From contig NZ_JAAXPG010000002.1 of NCBI RefSeq assembly GCF_012396365.1, forward strand, positions 62,001 through 126,000: a stretch of 64,000 bases of DNA, given 5' to 3'. The position numbers and the translations under genes were made by a program. Under the pieces are notes generated by a model. It searched no databases. It was not told the DNA's origin and saw only the letters and a list, made by a program, of their open reading frames with translations. Source of the stretch: Nocardiopsis alborubida. GTDB lineage: Bacteria; Actinomycetota; Actinomycetes; Streptosporangiales; Streptosporangiaceae. This document shows positions 1 through 64,000 of the stretch, piece by piece; positions within the stretch are counted from its first letter, which is position 1; each line of letters starts with the position of its first letter.

Positions 1-643
1 CCCACTGGACTCGCTTGAGGCCGTGGGGATCCGGCCCGGTCGGCACCTCGTCCGGGCTCTGGCCGGGCTCGAGGACGGGGCTCCAGTCAGCACCGGTCTT
101 CTGCCAGGTGTGCTCGCCAGAGGCGTAGAGGCCGTCGGGCAGTTTGGACAGGGTCGTGGGCCGACCGGGTGCCTCGGTGAGTGCGACGCGCGAGGCGATC
201 TCCATCAGGCGTTCGTACTCGTCGGTGATGTTCTCAGCGAGCTTGAGGGCAGCGGGCAGGCCGGTCAGCTCGTAGCGGTCGGCGAAGAAGCGCTTCCTGT
301 CCTCGCTGGTAGCCAACCAGGTACCGGAGCTGCCCAGCGCGGTCATGATGTTGGCACCATCGATGCTTCCTTCGCCGTCGCAGACGAACTCGAACTCGAG
401 GGCACCCGTCCGGCCCTGGGCGCGGTTGTGGTGGGCTCGCAGGCGCTCGGCGACGGCGCGCGCCTCCGAAGGTTCGTCGCCGGTGAAGGCCTCCAACCCG
501 TCGAGCATGTCTTGGGCACTCATCGCCGACTCATACGGGTCGTTGGCGGGGTCGAGCAGGATTGTCAGCAGGGTCAGCTGCTCGGCCCCGAGCCCGAGCT
601 CGGAGCTGATGCGATGGACGAGTTCGGAATCGGCATCAACCAT
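1..643 (-). CDS. Hypothetical protein, C-terminus cut by window edge
   Basis: I translated this frame by hand because it runs off the left edge. The ATG at 643 has AGGAG eight bases upstream and the frame stays open to base 1 (about 214 residues). It begins MVDADSELVHRISSELG and is acidic and mostly helical in character, with high GC at third positions. I recognise no family. It is the last visible member of the leftward small-gene run. Confidence 0.7.
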   Translation of the reverse strand, partial: MVDADSELVHRISSELGLGAEQLTLLTILLDPANDPYESAMSAQDMLDGLEAFTGDEPSEARAVAERLRAHHNRAQGRTGALEFEFVCDGEGSIDGANIMTALGSSGTWLATSEDRKRFFADRYELTGLPAALKLAENITDEYERLMEIASRVALTEAPGRPTTLSKLPDGLYASGEHTWQKTGADWSPVLEPGQSPDEVPTGPDPHGLKRVQW

Positions 644-724
644 GTCGTGTTCTCCTGTTCGATCCTGGTGGGGTGCTGGATGCGGCTCCCAGCTCTGTCC
701 TCCGGATGCGACGGTGGCCAGGGG

Positions 725-982
725 TCAACGGTCATGCATGGGCTGGGAGTAAGGCGGGGTGTTGGCGCCCTTCGCCCGGCTGGGCCAGTGGGTGAGAGGT
801 GCGTCGGTGTTGTCGTCCCAGCACTCGCACTGGCCGGTGATGAGGTCGATGTCGATGCGACAGCCGCCGCACCAGGGCAGGTCCTCGATCGAGGTGTCCA
901 TCCACCGGTTTTCGAGGCTTGTCCTCATCCGGTGCGCAATCAGGGAAAGCATCAGGTCACGGGGGGTGGCGAAAGTGCTCAC
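725..982 (-). CDS. Small protein with two Cys pairs
   Basis: An 85-residue protein starting at GTG 982, with GGAAGAG eight bases upstream. Residues near 36-54 contain WCGGC and QCECW, suggesting a small zinc-binding site. No family is recognised. It lies 80 bp upstream of the neighbouring leftward gene and is probably cotranscribed with it. Confidence 0.6.
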   Translation of the reverse strand: MSTFATPRDLMLSLIAHRMRTSLENRWMDTSIEDLPWCGGCRIDIDLITGQCECWDDNTDAPLTHWPSRAKGANTPPYSQPMHDR

Positions 983-1047
983 ATCGACTCTTCCTTGTGC
1001 AGATTGTGCATTTATTCACGGCACGGGCCTATCCTGAGCGTCCTGGG

Positions 1048-1270
1048 CTACTCCGCACCGGGATCGGCCAGCTCTTGCAGGCGACCCGGGGTGGGGTGCA
1101 CGGTGCGGCCTTCGTCGGGTAGATGACGCAGTGCGGCGCGTAGCGGCGCTGCTCAGATAGCGTGCGGGCAGCGAAGAACTGGCCCCAGTAGCGCTCACGG
1201 TTCTGGCAGGCGCACTCGTACTTCGTCCGAACCGCTGCCCGATTCCACTGCGCTTGCGCGTGGTGTACAC
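1048..1270 (-). pseudogene. Frameshifted small cysteine-rich gene
   Basis: No single frame explains this stretch. Hand translation shows a coding-like frame containing KYECACQNRERYWGQFF, which then moves by one base near 1110 into a second coding-like frame ending ELADPGAE and TAG at 1048. The first frame has no ATG, GTG or TTG start; only a GTG in a third frame at 1270 offers one. High GC at third positions follows the frame change. I read it as a broken gene, although a base-call error would look the same. Confidence 0.45.
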
Positions 1271-1336
1271 GGCGCCCCCTGGTGTTGGTTCGGGATGGGG
1301 CGTGCCTGCTTGGGGGTTGGGGGTTTGTCCGTGGGG

Positions 1337-1543
1337 TCAGTCGGCACGCCGGGCGGCGGTGAAGTCGGTGTACACCGAGGAGGCGCCCACTTCCTGAGTA
1401 GCGCCGGTGGCGGGGTAGGAGATCCAGCAGATCAGTATGCGGTCTCCGCGCTCTTCAACGACGTGGACCTTGCGGGGGGTTGCGCCGGCGAAGTCGCCGG
1501 GCACGTAGCGAACTTCGGGGGTGCCGCCGTACTTCGAGCACAT
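1337..1543 (-). CDS. Small hypothetical protein
   Basis: A 68-residue protein starting at ATG 1543 after GAGGAAAGG. It begins MCSKYGGTPEVRYVPGDF. The mix of charged residues and short beta-like segments (KVHVVEERGDRILICWI) suggests a small beta-barrel, but I recognise no family. Confidence 0.55.
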   Translation of the reverse strand: MCSKYGGTPEVRYVPGDFAGATPRKVHVVEERGDRILICWISYPATGATQEVGASSVYTDFTAARRAD

Positions 1544-1617
1544 GGGGTTGGCCTTTCCTCAGGGAGCGAACCGGTGTCGGGGCACGATGGTGGACGCGCC
1601 CCCGACACCGTGGGGGG

Positions 1618-1869
1618 TTAGTGGCGACCGTGGGTGCGGTCGTAGAGGTCGGCCAGACGCCCGGTGTCGCGGGCGTCGTCGGCGCCGATGACGGCGCAGG
1701 CCTCGGTTAAGGCCTTGACGCGCTCCATCGCGCCGGTCAACCCCGCCCCCCATCGTGTGGGATCGGTGTACGGCCAGACCTCGCCTTGTTCGGTGAGGAT
1801 TTCCACGACGACGCCCCACTCCTTGAGGGCCATCTCGATCAGGGCGGCGCGCTCGGCCTTGGTACTCAC
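1618..1869 (-). CDS. Small hypothetical protein
   Basis: An 83-residue, largely helical protein starting at GTG 1869 (MSTKAERAALIEMALKEWG) with GGAGATC upstream and ending at TAA. It resembles small phage or plasmid early proteins in size and acidity, but no domain is recognised. Confidence 0.55.
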   Translation of the reverse strand: MSTKAERAALIEMALKEWGVVVEILTEQGEVWPYTDPTRWGAGLTGAMERVKALTEACAVIGADDARDTGRLADLYDRTHGRH

Positions 1870-1889
1870 AGGGATCTCCGTTCGGTTGG

Positions 1890-2277
1890 TGGGGTCTTAG
1901 AACTGGGGGGTCGTGGCGAAGTCGGCGTTGTGGAGGATGTCGAGCTGTTCGAGGCGGACTCCGCGCAGAGCACGGGTGTAGTCCTGGGGAGGCGAACCCC
2001 GCCGTGAGGCCCCATCAGGGGGAGGGGCGGCGGAAGTGAAAGTGACGACTGGTGCTCACAGGTGGGCGCATGGGCCGGTCCTAGTCGTCGCGCATCTGGG
2101 GGCCAGCCCGGCGCTTCGCAGGCTGCGCGGGGTGTTGGGACGGCCTACTCCCAGGCGTGCGGTGGCATCGGCACTGACCAGTGCGGTGAGCTGGGGGCGC
2201 TGAGAGGAGGCATCGTGGTTTATTCGTGTGAGGTCGGGGACGGTCGGACCCCGGAATTTCTAACGTAGATTTTGCTT
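1890..2277 (-). pseudogene. Degraded coding stretch, no intact gene
   Basis: About 390 bp without an intact gene. Two coding-like leftward pieces are visible. One follows the TAG of the next gene in the same frame (RINHDASSQRPQLTALVSAD) and would need a shift to reach QMRDD and TAG at 2081. The other (EQLDILHNADFATTPQF, TAA at 1897) has a possible GTG start at 2058 that is out of frame by one base at a run of five C. Neither piece has a usable start in its own frame. Confidence 0.3.
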
Positions 2278-2679
2278 CTATTCAGGCGAGGAGTGCGCGT
2301 GCCCAAGGCCTTCGGTGGCCAGTGAATTGCCCGGGGCGTGGATGTTGTAGTAGCCGGTGAGTTTCGGGCTCAGCGTGCGGATCGGGCGGTCGTCGCGGCG
2401 AAACCGGTGGACGTGGTTGTTACTGGGGTGCGCCTGCGGATCGACCTCGCTGTGCTCGTAGTAGGCGTGGTCGGGGGTGATGTGGACGATCTCCCATTCC
2501 TCGTGACCGCTGTCACCCCAGGGGTCGCCGAGGATGAGCACGTCGCCCACGCCCATCAGCCGCCGAGGGATGTCGAGGGGGCGCTGCTGCGGTGCAGAAG
2601 GCTCGGGCATCTGCGGACCGAATCCGGCCTCGATGAATTCATAGACGCAGCTGCACACCACGGCTTCGGTGTCGCACAT
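2278..2679 (-). CDS. Hypothetical protein
   Basis: A 133-residue protein starting at ATG 2679 with GGAGGAT six bases upstream. It begins MCDTEAVVCSCVYEFIEAGF, and the middle (GVGDVLILGDPWGDSG) looks like a small beta-barrel. The TAG stop is followed in frame by further open sequence (see the degraded stretch at 1890-2277). Family unknown. Confidence 0.6.
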   Translation of the reverse strand: MCDTEAVVCSCVYEFIEAGFGPQMPEPSAPQQRPLDIPRRLMGVGDVLILGDPWGDSGHEEWEIVHITPDHAYYEHSEVDPQAHPSNNHVHRFRRDDRPIRTLSPKLTGYYNIHAPGNSLATEGLGHAHSSPE

Positions 2680-2897
2680 GGGATCCTCCTTCGCTCGGTT
2701 TTGCGGAAGGCGTTTCTGCTTCGCCCGCTTCCTTCTAATGTCGTCACGGCCTATGCCTTCGCCCCACCGAAACGATTCCCGCCCCCCGGGGGCCGCTTCC
2801 GGCCGCGTGGGACCCTATTTCGGGGGCGGTGTCGGTAATCCCTTCGGCCCGGCAGCGGCCGTCTCCCCGATCGAATCGCGGGGGCCGGCTGGACCGA

Positions 2898-3131
2898 TCA
2901 GGACGAGATCCAGCCGAGGACCTCGTCGAAGGTGGCGTCGTAGCTCGCCTCGACCGCCTCGGCGAGCCCGTCGTTGGGATGCTCGAGGTAGTGGGCCGCG
3001 GCGTTGATCAGGAGGTTGAGTGCGTCGATCGTGCCTTCCTCTGGCAGGCTCGCGGCATCGGCGATGTCCTCGACAGCTCGGTTGAGGGCCGCGGTGATCT
3101 GATCGTGGGCGTACGCAGTGGGCTCTGGCAT
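2898..3131 (-). CDS. Small hypothetical protein
   Basis: A 77-residue acidic helical protein. I chose ATG 3131 rather than upstream starts because GGAAGG lies six bases before it. It begins MPEPTAYAHDQITAALNRAV. It follows the 30-codon gene at 3133-3225 with almost no gap, so the two are probably translated together. Confidence 0.65.
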   Translation of the reverse strand: MPEPTAYAHDQITAALNRAVEDIADAASLPEEGTIDALNLLINAAAHYLEHPNDGLAEAVEASYDATFDEVLGWISS

Positions 3132-3132
3132 G

Positions 3133-3225
3133 TCAGCCTTCCTTGTCGGTGAGAGGCGAGCTCGGGGAGGCGTCGAAGTGGTCCCGCAACTCGGGGGTCT
3201 GGTCATCGACGACGGCGGTGATCAT
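3133..3225 (-). CDS. Micro-ORF, 30 residues, translationally coupled
   Basis: Found by hand. The ATG at 3225 overlaps the TGA of the upstream gene as TGATG, and the frame ends TGA three bases before the next ATG. The peptide begins MITAVVDDQTPELRDHF. High GC at third positions and tight packing between two genes argue that it is translated. No function is suggested. Confidence 0.5.
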   Translation of the reverse strand: MITAVVDDQTPELRDHFDASPSSPLTDKEG

Positions 3226-3620
3226 CACCGGGTATCGGGGTCGCCGATGTGGTCAAGGGCGTGACCCAACGCCTCGGAGTCCTCGAACTCGAGGCGGAGA
3301 GTGGCGGTCCTCGAGTCGTCGTCCTGCGGGACGAGCTCTTCACGCAGCGCGTCGACGAGGTCAGGGTTGACGGTCGGACGCAGGACGACGACTCGGGTGT
3401 CCTCGATGGGTAGTGGCAGGACGGCGACGAGGTCGTGGGGGCGCTCGTCGTCGTTGATCATGGTCGTCGAGGCGAGGATGTACGTCCCGCCATCGGTGAC
3501 GTAGGCCTCGGTGGCGTAGTCGAGCTTGCCGGTGATTCGATCCCCTGCAGCGTGGACGATGTGGGCGAAGCCATGAGCGCCGCTCGTCCTGATGAACTGC
3601 GAGTCATCTCCGTTGGTCAT
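3225..3620 (-). CDS. Hypothetical protein
   Basis: A 131-residue protein. The reading frame is open far upstream, but ATG 3620 is preceded by a near-perfect AAGGAGGAA and overlaps the HNH gene stop as ATGA, so I take it as the start. It begins MTNGDDSQFIRTSGAHGF and alternates short beta strands with acidic loops. Family unknown. Confidence 0.65.
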   Translation of the reverse strand: MTNGDDSQFIRTSGAHGFAHIVHAAGDRITGKLDYATEAYVTDGGTYILASTTMINDDERPHDLVAVLPLPIEDTRVVVLRPTVNPDLVDALREELVPQDDDSRTATLRLEFEDSEALGHALDHIGDPDTR

Positions 3621-3991
3621 GAGTACTTCCTCCTTCGCTGGCGCAGTCGCCACCGGTAGAGAGGCGACGGCATGCGGTTCGACTTGCGGGCGTTGTGCCG
3701 CTGGCAGAGAGCGGCCCCGTTCCCGAGCGCGGTCGCCCCTCCCCTGCTCCACGGGACGATGTGGTCGGCCTGGAGCCCGGTTACCGCCCGGCAGCGCGGC
3801 CACAGCGGGTGCTTGTGCTCGCAGCGCCAGCGGGCTCGGGCGAGGAGGGTCTTCTTCTGCTCCCAGGTGAACAGACGCTGGGGGTCGCGCCACCTGCGGC
3901 GTCGGCCGATCGCGTGGGCGATGAGGGCGAGCGGGATGAAGGCGAGGAGGGTCGCCGCGAGAGCGATGAGCGAGTCGGGGCTCGGTGCCAC
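3617..3991 (-). CDS. HNH endonuclease-domain protein with N-terminal membrane segment
   Basis: 124 residues from GTG 3991, with AGGAG eight bases upstream. Residues about 8-28 form one hydrophobic segment followed by IGRRRRW. The C-terminal half carries an HNH core: CEHKH, RCRAVTG, ADHIVPWSRGG and ALCQRHNARKSN. HNH proteins of this size are metal-dependent nucleases, often encoded by phages and mobile elements. The membrane-like N-terminus is unusual for a DNA-cutting enzyme. It is coupled by ATGA to the next gene. Confidence 0.75.
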   Translation of the reverse strand: MAPSPDSLIALAATLLAFIPLALIAHAIGRRRRWRDPQRLFTWEQKKTLLARARWRCEHKHPLWPRCRAVTGLQADHIVPWSRGGATALGNGAALCQRHNARKSNRMPSPLYRWRLRQRRRKYS

Positions 3992-4138
3992 AGGCGGCTC
4001 CTGGGATCGGGGGCGCTGTCAGAGCAGCGCCCGTCAAGTCGCGGTCAGCTGGTGCGCGCTCGGTGACGTGGTCGACGGCTCTCTCCGTCCCACCCACCCC
4101 GCACGGGGTCAGCTGGGCGGGTGATGGGCGGAGGTTCG

Positions 4139-4210
4139 TCAGAAAGGCCAGGACTGAGATGTTCCGCCCAACAAGGAGGTCTCCTCGCGGACGGGGCCAA
4201 TGGGTCCCAT
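4139..4210 (-). CDS. Possible 23-residue micro-ORF
   Basis: The ATG at 4210 overlaps the TGA of the upstream gene (TGATG) and the frame ends TGA at 4139, giving MGPIGPVREETSLLGG and a few more residues. The coupling makes translation plausible; the length makes it uncertain. Confidence 0.3.
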   Translation of the reverse strand: MGPIGPVREETSLLGGTSQSWPF

Positions 4211-4485
4211 CAGGACCAGTAGTCGTTCGCGTCCAGCTCCATCTGACGCCGAACCGAGCGCCCGTACATCTCAGCCGTCTCCACGACTTCGGGTTTGGAA
4301 CCGCCGAGCGAATGCCAGTGGATCTTCGCCTCGGGCACTTCCTCGGGCACGGATTCGGTGATGGCCACCGCGATCAGCGTCTTCAGCTCCTCGGTCTGCC
4401 AACGGTCAGCGGGAGCCTCGACGGTGAACACCACGCGGATGCGTTTGGGCTTCACGGGTAGCTGGTCGTTGCTGGTCTTGACCAT
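4210..4485 (-). CDS. Hypothetical protein
   Basis: A 91-residue protein from ATG 4485 with GAGGAGAAC nine bases upstream. It contains a beta-rich start (RIRVVFTVEAP) followed by a helix, then IHWHSLGG. This has the look of a small ferredoxin-fold domain, but I recognise no family. Confidence 0.6.
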   Translation of the reverse strand: MVKTSNDQLPVKPKRIRVVFTVEAPADRWQTEELKTLIAVAITESVPEEVPEAKIHWHSLGGSKPEVVETAEMYGRSVRRQMELDANDYWS

Positions 4486-4554
4486 GGTGTGCGTTCTCCT
4501 CGTGGGGTGGCCCCGATCACGCGCGCGACATGACCGGGGCCGTTAGGGATGAGG

Positions 4555-4788
4555 TCAGAGGTGGCCATGGACCTCGCGCACCCGGTTTAGGCACGCGAGC
4601 GCGAGGCCAGCAGTATCGGTGTTCACGTGCACGGCCAGCTCGCCGTCATAGAAGAGGGAGGCAGCCAGGGCCGGGATGCTTGCCAGGGAGACGGTGATCT
4701 CGATATCACCGTCTTCACCGGTGAGGCCGAGCGTCACCCGGTCGGTTGCAAGGTCGAAGAGGACCTTGGACACCGCTGTCGCCTTCAC
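4555..4788 (-). CDS. Small hypothetical protein
   Basis: A 77-residue protein starting at GTG 4788, which overlaps the upstream stop as GTGA. It begins MKATAVSKVLFDLATDRVTL and ends ACLNRVREVHGHL. Beta-rich first half, helical second half. Translational coupling to the zinc-ribbon gene suggests a shared role, which is unknown. Confidence 0.6.
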   Translation of the reverse strand: MKATAVSKVLFDLATDRVTLGLTGEDGDIEITVSLASIPALAASLFYDGELAVHVNTDTAGLALACLNRVREVHGHL

Positions 4789-5264
4789 CGCTTGTCCTTC
4801 TTGATGCGCTTGGGCTTACCGGGCTTGGCCCTGAAGAAGCCTTCAAGGAAGTCGCGCAGGTCTTCGTTGGCGATCTCGATGAACTCCGCGTCGGCGGTGG
4901 GGAACCGCTCAGCTGTGTTCCTGTTGGCACGCTTGACCAAGCCAGTGAGGTCACGCTCGACTACCAAGCGCTTGCACAGCCCGCAGGCGTTCCAGACGCC
5001 GTCGTCGGCTCGGGTGACCGAGTCGTCGCCCGTCTGGTCGTGCATGGCGAAGAGCATGCGCGTGGTGAAGGTCCACAGCGGGTCGCGGCCTCCGCAGAAG
5101 TCGCAGAGGGCGCCGCCCTCGGCCGGAGCAGGCTCGGGTTCGTGGTCAGCCTCGTAGGTGTGGTGGTACTCCCAGGAGACTTCCGTGCCCTTGTGGTGCT
5201 CAACCGTAACGAGCTGGCCCCTGCAGATTGAGCAGTACGCGGCCAGACGAGGTGCGCCGCTCAT
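4785..5264 (-). CDS. Protein with three CxxC knuckles
   Basis: A 159-residue protein starting at ATG 5264, overlapping the upstream stop by ATGA. It carries CSICRG near residue 11, CDFCGGRD near 54 and CGLCKRL near 94, spaced as zinc ribbons, and a basic tail (KPGKPKRIKKDKR). Zinc-ribbon proteins with basic tails often bind nucleic acid, but no specific family is recognised. Confidence 0.65.
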   Translation of the reverse strand: MSGAPRLAAYCSICRGQLVTVEHHKGTEVSWEYHHTYEADHEPEPAPAEGGALCDFCGGRDPLWTFTTRMLFAMHDQTGDDSVTRADDGVWNACGLCKRLVVERDLTGLVKRANRNTAERFPTADAEFIEIANEDLRDFLEGFFRAKPGKPKRIKKDKR

Positions 5265-5692
5265 TGGTCGTCCTCCTTCGGCTCGGGAAGCTGGTCCTTC
5301 TCCGCGTGGTATCGGCCCCAGGTGAAGGGACCCCTGTGATGGGCCAGCAGCGGCTTGCCCTCAGGAGGCAGGTCGAACGGCCCTTCCCCGGCAAGCCTCC
5401 AGTGCTTGGCCGCGATCTCGTCGGTCGCGGCGTTGCGCTCGGCGCGGTCGGTGAACACCTGGCAGGTGATGTCGCCTTCGGTGTAGGTAGCCACCGCGTA
5501 GACGCCGTGCCGCTTGTCGTTGAGGTGGACGACGATGACCTGCGGCCACTCGCCGAGGCCCCACATGCCGAGTCCCCAGGTGGGCACGGGTTTCCAGCCG
5601 AACCGCAGGTTCTCCATCCACTCGTGTCCGTCACCGAAGACAGTCGGAGGCAGTGCTGGCACGTGCAGGTGTGCGGGGGACAGTTCAGACAC
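5261..5692 (-). CDS. Hypothetical protein
   Basis: 143 residues. I chose GTG 5692, preceded by GGAGGAG and overlapping the upstream stop by eight bases, over a TTG thirty bases further up. The protein is rich in Trp (WKPVPTWGLGMWGLGEW) and contains a beta-rich segment (GVYAVATYTEGDITCQVF). Family unknown; it overlaps the genes on both sides. Confidence 0.6.
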   Translation of the reverse strand: MSELSPAHLHVPALPPTVFGDGHEWMENLRFGWKPVPTWGLGMWGLGEWPQVIVVHLNDKRHGVYAVATYTEGDITCQVFTDRAERNAATDEIAAKHWRLAGEGPFDLPPEGKPLLAHHRGPFTWGRYHAEKDQLPEPKEDDQ

Positions 5693-6137
5693 GGCGCTCC
5701 TCCGGTTCCACACCGGGGACAACCTCGTGAGCGGGGGCGGGGGTCCACTCCAGGTCGCGCCTCACCATCAGCCGCGGGGCCGCGACGGCGCTGACGTTGC
5801 CGACCTGGAGGGCGGAGTCGGTGGTCGTGGGGATGACCAGGCGCTCCAGGTCGGTGAGACAGAAGGAATCCCACAGCGTCGCAGCGTCAGGAGCGGGACG
5901 CCAGTATCCGTAGGCCATCCACTTCTGCGTGTCGCGGTCCTGCCAGACCTCGGCCACCCACCAGTCAGCGAGGGGCGCCGAATAGTGCAGGTGGATGACA
6001 GTGTCGGGCTGGGCCAGCTCCTCCTGATCGAACTTGCCGGGGATGTCGGCGAGGTTCGACGGGAGGAAGTCATGCCCTCGCGCCTCGGGCTGCGTCTGGA
6101 CCGAAGCGGTTTCGCACAGCGGGTTGTTCTCGTACAT
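5685..6137 (-). CDS. Hypothetical protein
   Basis: 150 residues from ATG 6137 with GGAAGG about twelve bases upstream. The frame is open further upstream but runs through two hairpins, so the internal ATG is preferred. The middle (WWVAEVWQDRDTQKW) is Trp-rich like its downstream neighbour, which hints that the two may be related in fold. No family is recognised. Confidence 0.6.
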   Translation of the reverse strand: MYENNPLCETASVQTQPEARGHDFLPSNLADIPGKFDQEELAQPDTVIHLHYSAPLADWWVAEVWQDRDTQKWMAYGYWRPAPDAATLWDSFCLTDLERLVIPTTTDSALQVGNVSAVAAPRLMVRRDLEWTPAPAHEVVPGVEPEERRV

Positions 6138-6177
6138 TGGTACTGCTGCCTTCCTGATTCGTCGGGTGGGGCAAGCG

Positions 6178-6271
6178 CGCCCAGGCCGGACACGGGTCTC
6201 TACTTCGCTTCCGGCCTGGGCGGTCGACACTGACGCCGCTGGTCCTGTTGGGGGATGGGACCAGCGGCGTC
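6178..6271. terminator. Two tandem hairpins
   Basis: The first stem is CGCCCAGGCCGG (6178-6189) pairing with 6211-6222 across a 21-base loop. The second is GACGCCGCTGGTCC (6232-6245) pairing with 6258-6271 across 12 bases. There is no clear T-run. They probably end or attenuate leftward transcription before the gene at 6137. Confidence 0.6.
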
Positions 6272-6485
6272 CGTGCGTTCCGGGGTCGCCCCTTCGGGCG
6301 ACGAGTAGTGGTGGTAAGGCGTGCATGACCGCGTCCTCCACAAAGCCGTGGAAGCCGGTCTCACCGGCGATGCCGTGCGCGCCGATCACGTAGAACCCGG
6401 CACCGCGCAACTACCGGTGGACCTGGGAGTAGCGGCCGTCCGGCTTCGCCACGAGAACGATGAGCGAGTCGGCGCCCGGAAGCAC
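6200..6485 (-). pseudogene. Gene broken by a stop and a frameshift
   Basis: GTG 6485 follows AGGAG and opens MLPGADSLIVLVAKPDGRY. The frame meets TAG at 6411-6413 but continues with strong coding bias (GAGFYVIGAHGIAGETGFHG). Near 6325 the coding frame moves by one base to YHHYSSPEGATPERTDAAG and ends at TAG 6200. Codon bias is high on both sides of each lesion. I read it as a decayed gene; its original function is unknown. Confidence 0.5.
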
Positions 6486-6533
6486 GGGGCGACTCCTGAG
6501 TAACGGGGACTGGTCGAGTTGGGCGACTGCGCA

Positions 6534-7637
6534 CTAGAAGTCGATGGAGGGCTTCGGTGGCCGCCGGAGCAGCACCGCCGCGCCCGCGAGGTCGGACCCC
6601 TTGCGGTCCTCACCGGCCTCAGCGCGCTCCTGGTCGGTGCGCGTGTCGATGAGTTCGAAGGCACCGGCGGGCAGTACGTAGCCGTCCGGGGTGGGAAGGG
6701 CGTTGCGCATCCGCAGGCGCAGCTCGAGGTCCAAGCGCCAGCACTGGATCGACTGCAGCGCGTCGGAGTCGAAGAGGTCGAGCTCGCCCTCGATCTCATC
6801 GGTGTCGCCGTCGGGCCAGGAGATGACCGCGTGGACGGGATCGCGGCCGCGAAGGCTGGTGCGCTTGATGTTGAGGTCGCCGATGATCGCGGCGAAGTCC
6901 TCTCCCAGTCTCAGCTCGAAGGCGATGGCGCGCAGGTGGTCGAAGTTGAGATCGATCTTGCGCGAGAACTCGACGACCGCGGAGACCGCCTCCTCGGCGA
7001 TCCCGGGCACCTGGTCGCGCAGGTACTCGGCGACGGTCTCGGGCTCCGGGTAGGCGAAGCGCATGTGGTAGTGGAATCGGCCCGGCCGGTTGAGCATGTA
7101 GTCGCTCGTGCGATGGAGCGAGTTGACCGAGAGCACGTAGAGACGCTTCGTCGTTGAGAGGCCGTCGAAGAGCGAGAGGAACTGGTCCTGCGGGGCCTCG
7201 TCATCATCGACCGGCGCGAAGACCTTCTCGAACTCATCGAAGACCACGAGGCATTCGCCGAGCTCATCGAGGAAGGAGGCAAGGCCGGGTGTCGAATGCT
7301 GGACGAGGACTGTCGGCAGCTCGTACTCCTCGCGCATCTTCTCGGCGAGCATACGGATCATCAGCGACTTGCCCATGCCCTTGTCGCCGGAGAGAATGAC
7401 GCCGAGCGAGCGGCCCATCGCGGCGTAACCGGTGGCGATCCGGCCCACGCGCGCGGCGTGGTCGCCGTAGATGGCCTCGTCGCCCGGGGACAGGGGCTCG
7501 GTCTCGTGGAGGCTGTAGCCGAGCATCGTCGAGAACTGGATCGTGTACGTCGCGACGGGGAGCCGGTCAAAGGTCTGGACCGAGTCGTCGTACAGGCGCA
7601 GAGCGCCGCCGGAGGAAACGATCGTGGTGGCGGGCAT
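6534..7637 (-). CDS. AAA-type ATPase, single domain
   Basis: 367 residues. ATG 7637 is chosen because the upstream extension lacks coding bias; the only possible ribosome site is GAAAGCGAG. A Walker A GDKGMGKS lies at residues 84-91, Walker B LVVFDEFEK near 125, a sensor-like VLSVNSL near 165 and an arginine-finger candidate NRPGRFHYH. This layout matches AAA ATPases of phages and plasmids that remodel DNA or protein. The last 90 residues are a private beta-rich tail. It is the downstream end of the helicase/MoxR block, so a partner role there is my inference. Confidence 0.8.
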   Translation of the reverse strand: MPATTIVSSGGALRLYDDSVQTFDRLPVATYTIQFSTMLGYSLHETEPLSPGDEAIYGDHAARVGRIATGYAAMGRSLGVILSGDKGMGKSLMIRMLAEKMREEYELPTVLVQHSTPGLASFLDELGECLVVFDEFEKVFAPVDDDEAPQDQFLSLFDGLSTTKRLYVLSVNSLHRTSDYMLNRPGRFHYHMRFAYPEPETVAEYLRDQVPGIAEEAVSAVVEFSRKIDLNFDHLRAIAFELRLGEDFAAIIGDLNIKRTSLRGRDPVHAVISWPDGDTDEIEGELDLFDSDALQSIQCWRLDLELRLRMRNALPTPDGYVLPAGAFELIDTRTDQERAEAGEDRKGSDLAGAAVLLRRPPKPSIDF

Positions 7638-7639
7638 GC

Positions 7640-7951
7640 ATACTCGCTTTCGTAGGAGGATGTGGGTGGTTGGAGGGCGTACGTCCAGCACACCGGCATG
7701 AGGTGGCCAGTCGGCGGGTAGGCGCCGCCGGGCTCGTCGAGGACGATGGCTGGGACGTCGCCCGAGGAGCCGAAGAATTGCTTGGCGCGCTCGACGAGGG
7801 GCTACTGGCGGTCCGCCGGGGACGGGAAGTGCTCAACGACGTGGCCGTCGCCTTAATCGGCGATGACCGAGTGCGCGCTGGCCGGGTGCCCGGTGCGTAC
7901 CGGATGGCGCGCGGTGGACATGTAGATGCTGGTGGTGAGCCTGACGGTCAT
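7640..7951 (-). pseudogene. Gene interrupted by TAA and TAG
   Basis: ATG 7951 opens MTVRLTTSIYMSTARHPV. The frame stops at TAA 7853-7855, resumes with strong coding bias (GDGHVVEHFPSPADRQ), stops at TAG 7802-7804 and resumes again (ERAKQFFGSSGDVPAIV). All three pieces share one frame and high GC at third positions, as expected for one gene carrying two nonsense changes. The 32-residue first piece could also be a short gene on its own. Function unknown. Confidence 0.45.
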
Positions 7952-7982
7952 CACCGCGGCGACGCTCCGCACACCCAAGCAG

Positions 7983-8075
7983 TTACAGGGCCTCAGTGGC
8001 GTACCATCCGGCGACCTGCCAGGCGGTCGCGGTTTTGTGGTCGGAACTGGGGTGCAGGGCGGCGAAACCGGTCAT
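7983..8075 (-). CDS. Micro-ORF, 30 residues, coupled by TGATG
   Basis: Found by hand. The ATG at 8075 overlaps the TGA of the upstream reading frame and ends at TAA 7983. The peptide begins MTGFAALHPSSDHKTATAW. Good codon bias and coupling support it; there is no family. Confidence 0.45.
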   Translation of the reverse strand: MTGFAALHPSSDHKTATAWQVAGWYATEAL

Positions 8076-8311
8076 CAGGGCTTTTTCTTGGTGCACTTCT
8101 TGCAGGCGTTGGTGGCGTCACGGGCGGGCAGGTACAGGTCGACAATGGCTCCGCAACGGGTGCCGAGCCCGACGGCGCCGTCGAGGATGTGCGGGGTTGT
8201 TCCAGGTCGGAGGATCCCGTACCTGGTGGTGGCCCCGTCCTCCTGGTCTTTTCTGAGAGCGTCGAGTTCGGAGGCTTCGCGGGGGGTGACGTCGTAGGTG
8301 ATGCTCCTCAG
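8075..8311 (-). CDS. Small zinc-knuckle protein, start codon unclear
   Basis: A clear coding frame reads SITYDVTPREASELDAL, later GTRCGAIVDLYLPARD, and ends ACKKCTKKKP with TGA at 8075. There is a good AGGAG, but the codon at the expected distance is ATC (8302), and CTG (8309-8311) is the only other near-start codon. Either a rare start is used or the ATG has been lost. C-x-x-C plus one more Cys suggests metal binding. Confidence 0.5.
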   Translation of the reverse strand: MRSITYDVTPREASELDALRKDQEDGATTRYGILRPGTTPHILDGAVGLGTRCGAIVDLYLPARDATNACKKCTKKKP

Positions 8312-8351
8312 CTCCTGCGGTGGTGTGTCAGGCTGGTGGTGCGGGACGCCC

Positions 8352-8444
8352 TCAATCGATCTGAGGGCGTCCCTTCGCGTTGGGCCAGTCGCCTTCGGTG
8401 ACGGCCTGTCGTGTGAGGGCGATCAGCTCGTCGGCCGCGGATCA
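8352..8444 (-). pseudogene. Startless coding fragment behind the helicase gene
   Basis: Immediately after the TAG of the SF1 helicase the same frame reads Ser-Val, TGA, and then a high-bias stretch (AADELIALTRQAVTEGDW) to TGA at 8352. No ATG, GTG or TTG lies between the TGA and this stretch. It may be a detached C-terminal tail of the helicase or a remnant of another small gene. Confidence 0.35.
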
Positions 8445-8450
8445 CACCGA

Positions 8451-11204
8451 CTACAGCACGGGCACGCCCGCGCTCTCCTCGTCGTCGACGAGGTTTGGGT
8501 CGATACCCAGCGCCAGCGCGCGAGCGTGCTTGTGGCGCTCGGCGGTCTCGACCTCCCTCTTCTCGAGCAGGTTGCCGATCGCCTCGTGAGTAGACACGAT
8601 CACGGGCTTGTCCGTGGTGCCGTAGGACAGGACGTACTCGGTCTTCCTCGCGCGGGTGAACGCTACGTAGTAGAGCCGGCGCACGTCCTGAGCCATCGCC
8701 TTGTCGTCCTTGTGCAGGATCACGGCGTTGTCGAACTCGAGGCCCTTGACGCCGTGGATCGTGGAGACGACCAAGTCGGCCTTCTCATCGAGGTTCTTCT
8801 CCTTGCGCGCCCGGTTACGGGCCTCCGTCAGCGACTTCTTGACCGCGTTCTGGGCGATCTCGAACTGCAGGAGGTTGTCGCGCAGGCGGGTGAAGAACTC
8901 GGCGGACGGCATGGAGCCCTGGTGGACCAGGGTGACCCAGGCGTTAGTGGTGGCTCCGTTCTCCAGCCACCATTTGGAGACGAGCTCGAGCACGGCGCGC
9001 TCAACCTTCGGGTTGTCGACGTTCTTCGTCAGCTTCTCCAAGTTGTCCCGGATGCCCTGGGTGACGACGAACGCCGCGTTGTTGGGCGGTACCTGGCGGA
9101 CGTCGTTCCAGAAGAACTTGATGTACTTGGAGAAGATGTCGGTGGCGAAGACGCGCTCGGACACCAGTGAGGCGACGTGCCTGCCCGGGTACTTGGACTC
9201 GAGCACCCTCTGCATGAGCGCGACCTCCCGCCGGGAGAACGCCAGAAAGACGACCTGCTCACCGCGGGCCAGGCAGGGGTCGACGTACTGCGGCAGCACC
9301 CGGTTGGCCAAGAGCGGGCTGAGCTCGTTGGAGAGAAACCCGCGCATCTGGGGCAGGTGCTCGTAGTCGAGCCTGACCTTCTCCTCGAACGAGGCTTTGG
9401 TCGGCTCCTCCAGCGAGTTCGCCCGCAACTGGATCTGTGCGAGTTGGTTGGTCTCCAGCTCGCCGAGGACGACGTTGGCAAAGTCCAGGATCTCCTGGTT
9501 GCTCCGGTAGTTCGTCGTCAGTTCGTAGGTGGCGAACACGCCCGAGCCTTCGAGCGTGTTCAGCGCCCGGGGGTTGGCTGAGCGGAACTCGAACAGGGTC
9601 TGGCTCGCATCGCCGACGATGTACAGCGACTGGTGGTGCTTGGCCACGTACTTGAGCACGTAGATGAACTCGAAGACCGAGTTGTCCTGGACCTCGTCGA
9701 TGATGAGGTGGCGGCAGGCCACGTTGGCGGGCTCGGCCATCTCGTCGATGCGCTGGTAGCAGATGATGATCTCCAGCTCCAGCGAGGTCTGCCCGATGGC
9801 GTCGAGCATGGCCATGACCCGGTCGTAGTGGCGCTCGACGAAGGTGTTGAGCGACGTCGCCGCCCCGATCTTGTTCCTGTCCACGTCGAGCAGACGCGCG
9901 CGGAAGTCTGCGGCGACCTGATCGGTGGGGAAGAAGATCTCGAGCGAGTTGATGATGGTGTCGATGCTTGAGATGTCGTGGCCGGAGTGGTTGAGCTGGT
10001 AGATGTCGTTGATCATCGAGGCGATGGTCATCGACCCCACGTCGGGGTTGCGTTCCTTGATGTTGTCCGCGGCGGCGTTGGTGAACGACAGGACCGTGAT
10101 GTCGGCAGGGTCCACCCCGCAGGCCACGAGGTGGGCGATGCGCTCGATGATCGTCGAGGACTTGCCTGTGCCCGCACCGGCGCGCACCATCGCCAGCGGT
10201 TCGGTGGTCGAGACGCAGGCGACCTGTTGCGGCGACAAGTACTCCGGCAGGGGCGGAGGTGGGTCGGGCGGGACCAGGCGCGCCAGCTGCGGCTTGATCG
10301 CGTCGAGGTCGGCCAGGGTGTGGTTCATCAGCAGGTTGAGGTTCTGCTTGGCCAGGACCTGGGCGACCTCGGAGTCGAAGGCCGCGGTCAACGCCCGGTG
10401 AATACGGCCGTAGGCCTCCAGCGGCACGCTGTAGTTCTCGAGGTAGCGCAGCTGGATGGCCAGCGTGTTGAGCACGTCCCTGTCGAAGGAGGCGACGTCG
10501 GCGATGTAGGCGTCGACTTCGGCGGCGATGGCCCCCGAGGACCAGGTCTCGGCCAGGCGTACGATCCGGTCGTGGATGGAGTAGTCGTTCATCCACGTGT
10601 CGAGGGAGTCGAGGTTCGTCGCGGCGATGCCCAGGCGGCCCAGCGCAAGGGAGATCGTGTCGGTGGCCGTCTCCATCGGGCTGGTGTCCCAGTCGAGGAG
10701 CACCACAGCGTCGGTGGCGGCGAGGTTGGTGCCCTCGGTTAGGCGCACGACGCGCTCGGGCTCGACCATGCCGGCACGCATGAGCACGAGCTCGGTGCGG
10801 TACTGGATGGCCAGCTCGTGCCTGATCGGCTTGGAGGACTTGTCCTCGCGCAACACCAGTGCCTGGGGGGTCATGTCGAAGACGGCCTCCCAGTCGTCGG
10901 AGTCGGTCTCAACGACGAAGCGCTCGGCCACGTCAGGCGTCGGCAGCGTCGCGGTGGGCAGGGTTTCGAGCGCGCGGCGGGTGATGCCGGCCAGCGGCAC
11001 GGTCACGACAGTGATGTCGTGCTGGGTGGTCGTGGTCTTGAGCTCAATCCGGTCCGGGGTCTCGATGCTGGTCGCGTCGAGGGGGCGCAGCCCCTGGTGG
11101 AGGCGGCCGGTCTTGTTGCCCGAGCCGTTGAGCTTGGAGCTGAAGAACTTCGCGTCGACCTTCTTGGCCTTCGTCGGGTCGAGGTCGTCAAGCAGCAGAG
11201 GCAT
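8451..11204 (-). CDS. SF1 (UvrD/Rep-like) DNA helicase with long unique N-terminus
   Basis: 917 residues from ATG 11204 with AAGGACG upstream. SF1A motifs are all visible: motif I AGAGTGKSS (342-350), Ia LSFTNAAADN, II IIDEVQD, III IVGDASQTLFEF, IV TNYRSNQE, V TIHGVKGLEFD and VI YYVAFTRARK. These predict an ATP-dependent 3'-5' DNA translocase. The first 320 residues match nothing I recognise and may bind a partner. A typical UvrD is about 700 residues without such an extension. It lies downstream of the ClpA-like and MoxR/VWA genes in the same direction, after a hairpin and its own AT-rich promoter-like region. Confidence 0.9.
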   Translation of the reverse strand: MPLLLDDLDPTKAKKVDAKFFSSKLNGSGNKTGRLHQGLRPLDATSIETPDRIELKTTTTQHDITVVTVPLAGITRRALETLPTATLPTPDVAERFVVETDSDDWEAVFDMTPQALVLREDKSSKPIRHELAIQYRTELVLMRAGMVEPERVVRLTEGTNLAATDAVVLLDWDTSPMETATDTISLALGRLGIAATNLDSLDTWMNDYSIHDRIVRLAETWSSGAIAAEVDAYIADVASFDRDVLNTLAIQLRYLENYSVPLEAYGRIHRALTAAFDSEVAQVLAKQNLNLLMNHTLADLDAIKPQLARLVPPDPPPPLPEYLSPQQVACVSTTEPLAMVRAGAGTGKSSTIIERIAHLVACGVDPADITVLSFTNAAADNIKERNPDVGSMTIASMINDIYQLNHSGHDISSIDTIINSLEIFFPTDQVAADFRARLLDVDRNKIGAATSLNTFVERHYDRVMAMLDAIGQTSLELEIIICYQRIDEMAEPANVACRHLIIDEVQDNSVFEFIYVLKYVAKHHQSLYIVGDASQTLFEFRSANPRALNTLEGSGVFATYELTTNYRSNQEILDFANVVLGELETNQLAQIQLRANSLEEPTKASFEEKVRLDYEHLPQMRGFLSNELSPLLANRVLPQYVDPCLARGEQVVFLAFSRREVALMQRVLESKYPGRHVASLVSERVFATDIFSKYIKFFWNDVRQVPPNNAAFVVTQGIRDNLEKLTKNVDNPKVERAVLELVSKWWLENGATTNAWVTLVHQGSMPSAEFFTRLRDNLLQFEIAQNAVKKSLTEARNRARKEKNLDEKADLVVSTIHGVKGLEFDNAVILHKDDKAMAQDVRRLYYVAFTRARKTEYVLSYGTTDKPVIVSTHEAIGNLLEKREVETAERHKHARALALGIDPNLVDDEESAGVPVL

Positions 11205-11263
11205 GGGTGTCGTCCTTAGGTGTACGCGGCGGGCGAGTCGGCGAGGGTTGCTCAAAGGAAAGG

Positions 11264-11306
11264 ATCATTCGACTCACCCTTTGAATGATGCCATCAATGA
11301 TCCAAG
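11264..11306 (-). promoter_or_regulatory. AT-rich promoter-like region upstream of helicase
   Basis: An AT-rich pocket in GC-rich DNA holds ATCATTC (11264-11270) inverted as GAATGAT (11283-11289), then ATCAATGATCC. Similar ATCATTCAATG-type words occur upstream of other leftward operons here (19241, 33571). It probably contains the helicase promoter and possibly a regulator or Lsr2 site. Confidence 0.4.
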
Positions 11307-11361
11307 AAAGGCATTCGATGGACCATCGGAGAAGGGTGAGCGGGAAGAAGGCGCGCCAGAG

Positions 11362-11396
11362 GCAGAGCCCAGGCCGCTAGGCAGCCTGGGCTCTGC
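11362..11396. terminator. Hairpin between ClpA-like and helicase operons
   Basis: GCAGAGCCCAGG (11362-11373) pairs perfectly with CCTGGGCTCTGC (11385-11396) across 11 bases. It sits downstream of the small gene at 11508 and upstream of the helicase promoter region, so it probably ends the MoxR-VWA-ClpA transcript. Confidence 0.65.
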
Positions 11397-11507
11397 TCCT
11401 CTCACCCCACCCGCAGGGGCCGTCAGGCCCCTGTCCGGTCCGTGCACACCCGAGGGCACGGAGATCATGCGTACCCGCCTTACCCTCCGGAGGGAGGATC
11501 GGCGATG

Positions 11508-11711
11508 TCAGCCGCGGTGGTCGACGAGGTCGAACTCCTCGGGGATCGCCTCGGCAATGCGGCCCGAGGCGTTGGTGCGCAGTAGGCCGAGCATGTGGCC
11601 CAACTCGTGGCAGTCGTCGTCGTGGGCGCTGGCGTGTACGCTCCGGCGCCCGGCGTCGGCGGCCTGCTCGGTCCTGTCCTCGGACTTGACGGTGGCGATG
11701 GTCATGATCAC
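11508..11711 (-). CDS. Small acidic protein coupled to ClpA-like gene
   Basis: 67 residues starting at GTG 11711, which overlaps the stop of the ClpA-like gene as GTGA (an ATG two codons on is also possible). It begins MIMTIATVKSEDRTEQAADAG and contains DDDCHELGHMLGLL, a HELGH sequence that resembles a zinc-peptidase motif but is probably chance in so short a protein. The coupling suggests that it works with the ClpA-like ATPase. Confidence 0.55.
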   Translation of the reverse strand: MIMTIATVKSEDRTEQAADAGRRSVHASAHDDDCHELGHMLGLLRTNASGRIAEAIPEEFDLVDHRG

Positions 11712-13633
11712 TCGCGTTGGTCGATCGTGCGAGCGATCGCCGCGCTGGTCTGGGTCTTCGCAGCCTGGGCTGCCATGATCCGGTCCTCGATCCAGGACCG
11801 GACCGCCTTGTAGGCGGGCCGGGCTCCCTGGGAATCGACGTAGGCGGTCTTTGCCAGCGTCCGCAGTTCATCGTCGGGCATAGCAGCAGGCAGGGCCTGA
11901 GCGAGCCTTGGCTTGGCGTCGATGATCCGCGCTACTTGGCTCTCGTAGTTGGCAGCCATGATCTGCCGGAACACGACCTCGTCGATTTGGTTGAAGCCCA
12001 CGATCAGTGAGAACCGACCCAACAGTTCGGGCTCGAAGTGCTGGGCGAGCTCTGTGTTGAGGCTCTGCTGCGAAACGACCCTCGGGCCTGAGATGAAGCC
12101 GATCGAGCTGCCGCTGAGAGCTTCGCGGGCCGCATTGGTCGTGACGATGACGACGGCCTTGGAGAAATCGAGCAGCTTCCCGTGCGCATTGCGGATGTAC
12201 CCCTCGTCGAACGCCGAGAGGAACAGTCGCTGCACAGCCATGTCGGCCTTCTCGAACTCGTCGAGCAGGACGACACGGTGCGGGTTGGACTCGAGCGTGT
12301 CGAAGGGCAGCTCCTGGTTGGAGTCGGATCCGACGTAACCCGGAGGTGCTCCGATGATCTTCGCGGTCGAGTACGGAGTGTGGTATTCCGTCATGTTGAG
12401 TACGATCGGCTCCTGGCCGGTCATTTGCTCGGCGAGGATCTTCGCGGTCTCGCTCTTGCCCGAGCCCGACGTTCCGGCGAACAGGCATGTGAGCGGGGTC
12501 TTCGTCGGGAACAGTCCGAGCTCCTCGCGCGCAATGCGGTCGGCGACCCTCTCCAGGACCTCGTCCTGGCCCTGGAGTCGATTGAGCAGCGTCGTACGCA
12601 GCGTCGCGGCGTCGAAGTCCGGGCGTTGGGCGTTGCCTGTCATCAGTGACTTGGCCACGTCGAGGACGCGCGTGGCCGTCAGCGGCACCTGGGAGATCGA
12701 CCGCAGGGTCGCCGCCAAGGCGCGGTCGCCGGCGGCCTCAGCCTGGGCGATGAGCTTCTTCTGCTCCAACACGCGGTCGGCCATCGAGCGGTCGAGCAGC
12801 GTGATGGCGTTGTCGGGCCGGTGGGCACTGGCCTTCGAGGTCGCCTCGGCGATCTTGACCGTCTCGGCCAGCACGTCGTCGGAGACTCCGATCTGGTGGC
12901 GGTAGTGCGCCATCAGGCCGGGTCGAACGGTGCTGAGGACCGCGAGCGTCTGCTCGACGGTCAACTCGTCGACGATGAGCTGGGTGAAGCGGCGGGCGAA
13001 GGCCGGGTCCTCGTCGAAGGCGCGCGACTCGTTCGAGGTGGTCGCGCCGATGACGCTCATCTGCCCGCGGGCCAGCGCCGGCTTGAGGATCTGGCTGATC
13101 TTGCGGTTGGTCGGATCGCTGTGCGAGCTCGATCCTCCGGTGATCTGGTGAATCTCGTCGATGAACAGGAGGGCCCTGTTCTTCGGACTCGAGGCGAAGT
13201 CGACGACGGCCTGGACCTTCTCCTCCAGCTGGCCGACTATGCCGGAGCCAGCGACGAGGTTGGTCACCGGCAGTTCGTAGATGGTGTAGTCCTTGAGCAG
13301 GTCCGGGATAAGTGAGTCGCCGAGAGCGATGCGGCGGGCGATATCCTCGACGATCTTGGTCTTGCCGACGCCGGCTGAGCCCTTGAGCAGGACGTTGGGC
13401 TTGTTCTTGCTGATGAGGGTGGCCAACGTCTGCTCGATGAGCGTGTCGCGGAAGAGCGTCGGCTCGGCGTTCTTGAACTTTTCGTTGTAATCGACGAGCA
13501 GCCCCTTGACGGCGTCGTCACTCTGGCCGCCCGGGGAAAAAGGGCTGCCCATGCCAACGCCGATGCCGCCGGTCGGTGGACCGCTATTGTTCGCGTCATC
13601 ATCGTTGTCCTGGGTGAAGTGGGACAGTCCCAT
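11708..13633 (-). CDS. ClpA/ClpB-like protein with two AAA+ domains
   Basis: 641 residues from ATG 13633 with GGAGGTCTCACC upstream. The first AAA+ domain has Walker A GSAGVGKT (85-92) and Walker B LLFIDEIH (near 157). The second has GTSGSGKS (near 391), APPGYVGSD, VVLLDEFEKAD and sensor-1-like VIVTTNA. This is the Clp/Hsp100 plan: an ATP-driven hexamer that pulls substrates through a central pore. It lacks a canonical ClpA N-domain; the first 60 residues are Gly/Asp-rich. Inference: as the MoxR, VWA and ClpA-like genes are adjacent, this may be the remodelling motor of that cassette. It is shorter than typical ClpB (about 860). Confidence 0.85.
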   Translation of the reverse strand: MGLSHFTQDNDDDANNSGPPTGGIGVGMGSPFSPGGQSDDAVKGLLVDYNEKFKNAEPTLFRDTLIEQTLATLISKNKPNVLLKGSAGVGKTKIVEDIARRIALGDSLIPDLLKDYTIYELPVTNLVAGSGIVGQLEEKVQAVVDFASSPKNRALLFIDEIHQITGGSSSHSDPTNRKISQILKPALARGQMSVIGATTSNESRAFDEDPAFARRFTQLIVDELTVEQTLAVLSTVRPGLMAHYRHQIGVSDDVLAETVKIAEATSKASAHRPDNAITLLDRSMADRVLEQKKLIAQAEAAGDRALAATLRSISQVPLTATRVLDVAKSLMTGNAQRPDFDAATLRTTLLNRLQGQDEVLERVADRIAREELGLFPTKTPLTCLFAGTSGSGKSETAKILAEQMTGQEPIVLNMTEYHTPYSTAKIIGAPPGYVGSDSNQELPFDTLESNPHRVVLLDEFEKADMAVQRLFLSAFDEGYIRNAHGKLLDFSKAVVIVTTNAAREALSGSSIGFISGPRVVSQQSLNTELAQHFEPELLGRFSLIVGFNQIDEVVFRQIMAANYESQVARIIDAKPRLAQALPAAMPDDELRTLAKTAYVDSQGARPAYKAVRSWIEDRIMAAQAAKTQTSAAIARTIDQRE

Positions 13634-13789
13634 GGTGAGACCTCCTTCGGTGGGTGCTGGGTCGAGGCGGCGCCGGTGAGCGCGAGCGATCCGGGTGGGG
13701 GTGCGGACAGCTGAGATGAGGCGGCCGATCCCGCAGCGCCGCCTGTCGGATCAGGTTGCGCTGCGGGCCGCAGCCGTGCGCTCGGCCGG

Positions 13790-15466
13790 TCAGACCACCA
13801 TGCCCAGCAGCTTCTGGCGGATCGACGGGTCGATGTGGTGCATGCCGTTGGCGAAGTCCGTGGCGGACTGGACCGTGAGGGCCCAGTCCGTGGCCGAGCA
13901 CGGCGCGTAGTACAGGTTCGCCGGGTGGTCGACGCGGGCCGATGGAGGTGGCCACTCGAAGTCGGTGATCACCAGGCTCAGCTGTCGCTTGCGCTTATTC
14001 GACGCGTTGATGTAGTCCCAGACCTGCTTGAACTCGGTGCCGCCGGTGACCTTGGGCACCTGGCGGAACTCCTCCCAGATCCGGCGCAGCGACTTGTTCT
14101 CCACCTTGAGCAGCGCCTCCTGCGAGAGGATGTGGCTGAACGAGTTGAAGTAGATGTTGACGCCCAACTTCTTGGCGATGCGGATGAGCATCATCACCGC
14201 CTCCTGGTAGTTCTCCTCGGAGATCGACCCGGAGGTGTCGATGTAGACGTGTAGATCGGGCATGTACTGCACCGAGCTGATCCGGCCGGGTTTGTTGAAG
14301 TCGTCCGGGTTGCGCCTGTTCGCCTTGAGGAACGTCGTCTTCATAGTGCGGTAGACGTTCTGCGACTTGTTGACCTTGCCCATGCGGCGCAGCACGCGGG
14401 TAATGTCCTTGAACAGGTCCAGCCTCGTGGGCGGGGCCTTGCGGAACTTCACCTGCGCGGAGCGCGAACCAGGCAGGCCCGGCTGCTGGTTCGCGCCCAT
14501 GGCGGCCGCCTTGGCGACGGCCCGCGGCAGCGAGGTCAGCTTGGACAGCGCGGAGTTCGAGACGACCCTCACCGGCGAGGCCAGCGACTGGTTGATGAGG
14601 TTCCACTCTCCCGTGATCTGGGACGCGGAGGCACGGGCGTGCGCCTCGACGTTGACCAGGACCACGGACTTCGGGCAGAACAGCTCGCCGACCGTGAACG
14701 GCAGGACTCCGACGTCGGAGGTCTGGCCGCGCTGCTGGCCGACGTAGGTCATCAGCATGTGCATCAGCAAGCGCGGGAAGGACAGCTCGTCGTTGCCGTC
14801 AGAGTCGTCCTTGCGTAGCAGTAGGGACTCGGTGAGCCCTTTGAGTGAGAGCTTGGCGAAGTCGCCGACCAGCTTCAGGGTTCTCGCCGGCACCGGCGAA
14901 CTCGCGCTGCCCAGAGCTTGGGCCTGAGCGGACAGCCAGACCTGGAAGCCGTCGAAGGCAGCGTCGGACTGGAACCAGAAGCCGAGCGTGCCCGGGTGGA
15001 AGGCGTATGCCAGCGAGGCGAAGAACTCGCTCTCGTCGGCCGAGCCGGCGAGTAGTCCCTTGGCCGCAGGGATCACGTCGGACTGGGCGGTGTAGATGAC
15101 ACGGGGCCCGGGTGCGGGCATCTTGTTCCGCTGCCCCGCCTGGGCGGCGAAGAGCTCACCGACGGGCAGGGGCGTGGTCTGGTCGTAGTTGACCATCGTC
15201 TGGCCCAGCAGCTCCTTGGCGACCTTCTCGGCACTGGTGTTGACGCTGTCGCCGAAGCAGGACACGAGAATGTCCAGGACGTCGTTGGTCAGGTCCTTTC
15301 CGGATCCGTCGACGATCGAGGCGGGCGCGTGCGGGCTTAGTGGCTCGAGCAGCGGGTCCACCAGTACTTCTTGGAGGGCGGGCATCGGGTCGTAGTCGCC
15401 GATGCACGTGATCGTGTGGACCGCGTCGAGCACGGCCGGCTTCTGGTTGGTGACGGTAATCGTCAT
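13790..15466 (-). CDS. VWA-domain (MIDAS) protein, MoxR partner
   Basis: 558 residues from ATG 15466 with AGAAGGAG upstream. The C-terminal part (about 405-550) is a von Willebrand A domain: HVYIDTSGSISEE gives the D-x-S-x-S metal site, followed by GGTEFKQVWDYI and LVITDFEWPP. The N-terminal 400 residues are unassigned. Cytoplasmic VWA proteins beside MoxR AAA+ ATPases form chaperone-like complexes that insert metals or mature targets. Here the MoxR gene is directly upstream and a ClpA-like gene directly downstream, an arrangement I have not seen named. Confidence 0.85.
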   Translation of the reverse strand: MTITVTNQKPAVLDAVHTITCIGDYDPMPALQEVLVDPLLEPLSPHAPASIVDGSGKDLTNDVLDILVSCFGDSVNTSAEKVAKELLGQTMVNYDQTTPLPVGELFAAQAGQRNKMPAPGPRVIYTAQSDVIPAAKGLLAGSADESEFFASLAYAFHPGTLGFWFQSDAAFDGFQVWLSAQAQALGSASSPVPARTLKLVGDFAKLSLKGLTESLLLRKDDSDGNDELSFPRLLMHMLMTYVGQQRGQTSDVGVLPFTVGELFCPKSVVLVNVEAHARASASQITGEWNLINQSLASPVRVVSNSALSKLTSLPRAVAKAAAMGANQQPGLPGSRSAQVKFRKAPPTRLDLFKDITRVLRRMGKVNKSQNVYRTMKTTFLKANRRNPDDFNKPGRISSVQYMPDLHVYIDTSGSISEENYQEAVMMLIRIAKKLGVNIYFNSFSHILSQEALLKVENKSLRRIWEEFRQVPKVTGGTEFKQVWDYINASNKRKRQLSLVITDFEWPPPSARVDHPANLYYAPCSATDWALTVQSATDFANGMHHIDPSIRQKLLGMVV

Positions 15467-15581
15467 CGCGGTGGTCTCCTTCTGAGGGCAGGGGCTGCGG
15501 CGATGCGCGGATGCTTCTGCGGGCCGCCAGCGGGAGCGGGGAGCGGCTTCAGCCGCTCCCCGCTCCTCGGTGCAGCCTCGA

Positions 15582-16820
15582 TCAGAGGAATGCCGACAGG
15601 ACGGGCTTGGCCGCGTTGGCGACCGGCGCGTCGATGTCCAGGAAGGCTTCCAAGTTCTGGCGGTCGACCTGCTGGCTGGTCACCATCTCGATGAGGGTGC
15701 GGGTGTGCTCCGGCTCGATCCGGGTGGCGGTCTGCGCCAGCTGCTCGATCAGGCGGGCGTTGTCCGAGTTCTCCTTGAGGGCGTACAGCAACGCGCCAGA
15801 GATCTCTTTCTCGGTGAGCTCTTGGATCTTCTTGGCCAGATCCGTGACCGTGCCCGCGGCCTTGAGCTCGGCGTAGCAGTTCGGCTTCGGGACGTTGACC
15901 CGGTTGACGGCGGTCGGCCCCGAGTTCGAGGCGAGGTCCTCGGCGATGGTGGCCACCACCTGGGTGGTGAACATGGTGTCGCCGGTGTAGGCCTCGATGA
16001 TCTCGTTGAGCTCGGAGGTCTCGCGCCCGCCGATCTGGACCGGGGTCGCCAGATGGCTGGCCAGGTCCTGGCGGTCGGCTGCGTTCAACCACCTCGACAG
16101 GTAGTCGATCGTGCGCGGCGTGGTGAGCTGGTTCATCTCCTCGCCACCATCGAACAGCTCGGCCATGGTGACGTTGCCGTCGTCGTCTTCGTCCTGGCCA
16201 TCGGCAACGATCGCGTTCGGCGTGGACTTCTGGAGAATCAGCGCCGGGTACTGCGTGAGCACCTTCTTCACCCACGGGTTCAGGTTCGGGATGACAGACA
16301 TCAGGGTCGAGGCGTCGGGCTCCACGTGGAAGATGGCGAATCGGGACAGGCTCGCCTCGTCCAATGTGGTGACGTTGCCCTTGTCGTTGCCAGCGACGAC
16401 GATGCGCACGTTCTTCGGGAGTTCGACATGGCCCATGCGACGCAAAGTCACCAGGGTGAGCGCGCCGGAAGTCACATCCGAGGTCGTACGGTTGATCTCG
16501 TCGAGGAAGAGGATCGGCCATTCGCGAGGGTTGGCCTCGGCGTAGTCGATCACGTCCTGGATGACCTGGTGGGGGTAGAAGACCTGCTTGTAGCTGTCGG
16601 TGCCGTCGGCCTTGACATAGGGCACGAGACGCGCGCCGGTGAGGTCGGCCTTGTCAGCGAGCTGGTTGCAGGGCAGGACGAAGGCTTTGGTGTCCATGCT
16701 GTAGGCGAGGTCCTCGACGAAGGAGCTCTTGCCGATGCCGGGCTCACCCATGAGCGCAGGTGTCGCGCCGACTTCGAGAGATTGCCGGACGAGCTTGGCC
16801 AGGGTGTCGTTGAACTTCAC
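15582..16820 (-). CDS. MoxR-type AAA+ ATPase
   Basis: 412 residues from GTG 16820 (AAAGGAATTCACT upstream). Walker A GEPGIGKSS (25-33), Walker B ILFLDEINRT (near 102), sensor-1-like VVAGND and arginine-finger-like SLSRFAIFHV match the MoxR/AAA_5 family. These ATPases act with VWA proteins, as the next gene suggests. The C-terminal 150 residues are family-variable. First large gene of the MoxR-VWA-ClpA block. Confidence 0.85.
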   Translation of the reverse strand: MKFNDTLAKLVRQSLEVGATPALMGEPGIGKSSFVEDLAYSMDTKAFVLPCNQLADKADLTGARLVPYVKADGTDSYKQVFYPHQVIQDVIDYAEANPREWPILFLDEINRTTSDVTSGALTLVTLRRMGHVELPKNVRIVVAGNDKGNVTTLDEASLSRFAIFHVEPDASTLMSVIPNLNPWVKKVLTQYPALILQKSTPNAIVADGQDEDDDGNVTMAELFDGGEEMNQLTTPRTIDYLSRWLNAADRQDLASHLATPVQIGGRETSELNEIIEAYTGDTMFTTQVVATIAEDLASNSGPTAVNRVNVPKPNCYAELKAAGTVTDLAKKIQELTEKEISGALLYALKENSDNARLIEQLAQTATRIEPEHTRTLIEMVTSQQVDRQNLEAFLDIDAPVANAAKPVLSAFL

Positions 16821-16936
16821 AGTGAATTCCTTTGATCATGGGTGAAAGGGGCTTCTTGGGCCCTCGGGACGGGCGTCGCGAGCAGAGGACCGGAGGCAGA
16901 GCACGGGCGTTCTCGGATCACCCTGCGCAAATCACG

Positions 16937-17046
16937 TCAGCGGCTGGCGGGGGCCATCGAGCCGCTCATGACGGGTTCGTCTCTGTGATCGAGAACGAAG
17001 ACCTTTGCCGTGAGGCGGTGCGGTCCTGCCCCAGCACCGCCTCCAT
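16937..17046 (-). pseudogene. Frameshifted short gene
   Basis: ATG 17046 opens MEAVLGQDRTAS with good bias. A second frame then takes over (KVFVLDHRDEPVMSGSM) and ends TGA at 16937 without a start of its own. One base change near 17010 would join them into a peptide of roughly 36 residues. The surrounding 16821-17104 holds no other gene; a small hairpin GGATCGCG/CGCGATCC lies at 17052-17070. Confidence 0.35.
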
Positions 17047-17104
17047 CCCCGGATCGCGTTTCGCGATCCAACCCCCGCCTCGGGCAAAGCCGGGCCAGCA
17101 GCGT

Positions 17105-18133
17105 TCAGGCAGTACCGATGGGGCGCTCCTGCGCCCGTGCCAGTCGATCGGCGACCAGTGAGGCCGCACGATCGAGCAGATAGGGCCGCCCGTTACGCGT
17201 CTCCGTGTGCTTCGCCCGCTTGGGCAGCACCTCGATGGCGGCGGCGTAGAGGAGCCAGGCCTGGTCACTGGCCGAGTAGCTCGTCTGCCTCATCCCGGCA
17301 TGGAGGTTCATCGCCTGGACCTGTTCGGCGTAGAGCGTGCCGAGGACGGAGAACTCCCAGCGGGAGCGGTCGTGGTCGAAGTCGGACAGATCCTTGCGCC
17401 GGTCCTTGGAGCCGACGACCGCCGCGGCGACGATGTCGTGCGCACCGGGGATGTCGGGCATGTCCTCATCGGTAACGATCTCACCGGCGGACCCGGCGGC
17501 GCCGGCGCGGGCGTTCTCGGCCAGGTCGGCGTAGAGGTCCTCAAGCGAGGCGAAGCGGGTCGGCGGCCGGTCATCCTCGAGCCCTGCGGCCACGGATCTG
17601 CGGGTGAAGGTGATCCAGTGGTCGAGCAGGATCTCGAACCATCCGTTCCTCTGGCGTAGGACGCGCTTGTGGGCGGCGTGCGGGAAGTCGTGGAGGTTCT
17701 TCGGCCGCGGCATGACTAAGTGGTATCCGCGCCCCGACATCGAGGTCTCCGCCCAGAGGACGCCGGGTAGGCGCAGTAGGTCGGCCGCGAGGTCGGGCGG
17801 GCAGTCGGGCTCGACATCGACGACGACGACTCCGTCGCTGTGCGACTGCAGGTAGTAGGCGTGGTTGGCCGCGTTGGGCAGGGCGGCGACGAGCTCGCCA
17901 AGGCTCATCAGGCAGGTCGAGTCGAGGGCGAAGGCCCCGCGCAGAGGGCCGTCGTGCTGGCACCCGGGACGACAGCCCTCGAGGAAATGGCGGACGTCGA
18001 TCGGTGCCTTGTGCCCGGAGTCGGGGTCGTCGCCGAGCCGTCCGGACACCGTCCAGCGCCGAACGGGGGCCAATGTCTGGATGGTCAAGTTGGTGTAGAA
18101 CTCCGGGAAGAGCGTGAGCGGATCGACGGTCAC
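17105..18133 (-). CDS. Prim-Pol-like (archaeo-eukaryotic primase superfamily) protein
   Basis: 342 residues from GTG 18133, chosen over upstream codons because GAAGG lies eight bases before it. Three motifs fit a Prim-Pol catalytic core: VVVVDVEPD (Asp/Glu pair, 106-108), SGRGYHLVMP (133-142) and the segment ending ILLDHWITFTRR (about 168-179). Such proteins make primers or copy DNA on mobile elements. The last 150 residues are helical and unassigned. No helicase domain is fused; the separate helicases nearby could serve it. A second, D5-type primase-helicase is at 37012. Confidence 0.7.
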   Translation of the reverse strand: MTVDPLTLFPEFYTNLTIQTLAPVRRWTVSGRLGDDPDSGHKAPIDVRHFLEGCRPGCQHDGPLRGAFALDSTCLMSLGELVAALPNAANHAYYLQSHSDGVVVVDVEPDCPPDLAADLLRLPGVLWAETSMSGRGYHLVMPRPKNLHDFPHAAHKRVLRQRNGWFEILLDHWITFTRRSVAAGLEDDRPPTRFASLEDLYADLAENARAGAAGSAGEIVTDEDMPDIPGAHDIVAAAVVGSKDRRKDLSDFDHDRSRWEFSVLGTLYAEQVQAMNLHAGMRQTSYSASDQAWLLYAAAIEVLPKRAKHTETRNGRPYLLDRAASLVADRLARAQERPIGTA

Positions 18134-18232
18134 ATCAACGCCTTCGTGTGTTGGTGGGTCAGAGGGAAGAAAGACGAGACCCCGCGCTGGTGCGCAGAGC
18201 GGGGCCTCGTCGATCGGCCATGGCACGTCCGC

Positions 18233-19183
18233 TCAGCCGTTGTAGGCGATCCCGGCCTGGGGCTGGGACTGCTGCGGGGCCCAGGGGCTGCTCGGGTCCG
18301 GAGTCCCGATGGCCGAGGCGACGTCCTTGGCCGCCTGGTTCTCGGCGCGCAGCCTGGCGTTCTCGGCCTCGATGCGGGCGAGCTTCTGCTCGGCGGTCTC
18401 CTCGGCCTGGACCGAGGAGGGCTGCGCCTGCTGGACGGCCTGTGGCTGGGCGACGGGGGCCGGAACGACCTGCTGCGCGGACGGAGCCGGCTGGGTCGGG
18501 GCCTGCTGTACCTGACCGGCCGGCTGAGGAGCCGGGAAGGACAGGCCGGAGGTCTTGTCGACCTCGGTGCCCACGGGCTCGGCCCCACCGACAGGGGTGG
18601 CTTCGTTGGACGGCACGGCCTGCATCGGCTGAGCCAAGGTGATGCCGCGGGCCTTCAGCTGGGACTCGTCGACGCTGCCGGGGGTGTAGTAGCGAGGGGC
18701 CTCGTTGACGAGCACGTGAGTCAGTCCCAGACCGCGGTTCTCCTGGTCCCTGGCCTTGTACACCTCGAGGACGAGGGTGACGTCGAGCCCGCGGGCGAGC
18801 TCCTGGCCGCTGAGGTCCTGGACGAAGCCACCCTCACCGGGGATCCCGATGCTGGGCAGGTTGTTGCCCTTGGAATCGATCGAGTAGCTGAGGCCGTCCT
18901 CGGGCTTCTTCTTCGAGGTGTAGCAGCGCTCGGCGACGTACTGCTCCTCGAGAGTCGGGTTGTCGGGGTCGGCATAGATGACCTGGGCACCGCCGCTGAT
19001 GGTGGCGGTGGTGTACGGGCTGGTGATGTCGTACTTCATTCCGGCCTGGCGGCGGCGGACGTTGGCCTGCGCGAGTTCTTTACCCTCGATGCGGCGGGTG
19101 AGCCGGGCGAAGGCGAGCTTGCCCCGGATGGTGACGACGGAGCCCTCGGTGAGCTGGTCGGCGCGGACGGTGTTGTTAGCCAT
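18233..19183 (-). CDS. Beta-rich protein with Q/P-rich tail, possibly ssDNA-binding
   Basis: 316 residues. The first about 170 (MANNTVRADQLTEGSVVTIR, then KLAFARLTRR) are beta-rich with charged strands, like an OB-type fold. Residues about 205-260 are Q/P/A-rich low complexity (QPAGQVQQAPTQPAP), and a short coiled coil AEQKLARIEAENARLRAEN follows. Bacterial SSBs have an OB domain plus a Q/P/G linker, and a related tail occurs in the SSB-like gene at 54289. The DNA-binding role is inference. Promoter region at 19228-19265. Confidence 0.6.
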   Translation of the reverse strand: MANNTVRADQLTEGSVVTIRGKLAFARLTRRIEGKELAQANVRRRQAGMKYDITSPYTTATISGGAQVIYADPDNPTLEEQYVAERCYTSKKKPEDGLSYSIDSKGNNLPSIGIPGEGGFVQDLSGQELARGLDVTLVLEVYKARDQENRGLGLTHVLVNEAPRYYTPGSVDESQLKARGITLAQPMQAVPSNEATPVGGAEPVGTEVDKTSGLSFPAPQPAGQVQQAPTQPAPSAQQVVPAPVAQPQAVQQAQPSSVQAEETAEQKLARIEAENARLRAENQAAKDVASAIGTPDPSSPWAPQQSQPQAGIAYNG

Positions 19184-19227
19184 GTGCGATTCAACTTTCT
19201 GCTGGTTAGCCAGCGGTCAGACGCGCG

Positions 19228-19265
19228 ATGAATCCAATGATCATTCAATGCTTATTAGATTCATC
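19228..19265 (-). promoter_or_regulatory. AT-rich control region of the primase/MoxR operon
   Basis: GATGAATC (19228-19235) is inverted as GATTCATC (19258-19265) around CAATGATCATTCAATGCTTATTAG. The 10-mer TCATTCAATG (19241-19250) recurs exactly at 33571-33580 upstream of the polymerase operon. It probably holds the leftward promoter and a common regulator site. Confidence 0.45.
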
Positions 19266-19378
19266 TATGATACAAGATCAGTTCGTGTATGAGTGGATAC
19301 GGGAATGGCCGACCTGATCGCGGTCGTGCGATCCGGTCGGCCGATGGATGAAGCGGGTCCGGTTGTGGGAGTGCGGCC

Positions 19379-19620
19379 TCAGCGCAGTGCGTCGAGCGCT
19401 CCGCTCAGGGTTCGGAGACGCTCGATCTCGACTTTCATCACGTCGTCGTCGGGTGAGTAGTCCTGCGGGAAGTCGAGCGTGCAGTCACCGAGGGGCTTGA
19501 TCCACGCGGTGACGACAGCGACGACTCGTCATCGATCTGCTCGAGCGCGTGCACCGTGATGCCAGCCTGGGTCGCGGAGACCGCCAGATCGGGCTCATCC
19601 CTGGGGCCTGCCCCCGTCAT
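19379..19620 (-). pseudogene. Frameshifted small gene
   Basis: ATG 19620, four bases after the upstream stop, opens MTGAGPRDEPDLAVSATQAG. Near 19515 the coding bias moves by one base into VAVVTAWIKPLGDCTLDF, which continues KVEIERLRTLSGALDALR to TGA at 19379. A single base at GACGAGTCGTCGCTG would restore an 80-residue protein. Function unknown. Confidence 0.5.
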
Positions 19621-19624
19621 CTGG

Positions 19625-19885
19625 CTACGGCGTCGGGGTCTGGACGTCGAGCCATGCCTGCATCGCCTCGAGGGCGGTGGAGACGCCGTCGCGCTCGTCG
19701 AGGCGGATGAGATCGGTCCAGCCGATCTGTGTGAGCGTCGCAACGTCGAACTCGCCACGGCTGGCCTCGGTCACCTGGTACAGGCCGGAACCGGCGACCT
19801 CGTAGATGGTCAGGCCGGGCCTGTTCGTTTCACAGGACCGCTCGTACTTGACGGGCAGTTGCGATGCGCGGAGAGGGAGGGTCAT
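19625..19885 (-). CDS. Small hypothetical protein
   Basis: 86 residues from ATG 19885 with AGGAG eleven bases upstream. Beta-rich (IYEVAGSGLYQVTEAS) with a helical end (STALEAMQAWLD). No family is recognised. It sits thirteen bases after the stop of the gene at 19898 and in the same frame. Confidence 0.6.
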   Translation of the reverse strand: MTLPLRASQLPVKYERSCETNRPGLTIYEVAGSGLYQVTEASRGEFDVATLTQIGWTDLIRLDERDGVSTALEAMQAWLDVQTPTP

Positions 19886-19897
19886 GAGCTACTGCTC

Positions 19898-20137
19898 CTA
19901 TCGGTCGAAGATATCGAGGACGATCCGCGCCACCTGATCGTGGGTCTTGGGCGCTCCGGTACGCAGGTCCTCACCGGACGCGACGACCTTGGCGCTCGGG
20001 CCGTGTGTGAGCCGGTAGCCCCACAGGCCGCTGTAGGAGCGGCCGAGGGTGCCGCCGCCGATCTTGTAGACCCCGACTTCGCCGTGCCTATAGGCGATGG
20101 TGAGCTCAACGATCTCGGGGTCGAAGACGCCGGTCAT
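19898..20137 (-). CDS. Small hypothetical protein
   Basis: 79 residues from ATG 20137, overlapping the upstream stop by ATGA. It begins MTGVFDPEIVELTIAYRHG and contains GGGTLGRSYSGLWGYR. Coupled translation with the DUF4326 gene suggests a functional pair. No domain is recognised. Confidence 0.6.
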   Translation of the reverse strand: MTGVFDPEIVELTIAYRHGEVGVYKIGGGTLGRSYSGLWGYRLTHGPSAKVVASGEDLRTGAPKTHDQVARIVLDIFDR

Positions 20138-20718
20138 GATGCGAGGGCCTTCTTCTTGACAGCGTGGGCGAGCTGGTTGTGGACGGCGGCCATGCGTACG
20201 GCAGAGCCGGAGCGGGCGCGGATCCAGTCACCGATGACGGCGCAGGAGTTGCCGACCATCCAGCGCATGGGGCCGGTCGCCTCGAGAACAGTGCCTGTGG
20301 GGCCGGGGTCGGTGACCCGCAGGAGGAACCGGTGGAGCTGCCCATGGTCGTCCCAGACCGTCACCCGCAGCCAGAGGCCGGGGGCGTCCACGGCCGGAAC
20401 GTGGCCGGGTCGAAAGGTCTCGAGGTGGGCCAGGGTGAGCAGCACTCCCCCGTGGCAATACCCGGCGGGGCAGGTGCAGACCAGATCGCGGCCGGCGAGC
20501 TCGCCGACGTGTTCGCGGATCCACCGCGCGCGTTTGTCCGGGGCGTGGAGAACCCACTTGTCCCACTGCTCGACGATGTCTTCGCGCGTGCCGTCGCGCC
20601 GGGCCCTGAACGGGGTCGCCCATGGCGATCCGGGACCGATGTCGACGGCGTCGGCGGGCCTGTTGCGGTCCTTGATCCGCCAGAGGCGGCCCGGCGCGTG
20701 CAGACGGGCGATGGTCAT
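20134..20718 (-). CDS. DUF4326-domain protein
   Basis: 194 residues from ATG 20718, with AGGAGG six bases upstream. DUF4326 hallmarks are visible: VDIGPGSPWATPFR near residue 27, GTREDIVEQWDKW, then LAGRDLVCTCPAGYCHG, where the Cys/His cluster may bind metal. The family is common in phages and plasmids and its activity is uncertain. A C-terminal 80-residue extension (LWLRVTVWDDHGQL onward) is private. Confidence 0.75.
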   Translation of the reverse strand: MTIARLHAPGRLWRIKDRNRPADAVDIGPGSPWATPFRARRDGTREDIVEQWDKWVLHAPDKRARWIREHVGELAGRDLVCTCPAGYCHGGVLLTLAHLETFRPGHVPAVDAPGLWLRVTVWDDHGQLHRFLLRVTDPGPTGTVLEATGPMRWMVGNSCAVIGDWIRARSGSAVRMAAVHNQLAHAVKKKALAS

Positions 20719-20899
20719 GGGGACCTCCTGGTCGATCATGGGAAGCGGCGAGCGGTCGGGGTTCGCCCCAACAGCTCGTCACCCGGGACCGACGTGAGTC
20801 GGTCCGGCCCCTGCGCGCCGAGATGGGAGACCCCCTTGACGAAGACGACCCCTGGGCCGGTGGCTCCAGGGGTTGAGGCCTGTAGGCGTAAGGTCGGGC

Positions 20900-21026
20900 T
20901 CACGCGGCGGCCGCGAAGTCAGCCAGGGCCTGACGGTCGGTGAAGGCCATGACGGGACCGGTGGGAACCCGAGGACGGCCTTGATGTGGTCATAGGCGGC
21001 CTTGCCGACAGAGACGTCGGTGACTC
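20900..21026 (-). pseudogene. Startless, frameshifted fragment
   Basis: A coding-like frame reads TDVSVGKAAYDHIKAVLG and then shifts by one base near 20958 to MAFTDRQALADFAAAA with TGA at 20900. No start codon precedes the first piece. The last 16 residues from their own ATG could in principle be a peptide, but the bias pattern fits a broken gene better. Confidence 0.4.
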
Positions 21027-21110
21027 TTAGTCCACGTCCTCCTTGAGCCCGCTGTTGCCACCCAGGTGGTACTTCGTGGCCGAGCACTGGGCGCAGCCGG
21101 TCAGGGTCTC
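21027..21110 (-). pseudogene. In-frame tail after a TAG stop, CxxC motif
   Basis: Directly after the TAG of the gene at 21111 the same frame continues ETLTGCAQCSATKYHLGG and on to TAA at 21027, with strong codon bias and a CAQC zinc-knuckle motif. No start codon precedes it. The simplest reading is that the upstream gene once ended here and a nonsense change now truncates it; stop read-through is an alternative. Confidence 0.4.
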
Positions 21111-21638
21111 CTAGGAGTCGCGGGTCCCCCGGTCCTCGTCCGGGGGCTCTGGGGAGCCGAGGATGAAGCCGCGGGCTTCGCCTGCGTCGAGCATGTCGGC
21201 GAGGTGAGCGAGGACCATGGCCTTCTGTGTACCACGACGATCGGCGATGGGATCGTAGCCGCGGAGGACCTCCATGTCGATGATCCAGCCTTCCTCGGCG
21301 TCGGCGAGGGCGGCGAGCTCGGAACCGGCGCGCACGTCCAGCCCGGTCACGAGGTGGTCGAACTCGGGGGTGAGGTCGAGGTGCTGGCCCGGTTCGTCGG
21401 TGTAGAGGACGTCGCTACCCGCCCGACGCCCCTCGGCGTCGAAGGCCGTAAGGAAGTCCCTGTCGGCGCGGGCGATGTTGTTGACGTGGACTGCGACGAC
21501 CGCCTCGTCGTCGAAGAAGTCGGTGATGGCGAGCCTCTCGAGCGTGCGGGTCCGGCCCTGGTGGCAGGACAGGAGCCGCTTGGCCTCGGCGAAGCCGGCG
21601 AAGTCGTCTCCATTGGAGGTCGGGGGGTGGGCTGTCAT
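21111..21638 (-). CDS. Hypothetical protein, possibly truncated
   Basis: 175 residues from ATG 21638, which overlaps the upstream stop by ATGA and has GGGAAG ten bases upstream. It begins MTAHPPTSNGDDFAGF; the centre is beta/alpha alternating (AVVAVHVNNIARADRDFL). The TAG at 21111 may be premature (see 21027-21110). Family unknown. Confidence 0.6.
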   Translation of the reverse strand: MTAHPPTSNGDDFAGFAEAKRLLSCHQGRTRTLERLAITDFFDDEAVVAVHVNNIARADRDFLTAFDAEGRRAGSDVLYTDEPGQHLDLTPEFDHLVTGLDVRAGSELAALADAEEGWIIDMEVLRGYDPIADRRGTQKAMVLAHLADMLDAGEARGFILGSPEPPDEDRGTRDS

Positions 21639-21709
21639 GATTCGAGGTCTTCCCACAGCTCGCCGCCCACCTTAGCGCCGATCGTCTTAATCACCAGGCG
21701 AGTGGTCAT
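21635..21709 (-). CDS. Micro-ORF, 24 residues
   Basis: ATG 21709 opens MTTRLVIKTIGAKVGGELW and ends TGA inside the ATGA overlap with the next gene. The ribosome site is weak. Coupling supports translation; the length leaves doubt. The frame is open upstream to a GTG at 21859, but that part lacks coding bias. Confidence 0.35.
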   Translation of the reverse strand: MTTRLVIKTIGAKVGGELWEDLES

Positions 21710-21876
21710 CACGGGGTCGGCCCTACTTCTGCCGCCGACGTGTCGCAGAGGTCTTCGGCTTCGGTCGCGTCTGCTAGCCGTGGCCCTGTGCCGGCTGAGG
21801 CACCTGTGCTCTCCGGCGACTGTTTCTGGTGTTCCGGTCGAAGGGGTGGTGGAGGACATGCGTTCGACGGTAGATC

Positions 21877-22033
21877 AAACTTAGCTAAGTTTCAAAGAAC
21901 TTAGCTAAGTTTTTGGGCAGACTGGCCAAGCACGGTGCGCACCCTGGAACCACCACTGGGGCAACCGGCCATCAACCCCATCTACACCGCGGGGTCGACC
22001 AAACTTGTGTGCAGATAGTCAAACTTAGCTAAG
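21877..22033. promoter_or_regulatory. Three palindromic operators, core CTTAGCTAAG
   Basis: AAACTTAGCTAAGTTT at 21877-21892, AACTTAGCTAAGTTT at 21898-21912 and AAACTTAGCTAAG at 22021-22033. The third lies just upstream of TACCCT (22040-22045), a TANNNT -10 box seven bases before the regulator ATG, so the message is probably leaderless and binding would block it. The best candidate binder is the XRE protein encoded next door. Confidence 0.7.
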
Positions 22034-22051
22034 CAGCGGTACCCTACAGCC

Positions 22052-22774
22052 ATGACCAACGGCAGCCCGCCACCGTCGCACCACTCGGCCAACGTAGCGG
22101 CAACCAACCTCAACAAGCACCTCAACACGGCGCGAGAGACACAGCAGATCTCCTGGAATGCCTTCGCGAGAAAAATCGGCATTAGCACTGTCGCATTCAC
22201 CAACATCCGGTTCGGTCGCTCCAACCCGCACCAAAAGACCATTAAGCGCATCGAAGAAGCTGCCGGATGGCCAGCGGGAGGGTACAAACTCGCCCGACAG
22301 GACAAGGACCCCATGCAAGGCCAAACCCAGAAACCCTCCACCCTATCCAGCCGTCTTAATTTCCTCCTTAAGCGCGCGCCGACGATAGACGGAAACGAGC
22401 ACTCCCCCGAACGAATCTCCAATTTCCTAAAGGATAGAAAAAACATCGACTACAGCGCCCAAGAAATCTATGCAATAAGCGAGGGGGTCACAACAAGTGT
22501 CCCCGATCATATTCTTGAAGGAATTGCCGAGTATTTCCAGATCACTAAAGGTGCGCTGTACTTCCACGATGACACGGTGGCGAAAGAAGTAGAAGCCGAG
22601 ACAAATCTCCTTCACGCCATAAAAGACAAGAATGTCCAGAGAATCGCAACACGGATCGCTGGACTCTCCGACCGGAGCGTCGAACCACTTATGGCCATGA
22701 TCGAAGCTGCGGCCGAGGTGGCACGGAAGAACGAGGGAATATCGCCCGAATTCGGAGGTGATGATAAAGACTGA
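22052..22774 (+). CDS. XRE-family HTH regulator
   Basis: 240 residues. An N-terminal helix-turn-helix spans roughly 18-65 (KHLNTARETQQISWNAFARK then IGISTVAFTNIRFGR), followed by a second helical region and an acidic tail. Such regulators repress their own promoter; palindromic operators overlap this promoter. The gene has clearly lower GC and more A/T-ending codons than its neighbours, suggesting recent transfer. It is followed by an ImmA/IrrE peptidase, the classic partner that inactivates such repressors in ICE and phage switches. Confidence 0.8.
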   Translation: MTNGSPPPSHHSANVAATNLNKHLNTARETQQISWNAFARKIGISTVAFTNIRFGRSNPHQKTIKRIEEAAGWPAGGYKLARQDKDPMQGQTQKPSTLSSRLNFLLKRAPTIDGNEHSPERISNFLKDRKNIDYSAQEIYAISEGVTTSVPDHILEGIAEYFQITKGALYFHDDTVAKEVEAETNLLHAIKDKNVQRIATRIAGLSDRSVEPLMAMIEAAAEVARKNEGISPEFGGDDKD

Positions 22775-22845
22775 AGAGGAGCGGAACGGGAGACAAATCG
22801 ACCTCACCCCTCCCCCAGGGTGGGCGCACATCAGGGAGGGTTAAC

Positions 22846-23364
22846 TTGTCCGTCAGCGACACCAGGCTTCGCCGCCGCTGCGCCAAACTCCTGCGCCAGA
22901 TTACTACTGGCGAGGTCCTTGACCTCGACGGACTTGTCGCGAGAATCGCCGCATGGCGCGGTAGGGAAATCATTCTCCTGCCGTTCAACTTGCCGGCAGG
23001 GACTCCCTGTGGACTATGGCTCTCCCTGAACGGCAAGGACGTCATTTTCTACGACAACAATACCTCAATTCTTCATCAAAAACACATCATCGCGCACGAA
23101 TTAGGACATATTGCGTTCGATCACAACAAGGGCGAGAATTCTGTTATCGATAGCCAGGTCGCCATTGACCTATTCCCCAATTTCAGTCCTGAGTTCATCA
23201 TGAAAGCCCTTGGGCGCACTCACTATTCGTCGGAAGTCGAACGTGAAGCGGAAACATTCGCTACTGTCGCCATTCAAGGGTCTTCCAGGTCGGACGAAAA
23301 GCTAAAAGCAGGCGATGCCGCCACCGAAAGGTTCACTCGGGCAGTCGAAGATGGGATCCTGTGA
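22846..23364 (+). CDS. ImmA/IrrE-family metallopeptidase
   Basis: 172 residues from TTG 22846 with GGGAGGG seven bases upstream. The zinc-binding motif HELGH sits in IIAHELGHIAFDH, and the substrate-loop sequence VIFYDNNTSILHQKH precedes it, as in ImmA/IrrE peptidases. Members cleave a partner repressor (ImmR, DdrO). The adjacent XRE gene is the expected substrate. Lower GC than the backbone. It overlaps the next gene by four bases. Confidence 0.85.
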   Translation: MSVSDTRLRRRCAKLLRQITTGEVLDLDGLVARIAAWRGREIILLPFNLPAGTPCGLWLSLNGKDVIFYDNNTSILHQKHIIAHELGHIAFDHNKGENSVIDSQVAIDLFPNFSPEFIMKALGRTHYSSEVEREAETFATVAIQGSSRSDEKLKAGDAATERFTRAVEDGIL

Positions 23365-24581
23365 ACGAGCTCCTCACCCTCGCCGTCATCCCTGTCGTCA
23401 TCATCGCGATCATCCACAAGTCCGTGCAGTTCCACAACAACCCAGCCAACCCTAGGCTGTTCGCCGTTCGAATCTACATGTACATCGCCATCGGGGTCGG
23501 ATTCACCCTCGGGTTAAGTCCCGCATACACATTCCTCGGCGATATCACAGGCGTTCCCAACATCGCCCAACTCTGCAAGCACATCATTGGGATCACCTCC
23601 ATTCAATGCGTACAGTTCTTTCTGCATGCACTAAACGACCCTCAAAAATCTACCGCAAGAGCTAAGAAACGCGCTGCGTTCACCATTCCCATCATCGGGG
23701 TCATGATCGCCGCATTCTTCGCCGCGCCGAAGGAAACGCCGGAGCCGGAACATTTCCTCGCCGTCTACGCCACCGCGCCCGGCATGGGCTTGTACATGGT
23801 CTGCTACCTCCTGCTTTTCACGATCGCCCTCATCGACCTCGTCCAGATATCGCTCCGCTACCGCAAACAAGCGCGGCGCCCCCTTGTCCGCGCAGGCGCC
23901 ACCTTCCTCACCACCGGATTCGCACTCGCTTTCCTCTACGTCCTTACCAAAGCCAACACCACCGCAGTGCTCCTCAACCTCATCGATCCCGTCTTGCCGA
24001 CGAACGACACGCTCAGCCACGCATTGCTCGTCGCCGCCGTCGTCAGTGTCATCCTCGGCGGTACGATCCCTGCGGCCCTGACACTCGCCCGCTGGCCGCG
24101 CAGGCTTCGGATCCTCAGGGCTCTGTACCCCCTCTGGCTCGACGTCTACCGAGCCACGCCCGGTGTCGTCCTCAACCCACCCCGCACCCCCTCACGCCCA
24201 CCAACCCCCAGCCCCGCCAGCACACGAGAACTACTGTTGCGCCGCATTGTTGAGATCCGCGACGGAGCCCGGGAGACCCGCCCGTATCTTGACCCCAGTG
24301 TCGTCCGCACAGCGAAAGAAGCTGCCCGCGCCAGCGGTCTCAGCGGGGACGAACTCGCCGCGACCGTCGAGGCCGCTCGACTAGCCGCCTCTCTCCACGC
24401 AGCCCGCGACACTGACGCAGTACCCGCCAGCGTTTCCACAATCGAGCCTCTGGCCAACCTCGGTGGAGCCGACCTCGACACCGACGCCGCAACGCTCCTG
24501 CCTGTCGCCCTGGCCTACGCCACCAGCCCCATCGTCGCGTCCATCATCCACGAGTACGCCGGGAGAGCCACCTATGCCTGA
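23361..24581 (+). CDS. MAB_1171c-like putative transporter (DUF6545 type)
   Basis: 406 residues starting at GTG 23361 inside the ImmA stop overlap. Seven or so hydrophobic segments fill residues 1-245 (LTLAVIPVVIIAIIH, then MYIAIGVGFTLGL, FLTTGFALAFLYVL and others). A cytoplasmic helical tail carries LYPLWLDVYRATPGVVL, typical of MAB_1171c-like proteins of Actinobacteria, which commonly sit beside XRE and ImmA/IrrE genes. The substrate is unknown. GC rises toward the 3' end. Confidence 0.75.
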   Translation: MNELLTLAVIPVVIIAIIHKSVQFHNNPANPRLFAVRIYMYIAIGVGFTLGLSPAYTFLGDITGVPNIAQLCKHIIGITSIQCVQFFLHALNDPQKSTARAKKRAAFTIPIIGVMIAAFFAAPKETPEPEHFLAVYATAPGMGLYMVCYLLLFTIALIDLVQISLRYRKQARRPLVRAGATFLTTGFALAFLYVLTKANTTAVLLNLIDPVLPTNDTLSHALLVAAVVSVILGGTIPAALTLARWPRRLRILRALYPLWLDVYRATPGVVLNPPRTPSRPPTPSPASTRELLLRRIVEIRDGARETRPYLDPSVVRTAKEAARASGLSGDELAATVEAARLAASLHAARDTDAVPASVSTIEPLANLGGADLDTDAATLLPVALAYATSPIVASIIHEYAGRATYA

Positions 24582-25173
24582 CGGCGGACCAGCCAATGCC
24601 ATCGCCCGCATAACCACTGAGGTATTCGCGCCTGCATATCTGGCTGTCCTTCTCGTCGCCGCGATCTCGTGGCATTCCGCTGCCACGTGGGTTTCCGCGC
24701 TCTTGTGGGCGTTCCATGCGGTGTTCTTCGGTGCCGTCATTCCCTTGGGGTTCATCTACTACGGCATCCGTCAGGGCTGGTGGGGTGACCGACATGTCCG
24801 CGAGCGAGCGTTGCGCCGGTGGCCACTGCTAGTGGGACTGGTTTCGGTCGCCGCGGGCACCGCTACCGGGCTGGCCTACGGAGGCCCCCGAGATCTCGCG
24901 ATCCTCGGAGCCGTCATGGGCGCCTCGCTCGGGGTCATGCTGGTCGTCACCGACCGTCTTGAGGTCAAAGCGTCCATGCACACCTTCGTCGCGGTTATCA
25001 CCGCCGCGATTGCAACGCTCTACTATGGCGCCATTGGGGCTGGGATCGCTTGGCCACTCGCCGCGATGGTGGCTTGGTCCCGGATCCGGCTCGATCACCA
25101 CACTCCGGCCCAAGTTGTCGTCGGCGCCCTTGTCGGCGTGGCTGCGACGAGCGTCTTCGTGTGGTCCAGGTAG
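24574..25173 (+). CDS. PAP2-like membrane protein
   Basis: 199 residues from ATG 24574, overlapping the previous stop by eight bases. Five or six hydrophobic segments are present. KASMHTF near residue 130 and SRIRLDHHTPAQVVVG near 170 resemble the PAP2 phosphatase K-x-S-x-H and S-R-x-x-x-x-x-H-x-x-x-Q signatures, though catalytic spacing is imperfect. MAB_1171c-like genes often have such a neighbour. Possibly a lipid phosphatase or an inactive relative. Confidence 0.6.
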   Translation: MPDGGPANAIARITTEVFAPAYLAVLLVAAISWHSAATWVSALLWAFHAVFFGAVIPLGFIYYGIRQGWWGDRHVRERALRRWPLLVGLVSVAAGTATGLAYGGPRDLAILGAVMGASLGVMLVVTDRLEVKASMHTFVAVITAAIATLYYGAIGAGIAWPLAAMVAWSRIRLDHHTPAQVVVGALVGVAATSVFVWSR

Positions 25174-25566
25174 CGACATCCGCGCTGCCTTCCTCTCCCG
25201 AGGGTTTCCCGTCTGCATCGACAGACGACGGTTCGGCAGCGGGCTCTCCGTCGGTGACGTCCCGTGTTCACACTAGGCGGCAACGAGCCCCAGATCCGAC
25301 CCCTGGGGCTTCTGCTGACGCGTCAGCGCCCGTCCAATAAGTAGGGGGGAGCGATGGTAAAGACCGGTAGGGCCGATCGTTCACCTGAACCACGTCGGCG
25401 GGGCCAGGCGTAGTGCGCCGGCCCCGCCGTGAAACGCTGACCCACGCAAAACGGGATCTCATCGGAAGGCCGGTGACCGCGGATTCGCTCTCCCTTTGGC
25501 GGATCAAGGAAGGCGTCGTAGGTTCCTATGCTCTCCATTGTCTCTTTATTCAATGGCCATATATGA
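25174..25566. other. Convergent intergenic region
   Basis: About 390 bp between two convergent operons. It holds one hairpin (25286-25310) and no reading frame I can support. An A/T-rich patch (about 25540-25570, CAATGGCCATATATGATCAT) lies next to the end of the dprA-like gene. Confidence 0.5.
25286..25310. terminator. Bidirectional hairpin
   Basis: AGCCCCAG (25286-25293) pairs with CTGGGGCT (25303-25310) across nine bases, between the convergent PAP2-like and dprA-like genes. Confidence 0.6.
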
Positions 25567-26508
25567 TCATCGATCGATCGCCGCCAGGGCATCGTCGGCA
25601 TTAGTTACCAGCATGGCGGTGCGCTGCTTGATCAACAGATGCGTGCCTGCTGACGCTGCCGAGGTCGTGGGACCGGGCACTGCACCGACGACACGGCCGA
25701 GTTCGTGCGCCTGCGCGGCCACGTTCAAGGCACCCGAGCGCCGACCGGCCTCGACGATCACCGAGGCCTCCGATAGGGCGGCGAGGATCCGGGAGCGGCG
25801 GAGGAACATCGTGCGTGTCGGGCGGGTGCCGGGCGCGGCTTCGGTCACGAGCATCCCTCTGCGAGAGATCTGATGCTGTAGCGAAGCGTTGCCCTGAGGG
25901 TAGATGATGTCGAGGCCCTGGGGCAGGACGGCGAGGGCGCGCGGCAGCTCGCCGCCGGAGTCAGTGGTCATCAGCGCTCCGCGCATCGCAGCGGTATCGA
26001 TGCCGAAGCTGGTCGAGGAGACCACGGCGGTGTCCGAGCGGACGAGACCGTGCGCCAACTCTTCGGCCACGTAATTACCGTATTCGGTCGAGGCGCGAGA
26101 GCCGGTGACCGTAACGGATTTCTCGACGGCCTCGGCGAGATGACCAGGGCCGGTCATCCACAGCGCGATCGGCGCATCTGCGCCGAGGTCCTTCAGCCGT
26201 GCTGGGTACTCGGGCGAGTCGGAGGCGATGAGGCGGGCGTCGTGCCTAGTCATGGTCTCGAGGTCGGCAGCGCCAGCTTCCCAGCGCCCCGTCGAAACGA
26301 ACGAGCGTCGCAGCTTCTCGACGGCCTGCCTGCCCTCCAAATCTGAAAGGTGCGCCAGGGCCGTCGACGGATCGTCGACGGTCAGCAGTCTCGCCAGCGC
26401 GTCGAAACTGCCGGTGCGGGCCAGCACCTGGCTGATGATCCCGTGCCTGTCGAGGTGTGCGAGTCGGAGCATCGTCGCGCGGACGACGGTGTCGGAGGGT
26501 GCGGTCAT
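25567..26508 (-). CDS. DprA/Smf-like DNA-processing protein
   Basis: 313 residues from ATG 26508. The Rossmann-like core of DprA is clear: YPARLKDLGADAPIALWMTG, VTVTGSRASTEYG, VSSTSFGIDTAAMRGAL, VLPQGLDIIYPQGN and GMLVTEAAPGTRPTR. DprA loads RecA onto incoming single-stranded DNA; relatives on plasmids and phages may protect transferring DNA or act in defence. The usual G-S-R-x(n)-G-x-D pattern is kept. It heads a leftward set of small genes and is separated from the replication block. Confidence 0.85.
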   Translation of the reverse strand: MTAPSDTVVRATMLRLAHLDRHGIISQVLARTGSFDALARLLTVDDPSTALAHLSDLEGRQAVEKLRRSFVSTGRWEAGAADLETMTRHDARLIASDSPEYPARLKDLGADAPIALWMTGPGHLAEAVEKSVTVTGSRASTEYGNYVAEELAHGLVRSDTAVVSSTSFGIDTAAMRGALMTTDSGGELPRALAVLPQGLDIIYPQGNASLQHQISRRGMLVTEAAPGTRPTRTMFLRRSRILAALSEASVIVEAGRRSGALNVAAQAHELGRVVGAVPGPTTSAASAGTHLLIKQRTAMLVTNADDALAAIDR

Positions 26509-26555
26509 GGTAAGAAGCCTTGTCTGTGGAGGAGGTCAGGGAAGAGGCGGCCGAT

Positions 26556-27116
26556 TTATCGGCGTCGGGCGCGAGAGCGCTGGATCCAGGCCTGTTCGGC
26601 AGTTGGAGCGCAGTAGGCGCGCAGCAGGCGCACGGGTACACCCAGGTAGCGGTACCGGTTCAGGGCCGCGTCGATGTCGTCGGGCGCCAACTGGTGCTGC
26701 TCGGCGCCCTCGGCCTCTGCGCGTGGGGTCATGGGTAGGACGAGTTCGTCCAGGGGCGGTGACGGGTCGCACACCCGCTGGGCCAGCAGGTCACCCAGGA
26801 CTGTGCGGCGCCCCGAGATCCGTAGAGGGCGCCCGGTGGTCATGATGTGCAGGTTGCGGGCTGTGTTCCACAGCGCGGTCGCCACCCCTTGGCGGCGCAT
26901 CGTCGGGGCAACGTAGATCTCGCTGACTTCCCCGGCCTGGTGCCAGCGGATCGCACCGATCTGCTTCTCGGCGATCCGGCGGGCGGCCACCGCGGTCATC
27001 GTCATCACCACCCCCGCCCCGGGGCGGCCTTGTTCGTCGCAGGCCAGAGCGAGCAGTTCATGGGTTTGGTCGGGCCCGGTATCGGTGGCGGGGATGTGCA
27101 CGAAGTACAGGTCCAT
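26556..27116 (-). CDS. GNAT-family acetyltransferase
   Basis: 187 residues from ATG 27116 with GGAGGG upstream. The acetyl-CoA binding motif is in ISEIYVAPTMRRQGVATALW (R-R-Q-G-V-A). The N-terminus is an antiparallel sheet as in GNATs, while the last 70 residues (helical, basic) lie beyond the usual fold. The substrate cannot be told. Confidence 0.7.
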   Translation of the reverse strand: MDLYFVHIPATDTGPDQTHELLALACDEQGRPGAGVVMTMTAVAARRIAEKQIGAIRWHQAGEVSEIYVAPTMRRQGVATALWNTARNLHIMTTGRPLRISGRRTVLGDLLAQRVCDPSPPLDELVLPMTPRAEAEGAEQHQLAPDDIDAALNRYRYLGVPVRLLRAYCAPTAEQAWIQRSRARRR

Positions 27117-27151
27117 GACGGGGCCCTCCTTCCTTCGGCGTGCAGGTGGGA

Positions 27152-27250
27152 TCACCACGGGGCCTGGGTGTGCTCGTCCAGCCAGGCAGCGGCCGGGTGA
27201 ACAGGGGTCGATGGGGGTGATTCAGTCGAAGTAAGGTGCGAAGTGCTCAT
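27152..27250 (-). CDS. Possible micro-ORF, 32 residues
   Basis: ATG 27250 lies inside the end of the gene at 27222 and opens MSTSHLTSTESPPS; codon bias is good only for the last half (AAAWLDEHTQAPW). No ribosome site. It could be the tail of something broken. Confidence 0.3.
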   Translation of the reverse strand: MSTSHLTSTESPPSTPVHPAAAWLDEHTQAPW

Positions 27251-27680
27251 CGCTGAGGTCGATGTCGACCCGGCGGTCACCGTCGACGACGGTGAACACG
27301 CAGCTCTCGTTGGCGCTGGGCTGGAGCGGCCCGCCACGAAAGAACTCCCGCCAGACAGCGATCGCGGCCTCGATCGGCGACATGCCGTCCTGCTCGATGG
27401 CCCAGGTCACGCCGTACTCGACCGGGCAGGGATGCGGTTCGGCGGGATCGAGGGGCAGCTGCCCGTTGGGCGGATTCGGCTGCTGGCCGAAGACGGCGGC
27501 CCAGACGTTGCGGGCGAACTGCTCAAGGTCGCCCTCGATCGTCACGGCCTCGTCGTAGCTGAGGACGAGGATCTCGTCGTCACCTTCGCCTTCGTACTGG
27601 CCGCCGGTCTCCTCGGCGAACTTGTCTTCAGTGGTCTTCGAAACGGTGGGGTTTTGGACGGCCTCGATGTGGAGAGACAC
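27222..27680 (-). CDS. Hypothetical acidic protein
   Basis: 152 residues from GTG 27680 (GAAGGAATC upstream). Acidic, beginning MSLHIEAVQNPTVSKTTEDK; a helical centre (LEQFARNVWAAVFGQQ) and a beta-rich end (CVFTVVDGDRRVDIDL). No family is recognised. Confidence 0.6.
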   Translation of the reverse strand: MSLHIEAVQNPTVSKTTEDKFAEETGGQYEGEGDDEILVLSYDEAVTIEGDLEQFARNVWAAVFGQQPNPPNGQLPLDPAEPHPCPVEYGVTWAIEQDGMSPIEAAIAVWREFFRGGPLQPSANESCVFTVVDGDRRVDIDLSDEHFAPYFD

Positions 27681-27765
27681 AGCTGATTCCTTCGTGGAGT
27701 GAGCGAAAGGGCCGGGGCGCAGTCAAAGAGATATTGGAACAACGCCGTGTCGATGTATGGGTTGA

Positions 27766-28239
27766 TCAACCGCGGAGCATGGCGCCGCCACGCTCGAGAT
27801 CCCCTTCGATATACGTGAGCATTTCGTCGGCGCCGGGGTGGGCCATCACGTAGTGATAGGAGGCCTCGACCGCGGTCATCTTCCAGCCAGCTTCGCTGAG
27901 GGCCTCTATCAGCGATTCCCCCCCGGATCCGGCGAAGAACGCCTGGTCGATGGAGAAGCGGCGGACGAAGTTGCGGTTGACCTCGGCGATGACGGCGTCG
28001 TAGCACTCGTCGAGGAGCACCGCGCGGACCTGGTCGAAGGTGGATACCCTCTGGTCGCGGATGCGAGCGAGCTGATGATCGACCTGGGCCCAGAAGCCCT
28101 CCGGCACCGGCGGGCACCGCTGGTCGCGGCCGGAGCCGAGGCAGGCCCGGCAGCGGTCAGTGGGCTCCTCGCGGGCTCTGGGGGCGTCGGCGGCCCGCCC
28201 GGGGTGGTCGAGGCAGTTCAGGCAGATGGGTCCAGGCAT
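27766..28239 (-). CDS. Hypothetical protein with N-terminal zinc ribbon
   Basis: 157 residues from ATG 28239 with AAGGGGC upstream. CLNCLDHPG (6-14) and CRACLGSGRD (30-39) form a four-Cys ribbon; the rest is helical and acidic. Possibly a nucleic-acid or protein adaptor; no family is recognised. Confidence 0.65.
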   Translation of the reverse strand: MPGPICLNCLDHPGRAADAPRAREEPTDRCRACLGSGRDQRCPPVPEGFWAQVDHQLARIRDQRVSTFDQVRAVLLDECYDAVIAEVNRNFVRRFSIDQAFFAGSGGESLIEALSEAGWKMTAVEASYHYVMAHPGADEMLTYIEGDLERGGAMLRG

Positions 28240-28310
28240 GGCAGATGCCCCTTCGGAAAATCATTGGGCTGGTCATCAGGTCTTTCAGCGATGGCCACGG
28301 AAAACGGCCA

Positions 28311-28402
28311 AGCCCGCGACTGGGGCGCGGGTTTTTCGCTGGGATGCGCTCGAACGAGAGTCGATGGGATCGGAACGCCCTGCGCCCCGATCCCATCGAC
28401 TC
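28311..28402. terminator. Two hairpins, one perfect 16-bp stem
   Basis: GAGTCGATGGGATCGG (28358-28373) pairs perfectly with 28387-28402 across 13 bases. A second hairpin, CCCGCG with CGCGGG, lies at about 28313-28330 and is followed by TTTTT on the plus strand. Together they close the leftward methylase/SNF2 operon. Confidence 0.75.
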
Positions 28403-28438
28403 TGACCCGTGCCCGCCGTTAGGCGGGCCCGTCACATC

Positions 28439-28615
28439 TCAACCACGCTCATCAGAATCTTCACTGTCGTTGAACCCTGCGACGATCTCGTTGATAGCGT
28501 CGGGTATCGACGAATTCACGATCGCTGAAGCGAGTCGGTCGAGTTCGTCACCGCTGAGCGGGCGGCCGGCCCACTCCTCAAGCTGCGATCGTGTGAGAGT
28601 GATGCTCTTCATCAT
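28439..28615 (-). CDS. Small antitoxin-sized protein coupled to methylase-like gene
   Basis: 58 residues from ATG 28615, overlapping the methylase-like stop by ATGA. It begins MMKSITLTRSQLEEWAGR and is a compact helical acidic protein. Size and coupling resemble small regulatory partners; no family is recognised. Confidence 0.6.
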   Translation of the reverse strand: MMKSITLTRSQLEEWAGRPLSGDELDRLASAIVNSSIPDAINEIVAGFNDSEDSDERG

Positions 28616-29352
28616 TTCTCTTCCTCTGTCGGCGATGTCGGGTCGGTGTCCGCGCTGGCATTGAGGTCGGACCGGTGTTGCAGTCGCGGGCCCCATCCGC
28701 CGAGGAGGTGGGCGGGGGTCGGCCAGGTACTGAAGACCTCGCGTGTGAGGGTGTCCTGGTGGCGGATGATCGCCGGGACGCCAAGCAGCGCCAGGTGGAT
28801 GTAGATCATGTGGACGGCCTGCAGGGAGAGGTCTTCGGCCGTGACGTGCAGCTGGGTCTGATGGTTGAGCCCGTGCGCGCCCATCTCTTCGGTCACGGCG
28901 ACGATGAACGCTCCAGCCCCGCAGGCGGGCTCGTAGAGCTCGGCGAACCCGTGGGCGGCCACCTGGTCGACGATGTCACCGATGGTCATCGCGGCCGCGA
29001 GCCGGGCGATGTCGCCCGGTGTGTAGACCTGGCCCAGGCGGTCGTTGCCGAGCTCGAGCTCCATGTAAAGGCGTCCGAGGACGACGTCGCTGGGCTTGGC
29101 CTCCATCGTCAGCGTGGTCAGTGCCAGGGCGTGGGCGAAGCGGTCCAGTTCCTCGCTCGAGTAGCAGTCGGCGATGGCGAGGTATCGCGCCTCTCGCTCG
29201 CCGCGCCCACGGATCTCGACGGCGTTGCGCAACGTCAGGGCGGCCGTCTCGACGAAGTTGTCGAAGACCACAGGGAGGCGGCGGGGCCCGGCATTGGCGC
29301 GTAGTAGCCCGGCGATCTCTCGGCGGTGGACTGCGGCTGTCGTCCTGGTCAT
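28612..29352 (-). CDS. N6-DNA methylase-like protein lacking motif IV
   Basis: 246 residues from ATG 29352. The SAM-binding motif I reads EPACGAGAFIVAV (near 140), preceded by GQVYTPGDIARL as in HsdM-type N6-adenine methylases, and followed by TAEDLSLQAVHMIY. The catalytic (N/D)PP(Y/F) motif expected about 60 residues later is absent; the equivalent stretch is WPTPAHLLGGWGP. So it may bind SAM or DNA without methylating, as short phage-encoded homologues appear to. A run of six C just before the ATG may hide a frame connection with the upstream open frame from GTG 29446. Confidence 0.7.
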   Translation of the reverse strand: MTRTTAAVHRREIAGLLRANAGPRRLPVVFDNFVETAALTLRNAVEIRGRGEREARYLAIADCYSSEELDRFAHALALTTLTMEAKPSDVVLGRLYMELELGNDRLGQVYTPGDIARLAAAMTIGDIVDQVAAHGFAELYEPACGAGAFIVAVTEEMGAHGLNHQTQLHVTAEDLSLQAVHMIYIHLALLGVPAIIRHQDTLTREVFSTWPTPAHLLGGWGPRLQHRSDLNASADTDPTSPTEEEK

Positions 29353-29442
29353 GGGGGGCGTCCTGTTCTGGGTAGAAGACGCGGACGACCCGGCCGCCGG
29401 TGAGCAGCCGGGTCGTTCGCGGGGAGTGCGGTGTAGGGGTCG

Positions 29443-29499
29443 TCACTCCTGCCGGAAGAGCAGGGCGAGCACCGCGTCGGGGACGACCAGCGTGCTCAT
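29443..29499 (-). CDS. Micro-ORF, 18 residues
   Basis: ATG 29499 to TGA 29443, peptide MSTLVVPDAVLALLFRQE, hydrophobic. Its stop overlaps a GTG (29446, GTGA) that opens a biased frame (TRLLTGGRVVRVFYPEQD) running into the methylase gene in another frame. Such chains of tiny overlapping frames are typical of this element; translation is unproven. Confidence 0.35.
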   Translation of the reverse strand: MSTLVVPDAVLALLFRQE

Positions 29500-29506
29500 G
29501 GTCAGT

Positions 29507-29737
29507 TCAGTCGCGCGGGGTCCAGCGTCCACCGTTGTCGGCGCGGACTACTCGGGTGTCGACCAGGGCCTGCTCGATCTCGTCGATATACTCGGCGGTC
29601 TCGGTGAGCTCAGCCTCGCGGACGTCGTCACGGTGGAAGGCGAGCTGGCGGTCGATGCTCTTGACCTTGATCTTCAGCCACTCCTCGGCCTGCGCACGCT
29701 CATCGGCCTCAGCGACGAACTCGACTTGACACCCTGA
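29507..29737 (-). CDS. Coding frame without a start, in frame with SNF2 stop
   Basis: Immediately after the TGA of the SNF2-like gene the same frame reads on for 76 codons with strong coding bias: FVAEADERAQAEEWLK, then SIDRQLAFHRDD, and ends ADNGGRWTPRD with TGA at 29507. There is no ATG, GTG or TTG in it. It is either a small helical protein whose start has been lost, or the true C-terminus of the helicase cut off by a nonsense change. Charged and probably coiled-coil. Confidence 0.5.
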   Translation of the reverse strand, partial: SGCQVEFVAEADERAQAEEWLKIKVKSIDRQLAFHRDDVREAELTETAEYIDEIEQALVDTRVVRADNGGRWTPRD

Positions 29738-31678
29738 TCACGCAGGGGCGAGGGCTCGGATGTCGTCAGCGAGCTCATCGCTGAGAGCGGCAAGCTTCAG
29801 ATCGTCGCGGCGCTGCATCGACACCGCGTCGAGCAAGGTGTCCTGGGTGTTCTTCTTCTCCCGCAGGACACCGGGCATCCGGTCGTCATGAGTGCCCTTG
29901 GTCAGCAGCCGGTAGATGGTCACCGGCCGCGTCTGTCCGGGGCGGTCGAGGCGTTTGTTCGTCTGCAGGTAGTGCTCGAGGCTGAACGGGAGGGTGTACC
30001 AGATGAGGGTGTGGCCGCCGCCCTGCAGGTTGAGCCCGTGGCCGGCCGAGGCCGGGTGGACGAGCATCACCTCGACCTGACCGGCGTTCCACCGGCGGAC
30101 CATCCTCCGTGAGCCGTCGAACTCCTCGGCCCTGATCCCGGCTCCCTTCAGCCTGGTCAGCAGCTGTTCCTTGTCGGAGCGGAAGTGGTAGGCCAACAGC
30201 ACCGGAGAGCCGCCGTTGTTGCGGATGAGGTACTCGGCCATCTCGGCCTTGGCGGTGTGGACGACCTCGTAGCGGCCCTTGGTCGACGGATCGTCCGGGT
30301 CGGAGGTGTAGAGCGTGCCGCTCGCGTACTGCAGCAGCTTCGAGGTCAGCACGGCCTCGTTCTGTGCCACGACCGTGGTCACCAGGGACATGCGGTTGGC
30401 GTCGAGGAAGCGCTGCAGGTGGCCCTGATACACGTCCTCGTGGTCGTCGCCCGTCAGCCCCGACAGCTCGGCTCGGATCACCTGGGCCTCAGGGGCGGAC
30501 ATGGCCAGCCACTGGTCGAATGCCTCGCGGGCGGCCTGCAGCAGGTTGTCGTCGACGATGTCGAGGACGAGCTCCCGCTTGAAGGACTTGTAGTCTTCCA
30601 TCAGATCCGGCGCGAGCCTGACCGTCACGTCCTCGACCGTGCGGCCGGGCAGGTTGAGTTCGGTGTTCTCCGCGCTCATCACCAGGTGCCCGATGGCCCG
30701 GTGGATCTCGGACTCGGCATCCGGGTTGGGCATCCACTTGGCCGGGGTGTTGGTGCCGGGGACCATCTTCGGGGTGAACCACCGGCCGCGGAAGGCGGTG
30801 ATGTTGTGCCCGAGAGCTTCGCCACCGTCGAGAAGATACATCTGCGACCACAGGCCTTCGAGCCCGTTGGCCGCGGGCGTGCCTGTGAGCTCAATGAAGC
30901 GGTCGACGGTGGGACGGATGGCCTTGAGCGCCTGGAACCGACTTGAGGAGTGGGACTTGAACCCTTGCGACTCGTCGATGATCACGGTGCGGAACGGCCA
31001 GGTGGGCTCGGTCTCGTCGAACAGCATCTGATCGACGAGACCGAAGCGGCACTGCCGACAGCCCTCGCTCGAGCAGGAGCGACACTTGACGGTCTCTCGC
31101 ACCAGGCGTGAGGCCTTGAGCAGCTCCTTGATCCAGGCGGCGACACGGGCCTTGGCCGCCGGTTTCTCGCCACGATCGACGGCCGCGGCGATCACAGCCG
31201 AGACGAGTTCATCCTGCTTCAGCGGTCCCAGCGCCCGGCCCAGGTCGAGCACGGCCTGCGCCTCGGACGAGACCGGCACGGATCCGGCTGCGTCGGGGGC
31301 GGCGACGAGCACCCGGGTCGACTGGGACGACTGGGTGAGCATCTCCTGGTTGATGAAGTACATCGACGGGGGATCGGTGGCGATCTCGGCGAAGCGGGCG
31401 AGCCGCTCGTCCTTGCTCAGCTGCCGATCGTTGTCGTCAACGATGAGCGAACGGGTGCGGATAGGCATCTGCCACTTCTCGATCTCTTCGATCCAGGTCG
31501 ACCGAGCGATCGCCACGGGAGCGACGACGAGGATGTGGCCGACAGGCCGAAGCTGCATGAGCGCGGCAAGGGTCGATAGCGTCTTACCCCCACCCATGTC
31601 CAGCCAGATACCGCAGTGCGGGCGGCTGGTGATGAAGTCAACCGTTTGCTGCTGGTGCGGTTTGAGCGCGATGGCCAT
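29738..31678 (-). CDS. SNF2-like SF2 helicase/translocase
   Basis: 646 residues from ATG 31678 (AAGGGGGGCG upstream). N-lobe: HQQQTVDFITSRPHCG, Walker A DMGGGKT (27-33), DESQ box in VIIDESQGFKSHSS (near 237), ELTGTPAANG. C-lobe: LLAYHFRSDKEQL, HPASAGHGLNLQGG and NKRLDRPGQTRPVTIYRL. This is the phage/plasmid SNF2 layout of DNA translocases. An inserted four-Cys zinc knuckle (CRSCSSEGCRQC, near 200) sits between motifs I and II. The position between a methylase-like gene and the polymerase block suggests a role in replication or repair. Confidence 0.9.
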   Translation of the reverse strand: MAIALKPHQQQTVDFITSRPHCGIWLDMGGGKTLSTLAALMQLRPVGHILVVAPVAIARSTWIEEIEKWQMPIRTRSLIVDDNDRQLSKDERLARFAEIATDPPSMYFINQEMLTQSSQSTRVLVAAPDAAGSVPVSSEAQAVLDLGRALGPLKQDELVSAVIAAAVDRGEKPAAKARVAAWIKELLKASRLVRETVKCRSCSSEGCRQCRFGLVDQMLFDETEPTWPFRTVIIDESQGFKSHSSSRFQALKAIRPTVDRFIELTGTPAANGLEGLWSQMYLLDGGEALGHNITAFRGRWFTPKMVPGTNTPAKWMPNPDAESEIHRAIGHLVMSAENTELNLPGRTVEDVTVRLAPDLMEDYKSFKRELVLDIVDDNLLQAAREAFDQWLAMSAPEAQVIRAELSGLTGDDHEDVYQGHLQRFLDANRMSLVTTVVAQNEAVLTSKLLQYASGTLYTSDPDDPSTKGRYEVVHTAKAEMAEYLIRNNGGSPVLLAYHFRSDKEQLLTRLKGAGIRAEEFDGSRRMVRRWNAGQVEVMLVHPASAGHGLNLQGGGHTLIWYTLPFSLEHYLQTNKRLDRPGQTRPVTIYRLLTKGTHDDRMPGVLREKKNTQDTLLDAVSMQRRDDLKLAALSDELADDIRALAPA

Positions 31679-31697
31679 GGTCGCCCCCCTTTCGTGG

Positions 31698-31903
31698 TCA
31701 GATGAATGCTTCGGCCTCCGAAGGCGACGAGATCGGCCTGCGTGGCCGGAGCCGCGGCGGGCCTGTCACGTTGACCTCGGCGATCCGCGCCCAGCTCGTT
31801 GGTCAGCAAGCGGTCGGGATGGTCCAGCGCAGGCCACCCAGGGGTACGAGGCGTGGACGCCGATGCGTTCCTGGGCGGCCTGCACTCGTGAGGTCGGGGC
31901 CAT
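31698..31903 (-). pseudogene. Small gene with frameshift and in-frame TGA
   Basis: ATG 31903, overlapping the upstream stop as TGATG, opens MAPTSRVQAAQERIGVHAS. At TACCCCTGG one missing base moves the coding frame to GGLRWTIPTAC, which meets TGA (31803-31805) and then continues SWARIAEVNVTGPPRLR to TGA at 31698 just before the SNF2 ribosome site. Bias is high throughout. Probably a decayed 67-residue gene. Confidence 0.5.
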
Positions 31904-32913
31904 CAGGCCTCGCAGGCTTCCTTGATCAGCGCCAGCCGGGCCGTGGTGTCACTGAGCTCTTTCTCGAGCCCAGCGCAGCGCTCCTCGGCGGTAACGGCGC
32001 GGCGCTCCTGGGCGGCCACTTCGTCGGAGAGCGCCTTGTTCTGCGCCTCGAGGACCTGGATGCGGGGGTCCTCGCCGAGGAGCGAGCGGATCCGGCCGAG
32101 GACCTCAGCGGCGTCGGCCGGAAGCGCCGACTGGTCATCAAGGCCAAACGCAGCATCACCCTGAGGGTTCACGGTCTGAGCAACGGGGCGCTCGCGCCCA
32201 TCAAAGGGCACGTCGAGACCGGCGCGGCGCAACTTTGTCGGCGTCGCGCGGTAGCGCCCGTCCTCTCCGCGACCGCCGACGGCCCGCAGCCGGTTGCGCA
32301 CGGTTCGGCCGCACACCGCGTTGGCCTCGGCGACCTCGGCGACGGAGAACACTACTTCCTCGGTCCCCGGGGTTTCTCCGGGGGCCGAAGCGTCGGCCTT
32401 GTTGGGTGTCCCGAGCACGTCCGGTCTCTCCGGCTGATCGAGATCGGCGGTCGGCGCTTTGACCGGCGTCGAGCCGGAGGCGGACAGTCGTGCGAACAGC
32501 GGTGATCCGTCCGGTCCGGGAGAGACCTCGATCTTGTCGTGGGGGCCCAGCCCGTCCTGGGCGTCCATCCAGTTGGAGAAGGCCATGCCATGGGCCGCGA
32601 AGGCTTCGACGACGGTGATCGGCGAGGCGAAGGGCACGGGTAAGGACGACGGCTCCGATCGGGCTGCGTGCCCCTCGAGGAGGCGCTTGATGTCGGCCTC
32701 GGCGTTCTGGGCCGAGCGGTTGGGGGAGGTCGATGTAGGCGGCACGCTCGCCGTCTGGCCCGCGTTGTTGCGCAGGATGGCGTGGCCCTTGGACGAGACG
32801 CGACCGGTGCACCCGGCGTCGATCGCATCGAGGACGAGCCGGGCCGCACGTTGGTCGAAGGCCTTCAAATCGCGGTGGGTGAGCTGGCCGAAGGATGTCC
32901 GCCTCTTGGCCAT
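31903..32913 (-). CDS. DNA-associated protein with C-terminal coiled coil
   Basis: 336 residues from ATG 32913, coupled by TGATG to the micro-ORF upstream. The N-terminus (LVLDAIDAGCTGRVSSKG, GHAILRNNAGQTASVPPT, NRSAQNAEADIKRLL) resembles the compact HicA/YcfA-like fold often seen in actinophage proteins. A Pro-rich linker follows, then a wHTH-like stretch (VAEVAEANAVCGRTVRNRL) and a long coiled coil (ALSDEVAAQERRAVTAEE). I infer DNA binding and self-association; the function is unknown. Confidence 0.55.
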   Translation of the reverse strand: MAKRRTSFGQLTHRDLKAFDQRAARLVLDAIDAGCTGRVSSKGHAILRNNAGQTASVPPTSTSPNRSAQNAEADIKRLLEGHAARSEPSSLPVPFASPITVVEAFAAHGMAFSNWMDAQDGLGPHDKIEVSPGPDGSPLFARLSASGSTPVKAPTADLDQPERPDVLGTPNKADASAPGETPGTEEVVFSVAEVAEANAVCGRTVRNRLRAVGGRGEDGRYRATPTKLRRAGLDVPFDGRERPVAQTVNPQGDAAFGLDDQSALPADAAEVLGRIRSLLGEDPRIQVLEAQNKALSDEVAAQERRAVTAEERCAGLEKELSDTTARLALIKEACEA

Positions 32914-32999
32914 CAGAGCCCACCACCCTTGTGAGCGGCGTTCGTGCTCGGGGCGGACGGGGTGCCGACGAATCGTGCGGCAGGCGATGAAGTTGTCAT
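32913..32999 (-). CDS. Micro-ORF, 28 residues
   Basis: ATG 32999 with GAAGGATC twelve bases upstream, ending TGA inside a TGATG overlap with the next gene. The peptide starts MTTSSPAARFVGTPSAPS. Coupling and spacing suggest that it is translated, perhaps only to carry ribosomes into the next gene. Confidence 0.45.
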   Translation of the reverse strand: MTTSSPAARFVGTPSAPSTNAAHKGGGL

Positions 33000-33027
33000 G
33001 GAGTGTCGATCCTTCGAAGCTGGATGG

Positions 33028-33348
33028 TCAGTCGGCGGTGAGCTCAGCGACGAGGGCGTCGACGGCCGATCGGCTGTCGACGACGTAGACGGCCGCGCCA
33101 GCGCGGAGCATCTTGGCTCTGACCGCCTGCTGGAGGCGGCGGAGGCGTCCGCCGGGGCGCTTGACCTCGACGAAGACCGTGGCCCGAGGGGCGATGACAA
33201 CGCGATCGGGCACTCCTGCCCTGCCGGGGCTGGTGAACTTCCAACAGAGGAAGCCGACGGCCCTGCAGCTCTCGAGTAGGTACGCCTCGATCTCGTTCTC
33301 GATGGTGCCGGTGTCAGTCGCCGACGCTGCGCGGTCCGCAATGCTCAT
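33028..33348 (-). CDS. VRR-NUC domain nuclease
   Basis: 106 residues from ATG 33348 after GGGGGAGCCC. The whole protein is one VRR-NUC (PD-(D/E)xK) domain: IENEIEAYLLESCRAVG, GVPDRVVIAPRATVFVEVKR with the PD and ExK catalytic residues, then LQQAVRAKMLRAGAAV and YVVDS. Stand-alone VRR-NUC enzymes of phages and plasmids cut branched DNA. Located next to the polymerase, consistent with a repair or flap-processing role. Confidence 0.85.
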   Translation of the reverse strand: MSIADRAASATDTGTIENEIEAYLLESCRAVGFLCWKFTSPGRAGVPDRVVIAPRATVFVEVKRPGGRLRRLQQAVRAKMLRAGAAVYVVDSRSAVDALVAELTAD

Positions 33349-33404
33349 GGGCTCCCCCGTCGCCGTTCGTGCTTTCCGTGAAGCGTGTGGTCGGTGGCCG
33401 CGCC

Positions 33405-33548
33405 TCAGGCGACGGCCATCCAGCGCTTAGCCGAGTTACCGAAGACCGAGACGACCCTCTCGTTGTCCTCCTTGACCCGGATGCCCGGTTCGGAGGCCCT
33501 CGGTGTGTCGGGGGCGCCTGCTCGCACAGTCAGTGTGGACTGGGACAT
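33405..33548 (-). CDS. Small protein, 47 residues
   Basis: Found by hand: ATG 33548 with GAAAGAG nine bases upstream, ending TGA 33405. It begins MSQSTLTVRAGAPDTPRASE and contains ERVVSVFGNSAKRWM. It is the first gene after the AT-rich control region at 33560-33604. Confidence 0.6.
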   Translation of the reverse strand: MSQSTLTVRAGAPDTPRASEPGIRVKEDNERVVSVFGNSAKRWMAVA

Positions 33549-33559
33549 GATTCGACTCT

Positions 33560-33604
33560 TTCGATAATTATCATTCAATGTCGATACACCTCCGACTCTA
33601 CTCG
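33560..33604 (-). promoter_or_regulatory. AT-rich promoter-like region of VRR-NUC/SNF2 operon
   Basis: TCGATAATTATCATTCAATG is A/T-rich amid GC-rich DNA and lies just upstream of the 47-residue gene. TCATTCAATG (33571-33580) repeats the 10-mer found upstream of the primase operon (19241-19250). Confidence 0.45.
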
Positions 33605-33724
33605 ATTATTGGGTGATTCGATTGCGAGTGGGCTCCTGCGGCAATGGTCGCGCCGATACGAGGACAGACCCCGCCGACGACGGGTCGCTGGTGGAGCCTG
33701 CGGCGGCCACAGGGAAAGGGCGCG

Positions 33725-36700
33725 CTAAGCGGAGTTCTTCCAGTTCCGCGAGAACGTCGCGTCGAGCATCCCCAGGTAGACCTCGAGGTCGAGCGAGGCG
33801 ATGAGGTCGTCAAGCACCTGGGCGTCGAGAGCGTGAAGGTCGTCGTTGCGCACGACCATCGACCACGAGGGATTGATGCCGCTGATGCGCTGGGCGACGA
33901 CGTCGCGATCCTCGGGGATGAACGTGAGCCCGTCGGCGGAGCCGAGCTCCAGGCGGTCACCGGCCCAGCCGTGGGCGCGCAGGATGGCCAAGGCCTCCTT
34001 CTCGCGCCTGACCGGGGCCTCCCCCAGCTCGCGACGCCGCTCCTTCGAGTCGGCGTTCACGACCCTCGCCCTGGCCGAGAGCAGGCTCTTGGCGCCGGGC
34101 GTGCCGTGCTCGACGACGAAGACCCGGTTGACCGTCTGCAGGGCCTGTGGGTTGGCCAGGACCAGATTCTCGTCGAGGGCCTCTTCGTCGTCCCGGCCGA
34201 GCGGGTCGACGGCGAAGGGATAGGTGATCGAGCCCCGTGAGGCGGTGATGATGTTTTGGAAGAGCATCAGAGTCTTTACGGGGTCGTCGGGATCGATCGC
34301 CGCCTGGAGGATCGTGCGCCCCAGTTCGGGGTCGAAGGGCTCCGACAGTGCCCACTCCCCCCTGGCCGCGACCGTCTGCAGGTAACGGGCCAGAGCGAAG
34401 TCGGTCACCGCGGGGTGAGCGAGCTTCTTCGCGGGTGTGGGACCGGCGTGGCAAGCCAGCGTCCCTCCGCCGGCCGCGTCGATCTCCCAGTCAGCGACCG
34501 GATTGACCGGCGCGTGATCGACGTGGTCGTCGGCGGCTTTGTCTTCTTCGGGCGGGACGAGTTCGAGCCTGTTGTTCGAGTCTTTGCTGATGAGGAACAT
34601 CGGCTCCGGCTCGATCTCGATGCCGATCGCGGCCTGCTGCTCGGCTAGCACCCTGTTGTTGGTCTCGGCGCTGAAGGCCCCCGGCGCGCCGGGGGTGTCG
34701 ACGACGGAGTAGAGGCCGTCGGTGTTGGTCGAGATGATCCGCGCCCCGGCCAGCGTCTGGGCCTGGCCGATCCGCCAAGAGAAGAGCTGGCCGATGATGC
34801 GCATCGAGATGATGGTGTTGTTCATCCGGATCGGTGAGTTGCCGAAGGTCGTGTCCCCGGCACCGGAGGCCGAGTTAAGGATGAGCTTCGTCCCGTTACG
34901 CAAGGTGTGCAGCCGCGCCTTCTCTTCCGGGGCGATGCCCGGGACCTTCATCTGCTTCCCGTAGCGCTCCTTGTCGAAGAAAATCTTCGCGTAGCGGTCC
35001 TCGCCCAGATCCGGGTTCCAGAACGCCCGCATGTTGCGCAGGAGGTTCGGGTAGTAGGAGCTGAAATCCTCGTGGATGACGTGGCCGGCCGAGGTCCGGG
35101 CGTACTTGGCGTCGAGTCGGGTCGACCGGTCGCCCGGCTTCTTCTTGTTCTCGACGAACAGCTCCGGCTGCCTGGCCGCCGGAACCTGACGGTATGTCGC
35201 ACCCGAGATCGTGTGTTTGGCCAGGACCGCCTTGCCGAGGAGCGCCTCGCCGGTGGGCAGGACCACGTTGAGCTCCTCGGCCTTGGGCCGCTGGGTGGCC
35301 AGCAGCTCCTCGGGATCGGTGACCTGCTCCTGGGCCAGGGCCAGCTGCTCGTTCTGGACGTCGTCGCCCTTCTTCGGCTTGCGCCACTTTTTGCCGCTGA
35401 TGACCAGCGACTTGGTCACCTGCGAGCCGTCGGGCAGCGTCAGCAGTTCATGCTGGCGCTTGGCCGCGGCGCGGAAGTCGAGCGGGTCGGGGAACGCCGA
35501 CTGCGCGCGCAGGAGCATGTTCTCCGCCTCGGCATAGGCGAGCTGGTCGGCGGCATAGGCCTTCATGTCTGCCTCGGCCCCGTGAATGCCGCCGGTGGAG
35601 AAGGTGGCGAAGCAAGAGGTCGGCCTGCCTGCGGCGTCGAAGTAGGGCAGGTTGTTCGGCAGCCTCGGGAGCTCCTTGAGCACCTTGGCCTCGCGGTCGC
35701 CGTGGACCCTGCGGTACTCGTCGGAGTCGTTGAAGTTCTCGCCCTCGATCGACCGGTAGTAGGCGACGACGTCCATGAACTGCCGGTGGGCCTCGGCCTG
35801 GTCGGGATTCGTCGCCCGGTCGGGGACGACCTCGTCCTCGAAGAAGCACTGGCACTGATCAAGCACGTTGACCTGCTCGATGCCCTGCTCCTCGGCCACC
35901 GACGTCGCCGGGTACTTGAAGGACACCGTGGGGATGTCCTCGAGCTTGCCGTAGGGCGAGAGGATGAGGCCGACGAACTTCGCCGAGGTCGAGTCGATGG
36001 TCAGTCGGTTGCGGCGGACCCGGGACGGGTCGATCGCCGGCTTGCCAGTGCGGTAGTCCTTCTCGTAGACGGTCTCCGGGTACTCGGCGAGCAGGCCGGC
36101 CTTGAGGTCGAATGCCGAGGAGTAGGTCGGCTCCTCGAACAGCTGAGCCAGGCCCAGGCAGTCGGAGACGTTGTAGGCCAGCAGCTCGTAGAGGTCGTCG
36201 AGCTCGGTCAGCGTCGTGTCGTGGGACAACCGGTCGGACTCCTTGATCTGGCGGCCGAGGAGTCCGAGCAACCCTTTGAGCGGGACCTTCCACTGCAGCT
36301 CGTTGAGGCGGGCGATGTCGATGTGGCGACCGGAGTGGAGCATTGCCTGGCGGATCGATGCGGCGGTCGAGTCCCAGCCCAGGTACCTGGGCATGTACTC
36401 GATGTTGTCTGCGCTGAAGAGCCGGTCGTTGTGCGTGCGCATCTCGGCGGCCGTGGTCGGTCGGAAGACGTCGCCCTCGGTGGCCTGGAACACCTCGTTC
36501 AGGTAGAGGGCGAGCATCGTCGTGTCGTAGTTCGTCGAGTTGTACCCGGCGAGGAACGGGTGGGCCGCGGGGTCGTACCCGGCGTCGGTGTCGCAGACCG
36601 GACGCAGACCCGCCGGGTAGGACGACGACTCGGCCGGGTCGTTGACCCGGTCGGCGTCGGAGAGACCGACGATCTCGGCGAGCCGGACGTTGCTGGCCTC

Positions 36701-36976
36701 GTTCCGTAGGTCGAAGAAGGTCACCGCGGTGGCGGGGAATGCCGGTAGTCCCGGGTTGGCTGCGAAGAGCCGGCGGCCGAGGGCCTGGTGGTCGATGGCG
36801 TCAGCGAGGTTGGTGCCCTCACCCGCGTCGTCGACGAGGTAGAAGACCTCGACAGTGCCCGCGCCATCGGAAAACGGCGTGTAGGCGACGAGGCTGAAGA
36901 CATTGGCCAGCGACTCGATGTCGTAGAAGGTGAACAGTGACTGCTCAGCAGTGATGGGTGTCCTCTCGGTGCTCAT
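33725..36976 (-). CDS. Family B DNA polymerase with 3'-5' exonuclease
   Basis: 1083 residues. The open frame starts 264 bases earlier, but ATG 36976 has AGGAGAAAGG upstream and the extension is low-complexity Arg/Pro. Exonuclease motifs: I TFYDIESLAN (17-26), II AGYNSTNYDTTM and III AYNVSDCLGL. Polymerase motifs: A DFSSYYPNLL (near 638), B KLILNSASGAGDTTFG (near 702) and C ISTNTDGLYSV (near 750). A C-terminal about 300-residue region is less conserved. Thirty-five bases follow the primase-helicase gene, so the two form one replication operon. Size and motif spelling match plasmid/phage polymerases rather than bacterial Pol II. Confidence 0.9.
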   Translation of the reverse strand: MSTERTPITAEQSLFTFYDIESLANVFSLVAYTPFSDGAGTVEVFYLVDDAGEGTNLADAIDHQALGRRLFAANPGLPAFPATAVTFFDLRNEASNVRLAEIVGLSDADRVNDPAESSSYPAGLRPVCDTDAGYDPAAHPFLAGYNSTNYDTTMLALYLNEVFQATEGDVFRPTTAAEMRTHNDRLFSADNIEYMPRYLGWDSTAASIRQAMLHSGRHIDIARLNELQWKVPLKGLLGLLGRQIKESDRLSHDTTLTELDDLYELLAYNVSDCLGLAQLFEEPTYSSAFDLKAGLLAEYPETVYEKDYRTGKPAIDPSRVRRNRLTIDSTSAKFVGLILSPYGKLEDIPTVSFKYPATSVAEEQGIEQVNVLDQCQCFFEDEVVPDRATNPDQAEAHRQFMDVVAYYRSIEGENFNDSDEYRRVHGDREAKVLKELPRLPNNLPYFDAAGRPTSCFATFSTGGIHGAEADMKAYAADQLAYAEAENMLLRAQSAFPDPLDFRAAAKRQHELLTLPDGSQVTKSLVISGKKWRKPKKGDDVQNEQLALAQEQVTDPEELLATQRPKAEELNVVLPTGEALLGKAVLAKHTISGATYRQVPAARQPELFVENKKKPGDRSTRLDAKYARTSAGHVIHEDFSSYYPNLLRNMRAFWNPDLGEDRYAKIFFDKERYGKQMKVPGIAPEEKARLHTLRNGTKLILNSASGAGDTTFGNSPIRMNNTIISMRIIGQLFSWRIGQAQTLAGARIISTNTDGLYSVVDTPGAPGAFSAETNNRVLAEQQAAIGIEIEPEPMFLISKDSNNRLELVPPEEDKAADDHVDHAPVNPVADWEIDAAGGGTLACHAGPTPAKKLAHPAVTDFALARYLQTVAARGEWALSEPFDPELGRTILQAAIDPDDPVKTLMLFQNIITASRGSITYPFAVDPLGRDDEEALDENLVLANPQALQTVNRVFVVEHGTPGAKSLLSARARVVNADSKERRRELGEAPVRREKEALAILRAHGWAGDRLELGSADGLTFIPEDRDVVAQRISGINPSWSMVVRNDDLHALDAQVLDDLIASLDLEVYLGMLDATFSRNWKNSA

Positions 36977-37011
36977 GAGGGGTGTGCCTTTCTCCTGGAG
37001 GGGGTTTCGGC

Positions 37012-38880
37012 TCAGCCCTGGGCGTCCCGGTCGTCGTCGCCGCCGACGGTCTGGCGGAGGAGCCCGCGGTAGTTGGGCTTGAGCAGAGGGCGGGAGGCCT
37101 TGGTCGGGTCCGTGCCGATGTAGCCGGGCTGCTTCCATGCTTTGAGGTCGTACTCGGCGATGAGGGTCTCCGGCTCGCTCATCAGCCCGGTGTCGGGCTT
37201 GCCCGGCCGGATCTTCCGGTTTTTGTCCGGGCAGTGCCATTCCTGGTCGGACTTGACGATCGCGACCAAGTCGGTGACGAACTGCTGCCTGGACACCGGC
37301 GAGCCCGACGGCGAAACCGAGACGAACCAGACCTTGTAGAGGTCGTAGAGGAACGTGAACGGCAGCAGGTCCCAGGCGAAGCGCTCCCTGAATTCCTCCC
37401 AGTACGCCCTCACCGGGTCGTTGGCCTCCTTGTACTCGGCCAGCACCATCCTCGTCACTGGCGGCTCGGCCAGCTCGTAGTAGCTGCCCGGGGCGTCGTC
37501 CGAGGTCTCGGTCTTGTGCTCGGAGGTGCCCGCCCTGTGCAGGACGTGCCAGAGCGCGTACTCGAGGACCTCGGTCCGCTGCAGGTAGTCATCCTTGATG
37601 TAGCGCTTCTCGGCCCCGGTGAAGGACTTCGAGAAGGGTACGAACAGCTGCCTGCGGTAGAACGACTCGGATTTGTCCTTGACCCGCGGGAACTCGTTGA
37701 GGCACTGGACCATGAAGCCGAAGAACTGGTAGGCGATCGGCATCCGGTACTTCCGGTCGATCTGGATGACGTCGCCGGTCACGACGGCCTTGAGGTTGGC
37801 GGCCTTGTCGATGAAGGTGCCCACGTCGTTCTCGTCGACGATGATCGCGTTGGCCCTCACCAGCGGCTCGAGGGCGAAGTTCTTGCCGAAGTCGGCCAGC
37901 GGGATCGAGGTGTGCGAGCGCGGCCCACACAGGTTGCGCATGAGCGAGCACAGTGTGCCCTTACCGTTGTTGCCGGACTCGGAGTAGAACCAGGCGGTCT
38001 TGTTCCAGCGCACGTGCGGGCGGATGATCGCGCCGATGATCTCCCACAACAGGTCGGCCACGCCCTCGTCGTCGGTGAGCTCATCGATCCAGGACACGAT
38101 GTCCCAGGTCGAGCCGTCGACGGGGTGGACGAAGACCGGGTTGGGCGCATCGGCGACGTAGTCGACGTGGCACTTGGCCAGGAAGACCAGGGCCGGGTCG
38201 AAGGCAACCAGGGTCTTGGGCTCGAAGGAGAACTCCGTGCCGCCGATGGTCTCGGTCGCGGGCTGACTGCCGTAGTGGAAGACACCGTTGCCGACGGCGA
38301 TGAGGTCGCGGTGCAGGCACTGGGTGGTCCGCGGCGCGTCCTCCTTGAGCACGGCCATGACCTCTTTGAAGTCGTTGAGGGTCAGGCCGGCGTGGTAGCG
38401 GCGGGCCTTCATGCGGATGTCGTCCTCGCTGACCGTGTAGGTCCCGCGGCCCGGGCCCGAGGCCTGGTACATCGCCAGCAGGTCGTACTCGCGGTCAGTG
38501 TCCTTGTCGGAGGGAGCGATGCGCTTGACGTGGTGCAGGTGCAGGAGGCTCTGGGCGATCTGCCAGGGGGTCAGGTGCTTGGCCATGGGCAGCTTCATGG
38601 CCCGGAGGTTGGTCTTGGTGTTCTCGACCACGACGACACCGTTGACGATGGCCAGCAATTGCTGCTCCAAGGCTGTCGGCCGCGGTGGTCGGGCGGAATC
38701 GAGATCGGCGAGGTAGGCCTCGGTGACGAAGGTGATGACCTGGTTCAGCGGCGAGATGGCCTGCGTCTTGGCGAAGTGGGCCTTGATCGTGTCGAGGGTG
38801 GACTCGACGTCGTGGACGGCGTTGTCGGCTGACCTATCGGGGTCGGCTGACGCAGATGTGCTCTGGTCAGGAGTCGTCAT
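37012..38880 (-). CDS. D5-like primase/helicase (SF3 type)
   Basis: 622 residues from ATG 38880. The centre has Walker A SGNNGKGTLC (near 305), preceded by WDIVSWIDELTDDEGVAD and followed by FALEPLVRANAIIVDEND (Walker B-like), VVTGDVIQIDRKY and FGFMVQCLNEFPR, as in phage/plasmid D5_N/DUF5906 helicases. The N-terminal 200 residues lack a Prim-Pol or TOPRIM motif I can see, so primer synthesis may come from the protein at 17105. Directly upstream of the polymerase B gene and downstream of the iteron-like region. Confidence 0.85.
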   Translation of the reverse strand: MTTPDQSTSASADPDRSADNAVHDVESTLDTIKAHFAKTQAISPLNQVITFVTEAYLADLDSARPPRPTALEQQLLAIVNGVVVVENTKTNLRAMKLPMAKHLTPWQIAQSLLHLHHVKRIAPSDKDTDREYDLLAMYQASGPGRGTYTVSEDDIRMKARRYHAGLTLNDFKEVMAVLKEDAPRTTQCLHRDLIAVGNGVFHYGSQPATETIGGTEFSFEPKTLVAFDPALVFLAKCHVDYVADAPNPVFVHPVDGSTWDIVSWIDELTDDEGVADLLWEIIGAIIRPHVRWNKTAWFYSESGNNGKGTLCSLMRNLCGPRSHTSIPLADFGKNFALEPLVRANAIIVDENDVGTFIDKAANLKAVVTGDVIQIDRKYRMPIAYQFFGFMVQCLNEFPRVKDKSESFYRRQLFVPFSKSFTGAEKRYIKDDYLQRTEVLEYALWHVLHRAGTSEHKTETSDDAPGSYYELAEPPVTRMVLAEYKEANDPVRAYWEEFRERFAWDLLPFTFLYDLYKVWFVSVSPSGSPVSRQQFVTDLVAIVKSDQEWHCPDKNRKIRPGKPDTGLMSEPETLIAEYDLKAWKQPGYIGTDPTKASRPLLKPNYRGLLRQTVGGDDDRDAQG

Positions 38881-39278
38881 GAGGTTGTCTCCCTGGCGAG
38901 CGAGACCTGCCGGCGATGGCGTGGGAAGCCGATTGGTCTCGTTATAAAATGGAACGCGATGCCGACCCTATGACATGCAAATGGTCTTTCGCAATGCATT
39001 GAATCGTGACTTGATGATCAGTGGATGCTCGATCTGCGGCGCGGCGAGCGTCAGTCAGGATCGATCCAGCCCAGCGAGAAGCCGATTTGATCGAGGCCGG
39101 ACGCGGGCGCCCTGGCGCGAGCAGGTGGCTTCTCGTGCATCACCAGCCCGGAGGCGGCGTGAGCCGCCTACAACAGGCCAGAAGGGCGCGACAGAGAGTT
39201 CTTCGCTCGCGAGGGATCGACACACAGGGACACCAAGAGGTGGTACCCCCTGAGGGTTCAGAGAGCGCACAACAGAGC
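38881..39278. other. Non-coding leader of the replication operon
   Basis: About 400 bp with no supportable gene. It becomes A/T-rich at 38940-39020 (TTATAAAATGG at about 38942; CAATGCATTGAATCG at 38995-39009), which could be a promoter or an unwinding element, and leads into the repeat cluster. Confidence 0.4.
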
Positions 39279-39680
39279 GTGGTACACCTGTTTGCCCAGG
39301 TCAAAAGGAAAACAGGAGGGGCTTCGTACCACGTGTACCACTTCTCAGTCTTGAAGTGGTACATCCGTTTGCCCAGACCAGGGGAACTTTATATACCCCC
39401 TGTACCACTCGTACCACATGAATGACATGAAGCAATGCGCGCAATGCAGACCCCCGCCTCCCCACCGACGTCCCGGCGCCAACGAAGGCGCCTCCTCTTC
39501 CCTATAAAAGAGCGAAGAAAATCTGGTACGCGTGGTACAACGTGCTGGATAACAGCCTCGACCTGGGCGAACATCTGTACCACGGCGTGAATTCAATGTG
39601 GTACACGCCATCTGGCGACCCTCTTCAGAAGAAGCGTTTACCCAGCTCAGAGCGCAAAGGATGGATGTACCAGAGAAAGT
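39279..39680. repeat. Iteron-like direct and inverted repeats, core GTGGTACA
   Basis: A 21-base unit, GTGGTACAnnTGTTTGCCCAG-like, appears at 39279-39299 and 39356-39376 and inverted at 39563-39583. Shorter copies of GTGGTAC or GTACCAC lie at 39325-39344 (twice), 39401-39417 (twice), 39524-39542 (twice), 39598-39604 and 39667-39672. GTACCACTTC (39335-39344) is inverted as GAAGTGGTAC (39353-39362). No gene is visible. Position upstream of the primase-helicase and polymerase operon suggests a replication origin or its control region. Confidence 0.7.
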
Positions 39681-39909
39681 GGCACACAATGATCCATGCG
39701 ACGAAGCTTCCTCGACGCCGACCTGGCTTAATTGATGAACCATGCGATCGACCCCCATTGCAACCATGAGCGATACGAATGATCCTTGCCTCTCGGGATC
39801 GTTCGATTCATTGCGCGGGGAATGGATGCCCTGATAGAGTCGGGCTCAGGTGAACGGCGGCTTGTTCAGCTCTCACCCTCGTGTGGTTGTCTCACAGGAA
39901 CGTGAAAAA

Positions 39910-39959
39910 GAAAGAGGCCGGAGGTCCTCCCCGTGGGAAGGGAGCCTCCGGCCTCTTTC
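39910..39959. terminator. Strong hairpin, 15-bp stem
   Basis: GAAAGAGGCCGGAGG (39910-39924) pairs perfectly with 39945-39959 across 20 bases. It isolates the repeat region from genes to the right, next to the insertion-sequence end. Confidence 0.75.
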
Positions 39960-39969
39960 TCGTGTCTAA

Positions 39970-40829
39970 GAGCTCATCTCAAAAGCCGTCAGCATGCTTG
40001 GCCAGGTGCTTGTAGCAGATGAGGATGCAGGCGATGCCGAGCATGGCCAGGAAGGTGGAGGCCTTGCGCTCCCAGCGCACGTTCAATCTGCGGTAGGAGC
40101 CCAGCCAGGCGATAGAGCGTTCGACCTTGTACCGGTGGCGTCCCAGACGTTGGGAGGACTCGATGCCGGGACGGGCCAGGCGCACGCCGATGCCGCGCTC
40201 GCGCAGCCAGCGGCGCTGGTCCCGGGAGTGGTAGGCCTTGTCGCCGTGAAGTTTGGCTGGACGCCGCCGCCGGGGACCTCGCCGCGATCGCACCGCCGGA
40301 ACGCCCCGGACCAGGGGCTTGAGCGCTTCGATGTCGTTGACGTTGGCCGCGGAGACCGCGCAAGTCAGCGGGAGGCCCTGGTTGTCGCACAGCAGGTGGA
40401 GCTTGGAGCCGGGTTTGCCGCGATCAGTGGGGTTTGGCCCCGTGCTCTCCCCCTCTCTTGGCGCGGATCGACTGGGAGTCGACAGTGGCGCGGGACCAGT
40501 CCAGCAGGGCGCGTCTGCCCAGCTCATCCAGGATCGTGCGGTGGATCGTGGGCCACAGGCCCATCTCGGTCCAGGTCTGAAACCAGCGGTGGGCGGTGGC
40601 ACGGGTAACGCCGAACAGGCCATCGGCCTTCTCCCAGGAACAGCCGGATGCCTGGACGAACAGCACCGTGGTCAACACGGCTCTTTGGTCCGCCCGGGGT
40701 CGGCCGGTCCGCGGCGCGGGAGGCAGTAGCGGCTGGACGATCTCCCAGAGCCCATCGGGCAACACATCGCTCACAGCACGTGATCATGCCAGGCTCAGGA
40801 GCATCTCGTAGGGCTTTTGAGATGAGCTC
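39970..40829 (-). mobile_element. IS5-family insertion sequence, 860 bp
   Basis: Perfect 17-base inverted ends GAGCTCATCTCAAAAGC (39970-39986) and its complement (40813-40829), with TAA repeated on both sides (39967-39969, 40830-40832). Three-base duplications rich in T/A fit the ISL2/IS427 groups of IS5. It carries one transposase in two overlapping frames. It landed between the terminator and the gene at 40853 and disrupts no obvious gene. Confidence 0.9.
39979..40774 (-). CDS. IS5-family transposase, two frames joined by frameshift
   Basis: Frame A (40774-40424, 116 residues) begins MSDVLPDGLWEIVQPLLPP and holds the N-terminal DUF4096-like part and the first catalytic Asp region (WSRATVDSQSIRAKRGG). 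Frame B (from about 40460 to 39979) continues GPNPTDRGKPGSKLHLLCD, LHGDKAYHS and YKVERSIAWLGSYRRLNVRWE with the second Asp and the Glu of the DDE triad. A shift at AAGAGAGGGGG joins them, as usual for these IS5 groups; a mutation cannot be excluded. Confidence 0.85.
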
Positions 40830-40852
40830 TAAGAGACTGCGGACACTGGACC

Positions 40853-41293
40853 TCAGTACGGAGCGAAGTCCGCGGGGTTGAAGCCCGAAAGGGACGCGTC
40901 GTCCCGGGAATATCCCGCTTTGGGGGATATGGTCTGGAAGGATCGGTCGGTCTCGATGGCGTAGACCATCTTGTAGGTGACCACGTAGTCGCGGCTAACC
41001 GGGATGTGGCCCGTGGAGCGCTCGACGCTGATTTCACGGAAGCCGGTCTCGAACTCGAGGCGGCTGAGCGTCCGGGCCAAGCCGTTCTTGCCTCGGCGCA
41101 CGGCTTCTTCTGGGCTCTTGGCGTAGAAGGTCAGCACGGCGAGGTGTGTGCACCCGCGGTCAAGAGTGAGGGCATCGCTGTCTTCGGCGCCGATGCTGGT
41201 GTCCATGCTCACGGAGGCGCGGCCGATCGCGGAAGCACTGGGGCGCAACAGCTTGCCGTCCGCGTCGTACTCACAGGGTCCGATGACAGCCAT
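40853..41293 (-). CDS. Hypothetical protein
   Basis: 146 residues from ATG 41293 (GAGGAGAGG upstream). Begins MAVIGPCEYDADGKLLRPS; contains CTHLAVLTFYAKSPEEAVRR and a beta-rich end (DYVVTYKMVYAIETD). No family is recognised. Its downstream side was separated from the terminator by the IS insertion. Confidence 0.6.
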   Translation of the reverse strand: MAVIGPCEYDADGKLLRPSASAIGRASVSMDTSIGAEDSDALTLDRGCTHLAVLTFYAKSPEEAVRRGKNGLARTLSRLEFETGFREISVERSTGHIPVSRDYVVTYKMVYAIETDRSFQTISPKAGYSRDDASLSGFNPADFAPY

Positions 41294-41337
41294 GATGATC
41301 CTCTCCTCTCTTCACGAGTATGACTGATGAACAACCT

Positions 41338-41424
41338 TCAGTCACCCACCCGGTGGCCGGATGGCCCGGTCACCTCGGTCCGACCGAGTCCCTGAGCGAC
41401 CTCGCGCGCGAGCGCGGCAGCCAT
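41338..41424 (-). CDS. Possible micro-ORF, 28 residues
   Basis: ATG 41424 to TGA 41338 gives MAAALAREVAQGLGRTEV and nine more residues with good codon bias. No ribosome site is clear, and the plus strand is open here too, so this stretch between two leftward genes may also be non-coding. Confidence 0.25.
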   Translation of the reverse strand: MAAALAREVAQGLGRTEVTGPSGHRVGD

Positions 41425-41487
41425 GGGGACTCGGTCATCACCGAGAGCAGAAAGGAGATGGAGCCTCGTCCTGGATCCCGATCGCCC

Positions 41488-42273
41488 TCAGGTAGCGGGT
41501 CCGACCGTGGCGCCGACGCGGGCGAGGCCGGCGAGCACGAGCCCGTAGGCCACGCCCAGCGGAATCACGGCCAGCGGATGGGCGAGGAACCCCAACCAGG
41601 CCGGCGGCACGAGAGCCGCGGCGAGGTTGAAGCCGATGTGGACCAGGACGACGGGGACGAGACCGCGCGTGCGCTCGTAGACGATCGCCAAGAGCGCTGC
41701 CAGGGGCAGGACCGAGGCGATCTGGACGATGTTGGCGTGCATGATCGCAAAGGCCGCGGCCTGGATGGCCACGGCGACGACGACCGCCACTCGCCTGCGC
41801 AGCAACGGGTAGAGCGCTCCCCGCAAGAGGGCCTCTTCGCTGAGCGGGGAGACGAGCAGGGCGAGGATGATCGCCATCACGCCGGCGGAGTGCCGGGAGG
41901 CGGCCTGGGCCTCGAAGCCCGGCGAGCCGAAGACAAGGTAGAGCCACAGCCCCATCGTCTGGCCGGCTAGGAAGGCCAGCAGCCCGGCACCGGCCACCCG
42001 CGACCAGAACCGAACGGCTCCGCTCCTGGCCCCCGGCAGGACGGGAGTGGGCTCATACGCGAACCAGGCCGGACGCCTCCAGCGCAAGAGGCCGACGACG
42101 AGCGTGACCACCACGCCGAGGACCACCGTCGCGGTGATTGGGTCGGCCACGAGTCCAGCGGCGGCGAGCCCGAGGGCGATGTAGGCGCCGATGACGAGGA
42201 CGGGTACGGCCAGGCACCAGAGGAGCGCCCCGGCCTGGGGCCGGGAGCCTGCGGGATTCGCTGATGCGGCCAT
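41488..42273 (-). CDS. CPBP-family intramembrane protease
   Basis: 261 residues with about seven membrane segments. The CPBP (CAAX protease/Abi) motifs are present: SEEALLRGALYPLLRRR (EExxxR), FAIMHANIVQ (FxxxH) and VHIGFNLAAAL (HxxxN). Family members cleave membrane-bound peptides or provide bacteriocin immunity; here the substrate is unknown. RBS GAGGAG lies upstream of ATG 42273. It follows the RecJ-like gene with only 18 bp between. Confidence 0.8.
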   Translation of the reverse strand: MAASANPAGSRPQAGALLWCLAVPVLVIGAYIALGLAAAGLVADPITATVVLGVVVTLVVGLLRWRRPAWFAYEPTPVLPGARSGAVRFWSRVAGAGLLAFLAGQTMGLWLYLVFGSPGFEAQAASRHSAGVMAIILALLVSPLSEEALLRGALYPLLRRRVAVVVAVAIQAAAFAIMHANIVQIASVLPLAALLAIVYERTRGLVPVVLVHIGFNLAAALVPPAWLGFLAHPLAVIPLGVAYGLVLAGLARVGATVGPAT

Positions 42274-42291
42274 AGCCGGGGGCTCCTCGCG

Positions 42292-44250
42292 TTATGCCAG
42301 TTGTTCGTCGATGACGAGCTGGACGCGGGTCTCGCCCATGAACTCGTTGAGCTGGAGCTTGGCCAGGAACCGAAGGGGCTCTGCCCCCGGGTCCTGCTGG
42401 GCGTCACAGACTCTGACCGCGAGCGCCTCGGCGTGTTCGTCTGCGGCGTTCCACCACAGGCACGCCAGGCCGTCGCGGGTGATCACCCGCAGGTGCTTCT
42501 TGCACCGGAAGCACACCCACCAGCCGCGCTCGCCCTCCTCCCCGTTTTCGGGGGTGCGTTCGTGGTCGCAGTCGGCGTCGGAGCCGATGCGGCCGACGCG
42601 CAGGTCGGCCGGGGGCAGCACGACCTCGATTCGCGGTTCGGCGAAGGCGTGGCCGAAGGGTTTGAGGGACTCCAGGCGCTCGACGAGCTCAATGAGCGGG
42701 GTCATGTCCGTCAGCGGAGCGTCGGCCGCATCGGCCGTGCCCAGAACGAGGTCGCCGGGCGAGGAGGAGGGGTCGAGCCGGAGCATCGCCAGCCGGGTCT
42801 CGTCGGACAGCACTTGGGCCAGCTGTGCGAGCCGGTCGGCGCGCTCGACCCGGACACCACAGGCCTGCTGGTGACCGATGGCCGACAGACCCTCGTGCGG
42901 CTCAAGGCTGGAGATGATGTCGAACCACTCCGGGGCCCGGCCAGAGCCGGAGACGAACTCGTCGGGACGCGCGGGCCGGGCGACGACGACGGTCGGGCGG
43001 CCGGTGCGCTGCATCATCTGGTTGGCCAGCAGTCCGTGCATGCCCGCCGGGGCAGAGGAGAAGTAGACCCAGGGGGTCAGCGGCTGGTCGGCACCGAGGA
43101 TCTCCTCGGCGTAGGCGGCGGTGAGCTCCTTGCGGCGCTCGTTGCCCTCGATGACCATCCGGGCCGCGTCGAGCTTGGCCTCGGGCGTCGGGGCGGTGAA
43201 GACCTCGAAGCACGGGGCCAGCGGAGCCTCGATGCGCCGCGGCGAGTTCATCGCTGGTGCCAGGTAGAAGCCGTAGAGCCCTTCGTTGATCGAGTCGACC
43301 TCGCGGATCTTGCCCGCCTGTGTGAAGGCCTTGAGCAGAAGTGCGAAGCCCTCGAAGGCCGAGAGGAAGACCGGGTGGTGGTCGTCGGCGCGCAGCAACT
43401 GCAGTAGGACGGCCCGGTCGACGTCGATCCTCTCCAGGTCGGGGGCGAGGCCGCCGAACCGGTCGGGGACCGTCTTCGGGGGCGTGACCCACAGCAGTCG
43501 GGCCAGCGAGAGCGAGTCGCGCACGAGCTGGCGGTTCTCGTACAGCAGCGGCATCACGTCGGAGATGGTGCCGAGGCCGGCGAAGAGCCGCAGCAGACGG
43601 ACCTCCCACAGCTTGTCGGGACGGTGGGCGGCCGCATGGGCCTCGATCACCTGGTAGAGCACGTGTGCCCCGCAGATGCCCTTGAGCGCGTAAGTCTCAT
43701 CGATGCGGCAGGGGTCGACGGTGACGTCGGCGCTCGATCCGGGCTCGAGCTCGGCGTGGTGGTCGGTCACCAGTGTCGTCCACCCCAGCGTCCTGGCCGC
43801 GGCGATGCCCTCGTGGGAGTTCACTCCCCCGTCACAGGTGAGCAGCACCCGAGTATCGGGCCAGGCCGCGTGGATCTCGGCGATGTCCTCCGGGCGCAGG
43901 TCGTGACCGCGACGGTAGTCGGGCAGATGCAGCTCGACGTCGAAGCCGAGCTCGGACAGACCCGCGTAGCCGAGGACGCCGGAGGCGATGCCGTCCATGT
44001 CGAAGTCGGGCGCGATGACGACCTTCGCTCCCGAGGCCCGGGCGTCTTCGAGCACGGCGACCATCGTCTCGACGTCCTTGAGGGCGTCGTGCTCGTCGGA
44101 CTGGATGGCCGCGAGGTACTCGTCGGTCCAGCCCCGGCGGGCGCAGAGCGTGGTGAAGAGGCCCTGGCCGGTGACACCGGCGAGGTCGTCGATGTCGATG
44201 GTGGGAGCATAGGTCACGGCGAAGGCCTTTCGGATCCGTGGTTTCTTCAC
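42292..44250 (-). CDS. RecJ-like single-strand exonuclease (DHH family)
   Basis: 652 residues. DHH motifs: I APDFDMDGIASG (DFDMDG 82-87), II LTCDGGVNSHEG, III VTDHHAELEPG (DHH 163-165), and GICGAHVLYQVIEAH. A DHHA1-like region follows (QQACGVRVERADRLAQL). A zinc-like pair CDHERTP and CFRCKKHL near 580-600 lies in the C-terminal OB region. RecJ degrades 5' ends of single-stranded DNA in repair. As this is in addition to any chromosomal RecJ, it fits the element's own replication kit. Confidence 0.85.
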   Translation of the reverse strand: MKKPRIRKAFAVTYAPTIDIDDLAGVTGQGLFTTLCARRGWTDEYLAAIQSDEHDALKDVETMVAVLEDARASGAKVVIAPDFDMDGIASGVLGYAGLSELGFDVELHLPDYRRGHDLRPEDIAEIHAAWPDTRVLLTCDGGVNSHEGIAAARTLGWTTLVTDHHAELEPGSSADVTVDPCRIDETYALKGICGAHVLYQVIEAHAAAHRPDKLWEVRLLRLFAGLGTISDVMPLLYENRQLVRDSLSLARLLWVTPPKTVPDRFGGLAPDLERIDVDRAVLLQLLRADDHHPVFLSAFEGFALLLKAFTQAGKIREVDSINEGLYGFYLAPAMNSPRRIEAPLAPCFEVFTAPTPEAKLDAARMVIEGNERRKELTAAYAEEILGADQPLTPWVYFSSAPAGMHGLLANQMMQRTGRPTVVVARPARPDEFVSGSGRAPEWFDIISSLEPHEGLSAIGHQQACGVRVERADRLAQLAQVLSDETRLAMLRLDPSSSPGDLVLGTADAADAPLTDMTPLIELVERLESLKPFGHAFAEPRIEVVLPPADLRVGRIGSDADCDHERTPENGEEGERGWWVCFRCKKHLRVITRDGLACLWWNAADEHAEALAVRVCDAQQDPGAEPLRFLAKLQLNEFMGETRVQLVIDEQLA

Positions 44251-44367
44251 GCGCGGATCACGAGTCGGCGCGCATGATTCGATGGTGTGATTCTAGCAGT
44301 GCATGACCTCAAGGATGCTCGTGTAGCAGCACGAACGGGCTTTAGTCAACGATTCGGCGGTCTGTCT

Positions 44368-44402
44368 TTGCGGCCACGGATCCGTGGGTTACCCTCACCA
44401 GT
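44368..44402 (+). promoter_or_regulatory. Promoter of lsr2-like gene, leaderless
   Basis: TTGCGG (44368-44373), 16-base spacer, TACCCT (44390-44395), then ATG at 44403, so transcription would begin at or beside the start codon. No Shine-Dalgarno is present. The same TACCCT box precedes the XRE regulator. Confidence 0.55.
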
Positions 44403-44753
44403 ATGGCCATCCGAGAAGTGATCGAATCAGATCTCAGCGGCAAGCCCGATGCGGCGACCTTCACCTTCGGAGTCGGCGATCAGTGGTACGAGGTCGACCT
44501 GACACCCGAGGAACGGAAGAAGCTCGAGGCTTCGCTGAAGGAGTACATGAAGGTGGGACGCAAGGCGTCCAAGGAGCCAGGGAAGAAGAAGGTCGTGCCC
44601 AACACGACCCCAGAGCAGCGGGAAGAGATCCGGAAGTGGGCCAAGGAGAACGGCTACGAGGTGGCCGAGTACGGGAGAATCCGAAAAGAGGTCTTCAAGG
44701 CGTACTGGGATGCCCACGGCGGCTCACCCAAGGACGACCCCTACGATTCGTAG
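44403..44753 (+). CDS. lsr2: Lsr2-like nucleoid-associated protein
   Basis: 116 residues. N-terminal half is the dimerisation sheet (WYEVDLTPEERKKLEASL); the C-terminal half matches the DNA-binding domain: TPEQREEIRKWAKENGYE and VFKAYWDAHG. Lsr2 silences AT-rich foreign DNA. The usual R-G-R minor-groove motif is changed: the equivalent spot reads EYGRIRKEV, with Tyr for the first Arg. Plasmid-borne Lsr2 copies may reduce the fitness cost of the element. AT-rich pockets upstream of the operons here are likely targets. Confidence 0.85.
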   Translation: MAIREVIESDLSGKPDAATFTFGVGDQWYEVDLTPEERKKLEASLKEYMKVGRKASKEPGKKKVVPNTTPEQREEIRKWAKENGYEVAEYGRIRKEVFKAYWDAHGGSPKDDPYDS

Positions 44754-44780
44754 ACCAATCCACAGACTAGTGGATCGGCG

Positions 44781-44810
44781 AAGCCCCGGACCGACGGCGG
44801 TCCGGGGCTT
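44781..44810. terminator. Bidirectional hairpin, 13-bp perfect stem
   Basis: AAGCCCCGGACCG (44781-44793) pairs with 44798-44810 across a 4-base loop, between the convergent lsr2-like and DUF2493 genes. Ends in TT on both strands. Confidence 0.85.
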
Positions 44811-44828
44811 CTGCGTCCATGCCGCTGT

Positions 44829-45323
44829 TCAGGCGCGGACGAGGTCGACGACGTCGAGGCCGGCGGCCATCGCAGCGCGGCGGCAATGGACGGTACCGTG
44901 TGAGAAGTGACCTCGTCGAACGGGCAGGAGCTGCTCGTCGTTCGCCCGCGGGCAGCCGTCCTTGTCGCAGAGGTCGAGGAAGGCCGCGGCCTGTGCTTCG
45001 GTTCCCGCCTCGCAGAGCCTGAGCACGGCGTTGACCATCTCCAGGTTGCGCCGCAGCCCGGCCTTCTTGCCGTGGGCCTTCCAGTCCGCGGGCATCTTGA
45101 TGACGTCGAGGCCTGCCGACCTCCACAGACGCTCGGCCATGGCGTCGGCGCTGCGCCCGTGCTTGTCAGCAGGGCAATGGCCCGAGACCAGCACGGGCCG
45201 GGTAATGGGGCCTCGAGCGGTCCAATCGGTCCAGACCTCGTTGAAGACCCGGCGCATGGCGACCTCGTCGTCCCAGGTGCGAGAGCCGGTGACGAGGAGC
45301 ACGTGGGAGTAGTCGAGAGCCAT
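44829..45323 (-). CDS. DUF2493 / YspA-type SLOG-domain protein
   Basis: 164 residues from ATG 45323. Family signature: VLLVTGSRTWDDEVAM, VLVSGHCPADKHGRSADAM, KMPADWKAHGKKAGLRRN. The Rossmann-like SLOG fold is proposed to bind NAD or nucleotide derivatives and is frequent in phages and in conflict systems. The last 45 residues (CDKDGCPRANDEQLLPVRR) add Cys/His residues. Confidence 0.75.
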   Translation of the reverse strand: MALDYSHVLLVTGSRTWDDEVAMRRVFNEVWTDWTARGPITRPVLVSGHCPADKHGRSADAMAERLWRSAGLDVIKMPADWKAHGKKAGLRRNLEMVNAVLRLCEAGTEAQAAAFLDLCDKDGCPRANDEQLLPVRRGHFSHGTVHCRRAAMAAGLDVVDLVRA

Positions 45324-45332
45324 GATCGGATC

Positions 45333-45629
45333 TCAGTCCGTCAAGGCGTTGACGGAGGTCCGCGCACCGTTGTCGTCGACGACGATGATCGGCTTCTCGT
45401 GACGAAGGCCGATGACCACGACGTACCGACCGTCCTCGCCGCGCTCGATGTGGACGGTGCACACGGTGGTCGCCTCGTCGTTGTCGAAGTCGACTCTGCC
45501 GAAGCGGTCCTCTTCGATGGCGCGGGCGTCGGACGACGACTTCTCGAGAGCGAGTTGCGTCGGGGTCGGCCAGACGCGGGGCTCGCAACGGGCACCAGTG
45601 TCGTAGGGCGTGAGATAGGGCGTAGGCAT
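45333..45629 (-). CDS. Small hypothetical protein
   Basis: 98 residues; ATG 45629 chosen for AAAGGACG seven bases upstream. Begins MPTPYLTPYDTGARCEPR; beta-rich end (YVVVIGLRHEKPIIVVDD). Nine bases upstream of the DUF2493 gene, so cotranscribed. Family unknown. Confidence 0.6.
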   Translation of the reverse strand: MPTPYLTPYDTGARCEPRVWPTPTQLALEKSSSDARAIEEDRFGRVDFDNDEATTVCTVHIERGEDGRYVVVIGLRHEKPIIVVDDNGARTSVNALTD

Positions 45630-45671
45630 GCGGATCGTCCTTTCGGTCAATGATTCTCGGAATGATTCGGG

Positions 45672-46037
45672 TCAGTCGGAGACGGCGGTCTCGTGCTCGC
45701 CGCTCTTGCGCTCACGGCAGCGACGAGCGCCGGCCCCGCCGCTGGCGCTGGGCTTGAACCGGAGGTCCTCGTCGCCGCAGGGATGGCCTTGGGCCAGTTG
45801 GTCTTGCGGTCGTGGACGGCCATGAACTCGTCACTGCGGATGATGGTCTCGGCGCTCGTCACAGGCTCGAGGTGATCGGGATGAGGGCTGATGCAGGCGC
45901 GGTTCCTGCAGTCGTGATCGAGCACGCGGCCGAAAGGCCTCGAGTCAGCTCGTATGGGCGCTGGGGTCGAATCGTGTCGACAGGGGCCTGGGCACCTCCG
46001 TCGACTCCTGCTTCCTCCCGTGCCAGCTGTGCTGGCC
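45672..46037 (-). pseudogene. HNH endonuclease gene with frameshift
   Basis: One frame reads GRVLDHDCRNRACISP, DHLEPVTSAETIIRSDEF and KTNWPK, the core of phage-type HNH homing endonucleases. In that family a K-G-H-P segment and a closing Arg/Cys-rich piece follow; here they appear one base out of frame (HPCGDEDLRFKPSASGG, RRCRERKSGEHE, TGA 45672). AAGGCC where AAGGGCC is expected would explain the shift. The 5' end is unclear; a separate biased frame begins at ATG 46169. Confidence 0.55.
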
Positions 46038-46169
46038 ATGAGCCATCGCCTGGCAGTCATCGAGGCGATCGTCATTCCGCTCATGGGTGCGCCCGCAGGG
46101 CGTCTTCCTGTGGATACCGGGCGAGCGCCGAGGCGGCTCATTCTTCTGCAGAGCGCAGCGGATGGGCAT
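45945..46169 (-). CDS. Possible small gene upstream of HNH remnant
   Basis: 74 codons from ATG 46169 to TGA 45945 with high GC at third positions (begins MPIRCALQKNEPPRRSPG; later HSWHGRKQESTEVPRP). No ribosome site. It may be the displaced N-terminal part of the HNH gene. Confidence 0.3.
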   Translation of the reverse strand: MPIRCALQKNEPPRRSPGIHRKTPCGRTHERNDDRLDDCQAMAHGQHSWHGRKQESTEVPRPLSTRFDPSAHTS

Positions 46170-46363
46170 AGGCCGAGGGAGCGCCAGCGACCGAGGATCC
46201 GGAGGATAAAGCTGTCGGCTATGCCGACCAACCCGACCGAGCGCAGCGAGGGTCCCCGTAGGGGTGGGTTGCCAGCTTTACTTATGCCCTTTTCTCTTTT
46301 CCCCATGTTCCGCGTCCGAGGCCTTGGCCGAGGACCGGAACGGCTCGTGCATCAGGGGAAACG

Positions 46364-46540
46364 TTGTGTACACCCATCAACCGTACGGTCCGTTATCGGC
46401 CGCGAAGCGGTGTACGGGCGGTTGGGTTTTCCCTGGCCATGGCAACAGAGCGGCGTACGGCAGTTTCAACGACCGTGGCACCGCCGTACGGTCTGGGTTT
46501 CTTCGCTTCAGCGAGGTACGAGCGGGTGACCGTACGGTTG
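46364..46540. repeat. Palindromic GTAC-centred repeats
   Basis: ACCGTACGGT at 46380-46389, GCGGTGTACGGGCGG at 46407-46421, CGGCGTACGGC at 46451-46461, GCCGTACGGTC at 46483-46493, AGGTACGAGCGG from 46514 and ACCGTACGGTT at 46529-46539. Six related palindromes in 180 bp of non-coding DNA. They could be partition centromere sites or a second iteron array. Confidence 0.6.
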
Positions 46541-47603
46541 TTCCCCTACTGCTGCGCTCCTTGCGTCGATATCGTGCAGCAGCTGTCACCGCAGGCGTGG
46601 CCACAACCTTCTCTTCGTCGTCGCGATGACCGCATCAGCCTGTGGACCACTCTCGTGGCAGTCCTCGTTCCGAACCCCTGCATTCGTTGTCACCGTCTGT
46701 CGCTCCACCCGTTGTCGCGGCGCCTGCTCCGCTTCCTCACCGGGTACCTTGTTGCCCCGCGCCCGAGGCCGGCTCCGCCCGTCGCTGCCCGTTCATCGCC
46801 GGAGCCGGATACCCGCCCCCTCGTGAACTCGTCGCGGCCCCGCGGCCGGGGTAGTCAACGTGGGCGCATGAGGAAGAGGGCAACCCGCTGGCAGCGAGCC
46901 GCTCTCCCCCGTTTCACTACTCGTGTCGCCACCTCGTCATCGCTGCGGAATCCACTGCGGTCGCCGTCAGCACGTGCTCGAGAGCCTCTGGCACCTTCCT
47001 CAACCCTAGGAACGGTCTCGTTTCGCGTACCGGATCCGGTCATCCACTGCAACGATTCGGTCGGGCTTGGGATTGACGCGGTCATGCTTGTCAATGCTGT
47101 GTCCGGCTCGTTGCCAAATCCGGTTTCCGGGGCCGTATCGCGGCGCCACACCTCCACTCCGGCATCGTTCCGGCCCGAACGTGGTTCGTCTGCGGTCGGA
47201 TGGCGACCATGCATGGCCAATGTCGAATCGCTCGGTCATTGTCGGTTCAAATCGGGTCATCGGTGGCCATGAACCGCCAATGATGTGGCCATGGATGGGA
47301 GGGGCTCTTCTTCGACCACAGCCACCCATGATCCGCCCGGATGGTGCATCACTGCCGGGCGTGATGTGACCGAGGTTGGTACGTGGTCGTGTCACGCCCT
47401 GCCCGAAATACCGCCATTGCTGGCCAGTGACAGGCCATTACCGGGTGTGTCATGGACGGTCCTCGGAAGTCGTGGTCAAAGCCGGGCGCGAAGCGTCCGA
47501 GATGAGGTCTGTTCTGGCCGCACACGTCGACCGCCGTGGGGCGGCCGCGTGCGAGACGCTCTGCGCACGTACCGGGCTCGTTTCGGATCTGACCATGGAT
47601 GGC
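46541..47603. other. Non-coding region upstream of partition genes
   Basis: About 1.06 kb with no supportable gene: long frames exist on both strands but have no ribosome sites and poor bias. From about 47200 it is rich in ATGGCCA/TGGCCAT and GGTCAT words (47214-47221, 47265-47270, 47285-47293, 47434-47438 and others), which leads into the partition promoter. A likely parC-type centromere. Confidence 0.5.
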
Positions 47604-47633
47604 TTGCCATTGGTCATTAATGACCATTAGAGT
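47604..47633 (+). promoter_or_regulatory. Partition promoter with internal operator
   Basis: TTGCCA (47604-47609), 18-base spacer, TAGAGT (47628-47633). The spacer holds a perfect 16-bp palindrome TGGTCATTAATGACCA (47611-47626), well placed for repression by the RHH protein encoded downstream. Confidence 0.6.
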
Positions 47634-47722
47634 AGCATCAAATGATCGATAAAATCGGCGATGGACTCGTCACCGAGCGCAGAGGAAGGAGACACGGATG
47701 ACCACGGCGCGAGGGGTTCGAG

Positions 47723-48151
47723 ATGGTTGCTAAGACGAAGCCGGAGCCCAGGCGGGTCCGATTGACGATCCCTGCCGCCGACGAGTCGTCGCAAGCGTGG
47801 ATCGACCTCCAGGACGACCCGTCGGCCTCCATGCGGATGCTCATCCGCGAGTCGATTCAGCGCGACGGCTATGTCGACGTGGTCAATCGGCCCGTCGAGC
47901 AGCAGCCCCGTCGGGGGCGGCCGCCGAAGAGCGAGGAGGAGGATTTCGCGCAACTGCCGCAAGTTACCGCTGCCGACGAGATCGGCGGCCCCGAGCCCGA
48001 CGGGGCCGAGCCGGCAGAGGAGCCCCGCCACGAGGTGGAGGACGCCGAGGAGCCGGAGCAGGAGCAGGTCGAGCCAGCCGCCGCCGAGCAGCCGAAGACC
48101 AAGAAGCCCCAGGCCCCCTCGGGCCTCGACGCCTTCCTCACCGGTTCGTGA
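47723..48151 (+). CDS. ParR-like DNA-binding adaptor
   Basis: 142 residues from ATG 47723. The N-terminal 55 residues (RRVRLTIPAADESSQAWI, SASMRMLIRESIQRDGY) match the ribbon-helix-helix start of ParR/AlpR-like proteins; the rest is an acidic, Pro/Glu-rich tail (EDAEEPEQEQVEPAAAE) ending in SGLDAFLTGS, a conserved-looking tip that could contact the filament. Upstream of ParM and preceded by repeats, it should bind the centromere. An 11-codon frame with AAGGAG at 47698 overlaps its start and may be a leader. Confidence 0.75.
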   Translation: MVAKTKPEPRRVRLTIPAADESSQAWIDLQDDPSASMRMLIRESIQRDGYVDVVNRPVEQQPRRGRPPKSEEEDFAQLPQVTAADEIGGPEPDGAEPAEEPRHEVEDAEEPEQEQVEPAAAEQPKTKKPQAPSGLDAFLTGS

Positions 48152-48206
48152 GGGCCGACCGCGACGAACGCGCATTCCACGACAACTACTGAGAGGTTCC
48201 CCCAGC

Positions 48207-49511
48207 ATGAGTACGCAGGACACGAGCATGAGGCTCACCGGCGGCATCGACGTCGGTAACGGTTACGTCAAGGGGGTCGTGCGCGGCACCGTGGACGGCG
48301 AGACGGTCTACGATTCCGTCGATCTGCCCTCGGCGGTCTCGAGCACGTCCCGGTCGATGCCGAAGGTCCCCGAGGCCGACTCCGACGCGATGACCGTGGC
48401 CGTCGACGACGACTTCTTCAACAAGTTCTCCGGGTCGTTCACCACTCCCCTGGTCGGCCACTCTGATCTGCGCACCATGGGCCGGGCTGCGCTGACGATG
48501 CGCGGGTCGAAGTTCACCCAGTTCGAGGTCGTTGGTACCCGGTCGAAGGCCGACCAGGAGCTCTCGGCCGTCCTGGTCCTCGGCGTCTTCGCCGCCAAGG
48601 CCCTGCGCGACTACGTGCGCGCTCACGGCGCTCTGCCCGAGGCCGAGCTGCGGGTCGCCGTTCGCGCGGGGCTGGCGCTACCGATCGCCGAGTACGTCCA
48701 GCGTCGGTCGGCCTACGCCGCGCAGTTCATTGGCGCTCTGGGAGGCGCGGACCCGGCGGTGCACATGGTCACGATCAAGAACTTCTCGACTCCGGTGGCG
48801 GTGCGCCTGCAGTTCGAGGACGTGCAGGTCCTGCCTGAGGGCGCGAGCGCGCAGTTCGCCATCGCCGACAAGGGCCTGGGCCTGGCCCAGGCCCTGCTCG
48901 ACGATCTGCGGGCCTCGGACCCGGCGGCGGCGGAGGGGCTGGCCGACGTCACCGCCGAGGCACTGGTGGGCGTGCGCAACACCATCGGCGTCGACGTCGG
49001 CGAGGGCACGGTGAACTTCCCTGTCTTCACCGACGGCGACTTCAACCCGGAGGCCGCGGCGACGCTCGAGCAGGGTTACGGCACCGCGCTGACGAACGCC
49101 CTGGAGCAGATGGTCACCAGCGGGCACAAGAACCTCGCGTTCGCCAACCGCAAGCAGCTCGCTGACTTCCTCCAGACCGAACCGAGCCCTTTCACGCGCG
49201 GCCGCTACGACATCGCCTCCGGCTTCGTCGAGGAGGAGGCCGGCTACCTCTGCGACGAGATCGGGACGCGGTTCGAGGACGTCCTGGTCGAGGTCGGCGG
49301 CACCACCGAGGTGATCTACGTCTACGGCGGCGGGTCGGGCCCGATCAAGGAGCTGCTGCGACCGGTCCTGCAGAAGGCGGCGGGCTCCACGCCGGTGCTC
49401 TACCTCGACTCCGGCTACTCGCGCCATCTCAACCGCGAAGGGCTCTTCCTCGCCGCGACCACCGCGGAGGAGAACGCGAAGAAGGGCAAGCACAGCACCG
49501 CCGCGGCCTGA
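48207..49511 (+). CDS. parM: ParM/Alp-like plasmid segregation actin
   Basis: 434 residues; ATG 48207 chosen over upstream frames for GAGAGG upstream. Actin-fold motifs: phosphate 1 GGIDVGNGYVKG (13-24), phosphate 2 IGVDVGEGTVNF (near 263), adenosine motif VYGGGSGPIKELL (near 373). ParM-like filaments push plasmid copies apart with ATP. The length fits Alp/ParM relatives. The order repeats, ParR-like, ParM differs from R1 plasmid (parC, parM, parR) but is common in Gram-positive elements. Confidence 0.9.
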   Translation: MSTQDTSMRLTGGIDVGNGYVKGVVRGTVDGETVYDSVDLPSAVSSTSRSMPKVPEADSDAMTVAVDDDFFNKFSGSFTTPLVGHSDLRTMGRAALTMRGSKFTQFEVVGTRSKADQELSAVLVLGVFAAKALRDYVRAHGALPEAELRVAVRAGLALPIAEYVQRRSAYAAQFIGALGGADPAVHMVTIKNFSTPVAVRLQFEDVQVLPEGASAQFAIADKGLGLAQALLDDLRASDPAAAEGLADVTAEALVGVRNTIGVDVGEGTVNFPVFTDGDFNPEAAATLEQGYGTALTNALEQMVTSGHKNLAFANRKQLADFLQTEPSPFTRGRYDIASGFVEEEAGYLCDEIGTRFEDVLVEVGGTTEVIYVYGGGSGPIKELLRPVLQKAAGSTPVLYLDSGYSRHLNREGLFLAATTAEENAKKGKHSTAAA

Positions 49512-49520
49512 AGCCGACGA

Positions 49521-49569
49521 CGCCCGGTCCTCCTCCAGAGCATTCCTGGGGACGAGGGCCGGGCGTTTT
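49521..49569 (+). terminator. Intrinsic terminator of the partition operon
   Basis: CGCCCGGTCCTC (49521-49532) pairs with GAGGGCCGGGCG (49554-49565) with one wobble, followed by TTTT (49566-49569). Confidence 0.8.
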
Positions 49570-49644
49570 CGCGCCGTTCGACCTGAGGACCAAATCGCAA
49601 TTGGACTCCTCATTTAAATCATCATTGAATAGACTTACGGTGTC

Positions 49645-49830
49645 ATGAGATCCGGACAACCGCGGACGGGTCCGCTCAAAAACCAAGCCGTGACACGCGG
49701 CGGGCCGATCTACACGGCCGGGCGGATGGCTGAGATGACCGGGCACACGCTGTCGAGCGTCGTCGAGCTGCCCGCCCGGATGTGGAACGCGGCGATGGCG
49801 ATCACCGGCCAGGCTGATGTCAGTCATCGA
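49645..49830 (+). pseudogene. 5' part of a small gene, frame lost near 49825
   Basis: ATG 49645, about ten bases after TAGACT (49630-49635), opens MRSGQPRTGPLKNQAVTRGG. Coding bias is good to AAMAITGQADVS; after that the bias moves one base into the frame of the gene at 49817. Either the two are one frameshifted gene or two overlapping genes. Confidence 0.4.
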
Positions 49831-49972
49831 CGTCCCGCGTATCGCCGTCGATGTCGCGTCCTCGACGACGGCCGGCCTCGGCTCGAAAGCGGCCCTGCAG
49901 AGCATGGGCGCGATGCTCATGATCGGCGACCTCAAGGTGCCGCTGGCGAGCGGACTGCGAACCCAGCGATGA
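49817..49972 (+). CDS. Small hydrophobic protein, 51 residues
   Basis: ATG 49817 to TGA 49972; begins MSVIDVPRIAVDVASSTTA and contains QSMGAMLMIGDLKVPL. It ends in an ATGA overlap with the next frame. It may be the 3' half of the broken gene at 49645. Confidence 0.45.
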   Translation: MSVIDVPRIAVDVASSTTAGLGSKAALQSMGAMLMIGDLKVPLASGLRTQR

Positions 49973-49998
49973 CGGATCGGACAGAGAGGAACGGAGCA

Positions 49999-50193
49999 AT
50001 GGACGACGAGGACAAGGGCGGTGAGAAGCGACCCGGCCTGATCGACAGGATCAAGCGGATCTACGTCGAGCGGCCGATCGTCTTCGCGCTGGTGGTCATG
50101 GGCGGCTCCGCCGTGGCCCTGGTCGTCGGCGGCTTCCTGGTCGGTGACCTCGGGGCGTCGACGACGCTGGCCCCCGGGCCGATGTCGCCGTGA
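49999..50193 (+). CDS. Small single-span membrane protein
   Basis: 64 residues from ATG 49999 (an in-frame ATG at 49969, coupled to the previous stop, is the alternative). A basic N-terminus (GEKRPGLIDRIKRIYVE) precedes one hydrophobic span (FALVVMGGSAVALVVGGFLV). Function unknown. Confidence 0.6.
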   Translation: MDDEDKGGEKRPGLIDRIKRIYVERPIVFALVVMGGSAVALVVGGFLVGDLGASTTLAPGPMSP

Positions 50194-50252
50194 CGGGGCC
50201 GGGGCACGGGTCCACGCGGGCCTCCAACCAGGCCCTCGTGGAGAAAAAAAGG

Positions 50253-50296
50253 AAGCCTCCCCGCCAGAGCAACCGTGGTTGCTGGCGGGGAGGCTT
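50253..50296. terminator. Bidirectional hairpin, 15-bp stem
   Basis: AAGCCTCCCCGCCAG (50253-50267) pairs with 50282-50296; on the minus strand the stem is followed by a run of T (AAAAAAA at 50244-50250 on plus). It ends the leftward NADAR gene and the rightward membrane-protein gene. Confidence 0.85.
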
Positions 50297-50336
50297 CTCT
50301 GTCGTACAGCAGGGACGCGGCGATGAGCTCGTCGTG

Positions 50337-50786
50337 TTAGCTCACCCGCTGGTGGGCGCGAATGGCCATGATCAATTCGCCGAGCATGTTCTGGCCGACG
50401 GTTTGAGCGTGCCGGTCGCAGAAGCAGTCGCCCCAGAACTGATCGTGCCAGCGGTTGGTCTCGACCAGCCGGAGTGATCCGGTGGCCTGGAGCCTGGCGC
50501 TGAGCTCGGGCACGGAGAACTTCGCCATGAGCACTCGCTGCATTGCCCAGACGCGTACTCCGGTATCCCAGTCCGGCCGCAGAGTTACGTGCCGTCCGCG
50601 CCTCTTGCTCTCCCCTGGTGTCGGGGCAGCCAATACGTGGCGGCGCTCGGCGTCACAGAGGGTCTTCAGTGCGTTGAAGGCGTGCTCTCCGGACGGCACG
50701 TCCGTGCTGAGCTGGGAGACGAAGAAGGACGTGGTGTCGAAGTTCGACAGGAATCCAAGCTGGCCGGTGAACATGGGGGCGGGCAA
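50337..50786 (-). CDS. NADAR-family protein (YbiA-like)
   Basis: 149 residues from ATG 50786. Family signature: GQLGFLSNF, SGEHAFNALKTL, PGESKRRGRHVTLRPDWD, VLMAKFSVPELSARLQATG, LVETNRWHDQFWGDC, GQNMLGELIM. NADAR enzymes are N-glycosidases that act on ADP-ribose derivatives; some reverse guanine ADP-ribosylation by DarT-type toxins. On a mobile element it may counter a host defence or a toxin. No DarT partner is visible nearby. Confidence 0.85.
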   Translation of the reverse strand: MPAPMFTGQLGFLSNFDTTSFFVSQLSTDVPSGEHAFNALKTLCDAERRHVLAAPTPGESKRRGRHVTLRPDWDTGVRVWAMQRVLMAKFSVPELSARLQATGSLRLVETNRWHDQFWGDCFCDRHAQTVGQNMLGELIMAIRAHQRVS

Positions 50787-50813
50787 GGTGGTCCTCCTGG
50801 TGGTTGTGTGCCG

Positions 50814-50961
50814 TGGCGCTCGCGGGGATCGAACCCGCGACCTCTCGTGCGTCGCCCTGCGCCGGGCCTGTCGCCTGGGTCTGCCCTCCCGGTGGTCGCG
50901 ATGCGGAGTCGAACCGCGGGCAGTCAGAACGCCGAGTGCTCTACCGCTGAGCTAGAGCGCC
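50814..50961 (-). tRNA. Split or degenerate tRNA-like sequence
   Basis: Reading leftward from 50961: acceptor GGCGCTC, TA, D-arm GCTCAGCGGTAGAGC, an anticodon-like loop TTCTGAC (CTG) on a 4-bp stem, then a T-arm GCGGTTCGACTCCGC with no variable loop. About 80 bases later comes a second, well-formed T-arm GCGGGTTCGATCCCCGC followed by GAGCGCC, which pairs perfectly with the first GGCGCTC. The two ends therefore belong together and the middle carries an extra T-arm segment. I read it as a disrupted or inserted tRNA gene, not a standard one. Confidence 0.45.
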
Positions 50962-50984
50962 GAAGTGATGGTCGTGCATCGGAA

Positions 50985-51307
50985 TGGTGGTGACCCCAGA
51001 CGGACTCGAGCCGCTCGCACCGCAGTCGCGGCGCGTCCTCGTGCGGTAGTTCGGCACGAGGTCCTGCATCGCCCGTCCAGGGAAGCGGTGAAGATCTTCT
51101 TCGGGGAAACCCCGGCGAGGCTGTGCCGAGCCCTGCGGAACGTCGGCGGAATCGCTCCTCCGGGCTGCACAGGTGGCAGTGAACAGGCCCAGGTCCAGGT
51201 GCAGTCACACCGGGCGTAGAGGACCTCGCGTGCGTCGGACTTGGCCGCGACGGCCGCATCGGCCCCCGTCCGTGCAGTGCTGCCCTGGTCCATATGTGGT
51301 CGGACAT
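50985..51307 (-). pseudogene. Zinc-knuckle gene with frameshifts
   Basis: ATG 51307 (AAGGAAAACACC upstream) opens MSDHIW, then the coding frame lies one base over: AKSDAREVLYARCDCTWTW from ATG 51293. Near 51190 it shifts again to LFTATCAARRSDSADVPQ, FPGRAMQDLVPNYRTRTR and on toward the tRNA-like region. Cys pairs CDC and C (TATCAAR) hint at a zinc site. Decayed or mis-sequenced. Confidence 0.35.
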
Positions 51308-51318
51308 GGTGTTTTCCT

Positions 51319-51696
51319 TCAGATGAAGATCTGGGTACCGCGCACGATCTCGATGGCCGGGATTCTCAGGCGGTGGCCGCCGACGGGGTAGGCGGGATGG
51401 TCGGAGGCGACGACGATGCAGTCCCACGAGCCGGAGTGGCGCTTGCGCGGCCGTGGCTCGCGCTGGCGGCCAATGGCCGGTTCGGTCTCGGCGTGGAACT
51501 GGAAGGGCACTACGACGACGCGGTATTCACTCTCCCCGGTAACCCTCCAGGGCAGTTCGATGAGCAGGTCCTGGGGCCACTCGAGGATGGTCACGGGCAG
51601 CGTCGACAGCGCGTGGGTCTTCGAGCCGGTCGCGGCGGAGGCCAGACGCTCGCGCTCCTGTTCTGCGGTCTCGGTGAAAGGACGGGTGAATGCCAT
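51319..51696 (-). CDS. Hypothetical protein
   Basis: 125 residues; ATG 51696 chosen for AAGGAG ten bases upstream. Begins MAFTRPFTETAEQERERL; beta-rich centre (YRVVVVPFQFHAETEP) and end (CIVVASDHPAYPVGGHRL). Chained with the two genes upstream. No family is recognised. Confidence 0.6.
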   Translation of the reverse strand: MAFTRPFTETAEQERERLASAATGSKTHALSTLPVTILEWPQDLLIELPWRVTGESEYRVVVVPFQFHAETEPAIGRQREPRPRKRHSGSWDCIVVASDHPAYPVGGHRLRIPAIEIVRGTQIFI

Positions 51697-51701
51697 GGTG
51701 A

Positions 51702-51803
51702 TCAGTGCTCCTTGTCGGCCTTCTGCTGGGGTCGGTTGTTCAGGCGGGCCTTCGTCGAGACGGCTTCGACCTCGTCGCCGGACTTGGCGATGCGCGTGGT
51801 CAT
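51702..51803 (-). CDS. Micro-ORF, 33 residues
   Basis: ATG 51803 with GGGAGG upstream, overlapping the previous stop by ATGA; ends TGA 51702, six bases before the next ATG. It begins MTTRIAKSGDEVEAVSTK and is hydrophilic. Well supported by signals and spacing. Confidence 0.6.
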   Translation of the reverse strand: MTTRIAKSGDEVEAVSTKARLNNRPQQKADKEH

Positions 51804-52117
51804 GACGGCCTCCCGGGGGTGATGACGTCTTTACGAAGAAGCTCCCGAGCTCGGCTGCGCCGAGCCTGACGAGCACGAGAAGTGCGGTGACAAGCCTCGG
51901 AGTCGTGAACCACCCGCGCCTCGTCCTCCATGGGGTCTTCATCCAGGAGCACCCACGGACCCGCATGCTGGTCCGGATCGTCGACCAGCGGACCGTTCGG
52001 CGGGGTGGTGACCACCATGTACGAACCGGGCCCGGGGACGAAAACAGTGGGGCCCGTGCCCTCGCGCGCGAGCGGAAGATCTGCGTGCGCCAGAGCCCGG
52101 GCCAGAGCGATGACCAC
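51800..52117 (-). CDS. Small hypothetical protein
   Basis: 105 residues from GTG 52117 (MVIALARALAHADLPLA), seven bases after the upstream stop. Contains GPGSYMVVTTPPNGPLVDD and an Arg-rich end. ATGA overlap with the next gene. Family unknown. Confidence 0.6.
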   Translation of the reverse strand: MVIALARALAHADLPLAREGTGPTVFVPGPGSYMVVTTPPNGPLVDDPDQHAGPWVLLDEDPMEDEARVVHDSEACHRTSRARQARRSRARELLRKDVITPGRPS

Positions 52118-52123
52118 GCCGAA

Positions 52124-52417
52124 TCAAGTCACCTCGCCCCATAGCTCGACCGCCTCCTTGGCGTCATCAGCGCTCAGAGCGGTGGCAGTCATCAATACCG
52201 GTTCCCAGGAACAGGGTTCATCGCTGCTGTCGACAACCGCCATGATCACGAACTCCCCGTCGTCGGTATCACGGAAGGCGTCCAAGGTAGCCGCAGACGT
52301 GAGCGTGGGGAACGAGCCGATGACAGCTCGGGTGGTGGGCAGCCAAGGGTCATCAACGGTCAGAGCACGGTCGGCTACGGTCTTGTCGAGACCGCGGGAC
52401 TCTTCGTTCCAGGCCAT
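52124..52417 (-). CDS. Small hypothetical protein
   Basis: 97 residues from ATG 52417 (MAWNEESRGLDKTVADRAL). Contains AFRDTDDGEFVIMAVVDSSD and ends ALSADDAKEAVELWGEVT. Heads a four-gene leftward chain (52417 to 51319). Family unknown. Confidence 0.6.
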   Translation of the reverse strand: MAWNEESRGLDKTVADRALTVDDPWLPTTRAVIGSFPTLTSAATLDAFRDTDDGEFVIMAVVDSSDEPCSWEPVLMTATALSADDAKEAVELWGEVT

Positions 52418-52575
52418 GAGCGGGCACGGTCATGGATGGCTCCGATCTCGTCAACGATGGGCCCACCGCTGCCGCGAGCGGCTTGCGCTCGGTCATCCCC
52501 GACCAGCGATGCGTGGCTCGGTCACAGCCGGTCCCATCGTGGTCATGCGCGGCAGGGTTGTGGCCCCGGCACTGC

Positions 52576-52610
52576 GCCCATCGCCGGGCTGCCTCAGCCC
52601 GGCGATGGGC
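52576..52610. terminator. Hairpin, 16-bp perfect stem
   Basis: GCCCATCGCCGGGCTG (52576-52591) pairs with 52595-52610 across a 3-base loop. It follows the gene at 52653. The rest of 52418-52652 holds no gene. Confidence 0.8.
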
Positions 52611-52652
52611 GGGGTTCCCCCGGGTAGCAGCACCTCGCGATCGCTCTTCGCG

Positions 52653-52925
52653 TCAGCGATGGTCGCGGGACTTCTTCGTCTCGGTGGTTGCCCGGCCCGC
52701 GCTTCTGATGTCAGCGGCCAGGGCTGAGATGAAGCGGGCGACGTGGGCGGGCCAGGTCAGGGTGAGCCGGACGCGGCCGGCCCACGAGCGCCGCATGGCG
52801 ACGCGGTTCTCCGTGGGCTCCTGGCGGCACAGGTTCCACCAGTAGAAGTAGCCGAGACCGGTCACGACGCCAATCACCAGGGAGATGTAGAGCCAGGCGG
52901 TGAACAGGAACGTGATGATGGGCAT
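52653..52925 (-). CDS. Small membrane protein
   Basis: 90 residues; ATG 52925 chosen for AAAGGGGC eight bases upstream. Residues 1-28 are a hydrophobic segment (IITFLFTAWLYISLVIGVV) followed by a basic, amphipathic tail (RRSWAGRVRLTLTWPAHVAR). Single-span membrane protein with the tail probably inside. Confidence 0.65.
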   Translation of the reverse strand: MPIITFLFTAWLYISLVIGVVTGLGYFYWWNLCRQEPTENRVAMRRSWAGRVRLTLTWPAHVARFISALAADIRSAGRATTETKKSRDHR

Positions 52926-52989
52926 GTCAGCCCCTTTCGGTGATGGGTTCGGTAAGGCCTTGATCAGCTGATCGCACGGAGGTCTGGTG

Positions 52990-53134
52990 TCAGGGTTCGG
53001 GCGCCTCGACGCCGAGCGCGACGCAGAGGTTGTTGACCTCGCCGCAGGGTTAGTCGGGGGAACTTGTCGGTCATGCCGACCTCGACGACTGGACAACCTC
53101 CGCCAACCTTTACGTCGTAGATCGATACAGGCAC
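52990..53134 (-). pseudogene. Small gene, frame lost
   Basis: GTG 53134 opens MPVSIYDVKVGGGCPVVEVG and continues MTDKFPRL. Near 53055 the bias moves to another frame that begins after TAA and reads CGEVNNLCVALGVEAPEP to TGA 52990. One base at the C-run plus one stop separates the halves. Confidence 0.4.
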
Positions 53135-53145
53135 CGTGGGTCGGC

Positions 53146-53370
53146 TTAGGTGATCACCTCGGTGACCTGGCTGCCCGCGACCTTCCAGGTTGTGCGCAGG
53201 TACTCAGCGAAGGTCTCGTCGGTGACTATCGCCCCTGTTCCCGCTCCGTCCTCGGCGAATATGAAGCCGCCGTGGGTGATGTCGGAGACGATCTGGCCGG
53301 TCCTCACCGAGGTCCCGTACGGGGTCGTGCGGGTGATGCGCACCCGGTCCCCGCGCGCCAGCTCAACCAT
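53146..53370 (-). CDS. Small beta-barrel-like protein
   Basis: 74 residues from ATG 53370, which overlaps the upstream stop as TGATG (a GTG one codon earlier is possible). ARGDRVRITRTTPYGTSVRT then GQIVSDITHGGFIFAED looks like an SH3-type small barrel. Family unknown. Confidence 0.6.
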   Translation of the reverse strand: MVELARGDRVRITRTTPYGTSVRTGQIVSDITHGGFIFAEDGAGTGAIVTDETFAEYLRTTWKVAGSQVTEVIT

Positions 53371-53468
53371 CACCGCTCACCGGCCATCGCGGTCTCCAGC
53401 TCGCTGGCGCGGCGGGCGTCGATCAGGGTTTTGCGCTGCGCGGTGGAGGTGTCCTGTGTGGTGTGCAT
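53370..53468 (-). CDS. Micro-ORF, 32 residues
   Basis: ATG 53468 with AAAGGACC nine bases upstream; begins MHTTQDTSTAQRKTLIDAR and ends TGA inside the TGATG junction. Helical and charged. Confidence 0.6.
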   Translation of the reverse strand: MHTTQDTSTAQRKTLIDARRASELETAMAGER

Positions 53469-53520
53469 GGCGAAGCGGTCCTTTCGTGTGGTTTTGTCTG
53501 CGGGTCCTGAGCACGTTTGT

Positions 53521-53558
53521 CGAGACGCTCGGCTGGGAAACACCAGCCGAGCGTCTCG
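53521..53558. terminator. Hairpin, 16-bp stem
   Basis: CGAGACGCTCGGCTGG (53521-53536) pairs with 53543-53558 across 6 bases, between the gene at 53650 and the pair at 53468. Confidence 0.75.
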
Positions 53559-53649
53559 CTAAGCTCCTCCAGGCGGCCAACTAACTTCACGTGTTGCGAC
53601 GACCGTTGGAATCCGCCATGCCGAACAGGGGCTATGGAGTCCAGAAACG

Positions 53650-54015
53650 TCATGCACAGGAGTCGCACACCAGGAGCGATCGCCCCTCACGGTCGGTGCT
53701 GGCCTCCTCCCAGAGACCGGCCAGCGCCCGCGCGCGGGCATCGTCCTCGTCGTGGCCATGCATGAGGCTGACGCAGCCACTCTCAGCGGTGTGGTCGGGG
53801 GAGGCGCAGCCCTCTACATCAGGACCATCACAGTCACATTCCAGTAGGTAGCAGTAGTACGGCAGCTGCACCGGGGTGTACGTCGGAGCCCAGTAGCGAC
53901 CGTGGGAGGCGGCACTCTCCTGGGTGGGGAAGTGCTCCACGACCTCGGTCACCCGGGACTGGGTGTAGTGATGGCCCGCAGCGTCTTGCAAGATCCAGCA
54001 TTGAGTGCGGTTCAT
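53650..54015 (-). CDS. Hypothetical Cys/His-containing protein
   Basis: 121 residues from ATG 54015 (AAAGGC upstream). Begins MNRTQCWILQDAAGHHYTQ; YCYLLECDCDGPDVEGCAS and a closing LLVCDSCA suggest a metal site. No family is recognised. Confidence 0.6.
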   Translation of the reverse strand: MNRTQCWILQDAAGHHYTQSRVTEVVEHFPTQESAASHGRYWAPTYTPVQLPYYCYLLECDCDGPDVEGCASPDHTAESGCVSLMHGHDEDDARARALAGLWEEASTDREGRSLLVCDSCA

Positions 54016-54019
54016 GGTT

Positions 54020-54190
54020 TTGCCTTTGATCAGCTGGTTGGGTGGTGATCTGGGTGTGCAGGGAATTCTGGAGGAACCCCAGGGTGGCGACAGCGTGGGC
54101 CATCGCCTCGCCGGGTTCCTCGTCGGCTCGCAGACCGGCCAGGGTGGCCCGGTCCGCGGCTAGGCGCCGGGCGATCTGACGGCGAGCCCG
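54020..54190 (-). pseudogene. Startless coding fragment
   Basis: Strong coding bias reads RARRQIARRLAADRATLAG, ADEEPGEAMAHAVATLG and ITTQPADQR up to the next gene, but no ATG, GTG or TTG lies between the terminator at 54199 and residue 30. The internal ATG at 54103 has no ribosome site. The 5' end was probably lost, and the expected TGA is one base out of frame. Confidence 0.4.
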
Positions 54191-54198
54191 GGAAAGAA

Positions 54199-54240
54199 AG
54201 AGCCCCGGTCACGGAGCGCTGGCTCCGTGACCGGGGCTCT
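54199..54240. terminator. Hairpin, 19-bp perfect stem
   Basis: AGAGCCCCGGTCACGGAGC (54199-54217) pairs with 54222-54240 across 4 bases. On the minus strand the stem is followed by CTTTCTTT. Terminator of the SSB-like gene. Confidence 0.85.
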
Positions 54241-54288
54241 CAGGCGTGCTCAGCGGGTTCGCACCGGGCAGCGGCGCGGCCGATCGAC

Positions 54289-54879
54289 TCAGTACGGAAG
54301 CTCGTTGACTATGGCGTTGCCCTGGGCCTGTGCGACCCGAGCGGGCACGGCCATCGGCTGGCCGGCGGCGGGCTGCGGCTGGGCCTGAGCGGGCACCGCG
54401 ACAGGAGTCTGCTGGACGGTCTGCGCAGGCTGAGCGACCACGGGCTGTGGCTGCTGCGGGGCAGCGGACGGGGCCGACTGCGCGGGGGCCTGGTTCCGGG
54501 AGGCCTTGGCCTGGGCGCGAGCCTCGCGGATGGACTTCGGTTCGACGAACCAGATGTCGTCGACAATGACCTTCGGACCGGCGTAAACCATCTGACCGGT
54601 CTTCTTGTCGCGGTACGAGCCGTCCTCGAGGTGGTAGGCGATGTTGACGATGTCGCCCTCGCGCATCGCGGCGAAGGGAGTCTTGGTCGCATCGGTGGTC
54701 TCGCGGATGTAGGTCTCGAAGGGGACCTTCTGCGAGCCCCAGTTGCCGTCGCGGGACTTGAAGTTGTTGTCCATGTAGCCGCTGAACTTGATGTTCTTCG
54801 AGCCGTTGGCGTTGCTGAAGGCGACGGGGTCGGCGGCGAGACGAACGGTGGCGTGGCCGAAGTTGTTGGGATTGGTCAT
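54289..54879 (-). CDS. SSB-like protein with Q/P/A-rich tail
   Basis: 196 residues; ATG 54879 has GAGGAG nine bases upstream. An OB-like N-terminal 125 residues (NNFGHATVRLAADPVAF, KNIKFSGYMDNN, YIRETTDATKTPFAAM, GDIVNIAYHLEDGSY, VDDIWFVEPK) is followed by a Q/P/A linker and the tip AIVNELPY, not the usual D-D-x-P-F of cellular SSBs. Such phage/plasmid SSBs coat single-stranded DNA in replication. The different tip suggests different partners from the host SSB. Confidence 0.75.
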   Translation of the reverse strand: MTNPNNFGHATVRLAADPVAFSNANGSKNIKFSGYMDNNFKSRDGNWGSQKVPFETYIRETTDATKTPFAAMREGDIVNIAYHLEDGSYRDKKTGQMVYAGPKVIVDDIWFVEPKSIREARAQAKASRNQAPAQSAPSAAPQQPQPVVAQPAQTVQQTPVAVPAQAQPQPAAGQPMAVPARVAQAQGNAIVNELPY

Positions 54880-55057
54880 GTCAATCTCCTCATGTGAGCT
54901 GCTGTGCGGGGCCCGGGAGTCGGGCCTCGCACAGCGGTCGGTCGTGCTGTTGATCCCTTCCAATGCCCCCTGCGGATCGACTTCGTCGATCGAGAGGTCT
55001 CATTTTCGAGAGAGCTTCCGGATCAGCTGCGCTGATCGACTCTCCCCGCCCCCTCCT

Positions 55058-55372
55058 TCAGTCCAGGAGCACCCGGACCTCGTAGGCGGTGGAGCTGAAG
55101 GGGCCGACGACCAGTCGGTCCTCGATCTCAATCAGCCCCTGCTCCTCCAGGGACTCGGCCAGGCCCGCGTGCTCCGACCAGCCCTTGACGAACACGCAGC
55201 CGTCGGCCGGCAACAGGCCGTAGCTGGCGAGGCTGGTCGACAGGGGTTCCGGGCCCTCGTCGGTCTCGAGCACGAGTACGGAGCGCTCGGCATCGTGAAT
55301 GAGCCTGCCGGTCAGCTCGATGCCGACGGGGAAGGCGACGGTGGTGTCCTCGCGGACTGCTGCGGTCGTCAT
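55058..55372 (-). CDS. Small hypothetical protein
   Basis: 104 residues from ATG 55372 (CGGAG upstream). Beta-rich: GIELTGRLIHDAERSVLVLE, then SYGLLPADGCVFVKGW and VVGPFSSTAYEVRVLLD. Probably a small barrel; family unknown. Confidence 0.6.
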   Translation of the reverse strand: MTTAAVREDTTVAFPVGIELTGRLIHDAERSVLVLETDEGPEPLSTSLASYGLLPADGCVFVKGWSEHAGLAESLEEQGLIEIEDRLVVGPFSSTAYEVRVLLD

Positions 55373-55805
55373 GAGCGGTGGGCTCCGTTCCTTCAGGACG
55401 TGGTGGGACAGCGGTACGAACCGGAGGCAGTCGGTGCGCCATTGATCGGGATGTCGACAGGGAGAGAGCGGGCCCCGGGTGCTTCCAGCAGCGGTCTGGT
55501 TCGAACGTGCAGTGACCCTCCCGGGTCGACTCCGTCGGCCCCTCCCCCGAACCCCGTGACCAAGCCGGGGAGTCCGCCCCCCGGTTCGGCAGGCACATAG
55601 GACCTCTCGTCATGGACTCCGAGGCGGCTGCGCCGCCTGGTCCCCCTCGCGCTGTGGCCGCCGGTGCATGCGGAGCCGATCGAGGACAAACATCTTCCAT
55701 TGATCAATCACTTCCACAATGGATGAATGATTGCATAGCATGTTCTCGAAGACCAGTGGAAACGACACCGTCGACGATTGGTTCGATGGAGGATGGACGA
55801 CGAGG
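55373..55805. other. Divergent intergenic region
   Basis: About 430 bp with no supportable gene. GC-rich at first, then an AT-rich pocket at 55695-55745 (CCATTGATCAATCACTTCCA, GAATGATTGCATAGCATG) upstream of the lipoprotein gene, likely its promoter and an Lsr2-type target. Confidence 0.45.
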
Positions 55806-56678
55806 ATGGGATCACGGATCTGGAGGATGGCCGCCGCGCCGCTGGCGGCGCTCGTGGCCGCAGGGCTGGGCCTGGCCGGCTGTGGCGGCGGGGCGAAGGA
55901 GACGGCGAGCCCGCCGCCGAAGACGACCGCGGCCCCGGTGACCGACGAAGAGCTGGGCGAGGCCCTCGGCGCGCTGGTCGGCCACGGCCAGCCGTCGAGC
56001 TCCGACGAGGGAGCCTGCTTCGCCGAAGCCGTCAAGGACTCAGGTGTGTCCGAGGCTGGCCAGGCCTTCATCGTCGAGATCGGCGGTGACGACCTCGCCG
56101 CCGTTGCGAAGGGTCTGCGAGCAAAGAAACTGGGTGACGACGCCGAGGCGCTGCTGTCGAAAGACATGCGCGCGAGCTTCGACGCCTGCGTCGACGACCA
56201 GTTCCCTGACGCAGGGAAGGAGGCCCCGGACTACGTGGCCCCCGAGACGCCGAAACCCGCCGAGCAAGGCAAGCCGGACCTGCAGGCCAAGTACGAGGTC
56301 GATGAGCAGGTCGACATCCGCTCGTCGACCGAGCTGGTCGACGGCGTGGTCTCGATGTTCTCCTCCTTCGCCCTGGACGACGAGCAGAGGACCATGTACT
56401 CCGAGTCCGGCGAGTGCATGGCCAATGTGGTCTTCACGTCGGGGCTGAGCCAGGAGTCCCTGCACTTCATCGCCGGCGGGGCTCCGATCGGCACCGGTTC
56501 GATCGCCGAGCACCTGGCCAACGACGAGGACAAAGAGACCTGGCGCTCCGACGCCTTTCGAGCCGCGCTGGTCGACTGCTCCGAGGACGATGACGAGGCG
56601 GAGCCGTCGAGCGCTCCCGGCGGAGCGGGCAGCGGCCAGCGCTCGAGCAGCACGGGCGGGCCCGGCTCAGGGAGCTGA
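55806..56678 (+). CDS. Secreted lipoprotein of unknown function
   Basis: 290 residues; ATG 55806 gives a proper lipoprotein signal: RIWRMAAAPLAALVAAG then lipobox LAGC (Cys about 25). The mature part is acidic and helical with two related segments, each with Cys (GALVGHGQPSSSDEGACF and FDACVDDQFPD; YSESGECMANVVFTSG and ALVDCSEDD), suggesting two disulphides in a duplicated domain. Ends in a Ser/Gly tail. Exported plasmid lipoproteins may act in surface exclusion or transfer; this is inference. Confidence 0.7.
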   Translation: MGSRIWRMAAAPLAALVAAGLGLAGCGGGAKETASPPPKTTAAPVTDEELGEALGALVGHGQPSSSDEGACFAEAVKDSGVSEAGQAFIVEIGGDDLAAVAKGLRAKKLGDDAEALLSKDMRASFDACVDDQFPDAGKEAPDYVAPETPKPAEQGKPDLQAKYEVDEQVDIRSSTELVDGVVSMFSSFALDDEQRTMYSESGECMANVVFTSGLSQESLHFIAGGAPIGTGSIAEHLANDEDKETWRSDAFRAALVDCSEDDDEAEPSSAPGGAGSGQRSSSTGGPGSGS

Positions 56679-56713
56679 TTGGTCTCGCAGACTCGTCGTC
56701 CTTGTCGTTGAAC

Positions 56714-56761
56714 GAGGAAAAGGGGCCCTGCGACGACGGCGCCGCAGGGCCCCTTTTCCTC
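56714..56761. terminator. Hairpin, 19-bp perfect stem with T-run
   Basis: GAGGAAAAGGGGCCCTGCG (56714-56732) pairs with 56743-56761, where CCCCTTTTCCTC gives a T-run inside the 3' arm. Terminator of the lipoprotein gene. Confidence 0.8.
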
Positions 56762-56987
56762 GCCCGCGTCGGGTCTCCGCCACCCGCCGCCCCGACCGGG
56801 AGTCGCGGGAGTCGCCGGAGTGCGAGCGGCGGAAGGGGCATGGAAGGCGCAGAATCCCGTGCAGGCGCAACTCTTCCCTCTATTGCCAACGGCAACTAAT
56901 ACCTATTGACATCACGAATTTCCATAAGCATCTGATTGACGATTAGAATTGATTGCAAGGCCAGTCGAATTGGCGAAGGAGGAACAC

Positions 56988-57362
56988 GTGACGATCACTC
57001 GGGACCGCAGGCGTGCCGCCGGGTCTGAGGCGGGGCGGGACGGTGAGCGGGAGCGCGTCGGGATCAGGCTGAGCTCGGCCGACAGGGAGCGGGCGGCCTA
57101 CTGGGCCGACAAGCGCGGCTACCCCTCAGTCAACGAGTACATGGCCACCGCCGTGATCGAGAAGATCCGTAGGGAGAACGGCGACTTCGACGTCCCCGAC
57201 CTCCTCACAGGCAGGCTCAACCAGCTCATCGACGAGAACAAGGCGCTGTCGACGAACGTGGCCAACCTCGAGCGCGTGTTCACCAGCAGCCTGGACAGCC
57301 TCATCGGCCTGACCAGGGGCGAGACCTACTTGTCGGACCAGTACGAGGACGGCGAGCTATGA
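56988..57362 (+). CDS. RHH-type DNA-binding protein
   Basis: 124 residues from GTG 56988, with a perfect AAGGAGGAA upstream (an upstream TTG is less likely). GIRLSSADRERAAYWADKRG then YPSVNEYMATAVIEKIRREN fits the ribbon-helix-helix/MobC-like N-terminus; a coiled coil follows (LNQLIDENKALSTNVANLER). Overlaps the next gene by ATGA. Possible roles are relaxase accessory, partition or regulation of the pair. Confidence 0.65.
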   Translation: MTITRDRRRAAGSEAGRDGERERVGIRLSSADRERAAYWADKRGYPSVNEYMATAVIEKIRRENGDFDVPDLLTGRLNQLIDENKALSTNVANLERVFTSSLDSLIGLTRGETYLSDQYEDGEL

Positions 57363-58405
57363 GCGGGGGCGGAGAGCTCGACGACGCCCTGACGCCGACG
57401 GTGACGAGCGAGGCGATGGACGTCGACACCTCGTTCCTCGACGCCTACCGCTCCGGCGGGGCCGAGGGCCTGGCCCAGTACCGCCGCGAGGCCGAGGCGG
57501 CCGACTCCCTGGAGACCTCACAGGCGGTGGCCGACGAGCTCGACGACTTCGCGGGCCGCTTCGACGCGTCCTCCGCCCAGCGCGGCGGGGCGTCGGCGAG
57601 CGCCCCCGCGACCCCTGGCTCCGAGGCGGGCACCGTAACTGCTCCTGAGCCCGGGGCGTTCCAGGCCGACGAGGAGGTCGAGCCCGAGCACGAGATGACG
57701 GGCCCGGTCAGCGCTCACGACAAGCAGATCGACGAGGACGCCCGCCGGGGTCAGGCCCTCGAGCACACCGATCTCCAGGAGGCCGTCCAGTCTGCAGCGG
57801 TCCGCGCCGGCGACGAGTCGACGGGCGGGGGCGAGCTGCCGATCACGGCGTTCAGGGTCGCCGACGTGGTCAGCCAGCCGACGGTGCGCGCCCTGCCCGA
57901 GGCGGTGATAATCGGCCTGCGCGAGCAGCTGCGGGGCGCCGCGGTGCGCGAGGCGGGCGCGTCCGACGACGAGGCGCAGGCCTTCGCCAAGCGTTTGTCC
58001 CAGGCCAGCCTCGTCACCGCGTTCCTGCTTGCCCACCTCGACCTGGGCATCGGGGTCGACGCCGCCACCGCGCGCGCTGCCGAGCTCTTCCGCTCGCGGG
58101 ACCCGCTGCTGGGCCGGGTGGCCAGCCGCCTCGACGCCCTCATCACCGCCGAGGCCGCCCGCGGTGATCAACTGGACCAGGTGCGCGAGGACCTGCGCGA
58201 GGTACGGTCAACGGCTGACGTCCTCGAGCAGGTGCTCGCCTACTCCGTGGCCGACCGAACCGAGCACCTGGCCCGGGGCGCGGCCGGCGTCGGCGATCTC
58301 GATCTGCGCCACGACAGCGCAATCCGGCTGCGCGACCAGGCCCGCGAGGCGACGAGGAAGCAGCACCGGGTCGAGGCCGACCGTGACGGGCGGCGGCTGA
58401 AATGA
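57359..58405 (+). CDS. Unknown 348-residue partner of the RHH protein
   Basis: Starts at ATG 57359 in the ATGA overlap. The first 150 residues are acidic and disordered-looking (SSAQRGGASASAPATPGSE). The C-terminal 170 are helical with a long coiled coil (DQLDQVREDLREVRSTADVL) and a basic end (RKQHRVEADRDGRRLK). No family is recognised. RHH gene plus larger coupled partner resembles mobilisation or partition pairs, but no relaxase motif is visible. Confidence 0.6.
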   Translation: MSGGGELDDALTPTVTSEAMDVDTSFLDAYRSGGAEGLAQYRREAEAADSLETSQAVADELDDFAGRFDASSAQRGGASASAPATPGSEAGTVTAPEPGAFQADEEVEPEHEMTGPVSAHDKQIDEDARRGQALEHTDLQEAVQSAAVRAGDESTGGGELPITAFRVADVVSQPTVRALPEAVIIGLREQLRGAAVREAGASDDEAQAFAKRLSQASLVTAFLLAHLDLGIGVDAATARAAELFRSRDPLLGRVASRLDALITAEAARGDQLDQVREDLREVRSTADVLEQVLAYSVADRTEHLARGAAGVGDLDLRHDSAIRLRDQAREATRKQHRVEADRDGRRLK

Positions 58406-58541
58406 GTGCCCGGTGCACGGCCAAGCACGGGAAATGAACGAATCGACGGCGGGGAAGGAGGCCGTGTTTGGCTGGGACCCTGTTCCCGCAGCGCCAGCGC
58501 TGCAAGAGCAGTTCTGGTCTGCGAGCAGAGGGGGTCTCGGT

Positions 58542-58557
58542 TAGAGTCGCGCCCATG
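58542..58557 (+). promoter_or_regulatory. -10 box of leaderless kinase gene
   Basis: TAGAGT (58542-58547) lies seven bases before the ATG at 58555, and no Shine-Dalgarno is present, so the message is probably leaderless. Confidence 0.45.
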
Positions 58558-59118
58558 ACCTCGTTGGAACGCCCTGATCAGGTCCCGTCCGGCTCCCCTT
58601 CCGCGCCGCGGTTGGTGGTGTTGAGGGGTAACTCCGCCTCAGGCAAGTCCACCGTGGCCCAGACCCTACGGGCCGCATACGGGCGGGGGCTCGCGATCAT
58701 CCCCCAGGACGTGGTGCGCCGCGACATCCTCAGAGAGCGTGACCGCCCAGGCGCTGTAAACGTCGAACTCATCAACCTCATGGCCCGCCACTCCCTGAGC
58801 TACGGATTCCATGTGGTGCTGGAGGGCATCTTCTACGTTGCCCACTACGGGGACATGCTCACCCGCCTGATCCGCGACCACCCGGGTGTGGCCCACTGCT
58901 ACTACTTCGACATCCCTTTCCAGACCACCCTGGAGCGGCATGCCACTAAACCTGTCGCGAAGGTGGTCGGGGAAGCCGAGCTGCGTCAGTGGTGGCGGCC
59001 CCGGGACCTGCTTCCCGGCGGGGTGGAGGAGATCGTCGACGAACACAGCAGCCTCGATCAGACCGTGGCGCGGATCCTGAAGGACAGCGGCCTGGCACCC
59101 CGGGAAAATCGGGTCTGA
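58555..59118 (+). CDS. P-loop kinase (AAA_33 / zeta-toxin-like fold)
   Basis: 187 residues from ATG 58555. Walker A LRGNSASGKSTV (near 24-35), followed by IIPQDVVRRDILRERD with the Asp of nucleotide kinases, HVVLEGIFYVAHY and CYYFDIPFQTTLERH. This is the small kinase group related to zeta toxins and chloramphenicol phosphotransferase. No epsilon-type antitoxin is visible, so a metabolic or resistance kinase is as likely as a toxin. Confidence 0.75.
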   Translation: MTSLERPDQVPSGSPSAPRLVVLRGNSASGKSTVAQTLRAAYGRGLAIIPQDVVRRDILRERDRPGAVNVELINLMARHSLSYGFHVVLEGIFYVAHYGDMLTRLIRDHPGVAHCYYFDIPFQTTLERHATKPVAKVVGEAELRQWWRPRDLLPGGVEEIVDEHSSLDQTVARILKDSGLAPRENRV

Positions 59119-59189
59119 AGGCCCCTTCGCTGCTGTGAACCGGTGGGCTCGCCGCTGTGTCCTGGTTGTCACCGAAGCTCCCTATTATG

Positions 59190-59213
59190 CCTGCCTACCA
59201 GCACCAAGGCAGG
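59190..59213. promoter_or_regulatory. Inverted repeat upstream of LexA-like gene
   Basis: CCTGCCT (59190-59196) is inverted as AGGCAGG (59207-59213), thirteen bases before the ATG at 59226. A TATTAT box lies just upstream (59183-59188). A possible operator for the wHTH protein itself. Confidence 0.4.
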
Positions 59214-59225
59214 CGGGAGAATCCC

Positions 59226-59855
59226 ATGCCCCTGACCCCGACACAGGGAACGATTCTGGCTGCGATCCACGCCCTGACCACCGAACACAAATACGCACCG
59301 ACGCTGCGCGAGATCGCCGACCGGGCGGGCATGGCCAGCGCCTCTGCTGTCTCCCGCCAGATCGACCGCCTGGTCGAACTGGGCTATGTCGAGCGCCAGC
59401 CCGGAACCTCGCGCAGTATCCGCCTGGCCCAGGGCATCACCCACGCAGCAGTACCGCCCAGCCCCGAAGACCCGGTCGGGGCCGTGTGCGATGCCGACCA
59501 GCGCGCCCGCCAGGCCGAACGTGCCCTGTCCGCCGCGCAGGCTGAGATCGGCCACTCCCGTAAGCGTGGGGCCCGCTGGAAAGCCGAAGCGAAAGCGGTG
59601 CGTGCTCTGCACCGGGTGGTGCCTGAACACCCCCGCGCCCTGCTGGAGGGGCACGCCCCCGACCGGGAGTGCATCGAGTGCGGCCGCAACGTCGACCTCG
59701 ACACCAACCGCCATCACTGGGACCTGGACTCGAGCTCGTGGCGGTGCACCGCCCGCGGCGCCCGCTCACCGATGGTGTGCGGCCACTGCCGAGACCACCA
59801 CGGCCGACCGGTGCCCGCGCCCTGCCCGACCATCGAGGCGATGAACCAGGCCTGA
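59226..59855 (+). CDS. LexA-type winged-helix protein with zinc ribbon, no peptidase
   Basis: 209 residues; ATG 59226 has GGGAG nine bases upstream. Residues 1-65 match the LexA DNA-binding domain (LTPTQGTILAAIHALTTEH, YAPTLREIADRAGM, AVSRQIDRLVELGYVERQPG). Instead of the S24 peptidase domain there is a coiled region and a C-terminal ribbon: CIECGRNVD, WRCTARGARS, MVCGHCRDHHG. So it cannot self-cleave like LexA and may sense metal or a partner through the ribbon. Confidence 0.7.
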   Translation: MPLTPTQGTILAAIHALTTEHKYAPTLREIADRAGMASASAVSRQIDRLVELGYVERQPGTSRSIRLAQGITHAAVPPSPEDPVGAVCDADQRARQAERALSAAQAEIGHSRKRGARWKAEAKAVRALHRVVPEHPRALLEGHAPDRECIECGRNVDLDTNRHHWDLDSSSWRCTARGARSPMVCGHCRDHHGRPVPAPCPTIEAMNQA

Positions 59856-59864
59856 CCCTGGCCC

Positions 59865-60209
59865 TCACCCGAGGCGCAGCACCGCGAGGTACTTGGGTCC
59901 CTGCTCGTGGATGGTGTCCCAGCGCCACGGCGAGGGGCCGATGAGACGTTCGAGTTCGTGCGGGTCCAGCAGCAGGTAGTCGAACCATTCGGTGGCCAAG
60001 ACACCGGCCCGGACACGCATGCGTATCTGGCCGGGCATACGCCCCCGGGCCCTGTTGCGGTCCTGGTAGGCGGTGTGCTCGGGGTCGCTACCAGCAGGGT
60101 CCATGCCGGTGCCGAGCAGGAGGGCGCCGGGGCGGGCCAGCGACGCCAGCTGACGCAACACCGCCGGGGCCGCCTGCTCGCTTTGGAGGAGTCCGAGGTT
60201 GTTACCCAT
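59865..60209 (-). pseudogene. 3' fragment of a class I methyltransferase gene
   Basis: 114 codons. GNNLGLLQSEQAAPAVL, ASLARPGALLLGTGMDP, NRARGRMPGQIRMRVR and WFDYLLLDPHELERLI match the second half of a family of SAM methyltransferases; the N-terminal SAM-binding part is missing and the frame begins abruptly at ATG 60209, the very base where the neighbouring transporter gene ends, with no ribosome site. A recombination junction is the likely cause. Confidence 0.65.
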
Positions 60210-61492
60210 TATGTGGAATCAGATTTGTCAACCTCCGTCCGGGCCTGCCCCGATGACTGCCAGAGGTGTACCTGTTCACTCCTGGCACGAGTGGCCAGGG
60301 CGGTCAGCGCACCGAGCATTGCCAGGGCTCCCAGTACCGCGAACGCCGCCGGATATCCGCCCATCGGGCCCGCCAAGGCGGCGCCTGCCCAGGGCGCCAG
60401 CGCGATGGCCAGCATGAGTGGGGTGTGCATGATGCCGTTGAGGACCGCGTAATGCTCTGTTCCCCAACGGTCGGCTACAGCGGTTGCCTGTAGGAGAGTG
60501 AGAATGCCGCGTGCCATCCCTGCCAGCACGGCGATGGCCAGGACCAGTCCCAAGGGCCCCGGCGTCAGTGCCAGGAGAAGAGTGGTCACCGAGCACGCCC
60601 CCAGCACGGCCACGGCGCGGACGACCGGGCCGGTCCCCCGTTCCAGGGGCGCGTAGACCAGGCGGCCGAGCACCTGCCCCACTCCGCCGAGTCCCAGGGC
60701 CCAGGCCGCCTCTGTCGTGCCGAATCCTCGGCCTTCCAGGAGGGGGATCAGGTTGACCACGACCGCGAAGACGGTGAAGGACCCCAGAGCCAGGGCCGAC
60801 GTCAGAGCCCAGAACGCCCGGGTGCGTACAACAGCGCGCGCGTTCTGTCCTCGGCTGGTCGGCTCCTCGCCCCTGGCGGGGAGCGAGTCTTGGGGGAGAG
60901 CGAAGGCGTGCAGGGGAACGACCACGACGAGGAGCACGAGCGCGAGGACCAGATAGGTGTTCCTCCACCCCCAGGCCCCCTCCAGGAGCGCGGCCAGGGG
61001 AGCGAAGATGGTGCTGGCCAGCCCGGCGACCAGAGTCAAGGCCGTCAGAGCCTGCACCTTGCGTTCCGCGTACCAGTGGGTCAGAGCGGCGAAGGCCGGC
61101 GGGTAGAACAGGCCGGCCATCGCTCCTCCCGCCACGAGCCAGGCAGCGGCGAATCCCCACAGGTTCGGTGCCAGTGCGATGGCCGCTGTGGCGGGAGCCG
61201 AGAGCAGGGCTGCGGCCGTCATCGCCGGGCGCGGACCCCGGGTCTGTACCCAGCGTCCCACCGGGATCCCCGCCAGCCCCGCCACGACCTGGGAGGCGGA
61301 GAACAGCGCGGTCACCGTGGTCAGGGACCACCCGGTATCGGCGGCGATGCTCGGGGCCAGGACCGGGAAGGCGTAGAACAGCACCCCGTAACTGGTGGTC
61401 ACGGTGATGCACAAGGCCACCAGACCCCGGCGTGCCCCGACCGTGGGAGTGATCGTGGGCACGCCGGAGACCTGGGAGGAGGCACGTGTCAC
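60209..61492 (-). CDS. MFS transporter of arsenic-type module
   Basis: 427 residues from GTG 61492, overlapping the upstream stop as GTGA. About twelve hydrophobic segments; the MFS motif A-like GIPVGRWVQTRGPRPAM follows the second. Coupling to the oxidoreductase and the nearby ArsR-ArsN gene suggests export of an arsenic compound or its conjugate. The exact substrate is not shown by sequence. Confidence 0.8.
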   Translation of the reverse strand: MTRASSQVSGVPTITPTVGARRGLVALCITVTTSYGVLFYAFPVLAPSIAADTGWSLTTVTALFSASQVVAGLAGIPVGRWVQTRGPRPAMTAAALLSAPATAAIALAPNLWGFAAAWLVAGGAMAGLFYPPAFAALTHWYAERKVQALTALTLVAGLASTIFAPLAALLEGAWGWRNTYLVLALVLLVVVVPLHAFALPQDSLPARGEEPTSRGQNARAVVRTRAFWALTSALALGSFTVFAVVVNLIPLLEGRGFGTTEAAWALGLGGVGQVLGRLVYAPLERGTGPVVRAVAVLGACSVTTLLLALTPGPLGLVLAIAVLAGMARGILTLLQATAVADRWGTEHYAVLNGIMHTPLMLAIALAPWAGAALAGPMGGYPAAFAVLGALAMLGALTALATRARSEQVHLWQSSGQARTEVDKSDST

Positions 61493-62880
61493 GAGACTCG
61501 GAGCGGTTCGGCCGACTCGGCCTTCTGCGACGAGGCGTCGGAGCAGCCGCTGCTCTCCGCTGCGGGCTCCTGCACAGCCCCGGGCACAGGACCACAGGAA
61601 CCCTCGGCGTCAGTCGTGGTGGCGGCGGGGTCCTCGGACACTCCGGCTCCACTACAGACTCCGGTCTCGGGCAGCGTCAGTTCCACCCGGGCGGCGGCCT
61701 CGTGGTCCCCGGCCAGGTGGGCGGCGATGCTGCGCACCTGCTCGTAACCGGTCAGGGCCAGGAAGGTGGGGGCGCGCCCGTAGGACTTGATCCCCGCCAG
61801 GAAGAGCCCCTCCTCCGGGTGGGAGAGCTCGGCCGCGCCGTGGGGGTAGACGGTGCCGCACGAGTGCTGGTTGGGGTCGATGAGCGGGGCCAGCTCCACG
61901 GGTGCCTGCAAGGTGGCATCCAGGCCCAGGCGGACCTCGGACAGGAAGGACAGGTCGGGGCGGAACCCGGTCAGCGCCACCACCTCGTCCACAGGCTCCA
62001 GCTCCCGGCCGCCCTCGTCGACGAGCACGAGGCTTTCGCCCGCCGAGCGCACCTGGGCGGTGCGGAAACCGGTGACCACCCGAATGTGCCCTGCCTCGAC
62101 CGCGGCCTTGGCCCGCTGCCCGAGCTCCCCGCGCGCGGCGAGCTGGTCAGCGTCCCCGCCGCCGAAAGCGTCACCGATCTCCCCGCGGCGCAGCACCCAC
62201 ACGGCCCGGGTCGCGGGCTCCTGCTCAGCGAGCGAGGCCAGCGCGACCAGGGCGGTCAGCGCCGAGTGCCCGCGCCCGGCCACGGCCGTGGTGCGGCCCA
62301 CGTACCGCGCACGGACGTCGGGGTCGGCCAGGTCGGGGACGAGGTAGGAGATCCGCTCGGCGGCTTCCGCCTCGCCCAGCGCGGGCAGGCCGTCGCCGCC
62401 CACCGGGTTGGGGGAGCCCCAGGTGCCGGAGGCGTCGACGACCGCGCGGGCCAGCACGCGCTCCTCGCCCCGCTCGGTGCGGACCCGGACGGTGAAGGGC
62501 TGCTCGGCGCGGTCGGCGTCCACCACCCGGTCCCGGCCCAGGCGGCTCACCCCGGTCACCTCGGCACCGAAGCGGACCCGCTCACCCAGGGCCTGGGCCA
62601 GCGGGGCCAGGTAGGCCTGGATCCACTCGCGGCCGGTGGGGTAGACCGCGTCGTCGGGGCGCTGCCAACCGGCGGCGATGAGCAGCTTCTCGGCGGCCGG
62701 GTCGACCAGGTCGCGCCACATCGAGAACAGGCGCACGTGCCCCCACTCGGCCACCGCGGCACCGGCGGAGCCCCCCTTCTCCAAGACCAGGAGCGGCTGT
62801 TCATGCGCGACCAGCTCGGCTGCTGCCGCCAGTCCTGCGGGGCCGGCTCCGATCACTACGACGGGACGCTCGTCAGCCAT
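61489..62880 (-). CDS. FAD/NAD(P)-dependent oxidoreductase of arsenic clusters
   Basis: 463 residues from ATG 62880. FAD motif VVVIGAGPAGLAAAAEL (7-23); second dinucleotide site around VVDASGTWGSPNPVGG and VAGRGHSALTALVALA; VDEVVALTGFRPDLSF near the end. This matches flavoproteins (ArsO/ArsT-like) common beside arsR in Actinobacteria. The C-terminal 50 residues hold scattered Cys (GVCSGAGVS, GSCGPVPGA, SGCSDASSQ) that may bind arsenic. Divergent from the regulator gene. Confidence 0.75.
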   Translation of the reverse strand: MADERPVVVIGAGPAGLAAAAELVAHEQPLLVLEKGGSAGAAVAEWGHVRLFSMWRDLVDPAAEKLLIAAGWQRPDDAVYPTGREWIQAYLAPLAQALGERVRFGAEVTGVSRLGRDRVVDADRAEQPFTVRVRTERGEERVLARAVVDASGTWGSPNPVGGDGLPALGEAEAAERISYLVPDLADPDVRARYVGRTTAVAGRGHSALTALVALASLAEQEPATRAVWVLRRGEIGDAFGGGDADQLAARGELGQRAKAAVEAGHIRVVTGFRTAQVRSAGESLVLVDEGGRELEPVDEVVALTGFRPDLSFLSEVRLGLDATLQAPVELAPLIDPNQHSCGTVYPHGAAELSHPEEGLFLAGIKSYGRAPTFLALTGYEQVRSIAAHLAGDHEAAARVELTLPETGVCSGAGVSEDPAATTTDAEGSCGPVPGAVQEPAAESSGCSDASSQKAESAEPLRVS

Positions 62881-62899
62881 GACGCCTCTCCTGTTTCAT

Positions 62900-62975
62900 C
62901 GACTTGTGTCTATGAATCAGGACTCTATCGATGGAAATCGATGGACGCAACCATAGATCATCGTCGATAATGAGG
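62900..62975. promoter_or_regulatory. Divergent promoter with ATCGATGG repeats
   Basis: TCGATGGAAATCGATGGA (62928-62945) is a direct repeat of TCGATGGA, with CATAGATCATCGTCGATAAT following. ArsR proteins bind A/T-rich imperfect repeats of this kind. GATAAT (62966-62971) lies seven bases before the ATG at 62978, so the regulator message may be leaderless. Confidence 0.55.
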
Positions 62976-62977
62976 GC

Positions 62978-63874
62978 ATGACCGTTGCGCCGCTCGAACA
63001 CACCGAAGGCTCGCTTGCCTCGACTGACGCCGAGACCTATGCCGCCTGGTTCGCCTGCCTGGCCGAACCCGTGCGCGTCCAGCTCCTCCACGCCATCGCC
63101 ACCACCCCGGGATCGGTCAGCGTGGGCGAGCTCGCCGAACTGGTGGACATCCGCCAGCCCACGGTCTCCCACCACCTGCGCAAACTCGCCGACGTCGGCT
63201 TCGTGACCCTGACCAAGGTGGGCACGTCCACCCGGGTCGCCATCAACCCGGACTGCTGCACGGGCCTACCGCACGCCGCCGACGCGGTCATGGGCATGCT
63301 CAATGCCCGACCCTGCTGCCCCACCGACCTGCCCGCCGACGTCGCCACCCGCGCCATGGCCGACGCCGATCTGAACGCGGTCCGGGAGATCTACGCCCAG
63401 GGCATCGCCACCGGCGACGCCACCTTCGAGACCGAGGCCCCCGACGTGGGCGCGTTGAAGGCCACGTGGCTTTCCGGGCACCGCTGGGTGGCCGAGGCCG
63501 ACGGCCACGTGGTCGGCTGGGCCGCGGCCTCGCCCGTCTCCGATCGCGAGGTCTATGCCGGGGTGGCCGAGACGTCGGTGTACGTCGCCGAGGGCGCGCG
63601 CGGCCGCGGTGTGGGCAAGGCGCTGCTGTACCGGCAGGTCACCGAGGCTGACGACGGCGGCCTGTGGACCCTGCAGGCCTCGATCTTCCCCGAGAATCGC
63701 GCCGGCCTGGCTCTGCACCACCAGTCGGGCTTTCGCACGGTCGGCCTGCGCGAACGCATCGCCCGCCACCACGGCCGCTGGCGCGACACCGTCCTGCTGG
63801 AGCGCCGCCGGGACCAAGAGAGCGACGCCTGCGCCGTGGCCCGCACCAACGGTTCCGATCGCCCGACCTCCTGA
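62978..63874 (+). CDS. ArsR regulator fused to ArsN-type acetyltransferase
   Basis: 298 residues. Residues 15-90 are an ArsR/SmtB winged helix (FACLAEPVRVQLLHAI, LVDIRQPTVSHHLRKLAD). Cys pairs at 93-94 (NPDCCTG) and 113-114 (ARPCCP) are suited to bind As(III). Residues 124-280 are a GNAT close to phosphinothricin/arsinothricin acetyltransferases (ArsN1): EIYAQGIATGDATFETE, GWAAASPVSDREVYAGVAE, GRGVGKALL, LQASIFPENRAGLALHH. Thus one protein could sense arsenic and acetylate arsinothricin-type compounds. Family assignment is established; the joint function is inferred. Confidence 0.85.
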   Translation: MTVAPLEHTEGSLASTDAETYAAWFACLAEPVRVQLLHAIATTPGSVSVGELAELVDIRQPTVSHHLRKLADVGFVTLTKVGTSTRVAINPDCCTGLPHAADAVMGMLNARPCCPTDLPADVATRAMADADLNAVREIYAQGIATGDATFETEAPDVGALKATWLSGHRWVAEADGHVVGWAAASPVSDREVYAGVAETSVYVAEGARGRGVGKALLYRQVTEADDGGLWTLQASIFPENRAGLALHHQSGFRTVGLRERIARHHGRWRDTVLLERRRDQESDACAVARTNGSDRPTS

Positions 63875-63910
63875 TCCGCCACCGCGCCCGTCCCTCCAGC
63901 AAGGAGATCC

Positions 63911-64000
63911 ATGCCTGCCCCCACCGCTTCGGACTGGGTCCGACAAGCCCGTCTGGCACACGTCGAGGAGATGTCCCGGCTCCCCAGACCCGGGTTGGCC
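63911..64000 (+). CDS. Start of next gene, cut by window edge
   Basis: ATG 63911 with AAGGAG five bases upstream; 30 residues are visible, beginning MPAPTASDWVRQARLAHV. Same direction as the ArsR-ArsN gene, 37 bp downstream, so probably one operon. Not identifiable. Confidence 0.6.
   Translation, partial: MPAPTASDWVRQARLAHVEEMSRLPRPGLA

Follow-up and report, generated by a model that had tools for sequence, protein, structure and literature searches.

A conserved cassette with a putative PrimPol, a MoxR-VWA pair, a ClpA-like protein and an SF1 helicase, associated with the replication genes of actinobacterial conjugative elements

Within the 64,000-nucleotide stretch of Nocardiopsis alborubida DNA analysed here (the window), a run of large leftward genes sets a MoxR-VWA pair beside a ClpA-like protein, an SF1 helicase and a PrimPol. 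Which process could such a set serve? The earlier note counted six genes in this run and thought of a machine for DNA repair, replication restart or defence. Its coordinates hold, but the minus-strand ORFs number seven (Table 1). The literature searched, few subscription papers among it, contains nothing recognisable as this cassette.

Table 1. Features of the cassette and of the neighbouring replication and partition genes (coordinates of the window).
Feature	Coordinates	Strand	Basis
AAA ATPase (phrog_2376), optional neighbour	6534..7691	-	Pfam AAA; present in 12/22 records
SF1 UvrD-type helicase, long N-terminus without family	8451..11255	-	UvrD-helicase E 1.6e-25 and UvrD_C; 22/22 loci
ClpA-like double AAA+ unfoldase, N-domain absent	11708..13633	-	AAA_2 E 7.2e-33 plus AAA (Clp type); 22/22 loci
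Putative VWA protein, MIDAS motif, about 400 N-terminal residues without family	13790..15466	-	motifs; 22 loci by construction
MoxR-type AAA+ ATPase	15582..16820	-	AAA_5 E 4e-11, phrog_1297; 22/22 loci
Putative PrimPol, C-terminal helical domain	17105..18226	-	relatives 22/22; motifs
OB-like protein, putative single-strand binding, first cassette gene	18233..19183	-	ORF
SNF2-type helicase	29738..31678	-	SNF2-rel_dom E 3.3e-13
DNA polymerase	33725..37240	-	phrog_1252 E 9e-24; piece matches 22/22 records
D5/P4-type helicase	37012..38880	-	TIGR01613 above cut-off; 21/22 records
Iteron-like array, predicted replication origin	39279..39605	.	seven exact TGTACCAC copies, both orientations, upstream of D5
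RecJ-like DHH nuclease	42292..44250	-	DHH E 1.3e-13; phrog_2484
Actin-like partition protein	47871..49511	+	phrog_691 partition protein E 9.3e-14

The order OB-like, PrimPol, MoxR, VWA, ClpA-like, SF1, all on one strand, recurs in 22 of 22 related loci. These were searched for genes lying apart or in a different order and none were found, in agreement with the conserved set that had been proposed. All loci were located through the VWA gene, which makes its own presence in them a matter of construction, and within a genus many loci are nearly identical; the gene order is far beyond chance. One proposed member drops out: the AAA gene at 6534-7691, taken as a fixed part of the cassette, is missing from 10 of the 22 records. 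The hosts belong to Nocardiopsis, Arthrobacter/Pseudarthrobacter, Streptomyces, Brevibacterium, Gordonia and Rhodococcus, to which one metagenome contig is added. A contig scan with two peptide patterns yielded 18 loci, a number that is therefore a lower bound, and a survey of 396 Actinomycetota genomes found the VWA gene in a single one, the window's own. The main catalytic motifs of the cassette genes are intact in exact-pattern checks; stops in loci L007 and L020 and a TGA in G014 fit sites ahead of the probable true starts and were not taken as signs of broken genes. The genes do not visibly form a single operon, with gaps of 6 to about 760 bp between neighbours. A sigma-70 scan of positions 6000-20000 gave 0 promoters where 0.7 were expected, and terminator-like sites in the same interval are little over chance (10 against 5.8 expected, sd 2.7). 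An ARAGORN tRNA-Ala at 11679-11756 lies across the ClpA-like gene and small ORFs and was treated as a chance hit.

MoxR AAA+ proteins and VWA partners form chaperone pairs such as RavA-ViaA, CbbQ-CbbO and NorQ-NorD. The pair recognised here by the earlier note is borne out: the two genes are adjacent in 22/22 loci, MoxR matches AAA_5, and the VWA proteins carry both the DxSxS and TDFxW motifs (23/23 in an exact-pattern check). The cassette resembles the pairs named above, as well as that of jumbo phages, in its adjacent MoxR and VWA genes and in its intact Walker and DxSxS motifs. It departs from them in a VWA family with no phage match, no HExxH motif and about 400 N-terminal residues without family, and in its replication setting. 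Walker A and Walker B of MoxR are each found in 23/23 sequences, while the strict sensor-1 pattern is found in just 14/23. The MIDAS threonine position of VWA is N in plasmids pGKT2 and pGS01. The putative assignment of the VWA fold draws on these motifs and on a Pfam match below cut-off (DUF2201, E 0.012); PDB sequence profiles returned chance-level matches alone, and the AlphaFold2 model (mean pLDDT 46) is too poor to assign the N-terminus.

The ClpA-like protein is close in design to the Hsp100 proteins ClpA, ClpC and ClpE, with two AAA+ rings, a GY[VI]G pore loop and an [ILV]GF loop of the ClpP-docking type; it differs from them by its lack of an N-domain and by being encoded on the element. 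Walker A of both rings is present in 23/23 sequences and Walker B of each ring in 22/23. Among the 19 sequences aligned out of 23, the pore loop is invariant and the docking-type loop exhibits GF in 19/19 and [ILV]GF in 18/19. The best PDB profile match is ClpE (29hb), and the protein is 30-35% identical to phage Clp proteins, among the matches listed, and 33-34% identical to ClpL-type plasmid proteins. A second Clp of the same element, P0010, has by eye neither of the two loops, and a weak terminase match belongs to its ATPase motif. Judged from its sequence, the ClpA-like protein probably remodels or degrades replication proteins together with host ClpP.

The SF1 helicase belongs to the UvrD/Rep/PcrA type (SF1A), all six motif patterns tested being present in 22/22 sequences. 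Its Pfam UvrD match begins at residue 341, so that some 320-340 residues precede it, consistent with the 320 residues without family first reported; its start is probably near 11204, since relatives begin near the ATG of residue 18. The PrimPol retains motif I in 21/22 and motif II in 22/22 sequences (DxE and SxH-type; exact-pattern check), with no Pfam match and PDB sequence profiles at chance level. Its AlphaFold2 model (mean pLDDT 51) is confident only over residues 250-345 or so, most of the catalytic part being below pLDDT 50. In a structural comparison of this weak model the six best matches were NrS-1 PrimPol, with Z of 6.3-6.5, values rated by the comparison tool as possibly a common arrangement. 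The OB-like protein likewise has no Pfam match and PDB sequence profiles at chance level; tblastn retrieved relatives in 21/22 loci, and an ORF is in place at the remaining one. PrimPol motifs, a helix-bundle domain (in the weak model) and a D5 domain (TIGR01613) are held in common with NrS-1 phage PrimPol and P4/D5-type plasmid primases, whereas in the present element PrimPol and D5 are separate genes and a DNA polymerase is encoded besides.

The cassette is not the stand-alone machine first imagined but forms part of a large mobile element (~90-100 kb), integrated or plasmid-borne. The family is rare in actinobacteria and comprises integrative-conjugative elements and large plasmids; the chromosomal setting is seen in relatives lying in a 7.7-Mb contig and in a record titled complete chromosome. 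At the element ends, a search for att repeats returned chance 12-mers alone in the window's element and none in N. metallicus, and the element proteins scanned include no integrase. The D5 gene lies 15-41 kb from VWA. The DNA polymerase, which has neither a Pfam nor a PDB sequence-profile match, probably starts inside its ORF, which overlaps the D5 gene. D5 itself has no match in pGS01.

Upstream of D5 lies an array of TGTACCAC repeats that is predicted from sequence to be an iteron origin, as repeated sites beside a replication gene are the arrangement expected of iteron replicons. Of 23 records, 20 contain the inverted pair, and all 51 of its places adjoin D5, against 3 places for a reversed control pattern. 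The two most distant plasmids (pGKT2 and pGS01) and a 35-kb fragment lack the exact pair. A word-enrichment search for promoters used by the element's RNA polymerase retrieved an 8-mer that is enriched in all five elements and clusters beside D5, not across genes; the exceptions are a single copy inside a window gene and two copies inside G005 genes.

The association of the cassette with replication is therefore supported: the gene set keeps company with a DNA polymerase and a D5 helicase as well as with a predicted origin, and for this reason the replication option of the earlier note fits. We consider it somewhat better than an even bet (about 0.55) that the cassette supplies the priming and AAA+ functions of a replication apparatus encoded by the element. 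This function is read from the company that the genes keep, and several observations tell against it: the distance between VWA and D5, the want of a visible single operon, the records without the exact iteron pair or a D5 match, and the other purposes that MoxR-VWA pairs serve elsewhere. In such an apparatus, strand opening by the D5 helicase would take place at the array (around 39.3-39.6 kb), PrimPol would lay primers, the OB-like protein would cover single strands and the element's own polymerase would extend the primers, with two further helicases, SF1 and SNF2, clearing the path. In other elements, RepA or MuA is activated by ClpA or ClpX of the host. Here the ClpA-like protein would use its substrate-pulling pore loop to unfold a protein of the element, the simplest candidates being an initiator bound to the iterons or a replication complex that has stalled, and could destroy the unfolded client together with host ClpP; the N-domain that it lacks is the one used for adaptors. 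MoxR and its MIDAS-bearing VWA partner may form a second chaperone, one that picks out or puts together a client complex.

The element also encodes a MobL relaxase (E 1.1e-90) and a VirD4-type coupling protein (T4SS-DNA_transf, E 1.3e-20), the combination by which an integrative and conjugative element is recognised. In its integration, its transfer genes and its actinobacterial hosts it resembles AICEs and PAISt. Classical AICEs move double-stranded DNA by means of a TraB/FtsK protein; in this element MobL and a VirD4-type protein are found alongside a private polymerase set and an RNA polymerase-like protein. One relative of the cassette (L016) resides in Streptomyces turgidiscabies Car8, the host of PAISt (PMC4057263). 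With such transfer genes at hand, the AAA+ proteins, PrimPol and SF1 might instead act after conjugation on the incoming single strand or the relaxase, as a transfer or establishment module, giving a double strand freed of transfer proteins, and primases are known to move with conjugating DNA (PMC5512222). This remains an unlikely reading, as the cassette lies on the replication side, on the strand opposite the block of transfer and RNA polymerase genes and about 20-57 kb from it, and this block already contains a separate Clp protein.

The RNA polymerase-like protein, a single beta-beta' chain found in 21/22 records (open frames of about 1850-1980 codons), offers another client. It bears the DFDGD and GDK..HGNKG signatures of the two-barrel RNA polymerases of YonO, jumbo phages and killer plasmids, from which it differs by its occurrence in a conjugative element and by having both parts in one chain. 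Compared with 50,697 phage records it has no match; relatives occur on Staphylococcus and Lactococcus plasmids, and three plasmid records annotate it as hypothetical. MoxR-VWA and the ClpA-like protein could assemble or recycle this enzyme, with SF1 as a HelD/UvrD-type remodeller of the stalled polymerase, and a weak match of SF1 to HelD (NF041464, E 5.2e-14) does exist amid many UvrD-type ones. Rep and PcrA score higher, however, the polymerase gene adjoins the transfer genes and not the cassette, and two stretches of ~18 kb from the Staphylococcus and Lactococcus plasmids have no annotated cassette gene, all of which makes this reading quite doubtful. The protein itself would bring two-barrel RNA polymerases to conjugative elements.

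MoxR-VWA pairs have other roles elsewhere, among them in conflict systems (PMC7159879). The defence machine of the earlier note, or a counter-defence cassette carried as cargo, appears improbable: PADLOC found no known system in the seven proteins. It did relate SF1 to GajB/UvrD and DRT helicases and the ClpA-like AAA domains to PDC-M37B, DolB and TRIP13, but the SF1 matches are those of a generic UvrD, and Pfam and PADLOC revealed no GajA nuclease (as in Gabija), VMAP or effector among the seven. Nor do these include a third component of a ternary MoxR-vWA conflict system (bpMoxR E 0.033, below cut-off). The cassette is present in every element compared, with 28-47% identity to the most distant, and so behaves as core and not as cargo. 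Least credible of all is a role as virion-assembly chaperones of a phage-like element, the function that PMC7824862 proposes for the MoxR-vWA pair of group 2.2 jumbo phages, some of which also possess a ClpA: one relative is listed as viral in IMG/VR, but a comparison of the cassette VWA with 50,697 phage records gave no match, the HExxH metallopeptidase motif of the jumbo-phage vWA protein is absent (0/23), and PHROGs detected no capsid or portal protein among the 26 element proteins scanned of about 87 called.

Mobile elements commonly rely on the host for replication proteins and Clp proteins. Extending the replication reading, it is conceivable, at a tentative level, that this conjugative element, with its own origin, helicase, primase, DNA polymerase and single-chain RNA polymerase, is near self-sufficient in DNA and RNA synthesis, and that the ClpA-like protein with host ClpP and the MoxR-VWA pair switch its replication or transcription complexes according to whether the element is integrated, replicating or transferring. 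The repeat array provides a ready test of autonomous replication. With Clp-type and MoxR-VWA motors of its own next to a private set for priming and polymerisation, such a fixed module would make the function of MoxR-VWA pairs tied to replication testable, and would allow the remodelling of proteins at an origin to be studied in a tractable system.

The cassette is genuine and conserved, and its setting is new: what the earlier note had singled out stands as a module, but had been cut out of a larger element. Its seven leftward ORFs are borne out by ORF calls. Pfam and PHROGs confirm four of the proposed families: the AAA protein (phrog_2376), the UvrD-type SF1 helicase, the ClpA-like protein (double AAA+ Clp, phrog_4871) and the MoxR-type protein (AAA_5, phrog_1297). 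The VWA domain reaches only a Pfam match below the cut-off, the top PHROG of this protein carrying the label HNH endonuclease, and the PrimPol and OB-like proteins have no family match in Pfam or PHROGs. Judged by exact-pattern checks over 22-23 sequences, the cassette genes look like working enzymes: Walker A is kept in all sequences checked, Walker B in 22/23 or 23/23, the six SF1 motifs in 22/22, and DxSxS and TDFxW of the VWA protein in 23/23, the MIDAS threonine being replaced by N in plasmids pGKT2 and pGS01. The strict MoxR sensor pattern is found in 14/23 only. In the intergenic gaps that precede SF1 and VWA, long GC-rich inverted repeats are visible by eye and may separate transcription units.

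Positions of the cassette, the surrounding element and related features (window coordinates unless stated)
Feature	Position	Strand	Other coordinates or remark
Element, left border	 	 	~C12:28835, 33 kb left of window
P0010, second Clp-type double AAA+ protein	 	 	L028:1908-3677 (stretch left of window)
P0008, 1861-residue single-chain beta-beta' RNA polymerase-like protein	about -9806 to -4221	 	L028:10194-15779, left of window
AAA	6534-7691	-	 
SF1 helicase	8451-11255	-	 
Gap before SF1	11256-11507	 	 
ClpA-like	11708-13633	-	 
VWA	13790-15466	-	 
Gap before VWA	15467-15581	 	 
MoxR	15582-16820	-	 
PrimPol	17105-18226	-	 
OB-like	18233-19183	-	 
Low-GC island	22052-24581	 	 
VRR-NUC nuclease domain protein	33028-33348	 	between SNF2 and polymerase genes
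D5/P4-type helicase	37012-38880	-	 
TGTACCAC copies, seven of eight	39279-39605	 	flanking AT-rich stretch
Stretch of ~0.86 kb	~39970-40830	 	adjoining predicted origin
LexA-like gene	59157	 	right border somewhere before it
RNA polymerase-like CDS of pGKT2	 	 	L059:14361-19751

Tblastn with the VWA protein identified three PLSDB plasmids (Streptomyces sp. NBC_01454, Gordonia sp. KTR9 pGKT2 and Rhodococcus fascians pGS01) and no match in 50,697 phage records. Further loci came from a species-genome scan (18) and IMG/VR (1), distributed among Nocardiopsis (2), Arthrobacter or Pseudarthrobacter (6), Streptomyces (9), Brevibacterium (1) and a metagenome contig (1). The co-occurrence that the earlier note proposed to search for is found for five genes, PrimPol, MoxR, VWA, ClpA-like and SF1, in constant order on one strand in 22/22 loci. 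These are not independent, since many of them, within Streptomyces and likewise within Arthrobacter, are nearly identical. OB-like relatives are detected by tblastn in 21/22 loci, and pGKT2 has a similar-sized ORF at this position, aligning at 28-29%. The AAA gene, present in 12/22 records only, is not a fixed member. Identities of the six cassette proteins with those of pGKT2 or pGS01 are 28-47%. The MoxR protein matches 10 plasmid records, with at least 80% coverage in the same three plasmids. The family is rare, being found in one of 396 sampled Actinomycetota genomes, that of the window itself. To note, Streptomyces turgidiscabies Car8, host of the transferable island PAISt (PMC4057263), also carries the cassette.

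The element borders derive from DNA comparison with N. metallicus. The window corresponds to C12:62001-126000 of a genome of 7.16 Mb, probably that of a Nocardiopsis judging by the closest elements and the left host flank. GC is 64-68% in the element versus 70-77% in the left flank, while the right flank (62-72%) exhibits no sharp edge. Element genes inside the window specify two helicases, of SNF2 and of D5/P4 type, together with a DNA polymerase (phrog_1252), a RecJ-like nuclease and an actin-like partition protein. The DNA polymerase piece matches 22/22 records, D5 21/22 (the exception being pGS01) and the RNA polymerase piece 21/22 (the exception being a 35-kb fragment). Over the 18 records with VWA and partners on one contig (four being left out), and assuming in draft genomes that the VWA contig is that listed for the partners, VWA lies 15-41 kb from D5 (17 records); its distance to the polymerase is 10-37 kb, and to the RNA polymerase 21-57 kb. 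The NBC_01454 plasmid likewise has an annotated VRR-NUC protein. The island (GC ~61%, no DNA match to the N. metallicus element) encodes an HTH protein, an IrrE/ImmA-type M78 peptidase and a DUF6545 protein, and is perhaps regulatory or immunity cargo. The words ATGATCAT and CATTGAAT occur in AT-rich intergenic stretches ahead of several element genes, e.g. upstream of the OB, RNA polymerase and second Clp genes, and are perhaps operators of an element regulator.

Among shared intergenic words, TGTACCAC is enriched in 5/5 elements compared (6-10 copies vs 0.2-0.4 expected) and forms an array in both orientations, located upstream of D5. Eight exact copies fall in the window vs 0.53 expected, and 0/100 shuffles reach eight. 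Of 23 records (the window's genome and the 22 relatives), 20 contain the inverted pair TGTACCAC-N3-16-GTGGTACA, in 51 places altogether, as against 3 places for the reversed control pattern; by coordinates, each of the 51 is upstream of the D5 match, at a distance of ~0.4-1.0 kb. The pair is absent from pGKT2, pGS01 and the IMG/VR fragment. The array looks like an iteron origin, predicted from sequence, adjoining its replication gene. The adjoining ~0.86-kb stretch, without counterpart in the N. metallicus element, looks like a candidate IS transposase gene.

From their families, D5 would open the predicted origin, PrimPol would prime, the element DNA polymerase would copy and the OB-like protein would cover single strands. 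PrimPol is assigned from its motifs and from a structural comparison in which the six top rows are all NrS-1 PrimPol, at Z 6.3-6.5, values that can reflect common arrangements. In the 7rr3 row, 83 residues align (rmsd 2.8) within the C-terminal domain, which is modelled with confidence; the catalytic region is modelled with low confidence. Host ClpA acting on RepA and ClpX acting on MuA provide precedents for initiator remodelling. In PDB profile comparison, the ClpA-like protein aligns with chains of ClpE, ClpB, ClpC and ClpA, beginning past the N-domain. Its pore loop GY[VI]G is found in 19/19 aligned sequences (of 23), as is GF in the docking-type loop ([ILV]GF in 18, AGF in L025, a single record). 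A docking-type loop with [ILV]GF is a mark of ClpP partners. P0010 lies inside the transfer block and lacks, by eye, both GYVG and the GF docking loop; the two proteins therefore probably differ in their work.

Beyond the left end of the window, the element carries genes for a MobL relaxase, a coupling protein of TraG/VirD4 type and a lysozyme/CHAP hydrolase, besides those for P0010 and P0008. A transfer or establishment module is an unlikely reading of the cassette. Service to the element's own RNA polymerase is less likely still. A defence cassette is improbable: PADLOC reports GajB, DRT, PDC-M37B, DolB and TRIP13, but all these matches are of generic UvrD or AAA kind. Virion assembly, the role proposed for a MoxR-vWA pair with a metallopeptidase in jumbo phages (PMC7824862), is very improbable, as capsid or portal matches concern 0/26 element proteins (PHROGs; ~87 called) and, in contrast to that pair, HExxH is missing from the cassette VWA in 23/23; the tail-type PHROG matches come from a glycine-zipper protein and from the lysozyme/CHAP protein, and the single weak match to terminase corresponds to the ATPase motif in P0010.

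P0008 has an Rpb2_6 match, a weak Rpb1_2 match and further weak matches to RNA polymerase subunits, with no match in the 50,697 phage records. It contains GDKLSDLHGNKG and DGDFDGD, signatures of beta and beta', both retained in the relatives read (G001, G004, G005, NBC_01454 and pGKT2). Its relative is annotated as a hypothetical protein in all three plasmids; the annotated CDS start in pGKT2 is probably misplaced, since an open, matching frame extends upstream. Distant relatives occur on five Staphylococcus and five Lactococcus plasmids (24-28% identity over 31-44%), and the two that were read both harbor DFDGD, one also the GDK..HGNKG site. P0008 merits separate study.
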